Source: Owenia fusiformis (taxonomy: Eukaryota > Annelida > Polychaeta > Sabellida > Oweniidae). From it: 64,000 nucleotides of DNA. This document shows positions 1 to 64,000 of this stretch, piece by piece. Each line of letters starts with the position of its first letter. Within the stretch, counting starts at the first letter, position 1. A program made the translations under genes and the position numbers. The stretch lies in NCBI GenBank assembly GCA_903813345.2, contig CAIIXF020000007.1:37782759-37846758 (forward strand), read 5' to 3'. Under the pieces are notes generated by a model. That model was not told where the DNA came from, did no database searches, and worked only from the letters and a program-made list of their open reading frames with translations.

Positions 1-1321
1 AAACACCACAGCCATGTAACAGCCCCGAGAGGAATTTTGTTGTATAAAGCGTATTACCAAATTCAATACGCTTAGCATTTAAATGTTTGTTCAGTATAAA
101 TGTAATAAAGTTCTTCAGAGTCTTTGACTTTTGAATTTGTTGATCAATTATGTGGTAGTTATCTTTCAAGGATCGATCAATATGAATACCTAAATATTTA
201 TAGGTTTGGACTTCTTTTAAGTTGAGATCACCTAATCTCCATAACTTGTTCTTATCAATTTTCTTGCCTATAACCATGACTTTTGATTTTTTCTCACTAA
301 ACCTAAAACCATATTTAATAGCAAAATCATTAGTGACATTGAGCATCTTATTAAGATCATTTTCAGAATTGCCTAGGAGTACTATATCATCGGCCCACAT
401 GAGGCTAGGGAATTTTGAGTTATTAAATGTAATACCTACATCAGATTTTAAAAGTTCATCTTGAAGGTCAGTCATGACGATTGAAAATAGAGTAGTTGAT
501 AAGGTACAACCCTGTTTGACTCCGCATTTTGTATTAAACCATTGGGTATTTCCATTATTATTATTATTTTCGTTTTGCAAGCCATTGTTATTGTCGTTAT
601 CTATGAGGTTTTCATTACAATTATTAGATAATTTGACCTTGGTTCTTATTCCTCTGTACATTTCTCTTATGAGTCTCCAACATTTACCGCGGACACCTTT
701 CTCCCATAATTTTATGAACATAAGGTCCCTGTCCATTACGTCAAAGGCCTTTGAAATGTCCAAAAAAGCCAAGTAGGTCTTTTGGTTTTTATCTTTCCTT
801 AAACTGCACAGAGACTTAAGTTTGAATACATGATTTTCTAAACGTTGTTTGATTCTATACGCTCCTTGGAAGTCACCAAAAATATTTTTATCTTCACAGA
901 AAGCCATCATTTGCTTGTTGATTATGGAGCAAAAAAGTTTAAATACATTAGAAGTAAGGGAAATACCTCGAAAATTATCTAACGAGCCATTTGCGCCACC
1001 TTTATGAAGTGGCTTTAATAAACCTTCTTTCCATTGTTCAGGGTATGATTCATGGGTCTTACACATTGTAAACAAATGGAGCAAAGTGTTGACAATAGTG
1101 GGGCCCCCATATTTCAAAAATGCATACGGTATAAGATCAGTGCCCACTGCTTTACCATTAGGCAGTTGCCTTAAATGGGCTGTTAGTATATCCTTGTCCA
1201 AAATAACTTGATCAAAGATATCAGAGTCATTTTCATTTGGTGAACTGAGTTTAAATTCCATATTCGCCAGAATTTGGGAGTGTTTAATTTCATTTGCCGT
1301 CAAATCAGGCGATTTTTGATT
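1..1321 (-). mobile_element. LINE (non-LTR retrotransposon) reverse transcriptase, truncated 5', continues past left edge
   Basis: On the minus strand one frame stays open from a TAA near 1322 to base 1, about 440 codons with no stop seen. Read in order it carries NGKAVGTDLIPYAFL, NFRGISLTSN, FLDISKAFDVMDRD, GVKQGCTLS, the catalytic MWADDIVLLG box (W where Y or F is commoner) and YKYLGIHID of the thumb. These are the ordered blocks of a LINE reverse transcriptase, which copies element RNA at a nicked genomic site. The endonuclease part is absent: upstream of 1322 lies unrelated sequence. An asparagine-rich insert near 550-600 sits between palm blocks. The clade was not determined. Confidence 0.88.
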
Positions 1322-1323
1322 TT

Positions 1324-1425
1324 AAGAATTTCATCCTGCTTGCAGCGAGAAGACGGACCGGTTCGGGCCAATCTGCTTGCAGCGAGAAGACGGACCGGTT
1401 CGGGGCAATAGCTGATGAAATTCTT
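1324..1425. repeat. 37-bp direct repeat held inside a 12-bp perfect inverted repeat
   Basis: Bases 1324-1335 and 1414-1425 are perfect reverse complements (AAGAATTTCATC). Between them a 37-bp unit starting CTGCTTGCAGCGAGAAGACG occurs twice, 1336-1372 and 1373-1409, with one clear difference. It abuts the 5' break of the LINE fragment. Confidence 0.8.
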
Positions 1426-3185
1426 TGTCACAAAGCTTGGCATTTTTTTATAAAATCAAACGTGCGTCATTGAAACTCACAAGATGTAAAAAGCATGTCA
1501 TTTACATCATACCTTGATGGGGAAAAATAGATCTTATATGTTAGAAGTACTAAATAAAAGTTATCGTGAAAATGAGACAGTCGTTCTCGAGAGAAAAGAG
1601 CATAAATGCGCATTTAGAGAGTTTTGGTCCGTTTAAAAATCTGTAAAATTGGGGTACTTAAAAGCATCGGGAGGCATCATATATTTCAAATTAGACACGA
1701 GGAAGTCAATATTGAGCAAGTTATGGCTGTTTTAAATTCAAATAAAACCGTTAACCCGTACCGGTCCAGCTTTTGACCCGTACCGGTCAATTTTCGTTAG
1801 CTGCGTATACCAAGGGTGTTACATTATGTGAAACAATTCCAAAATGTTTTGTCTTAAGCTCAATCAAATAGCAATATATTTCAACATGTGGAAATTATTT
1901 ATTAACGTAATGTCGGGCACTATAGGTTTTTTAGTTTTGCTTTTTTGTCACACTTAAATTGTGTGCTTTATTTATTTGGGATTTGAATTTGAAAGGTTGA
2001 ATTCACAATCCAATAAAGCTTATAGTATCATTTATTAACAGATGCATCGAGGTAGAGCCACCGTTCAAAAGACATAAACATAGCTCTGTCGAGTGCAATA
2101 AATCCATGCATATCCATTTGTAGCAATCATACGGCCCATACCAGGGGAACACAGTTGCCCTTCGCATTCTAACATTGTCCGCATGTCAACCATACGGCGA
2201 CTGCACGGTCAGCCTGCCTTTCGCACCTCTCATACACGTGTATAAATTCTAAGATCTGATTAATTACCATTGATTCCTGTTTTCAATCCCTGGTTTTCAA
2301 AGCCCGTTAGATGTTAATAAATGGAGATTTTTAAATGTGCTTTCATTAAACAGCCAGGAAAAATAAACTATTTTTCATTTCCCAGGAATCACATAATCCG
2401 TCAAAATTCATTTAATTTAAAATGTATCTAATATATAACATGTATACAATCAGACAGACTGGCTATTCTAATCCGTTATGAAAAGCCATTTGTTTTTTCC
2501 TCTACAGGATGTTTCTGCGGACGTTAATTTGTTTATCTTAGTGTTTAGAGGCAATGTCCTTTGACCTTTCGTGAAATAAATGAACTTTGTGATGGACTAC
2601 ATTATTGTATATTTTTACAGGAACAGTTATTTTTATAACCAAAGTAGAACCGAAGTAGACCACTGTTACATTATTTTCATTTTAGGTCTCTCTTATTAGT
2701 TGCATTGCAGAAGTCTAATATTATTCTCTCCTGTGCCGAAGGTACTTATACCCGTAGCCAAGGGGTGATGTTCAAGGAGTCCAACTGAACAGAATTCGAA
2801 TTGAATACAAAATAAACTCATACTATATAAATATATAAGTACATAATGTCTAGCCAAGTCTTCTTGTATTTTCTTAACTTCAAATACGCCTTTTGATGTG
2901 TGATAACAAAATACTAAATAAATACTTATGCCCCCCTAGGCCTATTGCAACATTTTGTCAATTAATGGCATTAGCCCGGGGCATCAAGACACATTTGATT
3001 GAAATCGTTCAAATCAAAGTTTCAAATGAATAAAGAACATGAAGGTTCTATTTGGCATTCGAGAACAAAATGTGTCCAGTCAAAAATAGATTTCTAATAT
3101 TTGATTTTGAGTAGTTGTATTTATTGATCCTTGTTTTTCAATCTACAGATGATTCACTGAATTCCGAAGTAAACAGAAAATAATA
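1426..3185. other. Intergenic stretch, no gene seen
   Basis: AT-rich with no convincing open frame, splice-bounded exon or RNA gene. A short direct duplication around the motif CCCGTACCGGTC lies near 1755-1790. Confidence 0.6.
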
Positions 3186-3187
3186 CA

Positions 3188-3305
3188 GGCCCGTAGCCAG
3201 GGGGGGTTCGAAGGGTTCGGGTGAACCCCCCCCCCCCTGGCCAAAAATTCTTTCAAAATCATGCAGTTTTTCACCATTTTGAGCACTTCTCAAGTGATTT
3301 AAGCC
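3188..3305. repeat. SINE-like dispersed repeat, copy 1
   Basis: Begins CCCGTAGCCAGGGGGG, has a hairpin of G and C runs (GGGTTCGGGTGAACCC plus extra C), then a tail with TTCTTTCAAAATC and GAGCAC. The same order recurs about 410 bases downstream, so it is an interspersed or locally duplicated repeat. The class is not proven. Confidence 0.6.
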
Positions 3306-3598
3306 ATATCCAACGGATTGTATAATGTCCTTTATGTTATGATTAACATTGTGTTAAAATTTGGATTTAATTGATTGACTCAACGGAAAGTTAATTTTTA
3401 ATCAACGGGTTTCTTCACATTTTTACTCCATTGGTTTCCTCACAATTTAACTCAATTCTTTCCTTGTGAAATTAAGCTGTTCACAATAAACAACACTTAA
3501 AGCCCCCTCTTACACAAACACCTTTATTCACTTTACAAACAACACAAAACATTTATGACACGAAACTGTCATATATCAATACATTACAAATTTGATAC

Positions 3599-3712
3599 AG
3601 GTCCATGGCCAGGGAGCGGGGTCGTTGGGTTCAAGTAAATCGCCCTCCCCTTGCCAAAATTCTTTCAAAATCCTACATTTTTTACCAATCTGAGCACTGT
3701 TAAGTAATTTTG
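3599..3712. repeat. SINE-like dispersed repeat, copy 2 (diverged)
   Basis: Diverged second copy of the 3188-3305 repeat: CCATGGCCAGGGAGCGGG head, GCCCTCCCCTTGCC, TTCTTTCAAAATCC and GAGCACTGTTAAG align in the same order. Confidence 0.55.
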
Positions 3713-4671
3713 GGCCAACATTTTCAATTGTGACCCCTTGGTATGTTTTAAAAATTGATCCCCTCGGCTAAAACTTATTACAAGACTGTAATACATGTAT
3801 ATTGGATTTTTTGCTCAGATTTCTTCTGACAAATCACTGATAATAAATTAGGAAATGTGTACTAGATTAACTGATACAAGTGGTGTTAAGCCATGCTAAA
3901 ACAAAATTAAAACTTGTATTCTCTCACATTTCACAATTCATGTGTTTTCTGTTACCCATATAATATCTGAGATATAAACCGGGGATATAAGAACATATTA
4001 GTCCATGATGTAATACATTTGTTTCTACTACAATTGGGCCATTGGTTTTATTAACCTTTCTTTGTTTTCCATTTCCAAATATATATATTCAAAAGGTGCG
4101 AGATTCGGTATGTTTAGTTGTTTGATAATGAAAATAAAGAAGCAGTTACATTTTACATTTATTCCTAATGTTTCATCTGACAAAGCGATGAGCAAATTGG
4201 TGCATGGAAGAACAAACTGATGTATATAACATCTTGACATACAGAATGTCAGAGCAATATGATAAGTAAAACTTTAATCCCCAATAATTCAATTTCTTTA
4301 ATATGAGTTTTGTTAAAACCTATAACTAATCCGTTTGTTAGAGGCAATGGATTAATTTTCTACAGACAACAGCAAGGTGGTAATAATTTGTATTATACCA
4401 CTTTGAAACCTGTTATAATAGAAAATGATATGCGTATAATACTGTTTATTACCACCTTGCCGGGCCAGTTCTAGGGGTTTTAGTGCTAGTTTAGAAGGCG
4501 TTCATTTTACTATATCGACCTGAGAAATGTGTGACGTCATAGTGATGGTCATTATGGACCGGTCTAGAATATATTCTGGACCGGCAATTTTCCCCGGGAA
4601 ATTAGATATCGTTCAATGCGTAAGATTTTCTTGCTGTTTCAGTCCTGGTCGTTAACGGTGGTAATAATACT

Positions 4672-4772
4672 AATAACGTCATTTCTGCGAGCGATATAGT
4701 GAAATATTGGACCTTGGGCCTTCGGCCCTTGGTCCAATATTTCACTATATCGCCCTTAGAAATGACGTTATT
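4672..4772. repeat. Hairpin, two ~49-bp arms
   Basis: AATAACGTCATTTCT at the left is matched by the reverse complement of AGAAATGACGTTATT at the right. The inner arms GCGATATAGTGAAATATTGG also pair, closing on a GGGCCTTCGGCCC core with a few mismatches. This is the shape of a fold-back MITE. Upstream, 4370-4462 carries a looser inverted pair built on GGTGGTAATAA. Confidence 0.8.
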
Positions 4773-6005
4773 GTACTATTAATCTGATCCTGACTTAAAT
4801 TATATCAGGTTAAACTGGAATATATTTTGGTTTAATCGGGTATCATTCTCTAATGATATTTTGAGTCCGGATCAGATGTTATAATATTGAATGATACTTT
4901 CTGTGATATTGGATTAAACAACAAATTAAACATCAATATAAGATGTTATCAGAAATATTAATCATAGGATTTTACATAGTGTAATCTTCTTAATTGTTTG
5001 CGATAACCCACGTGCTCCTTTGGGGTAAACAAAGTAAAAACCAATTAAATTTAAAGACCTGAGTACAACTGACCAAAACATCAATATTGCTGTATATGAT
5101 TTGCAAATATATATACCTTTATTATCTACATTACATACTTTTTAGGATGAAAATGTACTTATAAATATGTGTTTTGGCCATAAATTAGATAATAAATTAA
5201 ATTGGATTATTAAATTATACAAACAAAATTCATGAGACGAGGCTCAGGGGTTTTGTCTAGACATTCCTTTATCACCAAAATCTGCCAAATTCTCAAACTT
5301 TCGGTAAATATTCAAGCTCCGTGGGCAAAAAATCATGACAATTTCATATTGACTTTTTACAAAAATAAACATTTAATCTTTGGCCAACTTTTGTAAATGG
5401 GATCTAGATATTTTATTGGATAAGACCTCTTATTTTGGCTCTGGTCACTTCAAAATTAAGAAATAAAAGAGGTATTTTTGGCATTGAAACCTCAGAACCT
5501 CGTTACGTGGACTCTGGAAAACCAAAAACTGTAAGAAGCTTATTAAAATACTATTTTTGGGACTAAACGTTTCTTAAATAAATTAATATTTTAAACTACA
5601 TTTGTTTTCATGTTTTGTAAAATATAGAGAGACTAAACTTCGCCACACGAGATCAGTGTGTTTTAATCCATGGTACTGTTCATACTCTGCAGAGTCACGA
5701 AGCATTATTGACAACGTAACGAAACACTAGCGGATCCAGGTAGTTATCTGGCCCCCATGCCCCCCCCCTCCCAAAGGATCCGCAAGTGCAAAGTGTGTAT
5801 TAGTGGTAATGTCGCGACCCTCGTGTGGTAGCGTGGTTTGAGGGTCATAAACAAAATACAGTCTAAGAGCAGATGGTTTGATTTTATGTCTTCATTGACT
5901 GAGTTTTAGGATAAGTGAAAGTTGAAATGTTTCCCCTATTTAATTGAATAATATAAACGTTCACAGTATCATAACAAAATGAGATAAAGCTAGGATAGAT
6001 ATATA
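4773..6005. other. Intergenic stretch, no gene seen
   Basis: AT-rich with no coding signal. A small inverted pair, GCGGATCC at 5730-5737 and GGATCCGC at 5776-5783, encloses C runs and resembles the start of a dispersed repeat. Confidence 0.5.
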
Positions 6006-6014
6006 AGGGATCAA

Positions 6015-6105
6015 TAGAGATTATCCTAAATGAGGTTCGGGATATTGGGATTATCCTGAGGCCAAGGGATAATGCCAATATCCTGAACCGACTATAGGAT
6101 GATCT
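6015..6105. repeat. Palindromic repeat built on GGATATTGG, copy 1
   Basis: Left arm GAGGTTCGGGATATTGGG and right arm CCAATATCCTGAACC are near reverse complements with GGATTATCC boxes between. A relative with the same arms lies at 7856-8005. Confidence 0.6.
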
Positions 6106-6120
6106 GTTTATTATTAACAG

Positions 6121-6305
6121 GATGCCCCTTCCCTTCTATAAACCATCAAACAGATCGCAATTGTCTGCGTATTTTTCCATTGTCGTTTACTGTTGCGAAC
6201 GTTACAAGATGAACCAATATGCGAACGGCGATTATGACGTAGCGGGCAGATATGCTATATCCTCGGGGCAGGACGTAAAGCTATATCTGCCCGCTGATGA
6301 AAATA
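6121..6305. repeat. Dispersed ~185-bp repeat, copy 1
   Basis: Shares an ordered series of blocks with 8659-8855: CTTCCCTT, AAACCATCAAACAGATC, CGAACGTTACAA and GGCGATTATGACGTAGCG. It ends in a hairpin with stem GGGCAGATAT/ATATCTGCCC. It is interrupted at its right end by the mariner-like element starting at 6312. Confidence 0.7.
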
Positions 6306-6311
6306 TATATA

Positions 6312-7852
6312 CAGGGTGGGCCAAAAAAAACCACCCCCCTAGCCAATATTTCTGATAAATATTCAATTTTAAACATGTACACCAACAATGATATATCATT
6401 TTAAAGATAATTTAATTTGCAACAGAATGATATATAATAGAGCAATTTTCAACAACTCTGGCTCGAGATATAACCATTTATGTGACATGGGGGTCAAAAA
6501 ACACCTTTTCAATTTTCGGCGATTTTGCGAACAATTGCCTATTTCTACCAAATTTGAGTAAATTACAACATTGTCATGAGTCCTTCATAATTGGATATTA
6601 TATATTGTTTTCATTCAGTTTTTGAACCTTGCATGCTCAATAAAAATGTGTATGCTTATAAAATTAATTCATTTATTCTTCAGTCTGTCCAAATATGGCT
6701 CAATAGACTCACCCCGGACCCAACTTCTGATTTGATTTCTCGCTTAAAACGCGAAAGCCATTGGTATAATTGATGGACCTCTGCAGAAGTACCATCCAAC
6801 ACCTAATTATTCATTCTTTCAGTATGTCTACACCCCTGATTGGCTAGGGATCTCCATAGACCAACTGTTCTAAATGCCCCAAGTACTATACATGTAATAA
6901 AAAGGCTATACTCTATATCAGTAAGCAAGAATAGTGACATTTGCGATAAAAGGCTACTCAAATCGAGATGACATTTTTCTGAAAAGTAGGTGGTGTCTAC
7001 TCAGTGTTTCCCAAAAAGGAAAGCCCGTACAGACCCTGTTTTTTGAACCAGGAGCAAAAATATACTCTGAATGTTAATGACATGAGGTGTTAAAAAAGGA
7101 CTCCTCAAGAATATAAAAAACATGTGAAAGAAATTTCATTTTCTGATAGAACAGTGCTCCATCACAGGTCCAATGCTACCCTGGAGTTTTTGGAGATTGG
7201 GAATGTCACCATCTCTAGCCCAAAATAATGGCTTACTAGCAGTCCAGTTGCCAATAATGTTGATACCATACCTGGGAGCATCTAGAACAGTTGGTATTTA
7301 AATATACCCAGCCTATCAGGAATGTAGAGGAACTAAAAGAAAGAATAACTAGCAGTTGAATGGTACGTCTGCATACATCCATCAATTATGCCATCAACCA
7401 ATGGCTTCCGCGTCTTAAGCGAATAATCCAATCAGAGGATGGGTCCAGGGGGTGGGTCTATTGAGCTATTTTTGGACAGACTGAAGAAGAAATTAATTCG
7501 TTTTATAAGCATACACATGTATATTGAGTATGTGTGGTTCAAAAATTGAATGAAAACAATATATAATATCCAATTATGAAAGACTCATGACAATGTTGTA
7601 ATTTACTCAAATTTGGTAGAAATAGGCAATTATTCGCAAAATTGACGAAAATTGAAAAGGTGTTTTTTGACCCCAATGTCACATAAATGGTCATATTTCT
7701 ATATGGGGTTGTTGAAAATGGTGCTATTATATATCATTTTGTTGCAAATTAAATTATCTTTAATATGATATATCATTGTTGGTGTGATTGTTAAAAAATA
7801 AATATTTATCAGGAATATTGGTTAGGGGGGTGGTTTTTTTTGGCCCACCCTG
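6312..7852. mobile_element. Tc1/mariner-like element with long terminal inverted repeats
   Basis: The ends are CAGGGTGGGCCAAAAAAAAC and its reverse complement, flanked on both sides by TA (6310-6311 and 7853-7854), the target duplication typical of Tc1/mariner. Inverted similarity runs inward about 450 bases from each end: 6312-6780 pairs with 7390-7852. The middle, 6780-7390, has no intact transposase frame. It is probably a non-autonomous or decayed copy. Confidence 0.85.
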
Positions 7853-7855
7853 TAG

Positions 7856-8005
7856 AGATTATCCTATATGAGGTTCAGGATATTGGGATTATCCCGAGGC
7901 AAATATAATATATCTGCCCGAGGGCCGCAGTTCCCGAGGGAAAATATATTATACATGTATTGGCCGAAGGATAATCCCAATATCCTGAACCGACTACAGG
8001 ATAAT
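7856..8005. repeat. Palindromic repeat built on GGATATTGG, copy 2
   Basis: Same arms as 6015-6105, here with an inner CCCGAGGGCCGCAGTTCCCG segment and AT-rich flanks. The right end again reads CCAATATCCTGAACCGACTA. Confidence 0.6.
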
Positions 8006-8393
8006 ATGTTTTTCTCATATGACTAACAAAGATACATCCATCTTTACCCCATGCAAGATATTGCCATCTTTCATCCTAAAAAGTCACACGTGCAAGATGA
8101 GATTTACTTGTGACATCATTGGTCTGTAATCATCAACAACATGGCAACGGACACACCGTTGCTATGAGTATCCATGCTAATTCTACAAAACTAAGCTGTG
8201 ACGTCATAACAATGGAGCTTTGTTGTCACGTGTATCTATGTATTTTCTTCAATATTGTTATGACGTCACAACAAATGCAACATGAAGTTCAATTTATTTG
8301 AAGCTATTTTCACTCCGATTTATGATAAAATGGTGAAAATATGGCATAATGCAGAGTCATATGAGAAAAAATTTCTTGTACTCGTACCTGTGC

Positions 8394-8507
8394 AATATCG
8401 TCCATTCTTGACTCGCTTTGATAATGTTTCTTTATCTCGTCTTCGACTCGATAAAGAATTAAGAATTATCAAAGCTCATCAAGAATGGACGATCTTGCAC
8501 AGGTACT
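8394..8507. repeat. ~110-bp near-perfect hairpin
   Basis: GTACCTGTGCAATATCGTCC at the left pairs with GGACGATCTTGCACAGGTAC at the right. The pairing continues inward through ATTCTTGA, GCTTTGATAAT and CTTTATCTCGT to a short CTTCGA loop. The flanking 8041-8300 segment contains several GTGACGTCA-like boxes and may belong to the same element. Confidence 0.8.
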
Positions 8508-8658
8508 CATAAAAGAACCTCTATATCCCCTACCAATCTTGATCATCTGGTTCACATTGTTCGATCATGGAAATATTTTAGAATATTTTTGTCCAATTGT
8601 GTTTTCCTGTTCTCTCAAATATTCCCACATTTATTTTCTCGAATATTTGATTGATTAA

Positions 8659-8855
8659 GTGGATGCTCCTTCCCTTTTTAAACCATCAAACAGATCCCGA
8701 TTGTCTGTGTTTTCTCCATTGTCGTTTACAGTCATAACACGAACGTTACAAATTATGAACAAATATGCGAGCGGCGATTATGACGTAGCGAGCAGATATA
8801 CTATAACTGCCCGCTCGGAGCGGGACGTATATCTATATCTGCCCGCTGCTGAAAA
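8659..8855. repeat. Dispersed ~190-bp repeat, copy 2
   Basis: Diverged partner of 6121-6305, ending in the same CTGCCCG-type hairpin with an extra CGCTCGGAGCGGG inner stem. The open frame across it (288 bases) also appears in the other copy, but it follows the repeat rather than any host gene. Confidence 0.65.
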
Positions 8856-8955
8856 TATAAGTTTTTACAAACCGGTTTTATGTACCAGTAACGCGTCCAA
8901 GTATGGTATAAAATGGGATAATTTCGGGATAATAGGAGCGGGATAACAATATCTG

Positions 8956-10958
8956 AATATAGACTAAGTTAGATATATCAGTGTCCAGTGTAAGTTTTAT
9001 GTCTTATTAAAGTAAATGGCAACAAACTCCCGAATCTGAATGTGCCGAGTGTTAGGTTGTATCAAATAAGTATAAAGTTAGGGCGTGGGTTTAACTAGGT
9101 GGAAGTCAAGTTTTAGCCACTTCAATGGACTTCAAGCTGTACATTTAGCTCCCTGGTCACAATTAAAGTGGGAAACTTTGTTGGGCTTAAAGTAGGGCTA
9201 CTTCAAATCAGAAGTCTGTCTAACTCATCGGGGGATAATATTACTAGTACGCCATTTAAATACACAAATAACAAAACAATGGAAGTAAATGGATTTTTAT
9301 ATAATGTATAAAACAACTCTATTTCTATTACTAATCTGCACAGACATTACACAATTCAGTACTGTCGAGTGGTATATCGGGTATACAAATAGTCTCCCAA
9401 ACAAAACATGCATAAAACAATACAGCTAATTGAAGTTCAGTTAATCAATTTGCAATAAAGCCTAAAAGTTGTATCTTTCCAGAAATGTAACTCAACAGTG
9501 CAGTTTTGTATCATGTCTTGTGGAGTTGAAATCAGCTTTCTATACCACTCGCATGAAAAACGGAAAGTAGTTTTGATACTATCAGACTATGCGATTGGCA
9601 AACAAATGGGCAAAGTATTAAAGTCTTCTAGTATCTATAATCAACGAACTAGAATGTAATTAACATAGTAGACCAAACATGGAAAACTAGAATGGGGGTT
9701 GAATGGTAAAACACTGACTAGAACCCTCACAAGCAAGTGCATGGCTAAAATACCCCAAGTGGAATCTAATACTAGCTCAAGCTATGTGGTCATTGACTAG
9801 GCAATTGGTGATCAAAATAACAGTTTTTAATATTTTCACAAAACTGGTCAATTTTCTCAAATTTCATATTGATGAGAAAATGTATAGCTTCAGATTTTGT
9901 TACGTGTATCTTTCAATGTTTTGATGTTCATATTCTGAAGTTAGATTTTCACATCATCCTTTTGTTATTGGGTATATAAAAACAGAAATAACATTTTTCA
10001 AATTTAAAAGTCCTCAAGCTTAGCCAATCAAAATCGAGTATTAAGCAACGCTGTTAGTTAAAATCACTTATCCTGACTTTCTGTACCATGTTAAAGTGTG
10101 GATGTAACTTGATATTTTAATGAGAAACCGGCCTTATTTTAAAATAGGGCTTAAGTCTGAAAATGAGGTTTGAATGACCTGATCCTTAAAAGTACTGAGT
10201 TTCAATATGTCTAGACAGTGTCTCAAAAGAAAATCATATTTCTATGTCATACCGGCTTGAATTCGATCCATAAAAGCACAGATCAATACCAGGGGCGGAT
10301 CTGGGAACCAACAAGGGGGGGGGGCAAATTTTAGGTCAGAGAAAATACAAGTGTCTTAAAACAAGCAACCCAGACAACTGCCCTTTCTAAAAAGTTTGTA
10401 GCACAATAATAAACCTGGAACGTCACATTAAACTCTTATTATCAACAAAAAATATACACTGATATTAATCCTGAAAACAATATTACATGATAAACATAAT
10501 AGAATGTTATTTAATTAACTTAGGAAATAAAGAGAAAAATTATGAAACTTTTAAATATAACTTAAGGGTAGAGCTAACATAGTAATTAACAATCCTTTTA
10601 CAGAATATAAAATAGTTTTCTAACTCTTGAAATGTTGAGTAACCAAGAACATAATTGATAAAGGACAAAAAAGTGAAACAAAGTGACAATCCTTCAAGGC
10701 AATCCCATTACCATGCTCAAAGTAATCTGAAGGATCGTCACATTAAGTAAATAAAGCTCAACCATTCAGTCGAACTCTGAATTTTCCAACACGATAATGC
10801 ACCCAGGCACACTGCTGATATTGTGCAGGAAATCCTCACAAATAACTGGCAAAATAGATGGCAAAGCTGCCCCAAGCTCCGTACTTTCCAGATGAGACAA
10901 TCCTTGATTTTTGACTAAGAGATGCACACTATGAAACAATGCAGCAACTTATGACAGT
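8956..10958. other. Intergenic stretch, no gene seen
   Basis: No gene, RNA or strong repeat. At 10287-10330 AGGGGCGGATCTGG followed by a G run resembles the head of a dispersed SINE-like repeat. Confidence 0.5.
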
Positions 10959-11423
10959 GGCCAAAATGCCCTAATACGTCACTTCCGCTGAATAGAAAAA
11001 AGTAGTATTCAAAAATGAATGTAGTCCCAACACAATTGTGATCATGACGAGTCAGTAAGCTAGTATGTAGGCACAGTTGTAATCTTTTTGCAATGGCAAC
11101 ATGCCATTTCTTCTGAAAATGCGTTTATTTGGGTTATCTGAAGGAAAATTTCGAGTCAAGTGGCGTATTAATTTTGCCTTCATTTTTGTGAATTTCAATT
11201 TGTGTCTGCAGAGAGAGGGGGTAGTGTCACAATTGACCAATTATTTCAAAAAGTAGATGATTGGCCCCTATTGAGTTTAGTGTCAAGATGTAGCTTAGAC
11301 ATAGCTTTAGAACCTCAGATAGGCCAGTGAGGCCACATAAATCCATAACTCGAGATAAAAAGTCAGGCGTTTGCCCTTTTGCCCATTGACTAGTATGGTG
11401 ACGTGAATTAGGGCAGTTTTGCC
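10959..11423. repeat. 465-bp direct repeat, copy 1
   Basis: Matches 12288-12752 base for base wherever I compared them; period 1329. The unit's own ends are imperfect inverted repeats: GCCCTAATACGTCAC near the left and GTGACGTGAATTAGGGC near the right. The minus-strand 62-codon frames inside both copies are identical because the DNA is; I do not call them genes. Confidence 0.85.
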
Positions 11424-12287
11424 TATTAGTCACATGTGAAAGTGACCAAAATTTTTTAAAACTACTCAGAATCGCCCAGAATTGAAGTTTATTAGTGTGA
11501 AACATATTTTGGACGGAGGCAAAAAGGGGAATTTTCATGAACAAATTTACTGTTTTTGCTGAATCAGCAGTTTTCGCTTTTTACCCCAAAAACCACTGAT
11601 TTTGACGATATTTGGCTACAATTTTGTCCTTAGTGACCCCTAAATGTCATTTGTTGTCGTAAATGGGGAAGCCAACGAGTTGCTATTCATCATAAAGATT
11701 GAATTTTCAATCTTATGGTTTCCAGTATAGAAAGAAGGTACATATCGGGGGTGCAGTCAGAAATTGGTGAGTTAAGTGTCAATTTTTGATGTATTTGTTC
11801 ACTCTGAATGACTACATTGAGCTAAAAAATATCTCAAAAGTCCCAATTCTCTAGGCCAGAGTCAAAACTGATCAAAGTTGTCATCATTTTTCAAATCAGG
11901 AGGTTGTTGAATGGAATAAAGAATGAAAAAGTGATGATTTTAGTAAGATTTTGCCAAAAAGTGGGCCAAATTTGTCCAATTTTCTGGTTCACAGTTCAGT
12001 GATTTTGGCTAAAAATCGCAATATGCAATAAAATACTCAATTTCTTGACACGATACTGAAAAATGTCATCATCAGGCAGTGGATTTCATGATGTAAATGA
12101 AAAACTAGTCAAATTTAAAGGAAAACCATTGGGTTATTGGAAAAATGACCCCAGGGGTAATGAAGTAGCCATATTTTTCATAACTGCTGTCAGAATATTC
12201 TTAAACTGCACAAAACTACTTGAAAAACTCTAGTAAATTGGAAAAACGCAATTTAAAGCCAGAAATCATCCAACCACGTGGCTATTA
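11424..12287. other. 864-bp spacer between the identical 465-bp repeats
   Basis: Its ends are weakly inverted (CTATTAGTCACATGTG versus CACGTGGCTATTAG). No reverse-transcriptase, transposase or host coding motif was seen, nor a primer-binding site or polypurine tract that would support an LTR element. Confidence 0.6.
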
Positions 12288-12752
12288 GGCCAAAATGCCC
12301 TAATACGTCACTTCCGCTGAATAGAAAAAAGTAGTATTCAAAAATGAATGTAGTCCCAACACAATTGTGATCATGACGAGTCAGTAAGCTAGTATGTAGG
12401 CACAGTTGTAATCTTTTTGCAATGGCAACATGCCATTTCTTCTGAAAATGCGTTTATTTGGGTTATCTGAAGGAAAATTTCGAGTCAAGTGGCGTATTAA
12501 TTTTGCCTTCATTTTTGTGAATTTCAATTTGTGTCTGCAGAGAGAGGGGGTAGTGTCACAATTGACCAATTATTTCAAAAAGTAGATGATTGGCCCCTAT
12601 TGAGTTTAGTGTCAAGATGTAGCTTAGACATAGCTTTAGAACCTCAGATAGGCCAGTGAGGCCACATAAATCCATAACTCGAGATAAAAAGTCAGGCGTT
12701 TGCCCTTTTGCCCATTGACTAGTATGGTGACGTGAATTAGGGCAGTTTTGCC
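12288..12752. repeat. 465-bp direct repeat, copy 2
   Basis: Second copy of 10959-11423. CAGTGG lies at the outer left edge of copy 1 (10955-10960) and overlaps the outer right edge of this copy, so the whole 1.8-kb unit may be flanked by a 5-6 base target duplication. Confidence 0.85.
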
Positions 12753-12858
12753 AGTGGCGTAGCTAGGATTCGGTGACCAGGGGTTCTATGTTTTATGGTG
12801 TCAACAAATCTCCCACTTCATTGGGGTTCCTGACATGAAACCATTTCTGTATTTTTCA
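12752..12858 (+). repeat. SINE-like repeat beginning CAGTGGCGTAGC, plus-strand copy
   Basis: CAGTGGCGTAGC, GGTGACCAGGGGTTC, CAAATCTCCC, CTTCAT and GTATTTTTCATAC occur in the same order, reversed, at 47438-47586. This copy is cut at a TA by the mariner remnant that starts at 12861. Confidence 0.75.
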
Positions 12859-12860
12859 TA

Positions 12861-13335
12861 CAGGGTGGTAAAAAATGCCAACCCTGTATTTTCCTCATAT
12901 ATTTGTCAATTTAAAGAATTACTGCCTGATATTTTACACACGTATACATTATTCAATTATCTATCAGCCTATCATATTTTATGATTGATCACAATGTTAC
13001 AGCACTTTAAACAACATGCCCCCGGTTCGGCCATCATCGCGCTTAGACAAACCTGCACAAGTAGGCTATGACCCAACTGCAATCAATCCTCAGTAGGTAT
13101 GGCCTGAATGAAAATTATGATCTCCTTTTTAGTTCTGTAATTGTCCTGTGGTCGTTTTTTGTACAGTTTATCTTTGGCATATCCCACAGGTAGAAGTCAG
13201 GTAAGATCATTTTGGACGATTGATGCAGGTTTGCAAAAAGCACAATATTGAACTTTGGAGCATGTTGTTTTAAGTGCTGTAAACTATCATCCTGGTCATG
13301 AAATATTGTAGGCTGGTGGGAGATTGAATGATGTA
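12861..13335 (-). mobile_element. Mariner-type transposase remnant
   Basis: CAGGGTGGT follows a TA at 12859-12860, as at the other mariner ends here. Minus-strand reading near 13130-13230 gives ILPDFYLWDMPKINCTKNDH followed by RTITELKR. That matches the final catalytic-aspartate block of mariner transposases (PDL-x-DFFLWG ... TI-x-ELK). The frame is broken on both sides and no right end was found. Confidence 0.65.
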
Positions 13336-14363
13336 CACATGTACCAATATCAGGGAGTGTAGCGACAAGGTTGCTTTTTTAAATCCTCATTCCTAATTCA
13401 TTGAGACTTCAGAGCTCAATATGTCAATTTCTGAAACATGCGATTCCAACACTTCAATACTGAGGTAAGATGATGATTTGAAAAGATTCGAAATCAAAAG
13501 ATATTTATTTGGTATTTCATTTTATAATAGAGTGTGTTCATAGTGACATTATAAAGTTACAGTTAGTTGGCTAGTGGAATATTTAATAGCAAATATTTTC
13601 GAAGAAGGTAATATTTATTTAATCATTGTGCACAAATAGTTGTTATTGCTACACGAATACTCTCAATTTGTACTCGGGATACCCATTGTGCTCCGAAGAC
13701 ACTAAAATTAAACATTTTTAAATTCCAAATCCTTGTAACAAAGAATACATAGTGCTCAAAACAAATATTTGTTTTTTCTTTGAATCGAAAATAAAAAATA
13801 ATCTGTACTTAAAGGCAGAATCAGATCTATGGGGCTGACTTTCTAAGTAACATGAACAATTGACCAACCAATCTATTCCTTATGATCTAAAATACAATAT
13901 CTCCCAAAAGATTCACGATATGTTATAAATTGGTGAAGTTATAATAATTTTCAGAAAATAGACATGAAAAGAAAAGACATAAGCCTGAAATATTCTAAAA
14001 TTGAAACAATATTTTGTTGTGCTGCTCGCTAGATCCGATTCTCTGTTTGATAACCTTGAAAACGTTCCATTCCCTATCAACTTTAGCTGTTTTTATTATT
14101 AATAATGTCGAGAATTGTTTTGAGATATGAAAACATTTTTGAAGAATTTGTGAATCATTAAAGTCTTATTACTTTATTAAAGAATGCTGTCAAATCCTTT
14201 TTTAGACAAACGATTTGAAACTTGTGCAAGACTAATCCTCTCGTCTTTCAGGTGAATATATATATTTCTATTTAGATACCAGGGCATCTCCAAAAGTTCT
14301 TATTGTTGAGCGATTCACAGTCATTCATTTCTAAGGTAGGAGGGGCTTAAAATGGATTTCATG
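13336..14363. other. Intergenic stretch, no gene seen
   Basis: AT-rich sequence without a supported gene or repeat boundary. Confidence 0.5.
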
Positions 14364-14365
14364 TA

Positions 14366-15901
14366 CAGGGTGACCCCAGAAACGTCACCTCCTTAGTTTG
14401 GGAATAACTATCTCAATTTTGGAGTTTTTATGATTTTTTGAAAATGCAGAGTTCAATACATGGAACATTAGAATTTACCTAATAATTAGTCAGTTCATCT
14501 ATGACAAGATTATTAATAAAAGGGTTGATTTAACATACTATTGATAATATGTATGAAAGAAATCCAGACAATTTCAGAAAATTGCATTTTTACATTTTTA
14601 GACAATTTCATTCTCAAAAATATTAAGAAATCGAAGTGATGGATAATAGATACTATATCCATTCGATCAAATGCTTGTGTTTATAAATGATACATGCATG
14701 TATGCTTTATACAATAAATCCTTTCAAAATGTTTCAAAATTATTTAATAATAAATTGCCCCAGGCAAGAATTTTTTGTTTAAAATAAAACAAAACGGAGG
14801 CGCATAGATTTGAGAGAAAATGTGTTTCATTAGTATTAAACAATTGGCTTATTTCACCGGAGATGAAGCAGCTTTAAAGTTAGGAAATATTGTGCGAGAT
14901 TATTAATATTTCTTTGTTTAATGGCATGATGATTAGGGGTCTTCCCAAAGTTAGACATTCCCACTCCGTGCCAAACTTTTGAGGCGAAGTGTAACTTTAT
15001 TATGGTCATATAAATTAAATGAATGTTTCCGGTTACTGCGATAGATGGCCCATCAAACAAGTTTTTTCCTGATGGCTTCAGAGCCCAGTTTCAACTATGG
15101 GTTGAACACCAGCGATTGTGCATTAATCATGGGGGAGAATATTTCAAACACCTTATTTGACAATAGTTGTGACTATTATATTGATTCATAGCATCTGCAC
15201 ATAGAAAGCGGAGAAGAGAAAATGCATATGATACACTCATAGATTTGCCTACTATTCTGTTGTTTTTTCTATTGAATAATGTGACGTAAAAAGTGCGCCG
15301 CCTACCCAAAAGTCTAGTTACCATAGTAACCATTTTTGACGAATTAAATTAGAGATGCTAATATTTTTGAAGCAATACGAAAATGTTTTTTACACATTAT
15401 GTGAAAATATCATGAGAAAATATCTAAAATCTTTGAAATGAGAGCACTCTCGTGGACGTATTGAACAACCTGGCACAAGGCTGATAATCTAGCGGAGAAT
15501 CGAAGACGTTAATTGTACATAACGGACTAATTTCGACAGAGTCTGATTTTTCCTTTTATCCGTGCAGTGTCCCGATCATTGATTTAGTAAAAGCTATGAA
15601 AGCGGTGTGTGTGATTGCATTGAATGTAGTTCCAAAATATCACTCAGCAGAATCTGCAATACCTAAAGATGGCTTAAAGGTTGCTGGGACAATTCCTCTC
15701 CAACAAAATAACAAGCTCTTTTCTTTCAAAAGTGGGCACATTTTTTACCATAACAAGAAGACTATTGAATGTTTTGTAGGGAATTTGGTGTCACATTGTC
15801 ATCCATAGATTGTAAGTTCTGTACATGAAAAATGAGGATGATTACATATTGTATTAAAAAAATTATTATATTTTCGGAGGGTTCTGTTTTGGGTCACCCC
15901 G
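14366..15901 (-). mobile_element. Mariner-like element with decayed transposase
   Basis: Left end CAGGGTGACCCCAGAAACG and right end GGGTCACCCCG are imperfect inverted repeats, each beside a TA (14364-14365, 15902-15903). Minus-strand frames contain RRRTFYVTLFNRKNNRIVGK near 15290 and KVWHGVGMSNFGKTP near 14960. These resemble the DEKxF..N..NdRv and MVWgGis..GKTP blocks of mariner transposases in the correct order. Stops and frameshifts between them show the copy is dead. Confidence 0.8.
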
Positions 15902-16020
15902 TATGTTCATAACCGTTCCCCTATTTACAAGTAAAATATATGGAACATCCTTCGCTTTTTGAATAATAAGAATACACATAAGAAGTGATTTCGCTACCCG
16001 AAACCAGTTGTTAGCGGAAA

Positions 16021-16746
16021 ATGGATAAAACCTGTCTAAGACTTCTTGTCGCTTTGGTATGCATCGTTAGATGTAGTTGTATAGAGGATAATGATACAAC
16101 TATAAGGTATGTGTTTCTAACTATGAGATATATGATTTTAATTGTAAAGACTCGAAATCTGTATTTGTGTTGCATGTATAATCTTTAAATATTTTTCATT
16201 TATAATATTAAAACATTTGGCTTCAGATTTTCAGTTCGACGTCCAGTAGGAAGAAAGGTACAACTTGCACCAAAAGTGAATACATTCTTTTGGCTTTGTT
16301 ATCATTTTTAATTTTTTACTTTTTGTATACAACAGGGTGTCTTTCTTCTTTAAGAATGTTACTATAAACATTTTCATAGTTTTAAGATCAACTAGGCCTA
16401 CACTCCGTTCACAATATTTGCGCGTTCTTTTTTTAAAAATAGTTTTTACCAAAACATCTGGTAAATATCCCCTGTTGACACGTTACATTTTGAAGTATTT
16501 TTCGTCTTTAAACGCTCATAACTCAAACAATATATGACTATTATACTTATTTTTCGTCTTGATAAAGGTATATGGAAGTTATTTCAAAGGATAAATTTTA
16601 GTAAGCGTCCCATATTGTTACGTCATAGAGTTTGAAAAATAGAATATGTTGACAGCGACCTTTTTGCTCATTTTGTGTTACCTTTAACTTTTCAGGTGTA
16701 CATTAAACAAAAAATACGAGATCAACTTTTAATAAATCATTCATGA
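16021..16746 (+). CDS. Candidate small secreted peptide gene, copy A (3 exons)
   Basis: Proposed exons: 16021-16106, 16227-16257 and 16696-16746 with the TGA stop. Exon 1 encodes a clear signal peptide (MDKTCLRLLVALVCIVRCSC) and ends at AAG|GTATGT. The 31-base microexon adds FSVRRPVGRK. The last exon follows a good pyrimidine tract and TTTTCAG and adds VYIKQKIRDQLLINHS. Phases fit (2, 0) and the product is 55 residues. AATAAA lies at 16775-16780. The paralogue keeps every splice site and has an in-frame 3-base difference in exon 1. RR and GRK look like processing sites, but no peptide family is recognised. Exon 1 is the firm part; the rest is a model. Confidence 0.42.
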
Positions 16747-18576
16747 TTATTTTGCTCTTAAATTTGAGTTTATTAATAAATACTAGAATAGTAGTTGATC
16801 TAGTTCGCAAAAAGTATGTGTTTTCTGTTGCATGTGGAAAAGTGGAGGACGAAAGGTTTTCAAAATTCATTAAAATAGGGCTAATTTATGCCATTCGCCT
16901 ATTTTCAAGCACAGCAACACGTATGTTTATTTCAACTAAAATATCAATTGATTCGTTTTTTATGATGCTCCTAACCCATTGTTAATACATATACGATATC
17001 AGATTTATCCGCCTTGCTGTCTCATTATTGAAACTTTTTATCAGTATTTGATCATAAAATGTAAAACTAGGGGTCGTTTTTCTTTTCATCCAATACAAAG
17101 GTACATCTAAAAGGTCAAAATGTATTAAATCAACCAGATTCTCATTGCTTTTCAATGAGAAAATGAAAAAGAATTGAATAAAGACTCTCTTGTCAATAAT
17201 GAATTGCATCTTTATTCACTCGGACAAATTTAAAATAAATGGCGCCAGTGATGATTATCGTGACGTATCTCCGACATAAGCCGATTATCTAAATGGGAAA
17301 TTTCAGTGTCGCGGTACGCACAGTAACGTGGTATGCCGTAGACCAATTACACATGAACTTGAAATATCAAAATAGCCACGAACACTTGGTTAATGACAAT
17401 GTTGACAAAAATGTTCACTATATCGAGATATTTTCTTACCATGGGCTTTATACTAACACGTTAATATATGCTTTTTTAGTTTTATAACTAACAGATATTT
17501 TTCTTGTTTCGATGTTAAACTTATTCCAAAATTACACGCTGCATCTTTTATTTAAACCATTTTGTTTCGAACAATAGATGAACTGAAAAATAAGACCATC
17601 GCCAGCCACCCCTTTACACTGAAACGTACACCAGCCCCCCCCCCCCCCGTTAAACTGTTTCCAATGCAGTTACAAAATACATGGATGCATGAATTTGTGA
17701 TTCACGTCAGTATGTTTTTTTATTTTCCTGAAATATTTTGATATCGACATATTTATTCTCACTTTAGAATGAGATTGATAAATTTGATAATATAATTCAC
17801 AGACAGGCTGTATAATCGTGTCAATGTACTTGCGTAACGGTATGTAGCCAAATAGTATTTATTGACAAAAATTTGTTACGCATAATATAGTATCAAATGT
17901 CCAATCTCTCCAGGAAATCATATACTAGTACATGACTGTTATGTCGAACCACATGGTAAAATGACGGTGATTTCTTAATGTGTATTGACGAAGTCAAGGT
18001 TATGTACGTGTACGTGTTGGTTTTGGATGTAGAATTTGAAAAATTGACATCCTTGAATGAATTTTTGTTTTATTACATTTTCACACTTAACCCAGAATGC
18101 TCTGTATTTAAGTCATTAACATATAATGCGGGAATTATATCCTGACTCCAGGAGTATTTGATTAATTAATATGAATATATGTAATAAACTTCATGGCATT
18201 ATATGAACATCAAGAAGCTTACTCACAGACTATCATCAAGTCACTGGTAATTAAAACATAGAATTTACTCCTAAGTTCAACTGATGATTTATCAAAATTT
18301 CCTATCTTTTTTTAGCCAAGTTAGCATCGACAGGGGCAAATTATTCATCGAATGTATTTGAATAGTCTATATCATTACAGCTTTTAGAGTTTGATGTGGG
18401 ACAAACAGATAAATCAAGAAATTTTTATTGCAGTTGATGCATTTTAACTCACAAGAGACTTTCATGTCATACGAATGCAATTCATTTCAATAGTCAGTAA
18501 TGATAAAATATGATACGATAACAAATAAAACATTTGACTCTCGAATGGCAACACTGTGCATCGTGTATATGTCTAA

Positions 18577-19731
18577 TCAAGCAACAATATTAAAAACGTT
18601 AACAAAATAATCAACGTAAGCTTCATGCAAATTAATAGAATATTGTAGGCCATAACCATATATGCTGGACCAGACTTCAGCCTCTAATGTATTTACTCCT
18701 TGACCAGTATTTTCACCATTGTAGAACTTAGCCGGGTGGACATCGAGTGGACGGATTTTCAACAAATGTGTTTCTTCTTTAAAGTCGCATTCATTGCCAA
18801 CTAATATAGCGTTGTCTGTATATATAGCTGAATCTTTCGGCATCACTCCAGTCCATTCTCCTGTCAATAAATAGGTTAAGCTACACATCTTAAAGGACGA
18901 TTCTCGGTTTGGAGAACGAAGTTCATCAATATAAATGAGCATTATCCCTGCTTCGGACAAATTTGATTTTTTTGCATAATATAGATTTGAATGTTTTCTT
19001 TTGAATAGTCACAATTTAATTTGGGTAATCTTTCTAGATTTGTCGCAAAAAAATATTTGCGCAGTACACTGATGAACTTTTTTCCCCAAATCGAGACTTG
19101 TATTTTATTGAATCGGTCTAATTGAGCGCTATCCCTGCTTCAGACCAATTTGTTATTTTTACATCTTGTAGATTTAAATGTCCTCTTTTGAATATTCATA
19201 CTTTAATTTGGGTAATATTTCTATATTTTTCATGAAAAAAATTATTAGCCCAGGAGACTGTTCTCCAAACCGAGAATCGTCCTTTATACGTGAACATAAA
19301 TATTGTTCCCTGCATGGATTCTCTCCGCCACTTAATTTTTTATTGAACCTAATTAGACATGTCTGTCGGTTAAAATGGGATGATAAAAATTGGAATATGA
19401 TCTCTTGCAAAGTCACAGAAATAAAAAAGATGAATAATATCAACATGTTAGTAGTCCATTTCACAGAGACCAGAATACTTACCTCCGTCAATATAGACAT
19501 CAGCGTTAGACAATAGAGCATACCCAACGCCTTTGTATTTTGTATTTCTGTAGTATGTGACCTCTCGGGCTGGAGTTGTTTTCGTAACAAGTCTAAGGTC
19601 ATTTTCTTTAATGAATCCCACAAATGTTAGATTTCCAAATTCTACTGAAGATCCCATCAATAGTTCTGTGTCACTCAATCTGCTTATATCGATGTTAAAC
19701 CTTTGTTGAACATATGCTACAAATTCTCTTC
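18577..19731 (-). pseudogene. Unrecognised secreted-protein gene, copy A: exons 2 and 3 only, no exon 1
   Basis: Exon 2 is 19483-19731 and exon 3 is 18577-18860, minus strand, with TATAG acceptor, GGAG|GTAAGT donor and TTGACAG acceptor, all in phase 1. Exon 2 protein is identical to copy B. Exon 3 is 93 codons against 91, with a two-residue in-frame insertion and eight replacements (for example Y/F, P/S, Y/H). No stop or frameshift is present. The signal-peptide exon of copy B (42055-42343) lies outside the duplicated block and I found no equivalent upstream of copy A. It is therefore either a 5'-truncated pseudogene or uses an unseen first exon. A 394-bp MITE sits harmlessly in the intron. 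Confidence 0.7.
18892..19285. mobile_element. 394-bp MITE in intron of copy A
   Basis: Perfect 26-base terminal inverted repeats starting AAAGGACGATTCTCGG. Copy B has the uninterrupted site at about 39328-39333. Inside, a ~190-base segment beginning ATCCCTGCTTC is tandemly repeated twice with divergence. The superfamily is not assigned. Confidence 0.88.
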
Positions 19732-19957
19732 CTATAATATAGAATACGTTGAAACATGGTTTAACAGTACATTCCGAGGACAATTATATAGAACGTTGAA
19801 AACCATAATAACGAATACCTTGAAAACACCAAATCAGAGTACGTTGTACACATCCATGTCAAAGACCTTAAGCTTGTACCTGTTTGGAAATACGATCAAA
19901 ATTCACGATTCAATTTCTGAAGTGAATAAATAGCGCAAAATTATATGAATTCGAATT

Positions 19958-20241
19958 TCTATGTTTCCTAAGTGACATCCATACATTCAAGTAGATTTCA
20001 TGTTAAAGGATTGGGTGAAATACATATTTAAGTGAAACCCACCAGAATGTACAGCCTCAGGAAATGGGTTGGGTGGGAGGGTAACTTATTTTTCAATCAT
20101 TTCCCAATTTCATGATATTTCATCCAAATTTCATGATATGTAAACTATTATCCATTCCATTCGCTAATGACTACCTCCCTCGAATTCCCTATTTAGAATA
20201 AACATTCACTCTACTCAATAATATAGATGTCACTTAGGAAA
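19958..20241. mobile_element. MITE unit 1 of a tandem pair, TIR TTTCCTAAGTGACATC
   Basis: TCTATG at 19958-19963, then TTTCCTAAGTGACATC at 19964, ending GATGTCACTTAGGAAA at 20241. The first ~66 and last ~65 bases match unit 2; the middle differs. Copy B of the segmental duplication shows the empty site (GAATTCGAATTTTGAAATT near 39997). Confidence 0.85.
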
Positions 20242-21620
20242 TCTATGTTTCCTAAGTGACATCCATACATTCAAGTAGATTTCATGTTAAAGGATTGGGT
20301 GAAATACACTTAATTTTACCCTTTACGGTGTATTTACATCCTAAATAATGTGATTTGTTAATTTTTACTACTCCAAATCCTCAAATCTTTAATAAAAAAT
20401 TAACAAAAAACTAACGTGGACATCGGATTTGAGAGCAATCTCTCCCAGTAGTTCTAGAAGATAGTTTTCCATGATGTAATTATGAAGCTAATAAAACCTA
20501 AAATTGACCTCATATCAATGTTTCATTCATGAATTACTGGTGGGGAAAAATCAGTCCCCTAACATGAGTAATTAATCTCAATTGCCAATTACCTCCTACT
20601 GTGGAGAGACAACTCTCACATCCGAAGTCCACGTGGTTAAAACCACTAAGAGATCAGTGCTCCCGGACTTTAGATGTAAAGAGAAGCCAATTGTTTATCA
20701 GACTTCACTAGTTTCAAATGTTACAAACTCAAGTCATTTTCAAATGAGTTTACAAGAGGGTACATGGAATTAAACCATTACATAACCAATCACTTGCATA
20801 GGTTATCCAGTCATGTCAAAACAATTCAACCTACTTTCTATTGAGTAAACCCCAGTTTTTATTCAATTGCCAATTACCAGATTATACCTGAGTGTCATTA
20901 TTTTCGTCACACTGTAACGTACTGTATAATGACCTCTAATTTTACTGTGTTATTAACACGTTGAATTTCCAGTGTTCATTATAAGGCCATGTTATCAAGA
21001 TTTTTCATGTCATCAATGTTCTATTTTTCTTTGTTTCTGTCAAATATTTGCCTCTCAGAAAACTTCTCTTATATTGTCTCATAGTTATATTTAATAGCCC
21101 CTTGCTCTGGCATATATCTCTGTATCTCTAGGCTCTCAAGGCCTTTTATTCATTACCCCTTATGGTTCATATTTTTGCCCCCTGCTTGCTCATAAATTTT
21201 CAGGCCCTTGGAGCCTTTTATTTTAGCCCCTTGCTCGGGCGCCCCTTGCTCAGGCGCCCCTTGCTCGGGCATTTATATCTAGGCCCTCAAACCCTTTTAT
21301 TTTAGCCCCTTGCTCGGGAATTTATATCTAGGCCCTCAAAGCCTTTTATTTTTAGCCCCTTGCTCGGGCATTTATATCTCTAGGCCCTCAAAGCCTTTTA
21401 ATCTCTAGGCCCTCAAAGCCTTTTATTTTAGCCCCTTGCTCGGGCATTATATCTCCAGGCCCTCAAAGCCTTTTATTTTAGCCCCTTGCTCGGGCGCCCC
21501 TTGCTCGGGCATGTAAATCAAAATATGCTTACCACTGCTGAATGTACGTCTGGCCACTTAGAATTCCCTATTTAGAATAAACATTCACTCTACTCAATAA
21601 TATAGATGTCACTTAGGAAA
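20242..21620. mobile_element. MITE unit 2 of the tandem pair, carries a minisatellite
   Basis: Preceded by its own TCTATG (20242-20247), then terminal inverted repeats TTTCCTAAGTGACATC (20248) and GATGTCACTTAGGAAA (to 21620). It is about 1.37 kb. It joins unit 1 head to tail and carries the AGCCCCTTGCTCGGGC array at its right half. No transposase frame was seen. Confidence 0.85.
21090..21512. repeat. Minisatellite, core AGCCCCTTGCTCGGGC
   Basis: Units of very roughly 45-60 bases alternate AGCCCCTTGCTCGGGC with TTTATATCTAGGCCCTCAAA and GCCTTTTATTTT. At least six core copies are visible, some with the 16-base core doubled (CGCCCCTTGCTC). It lies wholly inside the second MITE unit. Confidence 0.9.
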
Positions 21621-22619
21621 TTGAAATTACGACGGCAGAATATCGAGATGGAACCCTGGGAGTCAATCCTCCTTATGCTACATTTTTCAAATCTGACTTG
21701 TTTCACTATTCGCTGCCTATCGAGAGATCGTGAGTTAACCCTTATGTCTGCAACCTTTTTTATAACACTAAGTCGCAAGAGGGGGGTCATTTTGACCCCC
21801 TCTGCGATTTTTTTTATTTCTTTTCTGATTTCATTAGTGTTGGTATTGTTGTAAACCTTATTCAATTACCTCTTCAGAAAAAGTTTTGTTTCTTAAAAAT
21901 GTAGGTCAACATAGGTCATATCGTGGTCAACGTGATCGAGGGGTGAATATTATTGATATTTTGTGATAGATTGTCAATTTTCTTTCACAAGAATTGTAGG
22001 TGCCAAAAAAAGCTCCGCTGCCTTAAAGAATAATATATCATCTTTCAAATAAAACTAAAATCATGGTAAAATCTTTTTTAGAACTGAAGTTACACTCCTT
22101 CAAAGATAGCAGGTATCGCGAAATCCGATTGAAATCAATGTAACGTGAAATAGTCAGCAATATCAAGTTCATTACAGCTTGTTTTTGTCTTTAGCAATCA
22201 TATTTCAAAATGGGCAACAAAGGATTGGTATCGATATGGAGAACTGAATTCAACAACGTTTTTCTCTTAAACCAATCATTGAAAACATTCTGTAAAAACA
22301 TGGTATTTTATGTAATGTTGACTGATTGACAACAATTTAATGCGAAAATTATTTAGAAATATAAGGAGCATCAAGAAACGATGAAAAATCGATTTTGGTA
22401 ATTGCGAACCTTTTCAACTAAATTATATTTGTAGTTGGTCCCTTATATTTAATGTCATGAATGGCAACTGTCATAAAAGGAGTGTTTAAAGAGTTGATTC
22501 AAACTGACGTGGAGTGGGCGGGCATCAGATAAAGCAAAAATTAAATGCGTCATTAGGAGAAAATGATTACATAGCTTGGCCAGTCTATGGCAGACAAATA
22601 TTTCCGCAAACAGTCTATG

Positions 22620-22625
22620 TTTATT
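22620..22625 (-). terminator. Probable poly(A) signal of the serine-protease homologue
   Basis: AATAAA on the minus strand, 53 bases beyond the stop codon at 22678-22680. Confidence 0.5.
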
Positions 22626-22677
22626 CATCATCAATTTCATCTGAAATTACATTGTTTTAATGCCTAATGTTCAATGT

Positions 22678-22848
22678 TCAACATACATCCCGATATGTAA
22701 CATCACATATCCAATCTCTGTAATATGTGATCCTAGTAAACACAGCAGGTGGGTAGAAGCTACATGGGTATGGGGTAAATGACCCAAGTCCTGCGAGAAC
22801 GAGATTTCCACTATCATCTGGGCAAGTCAAAGGACTCCCACCATCTCC
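22678..22848 (-). CDS. Serine-protease homologue, last exon (GDGGSPL box to stop)
   Basis: Acceptor TTTTACAG, then GDGGSPLTCP at its start. It ends RDWICDVTYRDVC and TGA at 22678-22680, 56 residues. The first residue follows a Ser from the preceding exon, giving C-S-GDGGSPL. Confidence 0.9.
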   Translation of the reverse strand, partial: GDGGSPLTCPDDSGNLVLAGLGSFTPYPCSFYPPAVFTRITYYRDWICDVTYRDVC

Positions 22849-25800
22849 CTGTAAAATAAAATGGATTACGATGATAATTTCCGTTTTTTTCATTGCAAAT
22901 TCTTCAGTGGTTTTTTTTTTATTAAGTTATTCATTTGTACAAAGAATACAATACAAAAATACAGTGTGAGTGGCTGTGCTTTTAGCATTATTAGCCACGT
23001 TCTACAATTACAATATACAATGTATTCAATCAATACATTGATATTAAGTGGTCTTCTTAAGTGGAAAGGAGGGCAACGTCGACCGCGGGATGAAATAAAA
23101 ACGACCCATGTTGTCAGGGTGAAATGCCCTAAAATACGATGCTAGTCATAAACAGTTTTATATAAAAACAAGTGGATCACAAAGTTTTATAATAGAAATT
23201 GTGTCAAATCAGAACTATTTATTTTGTTTTCAGCGTGTTTTCAAAATATGTTCGACATAATTACTGAACATGGATATGCAGTCGTGTTATCTCCTCCCGT
23301 GCAAAGATGCCACTCCCTTATATTCAAATTGGTCCACTGTTGGTCACATTGCTGGCTAGTCATTGGTGCAGAGTATCCCTCGTGTATCAGCCCAGTAGCA
23401 CCGTTATCTGATAATAAAAAAACTCAGGCCTACAACAAAGCTCGTAACTACAATATATCTGATGAAGGGCTCCAATAAGTCTCATTATCTCCTGCTGTGT
23501 ACTTGCCAGATGTTCTCATTGAGCCCAAAATGAATAGTGATTAAATTAGGTTTCTTTATCTTATCCATCACCCCTAAGAAATGTCAAAGAAAGAGATAAA
23601 CGAAGAAAGACATCGAAGGAACAACAGGCTGTTTAAGGTTAAGCAAACGTGGTTTTCATGGTCTCGGCTTAAATCAAATCATTGAATCGTTTTTCACCAT
23701 TCTATAATCGTACCTCCATCACCCCAACCAACCATGCTACAATTGCGTCCAACGTATTGTTCGCTGGTCCCAAGTGGGGGTAGCACAACAGGGGTGGTAT
23801 AATTATCAATACGTGCAGGAATGGCTAATCGGATTATTGCAATGTCGTGATTGTTCGCACCACCTCCAATGTAGTCTTTGTGCTATAACATGCCGTTAAA
23901 CGTTGATAAAAGGACACCGATGTATCTCAAAATTGTTCTTTAATCAAGCTAAAATAGTTCCTCATTTTTAAACTGCGGTTGTCTGACAGCTCATCAACTA
24001 TATTAGTTTAAAGATATTCCTATGAAAACTCTTCGTCATTCGTTATGAAGCTAAAAGCTAATCTTCAATGTGGAACTAAATGTCCATGATCGCAAATATT
24101 TTCCTAAGAAAGCTATGTGTCACCCTTTAAAACGCTTAAAGCTACTATATTCAAAATCACATCTTCATGATTATAACTTTGTCCTAAGAAGTTTGTATGA
24201 TTTTTTAAAGCTGAAAGCTAACCTGTTATTTAAAGGTTGAATAAAGACTATAGAAGAAAAAATTTTCCTTTCCCGAGCTATTAGTGCAACGTTTCCATCA
24301 ACACAATAACATTTCATCGCAGGTTAAGTAAATAAAAATTCAAATGTAAAGAGTCTTTAACACGTAGTTCAATGGGGAGCTAAGGTTGCCAAGCCTATGG
24401 AGGGGGTGCATCACATCCCTTTTGACCTCATAATCTTTTTAAATATGCCCTTATACGTATATTTATCAATGCTATAAGTTCCAAAGGAGCACACGCAATC
24501 TAACATTGTCCTCATTAATCTTCTTCATACCTTAAAGGTGCAGAGGGGCCATTCAACGATCATCGACCAGTTTCAAAATATATTGAAGTTTGGATACTTC
24601 ATCAAGACTAACATATATTTTTATTATCTATAAAGAAACCCCTTGGATGAACATTATATCAGCTGATATTCCTCTTGAAATGTGGTGGATCGTAAATATC
24701 TATAAGTGGGACTCCCTTTATAGAAGCTTTGAACTTGATAGTTTATCCAATACCCGTACATTTTAGGAAAAAAAGTATGTCAAAGAAGATGTTAAGCCAA
24801 ATGTTGCCGTGATAGCTCAGAAAAAGTAAAAAAAAAAAAATTTTCTCTCTACAGTCCTTGTTGCCCCTTTAATTGGATCTAACGTTCAGGGAGTGTAAAA
24901 TTAGATGTAATGCATTGAACTTGTAACACCGGTGATCCGCTCGATTACGCTGGTTACCGAAACCGTTCGTTTCGGTAACAAAATGTCAGAATGTCGAAGG
25001 AACGATTTTTCTTTTTTCCTTATTTCACGCGTTGTAGGCAGAATCCCCATGACATTTTTTTCTCACAACATGTATCAGTATCATATGTTTTAGAAAATGT
25101 ACATGTTACATAAACGGTAAGGGTTAAAAGTGCAGATCTTAACAGTTTTTCGAAATACCGTTAATGTAACATAAGTGAGGAATTAAATCGATGATTCTGT
25201 TGTCTTCTTTACTATTTGTTCGCAAATATGTACATTTTCTTAAACATATGATACTGATAAACGTTTATGATAAAAATGTCGTGGGAATTCTGCCTACAAC
25301 GTGTGAAATAAGGAGAAAAGAAAAATCGTACCTTCGATGGTCCGACATTTTGTTACCGAAACGGTTACCAGCGTAATCGATTGGATCACCAATATATGAC
25401 GAAATATTTTATAGGACATCCTATCTTCTTCAATCTTCTTTCTAGCAGAATTGAATCAAACGTTCAGGAAGTGATAAATTAAATGTAACGCATCGTATAC
25501 CAGAATATTGTGGTTACGCAGACTAACAACATTTATACGTTTTTTTGTTATGGTTTGAAATAGCTAGCCACAAGTTTATCTTCTCTTCTTTAATATCCTT
25601 TTTAGTAGAAGTGAAACAAAAGGTTTCATGATTCAGAAATTAAATGTATAGCATTAACATGACAAAAATTTTACAGACTGACAATATTACATAAGTGTAA
25701 AATAAGGTTTCATTTTTCAAGAATGTTCTCAGATCATAACGGCCCTTTAACACGGGGTTACAAATCGTCCCATTATTTCCACATTGTTACAATTGCATTT

Positions 25801-28800
25801 TCGCTGATATTGAGAAATCTGAGGTTGAAGTTTAGGTCTTCATAACTTTTGAGTAGTAATTTTTAAAAACTTATTGTTTCGTATAGGTACCCATGTGTAT
25901 GTGTAGGCCTTGCAAAGCAAAAATCACTGATTGGTTCCCAATATTCAGGGATCACAGCGCAGCTCTGCCAACGATGCAGCTCACGTTTGCCTTTGGCTTC
26001 GGCTGCCAACGATGCAGCCCACGTTTGCTGCCAACGATGTAGCTTTCGTGTGCCTACGGCTTCCGTTCAATGTGTTATTGGAGGTAGACTTGCATACTTG
26101 TACTCCCCGACCACAAGTACACATATGCAGTTGGTCGCTTCAATTCTCCAATCTAGCTTGTACCCAAGACTTCGTCCATCATATCAAGCGACACGTCGCG
26201 GGATCACACAAGCTCTCAATCAAGTAATCCAATCAACCAAAAATTCAATCAATCAATCAATCAATCAAAAGAACATATATGAATTTGAAATCAAGATAGA
26301 TAGCTTGGTGAGGTGGATTGCCCTAACTACTGTATATTATTAATGTATAATCACATGACTTTCTTTCAGGGAACCCCAAGCCAAACTTGAGTAAATAAAT
26401 GTAATATAATTTAATTCCTGTGTTGTTGTGAATCATAAATGTTTGACTTATACTTTAAGTATAAGTCGGGTTTATGATTGACAACAGTATCCACCCCTCA
26501 AGGCATATATCATGTGCAACGAACCGGTTGGCTAATTCTTATGTTATTGTAACACTAACCATTGCTTGATTCATTTTAAGGTGCGCTTTGCGATAGCAAC
26601 ATCCCAAAGTCACCTTGTTAAACAAGTTATCCGCCATCCACCCCACCGCACACCAATTCTTCTGAACGCCATTTATCTTAAGAGATAGGCCTATTGGCCG
26701 ATATTTAGGTTTAGATCAGTACAAGACATGTTTGTTTGCCGATTGTGCATCTTGTGATTATCATCATTTCACTATTCAAAGATGTACATGGGTTCCAACA
26801 ATGCATTGGTGCGTTCCCAATATTCAGGGATCACAGCGCAGCTCTGCCAACGATGCAGCTCACGTTTGCCTTTGGCTTCGGCTGCCAACGATGCAGCCCA
26901 CGTTTGCTGCCAACGATGTAGCTTTCGTGTGCCTACGGCTTCCGTTCAATGTGTTATTGGAGGTAGACTTGCATACTTGTACTCCCCGACCACAAGTACA
27001 CATATGCAGTTGGTCGCTTCAATTCTCCAATCTAGCTTGTACCCAAGACTTCGTCCATCATATCAAGCGACACGTCGCGGGATCACACAAGCTCTCAATC
27101 AAGTAATCCAATCAACCAAAAATTCAATCAATCAATCAATCAATCAAAAGAACATATATGAATTTGAAATCAAGATAGATAGCTTGGTGAGGTGGATTGC
27201 CCTAACTACTGTATATTATTAATGTATAATCACATGACTTTCTTTCAGGGAACCCCAAGCCAAACTTGAGTAAATAAATGTAATATAATTTAATTCCTGT
27301 GTTGTTGTGAATCATAAAACACTTTTTGTTTGTTTTTGAAATATCAAAATAACCCTGAAAACTGAATTTTTATTCACTTCCATTTATTATTGTCTCGTAT
27401 ACCATTATTCTGCCCATCTAATTATAAAGAATATGGCTTGTGTTCCATTTTGACTGATAAGGTACCGGATGAGCTTGGTCCATGTTTTTGCTTACAGTAC
27501 AGTATTTCTAATTATGTTAATTATGTGAAGTAAATCATTTCTCATTGATTTTGAAAATGATAGGGTCTAGCTTTTCAGCATCTGCGAATTATTGCCATTT
27601 ATACCCCCTGGCTACTTTTATGAGGGGGTACAATGATAATCATCCATAATTTCTGTTATATACCTTCAATCACATTCATATTTCTCGGGATTATGTATCT
27701 ATATATAAGTAGTTGCTATGACAAGTTCGATCATGATTGGTCACGTGGTTGCCATAACAACACAACATAAATGCGAAAAATTGTAAATATTTCAGATAAA
27801 TGCACCAAATCTTTTAAAGGTACATGACAAAGGTAAAAAAGCTATAACAGGGTCAGTAATTGACTGAAAGTTGACTGAATGAACTTTTTTTGTTTTTTTT
27901 ATGTATCTGATTGGCTCTGTTGCCTACCCAAACAGATATGACAAGGTGGGCCTAAATTGTTTTTCCTCATTTTGCACTTATAACAATGTGGCACTGGATA
28001 TCTCCAAAAGGAGATGAGATCCATTAAAATGGACCTCAGAAATGAATTCCTCATGAAAAATTGAGAAAGATAGTATACTTATCCCAAAACCTGTAAAAAG
28101 TGAGTTATAACAATGTGGAAATAATGGGACGAAATGGTGCTGATAGTTCACTGATTTTTTCACCAAAATCGGATAATGTTAAAACAGGTCAGTCTGCCAT
28201 TCTTTCCGTCCCATTGGGTGGGCGATTGTTTCGCAGTTCTTTGCTGCGCATTTGCCAGGAATGGTTGAAACCAATTTGTTTTTAAGGTTATGCGCGTTTC
28301 ATTTGATTTCTCACTACCTGAAAGTTTGATTTAATTTTGATATATTGGAGATAAATGTATTAGCTTAATTTATTTTTTTTAAATACCCACCCGGAAAACC
28401 CCGGATGTTTTATTCATATTTTACCCGAAAAAATGGAAATTTGAAAACGACTGAGCCCGGATTAAACCCGGAATCTTTTTATACAATCAGACCGGAATTT
28501 CGAGACTTTTAGGTCGGGAAGTATGCCTGTATTATTCCGCTATAATAACGTACCAGCGTGTAGTTGGACACCTCTATATCCTGCTCCCATTCTTCACCAA
28601 GATTATCCAGTAGTTGATGTACCCCACTCATTACATGATACATATTAGACTCACTGTAAAATAATCGTAGTTCATGTACTTCAAAGTCGTAGTTCAAAAA
28701 TTTTATTTATATTTTACAAATAATAATTGCATATAGCATACCTGTGAAGTAGAAAAAATTTAAATCGGGATATTTTCGTTTTAAAAATCGGGAGAAGTCG

Positions 28801-31800
28801 GGATTTTTTCAAAGAAAAATCGGGAGAAAATCGGTATTTCTATAAAAGATCGGGAGAACATCGGGATTGTTTAGGATAATCGGGAGAAATCGGGAGTTTA
28901 CAATGACAATCGGGAGGAAATCGAGATTTACAAATAATAATCGGGAGAAAATCGGAATTGATTACTATAATTGGGAGAAATCGGGAGTTTATTTGAAAAC
29001 TGGCTCTAAATTGGAGCCAGTTTTGAAAAATGAGCGGTGCGTTTTTATTAAACAGAAATACAATGCATAATATTTTTGGAATTGATGAACGTGATCAAAT
29101 TCATCGATATCCATGCTTAGAATTCAATTTACCCGTATAGTTTTATAATATAATATAAACTATATTCAAAAGCCATCTTCTGCAGTACGACAGCAAGTAA
29201 GAAGCCAGTTTTAAAAGCCGGTGTAAAAGGGTGTGAGGTCCTATCAAATTATGGTCCTACTCTCCATTGATTTATATGGTGACCGAAATACAACTCTTTC
29301 CCTTATTATCTTATACACAATCAGGGCCAGTAAGGGCCGTTTAGAAAGGGGACCATAATCCCCAGGGGACCATAATTTCTTTCACACCGGCTTTTTGGTG
29401 ACTCCAGAAGCCGGCTTCTTTTGTCCTTCAGAAGCCGGTTTTTAAAAGCCGGCTTCTTGTTGACTGTAGAAGCCGGCTTCTGTAGTACGTAAGAAGCAAG
29501 TTTGTAAAAGCCGGCTTCTTGGTGACTCCAGAAGCCGGCTTCTGTTGTCCTTCAGAAGCCGGCTTTTAAAAGCCGGCTTCTAGGTGACTCCAGAAGCCGG
29601 CTTCTGTAGTACGTAAGAAGCCAGTTTGTAAAAGCGGTTTTTGCCTTCGAGTACTTCTGGGTTAACTGACAGAAACTATCATTTTGACATTTCCCCATTG
29701 TCAAAAATATGCTTTAACAAATGTCGCCCGTCTCTTTTTATCTGAGCCCCCTATGCTATTAAATCATATCAAAAATGGCCGTTTTGTATTCAATGTGCTC
29801 TATACTTACCTGGATTCCAATGTGAATACTTACTAGAAAATCGTATACGTTGCCGTTTAAAATGTGAAGATTAGGGGTCAGAAAATTATAATCTTGATTT
29901 TCAAGAAGTTATGGATAAGGAAATCATTAACGTGATCATAGTTTCCACAGTCAATGAGTGTCTGAGCATTTTCATGTTTTATCAACTTAATGTATGGTAG
30001 GGGTGTTCCTGGTTGATCACTATTTCTAACTAAATTGACTTTACTTTGTTTGAATATAATACATCCAGCGGGAGGGCATTTACACTCCCCTCCATAAGTG
30101 TGGCAACCTTTGCTCCCCCATTGAACTACGTATTAAAGCCTCTTTACCTTTGAATTTTTATTTACTTAACCTGCGGTGAAAATACTCATTCTATTGATAG
30201 AAACGTTATTTGACTTTATTTCCAATTCCTCCAAATTTTCTCAATTTTTTTCCTCAATTACAATAGGTCGAAAATTGATGATAAATTTGATGAATTTTTT
30301 AAAATCGTCATTCCCATGTAAACCAATGGGAAATGGTGGGTTTGGGGCAAATCAGGATATCTAATCAGTAAAAGAGTCAGCAAAAAATGTGTTTATATAG
30401 AATATTGAATTGTCTAACTTTTTTGTAAACTAAGTGTTTAGTTTACTTGATGAATACTAAAGTTACAGAGCTTCAAAGTCTTGAGTTTTGAAAATCATTT
30501 TTCGCCTCCTGTGTTATTTCAATGGGAGAGGTTTTTTGAAAAACAATTTTGACTTTAAAGCCCTATAACTTTGTTGAACCTGAAGAAACGTATCAATTTT
30601 TGGTTGAATAAAGTTAGCAAACTCAATTGCCTACTCAACTTGTATTTTTGCAAGGACTCAGATGGATGGATATTCTGTCATATGACTTGCGGCAAACCTA
30701 CCATTTCCCATTTTTTAAAAATTCATCAAATTTATCATCAATTTTCGACCTATTGTTATTGAGGAAAAAATTGAGAAAATTTGGAGGTATTGGAATTAAA
30801 GTCAAATTACGTTTCCATCAATAGTATAAGTATTTTCATCGCAGGTTAAGTAAATAAAAATTCAAAGGTAAAGAGGCTTTAACACGTAGTTCAATGGGGG
30901 AAAAAAGGTTGCCAAACTTATGGAGGGGAGTGTATATCCCATGTTGTAAAGTCACAAAACGTGAAATATATTTTCTTGTGTTGAGCAGATTATAATATTT
31001 TCTTTTACTGGACATACTAGTATGTCTTGATTTTTCAGATTGATTTGTCAACTACCTACTGTACACGCATCTGAGTAATTGGTCGGAATTTTTCAAACCC
31101 AGAACGTTCGATTTATTTTCGGTCTAGAATACTGTTGCTAAAAGAAGATGAGAGTTTTTTTAGTTTTCGTAATTTTGTATGTAAGCTACTGTATTTTGTT
31201 TTATCACAAAACCTGTCGCATACTCTCATTTTTTGCGAGGCCATCTCATTAACAAATCGGGAGTTTTGAACGAAAATCGAGAGGGTACCATTTAAAAATC
31301 TGGAGTTTTTACTGAAAATAGGGATCTCTCGTTAACAAATCGGGAGTCTTGAACACAAAATCGGGATATTTTATTAAAAGAAATTGGGATAATTTACGAA
31401 AAATATGAATATTTTCTAAAAATCGGGATATTTTACAAAAAATCTGAATATCTCCGGGATAAAAATCGGGATTTTTTGGAAATCGGGATTTTGAAAAATA
31501 AATCGGAATGAGCAATAAAAAATCGGGATTTCTCTTTATAGTTCGAAAATTTTTCTCAAACCTTAGTTTTTAATTGATATGAAAATGCATAAACAAGACA
31601 CCTATGAAATAAAAATAAATGGCTTGCAGTCTTGCACATTTTCATATCTTTCTGTGAATTAATTTTGTAATTTACATTTATGTGGATAATATCCCCAAAT
31701 CCCCAATAGGAAATTTCAACTCCATGTGTATATTGTGTTAACTGATTTTTTGAAATGGAACAATTATGAAAATCAAACGGAACTTCACACATTTCAAAAA

Positions 31801-32082
31801 CAAATTTTTAATTTTCTTGTAAAAAATAGAACTGTTTGATCTCTAGCATGGGGAAGCATTATCTTAGAGAAACGTACACATAGAAAAAATATCACCTTGA
31901 ATATACTGTATGTTTACGGTACCTTTCTCTAAAGCAATGTGCCGAACTAAGCGCCCATTGAGGATGGATGAGAACTGCGGAACAAACATGCAGCGAATTG
32001 ACCAGGAATACTTCCTCTTGTAGAGATAATAGGTGAGGATACTTTCCCACGGATGGTTCACGTCCATTTTTAATGGCGTATA
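22678..32082 (-). CDS. Trypsin-fold serine protease homologue (catalytic Ser to Gly), five exons found, 5' end missing
   Basis: Minus-strand exons 32082-31896, 28653-28554, 23882-23714, 23407-23265 and 22848-22678 join with matching phases (2, 0, 1, 0) into about 256 residues of an S1 domain. Seen: the N-terminal IKNGREPSVGKYPHLLSLQ in place of IVGG; LSSAHCF with the catalytic His; NNHDIAIIRLA with the Asp; VGWGDG; the CxGD box; and a C-terminal FTRITYYRDWI. The serine box reads GDGGSPL, not GDSGGPL, so Ser195 is Gly. Such homologues are usually secreted, non-catalytic regulators or binding proteins in invertebrates (family knowledge). The upstream exon with start and signal peptide was not located; its donor must be phase 1. 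Confidence 0.88.
23265..23407 (-). CDS. Serine-protease homologue, exon between WGDG and the serine box
   Basis: Too short for a simple frame search; found by phase. TTATTATCAG acceptor, phase-1 entry. It encodes NGATGLIHEGYSAP, then SQQCDQQW and CTGGDNTTAYPCS, with donor TCA|GTAATT in phase 0. The cysteine spacing before the serine box fits S1 proteases. Confidence 0.82.
23714..23882 (-). CDS. Serine-protease homologue, catalytic Asp exon
   Basis: Acceptor TGTTATAG, phase-0 entry. It encodes HKDYIGGGANNHDIAIIRL and ends VGWGDG before donor GGAG|GTACGA. The Asp of the triad is intact. Confidence 0.9.
24265..24440 (+). repeat. Partial copy of the AGGTTGCCAA fold-back repeat
   Basis: CGCAGGTTAAGTAAATAAAA, TTTAACACGTAGTTCAATGG and AAGGTTGCCAAG match the right arm of the fold-back element at 30068-30942. 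It lies in the region upstream of the Asp exon, within the intron 23883-28553. Confidence 0.75.
24931..25390. mobile_element. Palindromic MITE, TIR GGTGATCC, copy 1
   Basis: The outer ~120 bases of each end are inverted repeats: ACGCTGGTTACCG, AACAAAATGTC, ACGATTTTTC, TTATTTCACGCGTTGTAGGC and their complements. The centre includes GGTAAGGGTTAAAAG. Much of a second copy lies at 60975-62254. It is within the protease-homologue intron. Confidence 0.88.
25934..26439. repeat. 506-bp direct repeat, copy 1
   Basis: Matches 26813-27318 base for base where compared; offset 879. It contains three partial repeats of CCAACGATGCAGC, a CAATCAATCAAT microsatellite, and ends TTGTGAATCATAAA. Long frames cross it in two phases and recur unchanged in copy 2, but the composition and (CAAT)n tail argue against a gene. 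Confidence 0.9.
26813..27318. repeat. 506-bp direct repeat, copy 2
   Basis: Second copy of 25934-26439, separated by 373 bases (26440-26812) that start with a small palindrome, GACTTATACTTTAAGTATAAGTC in broken form. It is either a tandem duplication of 1.6 units or the termini of an unknown element. Confidence 0.9.
27319..28380. other. Intron of the protease homologue, no feature seen
   Basis: AT-rich intron sequence; no exon, RNA gene or repeat boundary was supported. Confidence 0.55.
28554..28653 (-). CDS. Serine-protease homologue, exon between His and Asp exons
   Basis: A 100-base exon: acceptor TTATTTTACAG, phase-2 entry. It encodes ESNMYHVMSGVHQLLDNLG and ends EVSNYTL before donor CTG|GTACGT. 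The V-x-x-GVH-x-L block matches the VxLGEHxL segment of S1 proteases. Confidence 0.85.
28755..28995. repeat. Degenerate array with core AATCGGGAGAAA
   Basis: About ten irregular units of 20-30 bases, each holding TCGGGA. A similar but reversed-looking array lies at 31250-31545 in the same intron. It ends in a perfect 11-bp hairpin, AAAACTGGCTC/GAGCCAGTTTT. Confidence 0.8.
29180..29635. repeat. Minisatellite with palindromic core AGAAGCCGGCTTCT
   Basis: Repeated self-complementary 14-mer cores separated by GGTGACTCC, TTGTCCTTC, GTAGTACGT or TTTAAAA linkers. Cores become regular from about 29390. It is intronic to the protease homologue. Confidence 0.88.
30068..30942. mobile_element. Fold-back element, ~260-bp inverted arms
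   Basis: Left arm (CACTCCCCTCCATAAG, GGCAACCTTTGCTC, CCATTGAACTACGT, ACTTAACCTGCGGTGAAAAT) is the reverse complement of the right arm (30720-30942). Partial copies lie at 24265-24440 and 43870-45360. No protein-coding content. Confidence 0.9.
31250..31545. repeat. Degenerate array with core AAATCGGGATTTT
   Basis: About twelve irregular units with (A)nTCGGGA(T)n cores, related to 28755-28995. Confidence 0.8.
31896..32082 (-). CDS. Serine-protease homologue, catalytic His exon
   Basis: Acceptor GAACATTTTAG, phase-1 entry. It encodes YAIKNGREPSVGKYPHLLSL and HPQWALSSAHCF, and ends at TTCAAG|GTGATA in phase 2. The His of the triad is present, as is the CSAVLIHPQW lead-in. Confidence 0.88.
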
Positions 32083-32247
32083 CTAAAATGTTCAAACCAA
32101 AGTATGGGGAAGAAAAACGTCCACATCCATATTTTGAGAAGTAACACGTTACAGTTACAGTTACAAATGACAGTTACAAGTTTCAAAAATATTTTTGTGG
32201 AATATGCAAGAATCAATTTTGCAATTCTTTCTAAAATAGTCTATATT

Positions 32248-32852
32248 GTTACGCGGTAAACACGATACAAAAATATGTCATATTCCGCAACGAATATGGC
32301 ATATTGATTTGCAGTGTATGACAGATTCACCTGAGGTATATGACATACAAGCTAACCAATGAGAACGTGATACGGAAGTACGCAATCGTCAATTGCATAG
32401 ATTGAACGAACAAGTAAAATGTTATTAATTATTATAATGATTACTGAATCAACAGTACTGTGTATCGAATATATTAACTTAGCAGAAGTATCAGTCACCA
32501 ATCTCGCGTAATAAACTCACTCAATCAATCCAGGATTCATATATTAGTACTCGACGCACTAACTATATTCATTGGTAATCTAGCGTAGTTTTACATTTAG
32601 AGTCGATTCTCGTAACCAATCAAATCAAGGCTTTTTGAATCACGTTTTCACCTGCGGTATATGTCATATTTATCTGCGGTTTATGGCATATTCCGCAAAT
32701 CAGTATGACATATTCCGCAGGTGAGTATCGGCTATTCAATGAAATCAATGTATCGCATATTCATTGCGGAATATCGCATACTCACCTGCGGAATATGCCA
32801 TATACCGCAGGTGAGTATGGCATATTCACCCGTATCACAAATACCGCGCAAC
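32248..32852. mobile_element. Fold-back MITE, end GTTACGCGGTAAAC, full copy
   Basis: Starts GTTACGCGGTAAACACGATA and ends TACCGCGCAAC in inverted sense. Both arms are filled with ATATGGCATATTCCGC-type boxes (CCGCAGGTGAGTATGGCATA). Partial copies lie at 33280-33485 and 50950-51068. Confidence 0.75.
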
Positions 32853-33279
32853 CATGAATGTATATACTTCGTAACATAATGATCAATTAGCATCAATAGT
32901 TATCATGATTTGTCTAAATATAATTACATTTGGTTAAATTTATACGGTACCTACCCTATTTCAGAAGTATATTTAAATAGCTATACGAATAAGATTCAAT
33001 TTTCTCTTTACCAAGGACTAAATGTATTTATAGTAACTGGATTATTCCTAAAACTTCCAAAAATCATAAATAAAGTGCAAACAGTAGATTAATACCATAG
33101 GTTACATATGTAGTCTCTCCAAAATGATATTACTTGTAGATAAAGTATAGTACCATACCCCATTTTTATAAAATGATGAATTTCAAGAAAAAGTAACAGG
33201 CTGGTTTATCTCTAGATGCTCACATGTGATAAATTGTGCGTAATGATCAATTAGCATCCATATGTATCATGCTTGATGT
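32853..33279. other. Intergenic stretch, no gene seen
   Basis: Expected to hold the missing first exon of the protease homologue or promoter sequence, but I could not support one. Confidence 0.4.
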
Positions 33280-33485
33280 CACGCGGTAAACTCGATCAAA
33301 ATATATGTCTAATACGCGACAAATATGGCATTTTCACTTGCGGTGTATGACAGATTCACCTGCGGTATATGGCATACCCACTTACCAATGAGAACGAGAT
33401 ACGGAAGTACGCTAATGTCAATTACATTGAATGAGGGCAAAGGGCAAAAGTTTATAATATATCATACTGGTTACTGAATCAACAG
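33280..33485 (+). repeat. Partial 5' copy of the GTTACGCGGTAAAC element
   Basis: Aligns with 32248-32455 through CACCTGCGGTATATGGCATA, CCAATGAGAACGAGATACGG and GGTTACTGAATCAACAG; the right half is missing. Confidence 0.75.
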
Positions 33486-35584
33486 GCCCGTGCGTTGGAT
33501 GTATAGAGGTTATCTAATGGGAGGGATGGAATATGAATTTTATTCGAAGGGAAAATATGATATTGGTCAGGAAAATATCATATTGATGTCACGGTATTTG
33601 CTTAGCAACCACCTATCAATTGTTAAAACAAACATCCCTTGATGAAATTTTAATGCCATACATGTACACAAAAAAAGTCCACAAAAAGTATACCCAACTT
33701 CAAATCAAAATTGCTAGAATCCTAGGCAGTTTTTATAAAATACAAAGGTAGTAGTAAAAAGCCTGATTTATTCTCCATCAAATGGTACCAAGATCATTAT
33801 GTAACTGTCATGTATGACCGAGCAATCTTGACCATTGTGAGAGGTGGTAAAATTAGCACCATGCCAAGTTTCCTCCCTGTGTGGCAATTGATGTGTAATG
33901 TGATTAAATATCTCGATTCCTTTTTAAGATAGGCTAACGAAATTAGGATTTCAAGGGAAACATCGTAGTGCTTTTTGAAGATTGCTCGCAACATTTGCCC
34001 AATCTAGTCTTTGCAGTCAATGTCAGTCAAATCATTTTGTAATTAAAATCATTTAGAACACGTATACGTAAAATACGTTATTCAATATCAAGTGTTTTGA
34101 TGTAAGAGAAATCTTGAAGGAAATGCTTTTTGGTGTGGTTTTAGATAAAAGTTTGTTTTCATAGTTCTACTTACCTACAAAGATCGAATTAAACAGAAAA
34201 CACTGACATACATACTGTATATTCATTTTGATATCTTAAAAAATAATGAAAGTTACTTGCTGTGCTTTTATGATAAGTCAACCTTATGGGAAAATGGAGT
34301 CTAAAACCTTCTGTTTTTTATCACCTTGAGCAAACGAGAGCTTCAAAGTCCCTTTGCTAAATTAAAAATATAGAACACAATTAGTCCCAATGTCCAATAT
34401 ACCATTTGAAAGGTAAGCTTGTCAGCTTTAAACTCTTGGTCTGATAGTATATGTTCACTATTCGACCATTTCCTTACAAGACGATAATTAAGTGAATTGC
34501 AATTTTATTTTAAATCATTATCACTCTAGTAGAATGAAGGGGTCTATGAATAGAAAAATTAAGATTCAAACAATGTAAATGTTGCACATTTAAAATTGCC
34601 AAACAAAATAAATGAAAACATGTCAATTTTCAAAATGTATATGCTCCTTATTTTGATTAGGCCTTCAACCATGCAGGCGAAACGGATATGTTTTAGCAAT
34701 TAAGCAAAACAAAATACCGTTATGGTTCTAATAGAATGATGGGCTTACTGTTGTCAGGCTATTCCGGTGTGAATCAGATCTAGCGAGCAGCCCAACAAAA
34801 AATTGTTTCAATTTCAGAATATTTCTGACTCATGTCATTCCTTGGCATGTCTATTTTCTAAAAATCCCCAAATTGCACACTTTATTTCAGGAAAACTAAA
34901 GGTTTTTACAATAATGCATTATTTTTCTATAAGAATGGTTACCATTCTTATTATTTTGGAGAATCTACATATTTTTCACCCATTTTTGCACTTTGAATCC
35001 ATAACTTCATTAGTTTATAACATATTGTGAATCTTTTGGAAGATATTGTATTTGAGGTTGCAAAGACTAGATTGGTAGGTCAATTGTACATATTGCTTGT
35101 AATTTTGTCACCCCTACATATCTGATTCTGCCTTTAAAGACTTGTGTAACTGATAAGTACATGTAGGTCAGTATTACATAATCATGAACTGAATAAGTCT
35201 GATGATACAATTTGTCAGAAAGCACTAAAACTTGTTTGAAACTGCAAAGGTTTATACACTCTATTCAACACTGTTTAGAAATAAAATAACTATCACTATA
35301 AGTAACTGTGAGCCAATCATAAGAGAGATTTCGCATATAAGTGAAAGTACAACTTATACGTATACTTTTAAGGGTCATGTCAAACTATTATATTTATTAA
35401 AATCAATTTTAAATTGTACTTAAAGTGCTATGGAAGTTAACAGGAAATTACAAAACAAAAAATATCAAAACCATGCTGGATTTTGAAAAAATTTTGAACC
35501 AAGATAACAGAGTTCTCTTTGGACCTCCAGTCAGTATAACTAGTTCGACATATCATTTACATGACTGGGAACACAATGAAAATG
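33486..35584. other. Intergenic stretch, no gene seen
   Basis: No supported exon or repeat. Some overlap in wording with 13800-14060 (AACAAAATATTGTTTCAATTT and flanks, reversed) suggests a diverged dispersed repeat near 34640-35130. Confidence 0.45.
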
Positions 35585-35667
35585 GTAAAATATATGGAAC
35601 ATCCTTCGCGTTTTGAATAATAAGAATACACATAAGAAGTGATTTCGCTACCCGAAACCAGCGGAAA

Positions 35668-36598
35668 ATGGATAAATTTACCTGTCTAAGACTTCTTGTC
35701 GCTTTGGTATGCATCGTTAGATGTAGTTGTATAGAGGAAAATGATACAACTATAAGGTATGTGTTTCTAACTATGAGATATATGATTTTAATTGTAAAGA
35801 CTTTAAATCTGTATTTGTGTTGCATGTATAATCTTTAAATATTTTTCATTTATAATATTAAAACATTTGGCTTCAGATTTTCAGTTCGACGTCCAGTAGG
35901 AAGAAAGGTACAACTTGCACCAAAAGTGAATACATTCTTTTGGCTTTGTTATCATTTTTAATTTTTTACTTTTTGTATACAACAGGGTGTCTGTCTTCTT
36001 TAAGAATGTTGCTATTAACATTTTCATATCGTCTCTTATGGTCTCCATTATTGAGGGGCTATACTCTACCCCGGACACACCACTCTTAGGGGGGAGAAGT
36101 CTGACGTGTCGCAAAAGGGTGGCGCATTTGTTTTTTTAAGAGTATCGCGTGAAAGTAACTTTGATTCCCCGGATTATAAGAAAATATTCTAATTAAAGTT
36201 ATATATCATTTTAAAGCTGTTTCGATAAAGTTTTAAGATCAACTAGGCCTACACTCTGTTCACAATATCTGCGCGTTCTTTTTTTAAAAATAGTTTTCAC
36301 CAAAACATCTGGTAAATATCCCCTGTTGACATGTTACATTTTGAAGTATTTTTCGTCTTTAAACGCTCATAACTCAAACAATATATGACTATTATACTTA
36401 TTTTGTGTCTTGATAAAGGTATATGGAAGTTATTTCAAAGGATGAATTTTAGTAAGCGTCCCATATTGTTACGTCATAGAGTTTGAAAAATAGAATATGT
36501 TGACAGCGACCTTTTTTGCTCATTTTGTGTTACCTTTAACTTTTCAGGTGTACATTAAACAAAAAATACGAGATCAATTTTTAATAAATCATTCATGA
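35668..36598 (+). CDS. Candidate small secreted peptide gene, copy B (3 exons)
   Basis: Exons 35668-35756, 35877-35907 and 36548-36598. The signal peptide MDKFTCLRLLVALVCIVRCS has one extra codon relative to copy A. The microexon sequence (FSVRRPVGRK) is identical, and the last exon differs by L to F. The 56-residue frame, three exons and all splice sites survive in both copies although the first intervening intron positions carry substitutions. It converges on the minus-strand gene that ends at 39019. Confidence 0.42.
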
Positions 36599-37761
36599 TT
36601 ATTTTGCTCTTAAATTTGAGTTTATTAATAAATACTAGAATAGTAGCTGATCTAGTTCGCAAAAAGTATGTGTTTTCTGTTGCATGTGGAAAAGTGGAGG
36701 ACGAAAGGTTTTCAAAATTCATTAAAATAGGGCTAATTTACGCCATTCGCCTATTTTCAAGCACAGCAACACGTATATTTATTTCAACTAAAGTATCAAT
36801 TGATTCGTTTTTATGATGCTCCTAACCCATTGTTAATACATATACGATATCAGATTTATCCGCCTTGCTGTCTCATTATTGAAACTTTTTATCAGTATTT
36901 GATCATAAAATGTAAAACTAGGGGTCGTTTTTCTTTTCATTTTATACAAAGGTACATCTAAAACGTCAAAATGTATTATATCAACCAGATTCTCTTTGCA
37001 TTTCAATGGGAAAATGAAAAATAATTTAATAAAGACTCTCTTGTCAATGATGAGTTGCATTTTTATTCAATCAGACACATTCAAAATAAATGGCGTCAGT
37101 GATGATTAGCGTGACGTATCTCCGACATAAGCCGATTATCTAAATGGGAAATTTCAGTGTCGCGGTACGCACAGTAACGTGGTATGCCGTAGATTTTGCA
37201 CTGGGGATGAACTTGGTTAATGACAATGTTGCCAACAATGTTCACTATATCGAGATATTTTCTTGCCGTGGGCTTTATACCAACACTTAATATATGCTTT
37301 TTTAGTTTTATAAATAACAGATACTTTTTCTTGTTTCGATGTTAAACTTATTCCAAAATTACACGCTGCATCTTTCATTTAAACCATTTTGCTTCGAACA
37401 ATAGATGAACTGAAAAATAAGACCATCGCCAGTCACCCCTTTAGACTGAAACGTACACCAGCCCCCCCCCCCCCCCCCCCCCCCGTTAAACTGTTTCCAA
37501 TGCAGTTACAAAACACAGGGTATGCATGACTTTGTGATTCACGTCAGTATGTTTTTTTATTTTCCTGAAATATTTTGATATCGACATCTTTATTCTCACT
37601 TTAGAATGAGATTGATAAATTTGATAATATAATTCACAGACAGGCTGTATAATCGTGTCAATGTACTTGCGTAACGGTATGTAGCCAAATAGTATTTATT
37701 GACAAAAATGTGTTACGCATAATATAGTATCAAACGTCCAATCTCTCCAGGAAATCATATA

Positions 37762-39005
37762 CTAGTACATGACTGTTATGTCGAACCACATGGTAAAATG
37801 ACGGTGATTTCTTAATGTGTATTGACGAAATCAAGGTTATGTACGTGTACGTGCGTTGGTTTTGGATGTAGAATTTGAAAAATTGACATCCTTGAATGAA
37901 TTTTTGTTTTATTACATTTTCACACTTAACCCAGAATGCTCTGTATTTAAGTCGTTAACATATAATGCGGGAATTATATCCTGACTCCAGGAGTATTTGA
38001 TTAATTAATATGAATATATGTAATAAACTTCATGGCATTATATGAACATCAAGAAGCTTACTCACAGACTATCATCAAGTTACTGGTAATTAAAACATAG
38101 AATTAAATCATCGAATGTATTTGAATAGGCTATATCATTAGAGATTTTAGAGTTTGATGTGGGACAAACAGATATATCACAGAGATTCCATTTTTATTGC
38201 AGATGATACATTTTAACTCACAAGAGGCTTTCATTTCATATGAATGCAATTCATTTCAATAGTCCGAAATGACACAATATGATACGATAACATATAAAAC
38301 ATCCGACTCTCGAAGGGCAACACCGTTCATCGTGTACATTATGAATATACTTTTCCGTATATTATTGCACAATGGTCTCTCAATTTCTTATTTTTGCCGT
38401 TCTACTGACGAAATGAAGCAGTGAAATGGACTCTAGTACATGACTGTTATGTCGAACCACATGGTAAAATGACGGTGATATCTTAATGTGTATTGACGAA
38501 ATCAAGGTTATGTACGTGTACGTGCGTTGGTTTTGGATGTAGAATTTGAAAAATTGACATCCTTGAATGAATTTTTGTTTTATTACATTTTCACACTTAA
38601 CCCAGAATGCTCTGTATTTAAGTCATTAACATATAATGCGGGAATTATATCCTGACTCCAGGAGTACTTGATTAATTAATATGAATATATGTAATAAACT
38701 TCATGGCATTATATGAACATCAAGAAGCTTACTCACAGACTATCATCAAGTTACTGGTAATTAAAACATAGAATTAAATCATCGAATGTATTTGAATAGG
38801 CTATATCAATACAGATTTTAGAGTTTGATGTGGGACAAACAGATAAATCACAGTTCAATTTTTATTGCAGATGATACATTTTAACTCACAAGAGGCTTTC
38901 ATGTCATATGAATGCAATTCATTTCAATAGTCAGTAATGATAAAATATGATACGATAACAAATAAAATAAAACATTTGACTCTCGAATGGCAACACTGTG
39001 CATCG
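37762..39005. repeat. Internal tandem duplication inside copy B
   Basis: CTAGTACATGACTGTTATG through GATACGATAACA occurs at 37762-38335 and again at 38430-39005, separated by about 95 unique bases. Copy A has this segment once. The second unit contains the probable poly(A) signal of the copy B gene. Confidence 0.88.
38861..38866 (-). terminator. Possible poly(A) signal of the copy B secreted-protein gene
   Basis: First AATAAA on the minus strand after the stop at 39019-39021, about 150 bases downstream. Confidence 0.35.
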
Positions 39006-39018
39006 TGTGTATGTCTAA

Positions 39019-39296
39019 TCAAGCAACAATATTAAAAACGTTAACAAAAGAATCAACGTATGCTTCATGCACGTGAATAGAATATTGTAGGCCATAACCA
39101 TATATGCTGGACCAGACTTCAGCCTCTAATGTATTTACTCCAGTATATTCACTATTGTGGAACTTAGCCGGGTGGACATCGAGTGAACGGATTTTCAACA
39201 AATGTGTTTCTTCTTTAAAATCGCATTCATTGCCAACTAATATAGCGTTGTCTGTAAATATAGCTGAATCTTTCGGCATCACTCCAGTCCATTCTC
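39019..39296 (-). CDS. Copy B secreted protein, exon 3
   Basis: Acceptor TTATTGGCAG chosen because it alone gives phase 1 in the long frame. Starts EWTGVMPKDSAIFTDN and ends VNVFNIVA. Reading into the 234-base intron upstream stays open by chance, so the raw frame overstates the exon. Confidence 0.8.
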
Positions 39297-42200
39297 CTGC
39301 CAATAAATAGGTTAAGCTACACATCTTAAGTTTATACGTGAACATAAATATCGTTCCCTGCATGGATTCTCTCCGCCACTTAATTTTTTATTGAACCTAA
39401 TTAGACATGTCTCCCGGTTAAAATGGGATGATAAAAATTGGAATATGATCTCTTGCAAAGCCACAGAAATAAAAAAGATGAATAATATCAACATGTTAGT
39501 AGTCCATTTCACAGAGACCAGAGGACTTACCTCCGTCAATATAGACATCAGCGTTAGACAATAGAGCATACCCAACGCCTTTGTATTTTGTATTTCTGTA
39601 GTAGGTGACCTCTCGGGCTGGAGTTGTTTTCGTAACAAGTCTAAGGTCATTTTCTTTAATGAATCCCACAAATGTTAGATTTCCAAATTCTACTGAAGAC
39701 CCCATCAATAGTTCTGTGTCACTCAATCTGCTTATATCGATGTTAAACCTTTGTTGAACATATGCTACAAATTCTCTTCCTATAACATAGAATACGTTGA
39801 AACAATGTTTTACAGTACATTCCGAGGACAATTATATAGAACGTTGAAAACAATAATAACGAATACCTTGAAAACACAAAATCAGAGAACGTTGAACACA
39901 TCCATGTCAAAGACCTTAAGCTTGTACCTGTTTGGAAATAAGACCAAAACTCACGATTCAATTTCTGAAGTGAACAAATAGCGCAAAATTATATGAATTC
40001 GAATTTTGAAATTAGGAGGGCAGAATATCGAGATGGAACCCTGGGAGTCAATCATCCTTATGTTACATTTTTCAAGTCTGACTTGTTTCACAATTCGCTG
40101 CCTATCGAGAGATCGTGAGTTAACCCTTATGTCTGCAACCTTTTTTATAACACTAAGTCGCAAGAGGGGGGTCATTGGGACCCCCTCTGCGATTTTTTTT
40201 TATTTCTTGCCTGATTTCATTAGTGTTGGTATTGTTGTAAACCTTATTCAATTACCTCTTCAGAAAAGTTTTGTTTCTTAAAAATGTAGGTCAACATAGG
40301 TCATATCGTGGTCAACGTGATCGAGGGGTGAATATTTTTGATATTTTGTGAAAGATTGTCAATTTTCTTTCACAAGAATTGTAGGTGCGAAAAAATGCTT
40401 CGCTGCCTTAAAGAATAATATTTCATCTCTCAAATAAAACTAAAATCATGGTAAAATCTTTTTTAGAACTGAAGTTACACTCCTTCAAAGATAGCAGGTA
40501 TCGCGAAATCCGATTGAAATCAATGTAACGTGAAATAGTCAGCAATATCAAGTTCAGCTTGTTTTTGTCTTTAGCAATCATATTGCAAAATGGGCAACAA
40601 AGGATTGGTATCGATATGGAGAACTGAATTCAACAACGTTTTTCTCTTAAACCAATCATTGAAAACATTCTGTAAAAACATGGTATTTTATGTAATGTTG
40701 ACTGATTGACAACAATTTAATGCGAAAATTATTTAGAAATATTTTATATAACCGTTTTTGTTAACATTTTTTGTTTTTTAGTGCAATTGTTTTTGCTCCT
40801 TTCTACCAATTCTTGAGAATGAAATAAAATGTTTTTCCGAATCTTGTTGGAACAAAATAGCATATACAACATGTTTTTAGACCTCTCAATATTATAGTTA
40901 TACAAAGGAATTTTTGGTTGATTTTAAAAAAGTGTTCAAAAAATTAAAACAAAATCCCCCCAAAATAGATAAAAATCAAGATAGACCTTTTATTTCATTA
41001 ACAAGATACTTTTTTAAAATCAACCAAAATTTCCTTTGTACAATTACAATATTGAGAGACCTAAACATGTTGTGTTTATGTCGATTTGTTCCAATGAGGT
41101 TCGGAAAGATGTTCCATTTCACTCTGGAAACATGATACCAAGAACAAAACAAGTGTTTGATGTGTTTTCTAAAACAATATAGATGAAAGTATATATATAT
41201 ATTTCAAATTATATTGTTATCATTCAAAAGATGACCATTAAATTGACGATGTGTTAACTTTTTTGATTTTTTTTATGAATGGTTGAAGAGAAACGTGTGT
41301 TCAAAAAGTTCTCCATATCGATACCCATCCTTTTATGGATATCATAATTTTATGAATTTCAATTTATTGGCATCAAGTTCTAACTGTCATATCATCTTTA
41401 TACCCAACCGCCTTGTTTTTTACGCCAAAAAGTGTTTAATATCTGAGGCTCAAGCCAAAAAAATAATGGAGACGCAAAAGAGTTTTGCAAAAAAATACTC
41501 TCGAAAAAATCGAGAGGGGGGTTGGTCGGATTGGGAAGGGAATGAAATCAAGTACAGCTTAAACAAATGTCATTTCTGATTGTAATCAATCTCGTATAAA
41601 ACTCTGATAAAAATATGAATTAAGAATATAACATTAAGTTACCAAAACAAAGGTTGATTTGTCTAGAGGATGAGTTGTCCAGGGTATGATTTGTTCAAGG
41701 GATGAGTTGTTGAGGGATAAGTGGTCTAGGGGATGAGTTGTCCAGTTTCCTATTCAAATTGCGTTGGTTTGTAAATACCTATTTAATGAAATATGTACGC
41801 GAACGCGAAATTACAGGTACACGTTAAGGTTGACCATGTATCTTTGTCCCCATGAAGAATATCTTGAAAATAATAGTTAAAAGTACAACATAAGTACAGA
41901 ATACATTGAAAACATTTATATTGGGTTACATGAGACACAATTAGAAACGTATTAACAATAATTGAAATCACGATCATGTTGAATCTTTTCTTGTAATATT
42001 AATTTTGAATCTAATCAATTCAAGGATTGAAATGAAAATAATGACTAATCTGACCTCTCTTAATGACGTCTTGAGAAGATGTTACTTCTGGATCAATCGT
42101 CTTCCAGGTCTCCTCTAATCCCTGCCTTGGTGACAATACATACGGATAACTTTTTCCATCAATGATCCCCGAGAAAGTCACCTTTGTTGTGTCGTTTCCG

Positions 42201-42343
42201 ATCGTTTGTTTTTTACTACTTTTGAGTTTTCTTCTACATTTTTTGCAGCGGTCCGCCTCCTTCGAACAATTCAGAGTTTGTAAAACACATAAGATTAAAA
42301 TCGTAGTAAAGACAATATAACTGAAATCCGAAGTCTTCCTCAT
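39019..42343 (-). CDS. Unrecognised secreted protein, 271 residues, 3 exons (copy B, complete)
   Basis: Minus-strand exons 42343-42055, 39779-39531 and 39296-39019 all join in phase 1 and give 816 bases including TGA. The start is CCACCATGAGG at 42343. Residues ~8-24 (YIVFTTILILCVLQTLN) form a signal peptide, followed by a basic segment with C-x2-C (RCKKCRRKLKSSKK). The body includes DGKSYPYVLSPRQG, REFVAYVQQRFNIDISRL, VGYALLSNADVYIDGGEW and VWSSIYGYGLQYS. No membrane segment follows the signal, so it is probably secreted. No domain or family is recognised. Copy A, 20 kb away, retains exons 2 and 3 only. Confidence 0.8.
39531..39779 (-). CDS. Copy B secreted protein, exon 2
   Basis: Acceptor TGTTATAG, donor GGAG|GTAAGT, 249 bases, phase 1 both sides. 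The protein is identical to copy A; I see two silent differences. Confidence 0.88.
40795..41150. repeat. Fold-back repeat in intron 1 of the copy B gene
   Basis: TACAACATGTTTTTAGACCT, CTCAATATTATAG and GGTTGATTTTAAAAAAGT in the left arm are matched in reverse complement by ACTTTTTTAAAATCAACC, CAATATTGAGAGACC and AACATGTTGTG at the right. Confidence 0.85.
41656..41743. repeat. Short tandem array, ~17-bp unit GATGAGTTGTCCAGGG
   Basis: Five imperfect units of 16-19 bases: GATGAGTTGTCCAGGG, TATGATTTGTTCAAGGG, ATGAGTTGTTGAGGG, ATAAGTGGTCTAGGGG and GATGAGTTGTCCAG. Confidence 0.85.
42055..42343 (-). CDS. Copy B secreted protein, exon 1 (signal peptide)
   Basis: 96 codons plus one base, donor GAGAG|GTCAGA. 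Its phase-1 end joins exon 2 as IKR-G-REF. It would also be phase-compatible with the His exon of the downstream protease homologue. Confidence 0.8.
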
Positions 42344-42355
42344 GGTGGATGGTGT

Positions 42356-42400
42356 CACGTGAATGTGTTATAACACTGTTTTAGATTATTAATTATACAT
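42356..42400 (-). promoter_or_regulatory. Possible core promoter of the copy B gene
   Basis: Within about 60 bases upstream of the ATG the minus strand carries TGTATAATTAAT (weak TATA-like) and a CACGTG E-box at 42356-42361. Position fits, sequence support is modest. Confidence 0.25.
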
Positions 42401-43869
42401 CTAGGGAGTCAAAACGAAATGTTACTTTCTGAAATTCGAATTAGCGTACATATCAATATTCTTTGACGTTCGACATACCGTCACTAATTGAATTTATATT
42501 AACAGTGCAAATATTTAACAGTAAAGTTTAATAATGTTTTAGGTAACGAAAAGTACCAGCATTTGATTTGAATGGAACCATGTGGTTTAACTCAAGAAAT
42601 TTGAGTCACTTTAAGCACATCTTTCTTTGCAAATTGAGAAATTTATATTTGCCAAGATTCGAGAACAAGAAAAACGTGTATGTTGGCTCGGAAAAACGCA
42701 GTATAGAGTAAATTATCCGTTACCTAAAAAGGTAGCTAGCGATAAAATTAACCACATTTACGTTAGGAATTCTCATGTAAAATAGTTCTAGCCAAGAACA
42801 TAATTTGAAACTTAACAATATTAAATATTACTTATTTGCTTTGTCGAAATACAAATAAAGTTTCCCCGAAATGGGATCTCGAGGCGTTTACAAACTTTTT
42901 GACACCTTGTACATATATTTAAGTGATGCCATAATTATTGAACAATATCAAACATAGAAATTGAGCTCAAACAATTAATTAACAATCATAACATTGAAAA
43001 AATAAACCTTGACATATGCAACGAACATTTGATAAGAAAAGCAAATATCTACTTTAACATAGTAATGCTTCACGTACCTTTGATTTAATTGCAAGCGGAT
43101 TTTTGAGTTTTCCAGCATTCAGGTGTTGTATCAATACAAGCATGGCCGTTTTGTGTTTAGGGTATAGTACAATGAAATGGCGATTAAGTTCGAATTATAA
43201 TTAGATGTTAAAAAAGTTTCTCTGTAAATAATTAGTGTTAGTAATATATTGATATCTGTAATTAACTAATAGTTTGGAATAATAATTGAAATCGACTTTC
43301 CCTTGACAAATGGATAAACGTATGTAGAAAACCCATCATTTACACATATTCTCATAACACTCGTTTTAAGATTTATTTAAATCTCTCGACTCCCTCGATC
43401 AGCTACTGATATAGCCAAATATATTATATATGTTTAGCAAATAAATGGATTAAGGGAGGCAATTAGGTGAGTATGTCTCTGGTAAACTAGATACAAGTGT
43501 AAGCTAAAAAGGTTCACACATTACGTGCAGTGGAAAGTTCTGTCCTATAAAAAAGCCAGATGCAGTCATCTTTTGTTGAGGAAAGCAAAGGCATAAGGAG
43601 GATTATATCAAATATGTCTAGATCTATTATTTCAAATGACTATTTCATTTTCACACTTAAGGGGAAAAGTTCATAATAAAAATATTTTGAAAAATCAAGT
43701 GGTGTACCAATATGCATTGCTTACTGATAATCACTTTTTATTTTCTTTAAAAAACTGATAATCGACAATGGATTATCGAGATTTTAAACTTCAAAGACAT
43801 AATTACAGATGGTCTGCGATTGAATCGTATCTACTAATTAAATATAGAGCCCATTTGTTCCTCTTGGTT
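42401..43869. other. Intergenic stretch, no gene seen
   Basis: No supported coding exon. A TATA-like CCTATAAAAAAGCC lies at about 43546 on the plus strand, with only a 20-codon frame following it. Confidence 0.5.
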
Positions 43870-44054
43870 TACATGGGAATGACGATTTTCAAAAATTCAT
43901 CAAAAGAAGAAAAAAATTGGGTAATTTGGAGGCATTGGAAATAAAGTCAAGTTACATTTTCATCAATATTGTACACGGTGTCCAACCCAAACGCTCTTAC
44001 ATGCAGGACGTAGCGTTTCATTCACGTGGAAACCCTAATGTCGAGCAAAATAAA

Positions 44055-44665
44055 ATGGCGGCTTTTGAAAATCCCACTATGACCGTAAGTATTTTTTCAC
44101 TCGTTTCTCCTACATATCATACGTTATGGTGACATATTATGTACCATTCGATGTACAATACCCCGAGCAAAGATCGTATTTATTCAACTTCTGGTGGTAA
44201 ACTGTTATTTGCTTGATCAAAGCTCCGTAGTGTAGATGGAACGAATCTGAAGTTGACGAATTGACCACAAATTACGAATTAAATTAGTATTTAAATGAAA
44301 ACGTCAATCTTTCTGTCAAAGTAGTAGATCACAAACTCGTATATTCTCATTTGCTAAAATCCCAGTCCAAATCCATTGTTTTCGAAAAATCACTTGTTTT
44401 CCTCGAAACACTCCGTCGATTTTGGACACAAATGAGAAACGGTCTTACCATTTTGTTTTGATATTATTTTCAGATCACTAGAGAAGAGTTCGTAATCGAA
44501 TCTATCTCTAAAAAACGTGTTGTACTAGTTAGGATATTGGAACTTCCCAACCTGGTTGGTGCTACAAGCACATGCAACAAGCCGACTGACGCTTACCTCA
44601 GACGCTATGCCTACATATGTGCTAAAACTATTGACAAAGAAACAAAACGTTTATATGTGAACTAA
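44055..44665 (+). CDS. Small spliced frame inside the transposon (73 residues)
   Basis: Exon 44055-44084 (AAAATGGCGG start, MAAFENPTMT, donor ACC|GTAAGT) and exon 44474-44665 (acceptor TATTTTCAG, ITREEFVIESISKKRVVLVR to KETKRLYVN and TAA). Phase 0 throughout. No family recognised. It may be cargo or a degraded element protein. Confidence 0.4.
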
Positions 44666-45120
44666 TCTTTCTTCTTTTGATGCCAAGGGATATAATAGAT
44701 CTTTTCTTTCTCTTCCTGAAGAGGAAAGTCAAACTTATTCCTAAATGCCTAAACATATCCAGACTAGTACCACATCGTTTCCAGTTCACTGTATTAACCA
44801 GGTCGCAGCGTTTCTTTAATATGAGATTGTTATCATCTTTAAAACTGGATTTTCGGTCATCAAATCACAATTACGATAATGTATGGTGCGTTGAAGCCTT
44901 GTAAATTTACCAATATACACTCTGGTGCTCTAATCTTTGCACAACTAATCGCATGTCTCGTCAAAAGTGGTTTTGACCGGTAGACTTACAAATTCGTTTA
45001 TGAATGTTGATAACTATACTGCTTCGTACAGCACTTCCAAGTTGTTTCAAACGTCAACAACCAGCAAATTACAACATGAATATCACACCCATCGAATGGC
45101 ATTCTCGAAATAAGTAACAC

Positions 45121-45180
45121 ATACCTCTTATTCCCATTATTGGGGAAATCATCAGACGGCTCATCATTCCCGCCCGCCAT
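45121..45180 (-). CDS. Candidate first exon facing inward from the right end of the transposon
   Basis: Minus strand AAAAATGGCGGGCGGGAATG start, encoding MAGGNDEPSDDFPNNGNKR, then a GTATGT donor. No following exon was located; part of the similarity to the left-end start comes from the inverted ends. Confidence 0.3.
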
Positions 45181-45360
45181 TTTTCCTACTCCGGAGCGTT
45201 TCTTTGTTTAGCTTCAGTAATGAAACGCTCCGTCGTGTATGTAAGAGCGTTTGGGTTGGACACCTTGTTATATAAGTATTTTCCTCGCAGGTTATGTAAA
45301 AAAAATTCAAATATAAAGAGGATGCATGGAGCTAAGGTTGCCAAATTTTGAAGGGGGATG

Positions 45361-46174
45361 TATTTGCCAGAAAGACGAGAGGATTAGCCTTCCACAAGTT
45401 TCAAATCGTGTGTCTAAAAAGGATTTGACAGCATTCTTTAATAAGATAATAAAAAGTTCATTTCTCAAAAACAAATTAAAGTAATAATGATTCACAAGTT
45501 CATCTAAAATGTTTTCATTTCTCATAAGTAATGATAAAAACAGCGGAACGGTGATAGAAAATGAAATGTTTTCAAAGTTTTATTTTCAATTCAAAGAAAG
45601 AACAAATCGATTTTCAGCATTAGTTGTTCTTTGTTGCAAGGCATTACAATTTAAAAGAAATGTTTATGTATATATACTGTTAGAGCCTATATAGCACAGT
45701 GGATATACTAAGAATTTCAATTTGGTATTTTTGGAATTTCAGCCTATGCTTCATTCCATTAATACAATACTTTTTTTGTCATCTGTCACTTCTATCGTCA
45801 GTACCAATTGAGAATATTCGTACAGCCATTAGGACTTTTATTGTGCGTCATGATTAAATGATCATGAGTATTATATTCTTCAAAAATATTTGTTATTGAA
45901 AATACTAGTATTCAGTAATAACTAACTGTAAGTTCATGAGGTCATTATGAACTCCTCTATCTATAACGAAATGAAATGGCAGGTAAAATTCTTTTGAATT
46001 AGAATCTTTTCTAAAATCATCTAAAAGTGTGGGAATAGCATGAATCAGAATTTGACATGTCTTTGAATGAACTCTAAAGAATGAATTAGGGATGAGGAAT
46101 TTCCAATGGTAGCTCGTTAAAAAATATGTTCCTTAAAGATATGTTATAATTTGCCCTTAACAAAAGTTGGCTCA
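45361..46174. other. Intergenic stretch, no gene seen
   Basis: AT-rich, no supported feature. Confidence 0.5.
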
Positions 46175-47310
46175 ATGTGTTTTTTTGTGTTTTTTTGTAA
46201 AAACTATATTTCAAGAATAAAACATAGATACAAATATACATTATACATAAGTCTAATTACATTGTTTAATTTCTGTACAGTTTTTCTTTTTCAAAATAAG
46301 CATGTATACTTCCAGTTTTGTCTATATTGAAAATTTGTATTGCACCCCTGGCTATTAAAAGGTCTTTATAATTCCTATCTTTATTTTCCTTATTTATTCC
46401 TATAATTTGTTCAAAAGTGATATTATCAAAAAATTTCCATATATCCCTTATTTTTATACACTCATAAAAACTATTTTTAACATTGTCAATTACATTGCAA
46501 TTCTCACAAAATGAACTATCTCTAATTCTAAAACGATTGAAAATCTCATTACATGGATATATGTTGTGTAATGTTTTCCAGTGAGTAATTAAGAGTTTGG
46601 CATCTACTTTGCACTTGAATGCTCTAAGCCAAATTGCACATGAAATATCCTTACCATTATACTGTAAAATCAATTTTCATTTTCTTTTATCTGTACATAG
46701 TTTTCTAAAATCTGATGTTTCATAAAATGTTATCTCTTTACCATTTAAATATATGTTGAAATCATCACCTGCTTTTACATAACCATAAAGTAATATTACA
46801 TTTCTATTGATACAATTTGAAATACTAGTGTATTGTATCAGTGTCAAAGGATTCCTACCAATAATCTTAGATATTTCAGCATATGCCATAGGTCCATCAT
46901 TGGTTACAATATCACTTACAAAATTCATACTTTTTGCCATCCAATTTGTGAAACATATTTTATTTCCACTTATTTTTAACTTTTCAGTATTCCAAATAAT
47001 TGATTGGTCAGTGTCATAATTTTGCCAAGTTTGTAAAACTTTCTTGTAAAATTGAGGTAAACCGGTATAATTATTAATTGTACTATTGCACTTAAATACA
47101 CGAAGTTCTGTTGCATATTTGCTATAGGAAAACTTTGGAAGACATCCCCAATGTCCATTACATGGTAAAACTATCAGTTTAATCCATTTCAGAATAAATG
47201 AGACTTGTGTATCATACATATCAATCATTTTCAGACCTCCATCTTTGTAATCTTGTCCCATAAAATCCCTTTTAACATGTTCTGGAACAGATTTTAAATC
47301 CTCTGTATGC
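46175..47310 (-). mobile_element. L1/Tx1-like LINE, C-terminal fragment
   Basis: Minus-strand frame with GQDYKDGGLKMIDMYDTQVS, the GGL-x-MID block that follows the reverse transcriptase in L1-like elements, then HWKTLHNIYPCNEIFNRF and a C-x2-C-x-H/C-like cluster (SSFCENCNVIDNVKNSFYEC). One in-frame TGA near 46677 separates the two halves; upstream it is cut at a TAG near 47310. The 3' end fades into A-rich sequence (minus strand) near 46175. Confidence 0.82.
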
Positions 47311-47437
47311 TAACCCTTGATTTGGATTTCATTGAAAAATTAAACAAGTGTTATATTAAAATGTATGATTTTGCTACCAGATTTCAATATCTATTCAGTA
47401 AAACATTCACCAAAAACTATTTCAATATAGAAAATCA

Positions 47438-47586
47438 AATTGTTGCCAAACTTTTGAAGGGGTGTACATAGTATGTATGAAAAATACAAAAAATGCTTTA
47501 TTTGAGGTACACCGATGAAGCGGGAGATTTGTGGATAACATAAAAATGGAACCCCTGGTCACCAATTGCTGGCTACGCCACTGTTT
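47438..47586 (-). repeat. SINE-like repeat beginning CAGTGGCGTAGC, minus-strand copy
   Basis: Reverse complement shows CAGTGGCGTAGCCAG, GGTGACCAGGGGTTCC, CAAATCTCCCGCTTCAT and ends GTTGCCAACAAT. Partner of 12752-12858. Confidence 0.75.
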
Positions 47587-47873
47587 TATACAACATATAG
47601 TCATATCTATTAATTTTGGTGGTTTTAGATTATAAATACATCGTCTCTGTGTTACTTCCAGGCAGGTTTTTAACTATTTTTAACAGGTTTGGAACGTGTG
47701 TAATATGATACACATAGTCCATTCAGAATCCCTCATTGATGGTTTTAGTTTTGCTTCAAGGCCATGGACGTTCCCTTATCCGGTAGTAGACAGGGGGGTC
47801 CAGGTTCTTGAAGTAATTAGACTAGGATGGTTAAGTCATGATGCATATGAAATATTGCTTATTTATACTTCAG
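47587..47873 (+). other. Region upstream of first recognised DUR3 exon
   Basis: Must contain, or follow, the exon with the start codon. No convincing ATG exon with a phase-2 donor was found. Confidence 0.4.
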
Positions 47874-48123
47874 ACATCGCGGTGTGAGATCAACAATTGA
47901 GGTGCACTATGCAATACTCCTGATATTTGGTGTTGGCCTTTTCTCTGTAATAGTAGCAGCGGCTTTTTATCTGGTCCGTAAATATGTGTACCGTGACGCA
48001 GATAACGTGGATACAACATTTGATGCTGGGGGCAAGGTGTCGATTGGACTGACTGCGACAACGATTGTTTCACAATGGACATGGTCGGCAACACTACTTC
48101 AATCATCAACTGTTGCTAGCAAG
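47874..48123 (+). CDS. DUR3: DUR3 exon A (first membrane segments)
   Basis: Acceptor TTATACTTCAG, donor AAG|GTATAT, phase-2 entry, phase-0 exit. Encodes a hydrophobic helix (ILLIFGVGLFSVIVAAAFYL), then GGKVSIGLTATTIVSQWTW. No ATG, so it is not the first exon. Confidence 0.92.
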
Positions 48124-51100
48124 GTATATAAACCTGAATTCATTTGAGTCTTGGACTCAGGGCCAGGGCTGTGAAATTCCAGCTTGAATAACGGCTTCCA
48201 ATCCTCCTTGGTATCAGGATCTTCCCCTAGCTATCCCTACATGGTTATAATATGCAATTAAGTTAACATTGAAACAATTGATTTAATTTTAGTATGGCAT
48301 TAGCGGTCCTTTCTGGTACGGAGCGGGTGCCACCATTCAGATTATACTCTTTGCCATTCTATCCATCCAACTGAAGACAAAGGCACCAGGGGCGAAAACA
48401 TTTTTGCAGGTACATCTTTACGCCAGTTTGGGTCATGTATAGGTGAGAAGTCGATTTTCTATCACCATTTCCAAACGATTCTTTTATTTTTAACATAAGA
48501 AATCCTCACTTTAGCAATTCCATGACTAATTATTTCTGACTTACACTGTACCTAAACTTCAGTCATACAACAGTCGTTGAGGAATGAGTTATAAAAGGTT
48601 CTCTCTTGCTCATGCATTCTACATTGTCGTTCAAACAATACAATATAAAGTCTTACAACTATTCCACTTGAATCCCAGATGATGGTGGGCGATATCATCA
48701 AATATAAAATCCACGGTGTGTTTTTTTGTTGTAGGTTATTCAAGCAAGATTTGGTAAACCAGCCCATATTGTATTTTGTGTGTTTGCTGGATTTACCAAC
48801 ATTGTCGTGTCGATGTCCTTGCTGTTAGCAGGCACTGCAGTCATCACCAGTCTCGTTCAAGACCTCTCATTGGAAATCGCCTGCATCATCTTGGCAGCTG
48901 TCATTGGCTCCTACCCTCTTATTGGCGGATTGGGAGCTACATTCTATGTTTCCTATTTCAATACAAGCTTGATATTCGTTATGTTAATCATCCTTGTGGT
49001 TGAAATCTTCTATAACCCGACACAACGTGAGACCAATCCATTAGGCAGCGCTGAAAGTGTATACAAGTATTTGAATGCTACAGTTGGACCGGAGGGAAAC
49101 AGCGAACAAAGTTACCTAACGTTCCTTTCTTCGGGTGGACTCATGTTTGGTGTCATTAACATTATCGGTAATTTTGGCACTGTGTTCTGCGACCAGAGCT
49201 ACTGGCAAAGCAGTGTAGCCGCAAAACCTGTACATGGTGTCTGGGGATTCATAGCAGGGGGTCTCACGTGGTTTGCCATCCCATTCACCTTATCAACAAC
49301 CATGGGACTGTCGTACCTCGCCTTGGGAGAACGGAATGGAGTATCACTGCTGTCTGCAGACGATGTCGACAAAGGTTCGGTAAATTAAATGTCGGAAAAT
49401 TATCTTCATTATGTTATCCAATGCGAAGTTTCTAGTCATTAGGAAAATTAAAATTAGGAAAATGACAAAATTTGACCATTCGGAATATTAACTACATGAA
49501 TTAAGTACCACTTATACAGTATGTGAGTATACTCTAATTCTTTTCCAGTTTCCAAATTTATGCAGGGAGTGTATTATTTTGACGATGCCTACCTAAAAGT
49601 TCGAGTTGTCATTGAAAATCTAGATGAAATGTGCATTGAAATCAATATTTCAAATGAAGGGACGTTTTACAACAAACACAATCTAGCTAATAAATAAGCT
49701 AAGAGGAGTTAAACTTGCAATGTTGTTCACAACTTTAACATGAACGGAAAATATTTAACCCCCCTATCACACCAAACTAGTTCTTACCCGTTCTTGCCAG
49801 TCCTACGATCCGAAAACGTCGTAAAACGGGCTCAATCTAACTGAGGTCGGGAAATATGTCTAAAATAATTAGCTACTTCGTTAATAAACAGTCTTCAAAA
49901 CGTCCATCTCATTCGCAGTTCGTTCAGGTCGCACCACGTCGGTATGCAACGTCGTATTACACGTCCTTTAGTCTAGAAGGTCATCATGACCTGATTACAG
50001 ACCGGTATGGTCGCCATCGAATTTTGAATCATTTCAAAATTCTAAAATCACCTTCCCGTCTGAGAACGTTCGTGAAGTTCGTAAATAGTCCTTAGAAAGT
50101 TGCAGCTACGTTCATTCCGTTCGCACACAGTTTAAAATCAGTTTTGAAGAACGCAGTGGCAACTTGTTTGGTGTGATAGCTATATTTTTGCTAACTCGTT
50201 CATAAGCAGTCTTTAATACGTTCTTAATCAGTTTAAACCCGTTTGCAATTAGTTCTACCTCGTTCTCATTACGTCCTCTGACAGTTTAACTCGTTGTGAT
50301 AACGTCCCTAGTAGGATTGAAGTACGACGGTTCCGTTCGTTCGACGTTTTTACATCGAGTTGAACTATCTGAGGACGTATTGAGAACGAGGTAGAACTAA
50401 TTACAAACGGGTTAAAAGTGATTAAGAACGTATTTATCAACGAGTTAGCAAAAATATAGCTATCACACCAAGCAAGTTGCCACTGCGTTCTTCAAAACTG
50501 GTTTTAAACTCTGTGTGAACGGAATGAACGTAGCTACAACGCTCTGCGGTCTGTTTACGAACTTCATGGACTTTCCCAGACGGGGAATGTGATTTAGAAT
50601 TTTGAATCGATTTAAAATCCGATGGCGACCGTACCGTTCTGTAATCAGGTCATGATGACCTTCTAGGCTATGGGACGCGTTATGCTTTCGTTGAACACCG
50701 ACGTGGTGCGACCTGAACGAACTGCGAATGAGATGGACGTATTGAAGACTGTTTATGAACGAAGTAGCTAATTATTTTAGACATATTTCCCGACCACAGC
50801 CAGATTTAGCCCGTTTTACGAAGTTTTCATAGGACTGGCAAGAACGGATAAGAACTAGTTTTTTGGTGTGATAGGGGGGTAAGCGATGCATTTGTATGGG
50901 CGATTGGTCATACGTATAGGATGGCGTTTCTATTTTTATGCAAGCTTAAACTCCCTTTTAAGTATGCCATATGCCGCAGGTGTATCTATCATACACCACA
51001 AGTAAATATGCCATAATCGTTGCGGAATATGATATGATATATATTTGTATCCTGTTTACTGCGTAACACCTAGAGCTACATGTTTCAATTTTTAGGATTA

Positions 51101-54100
51101 GTTCCTCCAGTTGTCGCCCAAGTGGTGTTGGGGAAAACTGGAGAATATGTGATGCTCCTACTTATTTTAATGGCCGTCATGTCTACAGGATCTGCGGAGG
51201 TCATCGCCGTTGCTTCTGTCATCGTATACGACATATACCAGACATACGTTAATCCATTCAGGTAAACGAGATTTATCAAATATACATGGCTCCATTCAGG
51301 TATACGGCAAATATTAAATATGCGTCGATCCATTCAGGCATTCGACATAGATCAAATATACGTCACTCATTGTTTATGAATAAAAGTTATTCACTTTTAA
51401 TATTTACACAATTTTTACATAATATACAATGATTCTAACAGGTTTACAGAACTTATTTGTTATAGATTTTAAAATTTCTTAGTTTCCAAATTTCAAACTT
51501 GTGTTTAAACACTAGTCGGTTTCTACATGTATAGCATTTGTTCTCAAAATCTCCTTCGTTGTACGTTATAAAATGAAAGTTCTTGTTCAGAAAACGTTAA
51601 ACTTTGAGTATTTACATATTTTTGCATTCGTGCAATTGACAAATAAGTGTTTATGTCTACTTCAATTATTGCATATCTTTCAAATTCCATTTGACTTGTG
51701 AATTTTTTTGAATTTTTTCTGTCCATATGGCTCCATTAAAACATCAAAATATAAATTCTTGAACATTATTTCTAAAGTCACATTAGAACAAAACCTTATA
51801 AAATCAGACAAATCGATTTGGATTCTTGGATTCTATTATACTGTTTTTTCAAACCATTTTCTTATTGATTGCACATTGTCCCGTCATTCAGGTATACGAC
51901 AAATATCTAACATACGTCACTTCATTTAGGTATACGACAAATATCGGACATACGTCACTTCATTCAGGTATACAACAAATATCAAAGATACATTGCTTCA
52001 TTCAGGTATACGACAAATATCAAACATACGTCACTTCATTCAGGTATACAACACATATCAAAGATACATCGCTTCATTCAGGTATACGACAAATATCAAA
52101 CATACGTCACTTCATTCAGGTATACAACAAATATAAAATATACGTCACTTCATTCAGGTATAGGACAAATATCAAATATATTACGTCACTCCATCCAGGT
52201 ATATGACAAACATAAAACATACTTCACTTCATTCAGGTATACGACAAATATCAAACATATATCAATCCACACAGGTATACGACATATCAAGAAATATACG
52301 TCGACCCATTTAGGTATGGGGTATACTTTATACCAAACATATGTCATTTCATCCCGACATACAACATATATCAAATATACGTCACTTCATTCAGGTATAC
52401 GACAAACATCAAACATACGTCAATCCATTCAGGTATACGACATATCAAGAAATATACGTCGCCATGTTTTGCACAAAACCCTATGTAAAGGAAGAAGTTT
52501 CAATTATATTACAGCAGTTTTCTCATATTTTATTATTACGCGTTTATGCATTTCATATGTTAGACTAGAATATAGGTATGTATAAAATAAAATGAAATCT
52601 TACATTTTGACGAAATAAACCTTGTTTAATCAACTTTGGGGGGTTTTGGGACCTCAATAGTTTTTTTTCTTTTGTACTTTGGGGGTTCCTTTATTGATAC
52701 TGAGATTTGCCAAGATGAAATAGGTGTCAAAGGGAGTTTTTGGGTAGAAAATGCGTTTATTGCAAAAAAATTAAATTGATAGAAAAATACTTTTGAAGAT
52801 TTATTATATAAAAACAGTCTAGTTGACTCTCAAAAGTCAAAATATACCATGTTTAATCAATTGGGGTGATTTGGGGAGCTTAGTAACTTTTTCTTTGTGA
52901 TTTGCATGCAATTTCGACTAAAACGAGTGTGTTCAAAACATGATGACACCATTAACATATTTTGACGAGCAGCTTAATCATGGTATATAATTGAAGGGTA
53001 AATGGTCCCTTTGTTGATACTGAAATTTGCCAAGATGAAAAAGGTGTCGAAGTAAATTTTTGGGTAAAAAATGTGTTTTTTCACAAAAATATTTTATGTT
53101 AAAAAGAAAATTCTTAGAAAAATCATTATATGAAATATAGTCTAGTTGACTCAAAAAGTCGAAATAGACAATGTTTAATCAAGGGTTCCTTTATTGATAC
53201 TGAGATTTACCAAGATGAAATAGGCGTCAAAATGTGTTTAAGGTGAAATGCGTTTTTACAAGAGAAATTCAAAAATTGAAATTTATTTTTTGAAATTAAA
53301 TTTTAACAAATATAGTCCGATTGATTTTAAAAGAAGTGAGAACAACTATTTGTTATCAATTTTGATAAGATTTTCGAAGCTGTTTGAGGTATTGTCTTGT
53401 GGTTTGTATCTTGCGAATTCAAAGGCACTTGAATTAACAAGGAGTTAAGGGGATTGCGGTCGGTGCGATCTCAACCCCACCCCAAAAATACAACCAAAAA
53501 AAGCTGAGAGGTTAAGAATGCTTTTTGAAGTTTCTAGCTCAATTTTGAAGGAGGTTGCACCAATTTTTAAAATACTACAATTACACAATTATCTTTAAGA
53601 TACACAATTATCTTTAAAATACTTCTCTCAGTCAAATTATCACTAACACTGAAAGCATCACCATTAACAATGTTAATTGTTGATTCAAATAGTATTTAAT
53701 GTTAACAATTAGCAAAGATTTGAACTGCATCGATCTGTTATCATATTTGCACCCAGCAGCACATTTGATCCTAGACACTGGGCTCATTGGCACTGACCAA
53801 TAAGCTTTGCATTCCATTTTGCAGTATATGTCTGGTATGAATGTAGATTTGTAAGATTAATACAAGTACATTTGACATATATTTTAATCTGATTTTCACC
53901 TTCATCTTCTATGTCATAATTATTCTCATTTATTTATTGACTGTAAGTTCATTGGTACCATCAATTTTAAATACCAAGCATGTTACGAAAACTCTTTGTT
54001 ACCCCCCCCCCCCCCTTTCACACCAAACTAGTTCTCAACCGTTCTTGCCAGTCCTACGAAAACGTCGTAAAATGGCCTCAATCTGGCTGTGGTCGGGAAA

Positions 54101-57100
54101 TAAGATAATTAGCTACTTCGTTCATAAACAGTCTTCAATACGCCCATCTCATTCGCAATTCGTTCAGGTCGCACCACGTCGGTGTGCAACGTCGTTTAAC
54201 GCGTACCTTAGTCTAGAAGGTCATCATGACCTGATTACAGAACGGTATGGTCGCCATCGAATTTTGAATCGATTCAAAATTCTAAATCACATTCCCCGTC
54301 CGGGAAAGTCCATGACGTTCGTACACAGACCGGAGAACGTTGTAGCTACGTTCATTCCGTTCGCACACAGTTTAACACCAGTTTTGAAGAACGCAGTAAC
54401 AACTTGCTTGGTGTGATAGCTATATATTTGATTACTCGTTGATAAATACGTTCTAAATCAGTTTTAACCCGTTTGCAATTAGTTTTACCTCGTTCTCAAA
54501 ACGTCCTCAGACAGTTCAACTCGTTGTAAAAACGTCCCTAGTGGGATTAAAGTACGACGGTTCCGTTCGTAGTACGTCCAGCTCGTCGTTAGTAGGTTGT
54601 CACTCGTTCTAATTGTAGAACGTGACGACCAAGAGAACATTTTGAGCATGTTCTAAGTTCTAGAGGACCTACCCGTTCGAGTACGTTCGATGAAGTATGT
54701 AGATAGACCCCTAACGGTTCTAAGTAGGTCCAGTCCGTTCGTACACAGTTGAAGCCCGTTTTCGAGAACGTAGTGAGAACTAGTTTGGTGTGATAGTAGG
54801 GTCACAGTCTTAGCAAAAAAGTCAAGATCAAGACCAAGTATCCTCTTAGCTTGGTACATCAAAATATCCCTTCTTAATTGCACTGTTGTGTGTCTAGCTC
54901 AGGCTATGTATGAGAATATGTTTACTCAAGTAGAGTGGGGAGGGGTCACAGAGGCTTGAAGCTAGACTACCTTATTTAACACATAATACAACATGACTTG
55001 ATTATGGGTTACTTACAGTATAGTAAAATAACCATTTGGTATATCAAATAAGCATGTACTTTTATGTGATAAAAGACTTATAAATACAGTAGCTCCCTTA
55101 TGAGAGAATCTGAGGAGCAGACAATGCAACAATGCTGTAGTGTGATTCTGATTATTGGTTTACTAGTTCAGTAAAATCAACCAAAGCAGATTGAGTACTG
55201 TAATCTATGGATTTTTCAAAACACTGGCACCATGTCCAGCATGAAACAATTGACACATTGACCATAGCTGTTTTGGCATTTATGTGGTGATCAACACTGG
55301 TTGTATTGATTGAACTAGTTAAGAAATGAGGAATGCTATACTAATTAATCGTCTAATTAGTGCCTTTCGACACCTCGTTCACTTTGGCAAATTTCACAAA
55401 TCGTTTGTAAGATATAAAGGTGAAATTTATCCCATTTGGAATAATGTTTTTAATGAATCTGAATGCCATATATTTATCACGTAATTGTTTGTCCATTTAT
55501 CTTCTGGATAGTTTCCAGGTTTTCTAATCCTTTTGCGGGTAGTGTAATTGGCATCCTTTCAATTTATATGAATGCATGGTTGACCCCAGTTTCACCAGTG
55601 TACTTTATTAAGACATTCAGTTCAGTATGTAAGACAGTCCACAACACGTGGAAATTTCAACACCCTTTTTAAAACCCCTCCCACCCAATGTTATCATTAA
55701 TTAATATATATTTAAATAACATTATACATTTAAATAAGTGAAAACAAGAGATATTGTTTTTTATATGTGTCTTTGTATGTGTTTTTATTTCATTCGTTCT
55801 AATGTATCATATGCTATTTAAGTTCAGTATGTATTATATGTTATTTTATAATCAGGCCGTGTTCATTTATGCTAAATGCTCATATTTAATGTTTTCATAG
55901 TAAATGAATAAATAAAAGCCTACTTTTAGCCCAAACATCAGTTTTCTCTGTGTTATATTATAATGAAGAGTGTACATTAAATTATTTTGATACAGGTCTC
56001 TAGGGTGCATGCCAAAGTGTAATAAGAACTCTCTCTGTCTCGAAGCTTTTATTTTGAAAATATTCTAGACTATGTTTACTATTAAAGTGTGCGCCAAAAT
56101 TTAAAACTGCGCAGGCGCAGCGCTCTCGCTAACCTATATAAAGAGATTACAGGGTACAGGCTTCAGAGGTAAGCCAGGAAGGAGTACAACTATCTTCCCG
56201 TGTTGATTTCCCGTATAATCGTAACCAGGCAAGTTTCACCATTGGAATTGAAAATGACTATTAGATATACTTTGTAGATGTTTATATATGAAGGTATTAA
56301 GTGTATGCATCAATCAAATTGCTCATTTTGAACATATAAAAAGTATTTGTGTTTTGTTTCCCAGGGAATTGTATTCCCATGTTGTACACACATAAATAGT
56401 GTACATTATGTTCTACTTGAATAGCCTGGCTTATATAATATTGAAGGGCATGCTGATTGTACACACGAGTACATGGTGGAAGGCCTAATATTGATATTGC
56501 TTGCATACCTAAAGTAAAAATAAACTCTTCTAATCCCCTAATGTAAACACGGCGGTATACGTAGCCCGATTTATCGGGGCTTTAAACGAAAATGGCAATT
56601 TGCAATTGTTGATCGCAACCAGGCAATAAACTCAAACATCAGACCACCGTTCTATTCAACAAGGTCGTTCTATCCTTTTAGTTTGTATGCCCATTGTGTC
56701 GTATGTTTTTTTTTAAATTTGATATTTATGAACTATAACAATGAAAAAAGTATGTATTAGTGGTGGCATAAAAATAACAATGTCTGATAGGAATTGTGTC
56801 GTAAGTAAGTATAAAGGCGTTCATAAAGTTCTTGCAAAAGTGCTCTAAAATGTTTGAATCTGTCAATCTGGCTGATATTTTCACGCAGTACACCGACACT
56901 TCCGGCGATTATTTAAAAAAATACAAAAAGGAGACCCAGTTTAAGGGATTTTTTCATTCAAATTGGACCCATATCTAGGTTTTTTCTTCGAAACGGGACA
57001 CACATCTAGGGATTTTTCGGGGAAAAGGTGACCCACTTTAGCGGCCCCACCCTCGGGCTTATATCATGTGACCAGCCTTCTTAAAGAGCGAGTTGCCCAA

Positions 57101-58460
57101 ACATGCCAAAACCTGAGTAAAAACCTCAACCTATAATCTATCATCTTTATGACTCATCTACATGAAATGATTCATAGTCAGTAGTAGATTAACAACCGTA
57201 ACCCCCCTATCACACCAAACTAGTTCTTACCCGTTCTTGCCAGTCCAACGAAAAAGTCGTAAAACGGGCTCAATCTGGCTGTGGTCGGGAAATATGTCTG
57301 AAATAATTAGCTTCTTCGTTCTTAAACAGTCTTCAATACGTCCATCTCGTTCGCAGTTCGTTCAGGTCGCACCACGTCGGTGTGCAACGTCGTAGAACGC
57401 GTCCCTTAGTCAAGAAGGTGAACATGACCTGATTACAGAACGGTATGGTCGCCATCGAATTGAATCGATTCAAAATTCAAAATTCACCTTCCCGTCTGAG
57501 AACGTTATAAAGTTCGTAAATAGACCTTAGAAAGTTGCAGCTACGTTCGATCCGTTCGCACACAGTTTCAAACCAGTTTTGAAGAACGCAGTGGCAACTT
57601 GTTTGATGTGATAGCTATATTTTTGCTAACTCGTTCATAAGCAGTGTTAAATACGTTCTTAATCAGTTTAAACACGTTTGCAATTAGTTATACCTCGTTC
57701 TCAACACGTCCTCAGACAGTTCAACTCGTTGTTAAAACGTCCCTAGTAGGATTGAAGTACGACAGTTTCGTTCGTAGTACGTCCAGCTCGTCGTTAGTAC
57801 GTTGTCACTCGTTCTAATTGTAGAACGTGACGACTACGAGAACATTTTGAGCATTGTCTTAGTTCTAGAGGACCTACCCGTTCGAGTACGTTCGATGAAG
57901 TTTGTAAATAGATCCCAAACGGTTAACGGTTCTTAGTAGGTCCAGTCCGTTCGTACACAGTTGAAGCCCGTTTTCGAGAACGTAGTGAGAACTAGTTTGG
58001 TGTGATAGTAGGGTAACAAAGAATTTATATTTTAGGAAAGACCACGTTGATGGCAGTTGTGTATTTTGTGGTGAACGAATTATACATGATGAGCAAGCAG
58101 CCGCAAATGCATCCCCGGGGGAAGATCCTGTATGTCGATGCAAGCCAATTGACGAGTGTGTGGAATGCCTTGATTGTCGAGCCATGCGTAAGAAGAAATC
58201 TCCCTTTGGTGTACCCTACCCTTACACTTGTAAAACACACGGCCTATTCCAACAGTACCAGGATAACTTGAAAAACTACAAAAATTGGTGTATACTCTGG
58301 GTTACTCTGTTTACCATCCCGTTGGTGTTGTTCGCCAATGCTGCTGGGCTAAACTTGGGTTGGATGTACTTGTTCACGGGAGTCCTTATAGGAAGTTCCG
58401 TCATTCCTATAAGTTTAAGTGTTTTGTGGGACAGAGTTACAGCCCAAGGAATGATTTCAG
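47874..58460 (+). CDS. DUR3: DUR3-type urea symporter (sodium:solute symporter family), five exons, both ends missing
   Basis: Exons 47874-48123, 48293-48409, 48735-49374, 51096-51261 and 58036-58460 join in matching phase into about 532 residues without a stop. Diagnostic blocks: GLTATTIVSQWTWSATLLQS, YGISGPFWYGAGATIQ, IGSYPLIGGLGATFYVSYF, GNFGTVFCDQSYWQS, GLVPPVVAQ, MSTGSAEVIAVASVIVYDIY and GWMYLFTGVLIGSSVIPI. These are conserved in DUR3 transporters, which import urea with a proton or sodium at the plasma membrane. About twelve hydrophobic segments are visible. A hydrophilic cysteine-rich loop sits at the start of the last exon found. The family is ~650-700 residues, so the C-terminal helices lie past 64000 or in unseen exons. 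Confidence 0.93.
48293..48409 (+). CDS. DUR3: DUR3 exon B
   Basis: 39 codons, acceptor TTTAATTTTAG, donor CAG|GTACAT. Encodes YGISGPFWYGAGATIQIILF and KTKAPGAKTFLQ. Confidence 0.92.
48735..49374 (+). CDS. DUR3: DUR3 exon C
   Basis: Acceptor TTGTTGTAG, phase-0 entry. The donor is AAAG|GTTCGG, chosen because only this gives the Gly of KGLVPP on joining exon D. Contains several helices and the GNFGTVFCDQSYWQ motif. Confidence 0.92.
49759..50879. mobile_element. MITE family H copy a: double-left-end palindrome, 1121 bp
   Basis: Both ends are the C-rich type: CCCCCCTATCACACCAAACT at the left and its complement at the right, flanked by TAA (49756-49758, 50880-50882). The right half is the left half inverted, about 540 bases each, with the hinge near 50310. 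The other four family members have one C-rich and one CCCTACTATC end. TAA/TTA target duplications suggest PIF/Harbinger. Confidence 0.9.
50950..51068 (-). repeat. Partial copy of the GTTACGCGGTAAAC element beside the exon D acceptor
   Basis: Reverse complement begins GTGTTACGCAGTAAACAGGA and continues ATTCCGCAACGATTATGGCA. Its terminus is about 27 bases before the exon D acceptor AG. Confidence 0.8.
51096..51261 (+). CDS. DUR3: DUR3 exon D
   Basis: Acceptor CAATTTTTAG, phase-1 entry, donor TTCAG|GTAAAC, phase-2 exit. Encodes GLVPPVVAQVVLGKTGEY and ends VYDIYQTYVNPF. Its last 38 bases are the founder of the downstream minisatellite. Confidence 0.93.
51224..51371 (+). repeat. 38-bp unit: exon end plus three decayed downstream copies
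   Basis: Unit 1 is coding (51224-51261). Units at 51262-51299, 51300-51337 and 51338-51371 follow without a gap, each starting GTAWACG-like sequence and, except the last, ending CCATTCAG. Confidence 0.88.
51892..52461 (+). repeat. 38-bp minisatellite derived from exon D
   Basis: About fifteen units of the form GTATACGACAAATATCAAAC followed by ATACGTCACTTCATTCAG. They read VYDKYQTYVTSFR in one frame, mirroring the exon peptide VYDIYQTYVNPFR. Period stays 38 except for a few slips near 52180-52300. Confidence 0.93.
52620..53240. repeat. Three diverged copies of a ~150-320-bp repeat
   Basis: TTCCTTTATTGATACTGAGA, TTTGCCAAGATGAAATAGG and GTCTAGTTGACTC recur at about 52690, 53008 and 53186. Intronic to DUR3; no coding content. 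Confidence 0.75.
53250..53998. other. DUR3 intron, no feature seen
   Basis: No exon or repeat boundary supported. Confidence 0.5.
54002..54801 (+). mobile_element. MITE family H copy b
   Basis: C-rich left end expanded to 14 C, then TTTCACACCAAACTAG; right end CTAGTTTGGTGTGATAGTAG. Flanks are TTA (left) and TCA (right), one apparent substitution. About 800 bases, interior rich in ACGTTC/GAACGT words. Confidence 0.85.
54805..57198. other. DUR3 intron, no host exon seen
   Basis: Mostly featureless. A sequence near 55780-55920 ends in AATGAATAAATAAAAGC and may be a retroelement tail. 56900-57060 holds degenerate GGGAC-CC-CATCTAGG repeats. Confidence 0.45.
56105..56175 (+). promoter_or_regulatory. 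Possible TATA promoter or solo-LTR promoter in the DUR3 intron
   Basis: GC-rich CTGCGCAGGCGCAGCGCTC is followed by CTATATAAAG at about 56134 and a donor-like CAGAGGTAAGCC at 56164. It looks like a core promoter with a short first exon, but no downstream gene was found and LTR boundaries were not identified. Confidence 0.3.
57202..58013 (+). mobile_element. MITE family H copy c, ends 22 bases before a DUR3 acceptor
   Basis: CCCCCCTATCACACC left end, GGTGTGATAGTAGGG right end, TAA on both sides (57199-57201, 58014-58016). 812 bases. The exon E acceptor AG is at 58034-58035. Confidence 0.92.
58036..58460 (+). CDS. DUR3: DUR3 exon E with cysteine-rich loop
   Basis: Acceptor TTATATTTTAG, donor TCAG|GTAGGT, phase-2 entry, phase-1 exit. 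Starts KDHVDGSCVFCGERIIH, then VCRCKPIDECVECLDC and YTCKTHG: a CxxC, CxC-x5-C-x2-C-x2-C and CxxH series in a hydrophilic loop. Two helices follow, then VLWDRVTAQGMIS. I infer a metal-binding ribbon; it is not shown. Confidence 0.92.
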
Positions 58461-59134
58461 GTAGGTTGTTTTACAAAATGACTAAACTTAAAGCTACGAC
58501 CACATGTAGTCTGGCACGTAGTTGTTCTGCATCTGATCGTGTCCTTGTAAATCATTGAACTGGTTGTGAATGAGTTCAATGTTCTGAATAGGTTGAAAGT
58601 TTTAGTTCATGAACAGTCTAAGATTGACAAACCGACTAATTACAAACCTACTGTGAGGCTGTATTAACGTCGAGAAATGTAATACAATGTCATGAATATA
58701 TGCGTTTCGTTTTGAGAGTATTTAAACGCAATAACAATTGGCTATAATTGAGATGTAACTCGGTCGAGGTAGGTCTTAATGTGAAAAGGTGCCATCGGAA
58801 AATTTAGAAATAGACCGAAAGCACCATTCCGTATGAACTAGTCACTTAAATCAGTAAAAATATCATTAAAATCCCCATCCCGTTTGCATATACAGGACGT
58901 CCCGAAAGTATGGGACGCCCCTCCCCCTCTAGCCAGAGATATACCAATGTCAACGTAGTATGTGTCATATCTCATTTCAAAGCTTATCCAAAGTTACATT
59001 GATTTGCCAAGTATCCTGTTTCAACTCACAAAGGGGGAAAACACTATAAAGTTGTAAAACTGAACTTTAATTTTGGCCAAACACTAAATAGTGAAATGCC
59101 TGCATCTTCAAACTGTGTGACTGTGATCAATCTG
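58461..59134. other. DUR3 intron or 3' flank, no exon seen
   Basis: No continuation exon recognised. ACAGGACGTCCCGAAAGTAT at 58893 resembles a mariner-type end without a partner. Confidence 0.45.
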
Positions 59135-59137
59135 TTA

Positions 59138-59945
59138 CCCTACTATCACACCAAACTAGTTTTCACTACGTTCTCGAAAACGGGCTTCAACTGTGTACGA
59201 ACGGACTGGACGTACCTAGAACCGTTTGGGGTCTATTTACAAACTCCATCGAACGTACTCGGACGGGTAGGTCCCCTAGAACTTAGAACATGCTCAAAAT
59301 GTTCTCGTGGTCGATACATTCTACAAATAGAACGAGTGACAACGTACTAACGACGAGCTGGACGTACTACGAACGGAACCGTCGTACTTCAATCCTACTA
59401 GGGACGTTTTAACAACGAGTTGAACTGTCTGAGGACGTTTTGAGAAGGAGGTAGAACTAATTGCAAACGGGTTTAAACTGATTAAGAACGTATTTAAGAC
59501 TGCTTATAAACGAGTTAGCAAAAATATAGCTATCACACCAAACAAGTTGCCACTGCGTTGTTCAAAAATGGTTTTAAACTGTGTGCAAACGGAATGAACG
59601 TAGCTGCAACTTTCTAAGGTCTATTTACGAACTTCATGAACGTTCTCAGACGGGAAGGTGAATTTAGAATTTTGAATCGATTCAAAATTCGATGGCGACC
59701 ATACCGTTCTGTAATCAGGTCATGATGACCTTCTGGACTAAGGGACGCGTTATACGACGTTGCACACCGACCTGGTGCGACCTGAACGAACTGCGAATGT
59801 GATGGACGTATTGAAGACTGTTTATGAACGAAGTAGCTAATTATTTTAGACATATTTCCCGACCACAGCCAGATTGAGCCCGTTTTACGACTTTTTCGTA
59901 GGACTGGCAAGAACGGGGAAGAACTAGTTTGGTGTTATAGGGGGG
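59138..59945 (-). mobile_element. MITE family H copy d (inverted)
   Basis: CCCTACTATCACACC left, GGTGTTATAGGGGGG right, TTA on both sides (59135-59137, 59946-59948). 808 bases, opposite orientation to b and c. Confidence 0.92.
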
Positions 59946-59948
59946 TTA

Positions 59949-60974
59949 GGTCAAGGTTATGCTTGTATAAAGCTTAAGAAATATTTTCTGGGCTTTGCTG
60001 AAAAATACAAATCATTATTTTCGAAGTTTCAAGTTTTACCACTTGAGATGCTGAAGGATGTAAGAATTGTTTAAGACATTGGCGCTGAACTCACAATATT
60101 TTCACTTGGCACCTTTTGAGATGGATCCCGGCTATGGCATTAATGGCTGAGAAATAGGGATCGAAACCAGCCATAGTTTTCTCCTGATGACCATTGTGAA
60201 TTATTGTGTTTTATGGATTATGGCGACGGCTTTTGTGAATGGATGTTGACCCTTTGAAATACCTATGGACTTGGAGACTGGATTTTATCTATCCCACATC
60301 ATTTCAGACTGAATGCTCTATCTTGTATGAGTACTTGTATCTACAACTTTTTTTGATGTTATGAGTATTGGCTATCAATTTCTATTTTTTTCTTCATAAT
60401 GTATTGTAATGACTTCAGTATGAATGAAACGTCCCTTGGTGTTCTGGTCTTGGATTGTGATATCGGTTCTTGAATGGTGGGGGAAAGGGGGTATTAGACA
60501 TTGTTTCTTTTCACGTTAGATCATGGTTTTGGGATATATGTTTTTTTTTGTTTCTTGACTGGTATGCACTTAGAGTTTGCTTTTTCTTGCTAAGTTCCAT
60601 TACAACTTTTGGTCCTTTTCCTTTGGCACTTGTGCTTAGATATTCTTATTTTCACAATTTGGGATAAGCTTTAAAATGATATATGACAAATACTATTGAG
60701 ATATCGGTACGCCTGTTTGCAAAAATACAAGAATCGAATCTTGTAAGAACTTGTCTAGTGAAGAGGGAGTATAAAATTAGATAGCTCATCCAAAATCGTC
60801 AACACGTCCATTTGACCTTCCCCGCTGTAGATCATTTTTAAGCTCAGGGGAAATTTCCCATGCATGAACCCTTGCGTACAACATATTCTGAACTAGTTGC
60901 CTCTCGTTCCGATTCGTCCAACAACGTTTCACCAGGGAGTTGCACCCGCGTCCTTTATTTTTTCGTGAAGCCAC
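59949..60974. other. No gene recognised
   Basis: Two frames of ~60-65 codons (60470-60667 plus, 60786-60974 minus) have no recognisable motif or splice context and are not called. Confidence 0.45.
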
Positions 60975-62254
60975 TAAGTAAAGTTACGATTTTTCTGCCT
61001 GATGTCCAATCTATGTGTTCTTGAGTCCCCACGACATTTTTTCTAACAAACGTGTATCAGTATCATATGTTTTATAAAAGGTACATGTTTAATTTGCGAA
61101 AAATAGCTCAGAAGACAACAGAATCGTCGATTTAATTCCTCGCTTAAGTTACATAAACGGTAAGGGTTAAAAGTACAGATCTTAACTGTTTTTCGAAATA
61201 CCGTTTCGGTAACCCTACTATCACACCAAACTAGTTCTCACTACGTTCTCGAAAACGGGCTTCAACTGTGTACGAACGGACTGGACCTACTAAGAACCGT
61301 TTGGGATCTATTTACAAACTTCATCAAACGTACTCGAACGGGTAGGTCCTCTAGAACTTAGACAATGCTCAAAATGTTTTCGTGGTCGTCACGTTCTACA
61401 ATTAGAACGAGTGACAACGTACTAATGACGAGCTGGACGTACTACGAACGGAACCGTCGTACTTCAATCCTACTAGGGACGTTTTAACAACGAGTGGAAC
61501 TGTCTGAGGACGTGTTGAGAACGAGGTAGAACTCATTGCAAACGGGTTTAAACTGATTAAGAACGTATTTATGACTGCTTATGAACGAGTTAGCAAAAAT
61601 ATAGCTATCACACCAAACAAGTTGCCACTGCGTTCTTCAAAACTGGTTCTAAACTGTGTGCGAACGGAATGAACGTAGCTGCAACTTTCTAAGGTCTATT
61701 TACGAACTTTATGAACGTTCTCAGACGGGAATGTGATTTTAGAATTTTGAATCGATTCAAAATTCGATTGCGACCATACCGTTCTGTTATCAGGTCATGA
61801 TGACCTTCTAGACTAAGGGACGCGTTCTACGGCGTTGCACACCGACGTGGTGCGACCTGAACGAACTGCGAACGAGATGGACGTATTGAAGACTGTTTAA
61901 GAACGAAGAAGCTAATTATTTCAGACATATTTCCCGACCACAGCCAGTTTGAGCCCGTTTTACGACGTTTTCGTAGGACTGGCAAGAACGGGTAAGAACG
62001 AGTTTGGTGTGATAGGGGGGTAACTTAAGTGAGGGATTAAATCGACGATTCCGTTGTCTTCTGAAGTATTTGTTCGCAAATGTGTACATTTTCTTAATCA
62101 TATGATACTGATATACGGTTGTGATAAAAATGTCGTTGGAATTGAGCCCACAACGTGTGAAATAAGGAAAAATGAAAAATCGTGCCTTCGACGTTCCGAC
62201 ATTTTGTTACCAAAACGAACCGTTTCGGTAACCAGCGTAATGGAGTGGATCACC
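60975..62254. mobile_element. Palindromic MITE, TIR GGTGATCC, copy 2, split by MITE H copy e
   Basis: 60975-61212 and 62021-62254 match copy 1 (24931-25390): GGTAAGGGTTAAAAG, CTTAACTGTTTTTCGAAATA, then GGATTAAATCGACGATTC and the right arm ending GGATCACC. The left arm is degraded. Confidence 0.85.
61213..62020 (-). mobile_element. MITE family H copy e (inverted), nested
   Basis: CCCTACTATCACACC left, GGTGTGATAGGGGGG right, TAA duplicated (61210-61212, 62021-62023). 808 bases, the same length as copy d. The host MITE sequence resumes directly after it. Confidence 0.93.
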
Positions 62255-62861
62255 AGTGATTAAGCAGGTAGAAAAAATAAGCAGCTCTTTAGGCCACCTT
62301 AACTGACTGCGATTAAAACTCAGCGCGTTGTGTTCTGACTGGGTGAACCTGAGGCCCAGGAATACGTTAAACATGTTTAAAAAGTCCGCTAGTGTACTGA
62401 GTTGTTAATGCGTGGTGTATACATGTATATTAATCTTTTACTAGATTACTTACATGTATAAGAATAAGAATGATTTTTATAAGCTTAATGGATAAGAATA
62501 AGACTGATTTTTTATTAATGACAGTATACCCGGGCCTCAGGGGTGAACCATCTATTCGCAAGAATATAGAGTAAAAATGAATGAGTGATCTCAAGTTTTC
62601 GGCTGCATTTGAAAAACATTTATGCACATTTCTCCAGTATACATAGAGTGTGATATAAAACCTTAAAAGCAACGGTTTTGAATGTTTCGAATATCTTTTC
62701 ATAGATGTCTCGACAAGTGCAATTATTACTAAAGTTTAAAATGGAACGTTAAAATATTTGATCGACAATAGATGTCTCAAACATTCGTCCAATAAAAATC
62801 AGTATCGTGTAATATCGTCTGAATAAGAATCCTGTGAATTTCCATCTTCGCGTGTTTGCCC
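62255..62861. other. No gene seen
   Basis: AT-rich; no supported feature. Confidence 0.5.
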
Positions 62862-62865
62862 TTTA

Positions 62866-63327
62866 CACCCCAGTCACACTTTCTACGGAGACCTTGCGGT
62901 CTATCATTTCTGCGGCCAGTAACATTTCTACGCTCGCCGTGGAATTTCTGCGGTGGGATACTTTTGCAGTCACATTTCCCACGGCACCCGCACGGTGAAT
63001 TTTAACTGTTGATTAATAATACCTTTTTTCATTTTATTTACATCGGGACAATTTATAAAATGTTATTCATAGTGCTACGATGTAATATCAAATGAAAAGT
63101 GATCGTGAAACATCGACAAATAATGATTCAATCTTGTTGAGCCAGTTGATTTCTATGGGGACCTCAGAAATGAACAAATATTATAACTCCGAGTTATAAT
63201 TTCTACGGCGACCCTGCGGCCTGTAAAAAACTGGATACGCCGTACGGAGGCCGCAAGTTTTCCTACTAATTTAATTGATCTGCGGTCGACGCACGGCCTC
63301 CTTACGACAAATGTGACTGGGGTGTAA
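62866..63327. mobile_element. MITE with TIR ACACCCCAGTCACA
   Basis: Left ACACCCCAGTCACACTTTCT and right AAATGTGACTGGGGTGT are inverted. Sub-terminal CTACGG/CTGCGG words repeat on both arms. About 460 bases, no coding content. Confidence 0.85.
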
Positions 63328-63539
63328 CTTTACCATATACTAATCGGTCCATTCTTCTGGGAAAATAAGTTGTACGTCGGAACTACATTGCTAAATGATA
63401 GGTGTCACTGGTTGAAATATTTTTGGTCAGGTTTTAATTAATATAACGAAATAAAATACACGTTCATTAAATCAAGAAGCAAAAGTCTTTTCTGGGTCAC
63501 TGCGAATGGCATGATTTCCTCGAGTCTCTTCAGTTGCAA

Positions 63540-63845
63540 AGCAACCATACTGGGACCGATTCGTGTCGTTCCACTACTGCCCTTGGTCGGGGCTCGCTAC
63601 CATACTGTATGACTCCCGGGGTCTACTAAAGCACGTCAGTGGAGGAACCAACCACAGAATCACAATCTGTCTCCGGCTAGAGCGGCCAGAGAACCAAGCC
63701 ATGCCACGGGCCGGTAAATGGTTGGACCTTCGGACCGGGTGTCCTGTAGTGCAATGATCAAAAACTCCGTACCTGGGGCTCGAACGCGGGACCTCCGTAT
63801 CCCACTACGTTCGACCACTAAAATAGCCTGTCTACGCCACGAGCC
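63540..63845 (-). mobile_element. tRNA-derived SINE
   Basis: The minus strand starts GGCTCGTGGCGTAGACAGG (box A-like) and has GCGTTCGAGCCCC (box B) about 40 bases on, then CAGGTACGGAG. The ~200-base body (CACCCGGTCCGAAGG, GACGTGCTTTAGTAGACC) is GC-rich against its surroundings. The polymerase III promoter is inferred from the boxes; the tail boundary is unclear. Confidence 0.75.
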
Positions 63846-64000
63846 TATTCTGCTTAAGAGTCAAAACTGATAAAAAATAATGTAGTTGTTATGATTATTT
63901 GCTTGAATAACACAATGTTACGTATTTTAATTGATTAATCCTATTTTGAAGTCATCTAGTTGGAAATAAATGTACACGTCCGATCGATGAAACGTATTGA

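Follow-up and report, generated by a model that had tools for sequence, protein, structure and literature searches.

The last 38 bases of exon D in a DUR3-type urea symporter gene have been copied head to tail into the following intron, where most of the joints between copies retain an AG|GT. We identified this array in a 64-kb stretch of DNA (referred to here as the window, from whose first letter all positions are counted). Judging from its structure, we consider it probable (roughly 0.8) that the array is a minisatellite of the type known from amphioxus as a mirage, which would have originated from the end of exon D, expanded within the intron and remained mostly neutral, its joints forming weak decoy donors.

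The host gene consists of five exons on the + strand that give one continuous reading, A to E, without a stop (Table 1). A phmmer query of 272 amino acids, covering exons C and D and the first codons of E, was similar to solved DUR3 chains over the core of the protein; three distinct solved-chain sequences were matched, the best being 9j7c, "Urea-proton symporter DUR3" (E = 5.7e-57). TIGR00813 (sss) matched exons C, D and E singly, each under the whole-protein cut-off, and among the four exons given to Pfam only exon C matched SSF. The 3' end of exon D falls after two bases of a codon. The intron between exons D and E spans 6.8 kb, with its last base at 58035 and the acceptor TATATTTTAG.

Table 1. 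Exons of the DUR3 gene and components of the 38-bp array, in window positions
Feature	Positions	Strand	Description	Basis
DUR3 exon A	to 48123	+		continuous reading
DUR3 exon B	48293-48409	+		continuous reading
DUR3 exon C	48735-49374	+		continuous reading
DUR3 exon D	51096-51261	+	acceptor TTTTTAG|GATTAG, donor TTCAG|GTAAAC	alignment with solved DUR3 chains runs through YDIYRTYINP
Source unit (last 38 bases of exon D)	51224-51261	+	codes VYDIYQTYVNPF plus AG; starts GT, ends AG	unit matching, peptide conserved
Native donor CAG|GTAAAC	51259-51267	+	copy 1 begins with its intronic half (unit GTATAC, here A for T at +4)	
Three proximal copies	51262-51371	+	starts 51262, 51300 and 51338; third cut at 51371	wrap-around alignment
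Insert inside copy 3	51372-51883		512 bp, AT-rich, 26% GC, TCATT on both sides	
Rest of copy 3 and distal array	51884-52461	+	14 full copies 51892-52432, partial copy 52433-52460	
DUR3 exon E	58036-58460	+	next coding exon after D; in-phase join PFR-KDHVDG	

Eighteen intronic copies (51262-52460) adjoin the exonic unit and one another without a break, the sole interruption being an insert in copy 3. Wrap-around alignment resolved them into two full copies on the proximal side, one that the insert divides, 14 full distal copies and one partial copy, with scores of 156 for the proximal and 784 for the distal part, compared to maxima of 16 and 21 in five shuffles each. Tandem Repeats Finder likewise reported a 38-bp period at 51224-51361 (3.6 copies) and at 51884-52442 (14.5 copies, score 643). 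A preliminary description of this DNA had placed the repeat at 51224-52461, as three copies followed after about 520 bases by about fifteen more, and both the coordinates and the layout were correct; the check that it had proposed, tandem-repeat analysis with the exon end as query, recovered the exonic unit followed by its copies at a 38-bp period. Full copies match the exon at 28 to 33 of 37 to 38 bases, the proximal ones at 28 to 29, while 22 of 27 bases match in the partial copy at the end. Divergence between copies is higher in the proximal part (0.27) than in the distal part (0.18).

The TCATT pair flanking the insert resembles a target duplication, and before the insertion the array most likely ran unbroken from the exon end. 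No match of at least 80 bp to the insert was found elsewhere in the window, nor did it show inverted ends at the thresholds used. We also considered the insert as decayed array and rejected this, since the best wrap-around score within 51360-51890 was 19, which fell in the first 12 bases, themselves part of copy 3, and five shuffles scored 14 to 18.

The similarity between array and exon end clearly exceeds chance. The array consensus agrees with the exon end at 32 of 38 positions, while the best 38-mer outside the array, on either strand of the window, reaches 23 of 38, and shuffled exon ends compared in all 38 rotations reached a maximum of 25 of 38 in 20,000 trials. The ends of the other four exons match the consensus at 7 to 13 of 38 positions in register, and these exons reach 17 to 21 when any place and any rotation are allowed. 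The central claim of the preliminary description, that the array is an amplified exon end, was thus borne out. A search of viral contigs with the array yielded one exact 17-base match, around which no second unit was seen by eye in 265 bases, and no known structured RNA was matched in the whole window by Rfam at the gathering threshold.

The sequence common to array and exon end would also fit an older array from which the exon end was recruited, and by itself gives no direction. The protein does. The exon-end peptide YDIYxTYxNP aligns with solved DUR3 chains, which read YDIYRTYINP (alignment of three). A first scan of genome contigs found no relative, and tblastn on plasmids returned 2 distant records only; a second contig scan gave 126 confirmed relatives, of which 80 prokaryote loci, mostly archaeal by record title, were kept. 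These 80 were chosen by two conserved patterns and are not a random sample; taking the best ungapped match with at least 4 of 11 residues, the exon-end peptide was recognisable in all of them. All 80 loci conserve its D and its third tyrosine, 78 the first tyrosine, 78 the P, 76 the T, 59 the second tyrosine (F in 21) and 48 the N (K in 28, R in 4). Conservation of the peptide beyond this gene shows that the exon end is old; the array is its copy. Against a recruited exon end also stands the array majority, which departs from the exon peptide at three residues (I to K, N to T and P to S): at these sites the 80 loci show V/I/L, N/K/R and P/R, and never the residue of the array. Conversely, the array and exon D both have V where all 80 loci have T, and Q where 79 have R and one has K, as expected of a copy of exon D. 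We thus reject the opposite direction, which would be extremely improbable unless our DUR3 alignments were wrong.

With GT as its first and AG as its last two bases, the unit forms AG|GT wherever two intact units meet. This is the case at 15 of the 17 intronic junctions, the exceptions being 51338 (AG|GC) and 52357 (CG|AC). The earlier statement that nearly every unit keeps TTCAG|GTATAC therefore holds for the AG|GT core and is too strong for the exact string, which is found at 10 of 17. The A at +4 occurs at the native donor only, column 4 of the copies lacking it throughout. Scored with an approximate matrix, which makes all bit values given here rough, the native donor reaches 7.9 bits, the highest value among the unit joints, whereas the commonest decoy reaches 5.1 and most copies fall below the native site. 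The best decoys on this matrix are 52314 (TTTAG|GTATGG, with a G at +5; 7.1 bits) and 52199 (TCCAG|GTATAT; 6.7 bits). By the same approximate matrix, the gene's other donors score 6.5 (exon A), 6.3 (exon B), 3.9 (exon C) and 10.2 bits. Of the 3713 GT sites in the window, about 6% reach the score of the common decoy, and 3 of 465 GT sites in the intron beyond the native donor score at least as high as the latter (approximate matrix in both cases).

Conservation of the donor positions was also compared with the remainder of the unit. Variation in the nine donor columns is 0.075, compared to 0.130 elsewhere, a difference that is not significant (P = 0.13; 0.14 when CpG columns are left out, 0.17 when the AG|GT core is compared). 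Even so, the junction region varies less than most of the unit (rank 4 of 38 circular windows), and weak selection could produce this as well. The motif YAG|GT occurs 16 times in 51262-52461 and 10 times in the remaining 5573 intronic nt. In the 17 bases upstream, array junctions carry 9 to 12 pyrimidines and the four acceptors of the gene 8 to 12; the average for 311 other intronic AGs is 8.5.

Beyond the native donor the frame continues as TTC AGG TAA, an immediate stop, and all 17 downstream joints yield the same predicted truncated end, VYDIYQTYVNPFR*. Among the unit joints, the native one alone reads continuously into exon E. The preliminary description had argued that any downstream donor would shift the frame, 38 not being a multiple of 3; this is wrong, as 5 of the 17 lie a multiple of 3 away from the native donor, 4 of them with AG|GT. 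Because the TAA directly follows the native donor, it is the stop in copy 1, rather than the frame, that decides the result. This TAA includes the +4 A of the native donor. Copy 1 departs from the consensus at 9 of its 38 positions, so the change to A could well be due to chance.

If the array arose as a mirage from the end of exon D, a tandem duplication would have carried the 38 bases, with their GTATAC start and CAG end, across the exon-intron boundary, and slippage or unequal exchange would have expanded the unit to 18 intronic copies. The resulting array would be more diverged near the exon and more homogeneous farther off, with one insertion, and its row of weak donor-like and acceptor-like sites would be a by-product of the GT...AG unit. 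The native donor would keep its advantage, being first in line and alone in having the +4 A, so that normal splicing is expected for most transcripts and the array would be mostly neutral. Use of a decoy would lead to a stop at the next codon, and the message would probably be lost by nonsense-mediated decay. Some decoy use is possible, as 52314 and 52199 come close to the native score and exceed those of the exon A to C donors.

The earlier proposal that array length tunes productive splicing through the frame fails, because each of the 17 downstream donors meets the TAA. In a more general form, decoys would compete with the native donor, and their number would set the share of productive DUR3 message. 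Several observations favour such control: 15 of 17 junctions retain AG|GT, and on the approximate matrix the exon C donor is weaker than the common decoy and the exon A and B donors weaker than the two best decoys. In human IFI6, moreover, two downstream repeat units are used as donors and three mRNA species result, according to the part of the report drawn on here (PMC4526556). Yet the native donor comes first and has the highest score of the unit joints (approximate matrix), the copies lack its +4 A (although two of them approach its score), the donor columns are not significantly conserved, and sites of common-decoy strength are frequent in the window. The cited portions of the amphioxus reports, too, describe mirages that leave splicing undisturbed (PMC3087553, PMC3902484). 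Taken together, this makes splicing control by the array unlikely.

Two further readings turn on the GT...AG unit itself. In the Rogers model, the intron would have been born from tandem duplication of a GT...AG exon segment, leaving the protein unchanged, and enlarged by later insertions. The unit does start with GT and end with CAG exactly at the splice site, and its removal as a whole restores the coding sequence; precedents are fission-yeast introns made of 24-nt exonic repeats (PMC4974935, PMC3629103) and a proposal for amphioxus globins (PMC3087553), as far as the consulted parts of these papers describe them. We nevertheless regard this origin as very unlikely, since copies of the duplicated segment do not flank the intron at both ends: the last copy ends at 52460, cut short and with no exon E sequence next to it, and the acceptor, about 5.6 kb farther on, is not a unit copy. 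It is similarly doubtful, in our estimate, that the array acts as a safe ratchet by way of its joints, most of which are both acceptor-like and donor-like (YAG|GT). Exon D mis-spliced into the array would then have a donor rebuilt at the joint and could be spliced on to exon E, restoring the same message, while direct use of a downstream donor would instead be caught by the TAA of copy 1. If this were true, the array would be a natural test of spliceosome choice among some fifteen near-identical sites.

Mirage-type origin from exon D, the reading that we prefer, places the array beside a known class. Mirages are minisatellite-like tandem duplications of exon-intron boundaries in the amphioxus genes Adh3, BflGb6 and BflGb9 (globins), TnC and PGBD5; their units, many of them with AG/GT, measure 10 to 72 bp in Adh3 and about 150 to 160 bp in the globins, and they are unstable in length while splicing is reportedly undisturbed (PMC3087553, PMC3902484, from the sections cited). 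The DUR3 repeat spans the exon-intron boundary, with an exonic first unit (51224-51261) and 18 copies from 51262, and many but not all of the copies carry AG/GT (15 of 17 junctions); its 38-bp unit lies within the Adh3 range, and, like the BflGb6 mirage as portrayed there (PMC3087553, PMC3902484), its edge units are less homogenised. It differs from the amphioxus cases in the gene concerned, in a unit of purely exonic sequence and in being split by an insert. By these structural marks, in the one haplotype available, the DUR3 array appears to be a clear new example of a kind already known. Our literature searches, which never paired DUR3 with mirages or minisatellites, turned up no such array in a DUR3 gene. 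With its direction settled, the array is a clean example of an exon end giving rise to a minisatellite in the intron, outside the genes named for amphioxus in the cited sections (PMC3087553, PMC3902484). Should the host not be a cephalochordate, this would suggest that mirages arise more widely.

Other systems share single features with the array. The unit of the human IFI6 (6-16, G1P3) minisatellite is 12 bp, hence the frame is kept. Like the DUR3 array, this minisatellite offers multiple splice donors, two of which, in downstream units, are documented as used in the passages cited (PMC4526556), whereas in DUR3 each downstream donor predicts an immediate stop. Tandem exonic copies inside an intron are also found in intron gain from AGGT exon segments (ATP2A1, fission yeast SPOG_01682 and SOCG_00815, human internal tandem repeats), and the human repeats at exon-intron boundaries have been linked to intron gain (PMC2812944). 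According to the excerpts available, however, those introns arise from the repeats (PMC4974935, PMC3629103, PMC2812944), while most of the DUR3 intron and its acceptor are not repeat-derived. Similar to recursive splice sites (ratchet points, zero-length exons), the array joins acceptor-like sequence straight to GT, with YAG|GT at 15 of 17 junctions. Unlike the Drosophila recursive consensus (Y)nNCAG|GTAAGT, as given in the cited part of PMC5126111, the DUR3 joints mostly read GTATAC, and they lie 38 nt apart in an intron of 6.8 kb. About fifteen similar donors in a row would in any case amount to a natural experiment on donor choice, and possibly to an early stage of intron change.

The window contains several other repeated features. 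A large direct duplication (15931-22362 and 35585-40742) is mostly 94 to 98% identical in pieces, with one piece at 88%; two minus-strand open frames of the 35585-40742 copy had no Pfam match. Direct repeats of 465 bp (10959-11423 and 12288-12752) and of 506 bp (25934-26439 and 26813-27318) are each 100% identical and represent either very recent duplications or assembly artefacts. Long minus-strand open frames at 46266-47309 give the impression, by their sequence, of the end of a non-LTR retrotransposon; the one frame of this region submitted to Pfam (46677-47309) had no match. Pfam matched none of the four open frames tested besides the DUR3 exons. In the exon D-E intron, a repeat-family element of about 820 bp (57198-58018), with ends like GTAACCCCCCTATCACACC, is 93 to 95% identical to inverted copies near 59131-59948 and 61206-62024. 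The exon C-D intron also contains, at 49756-50883, two oppositely oriented pieces of this family back to back. The element at 57198-58018 ends 17 bases before the last base of the exon E acceptor, and the branch point of the intron is thus probably located inside it.
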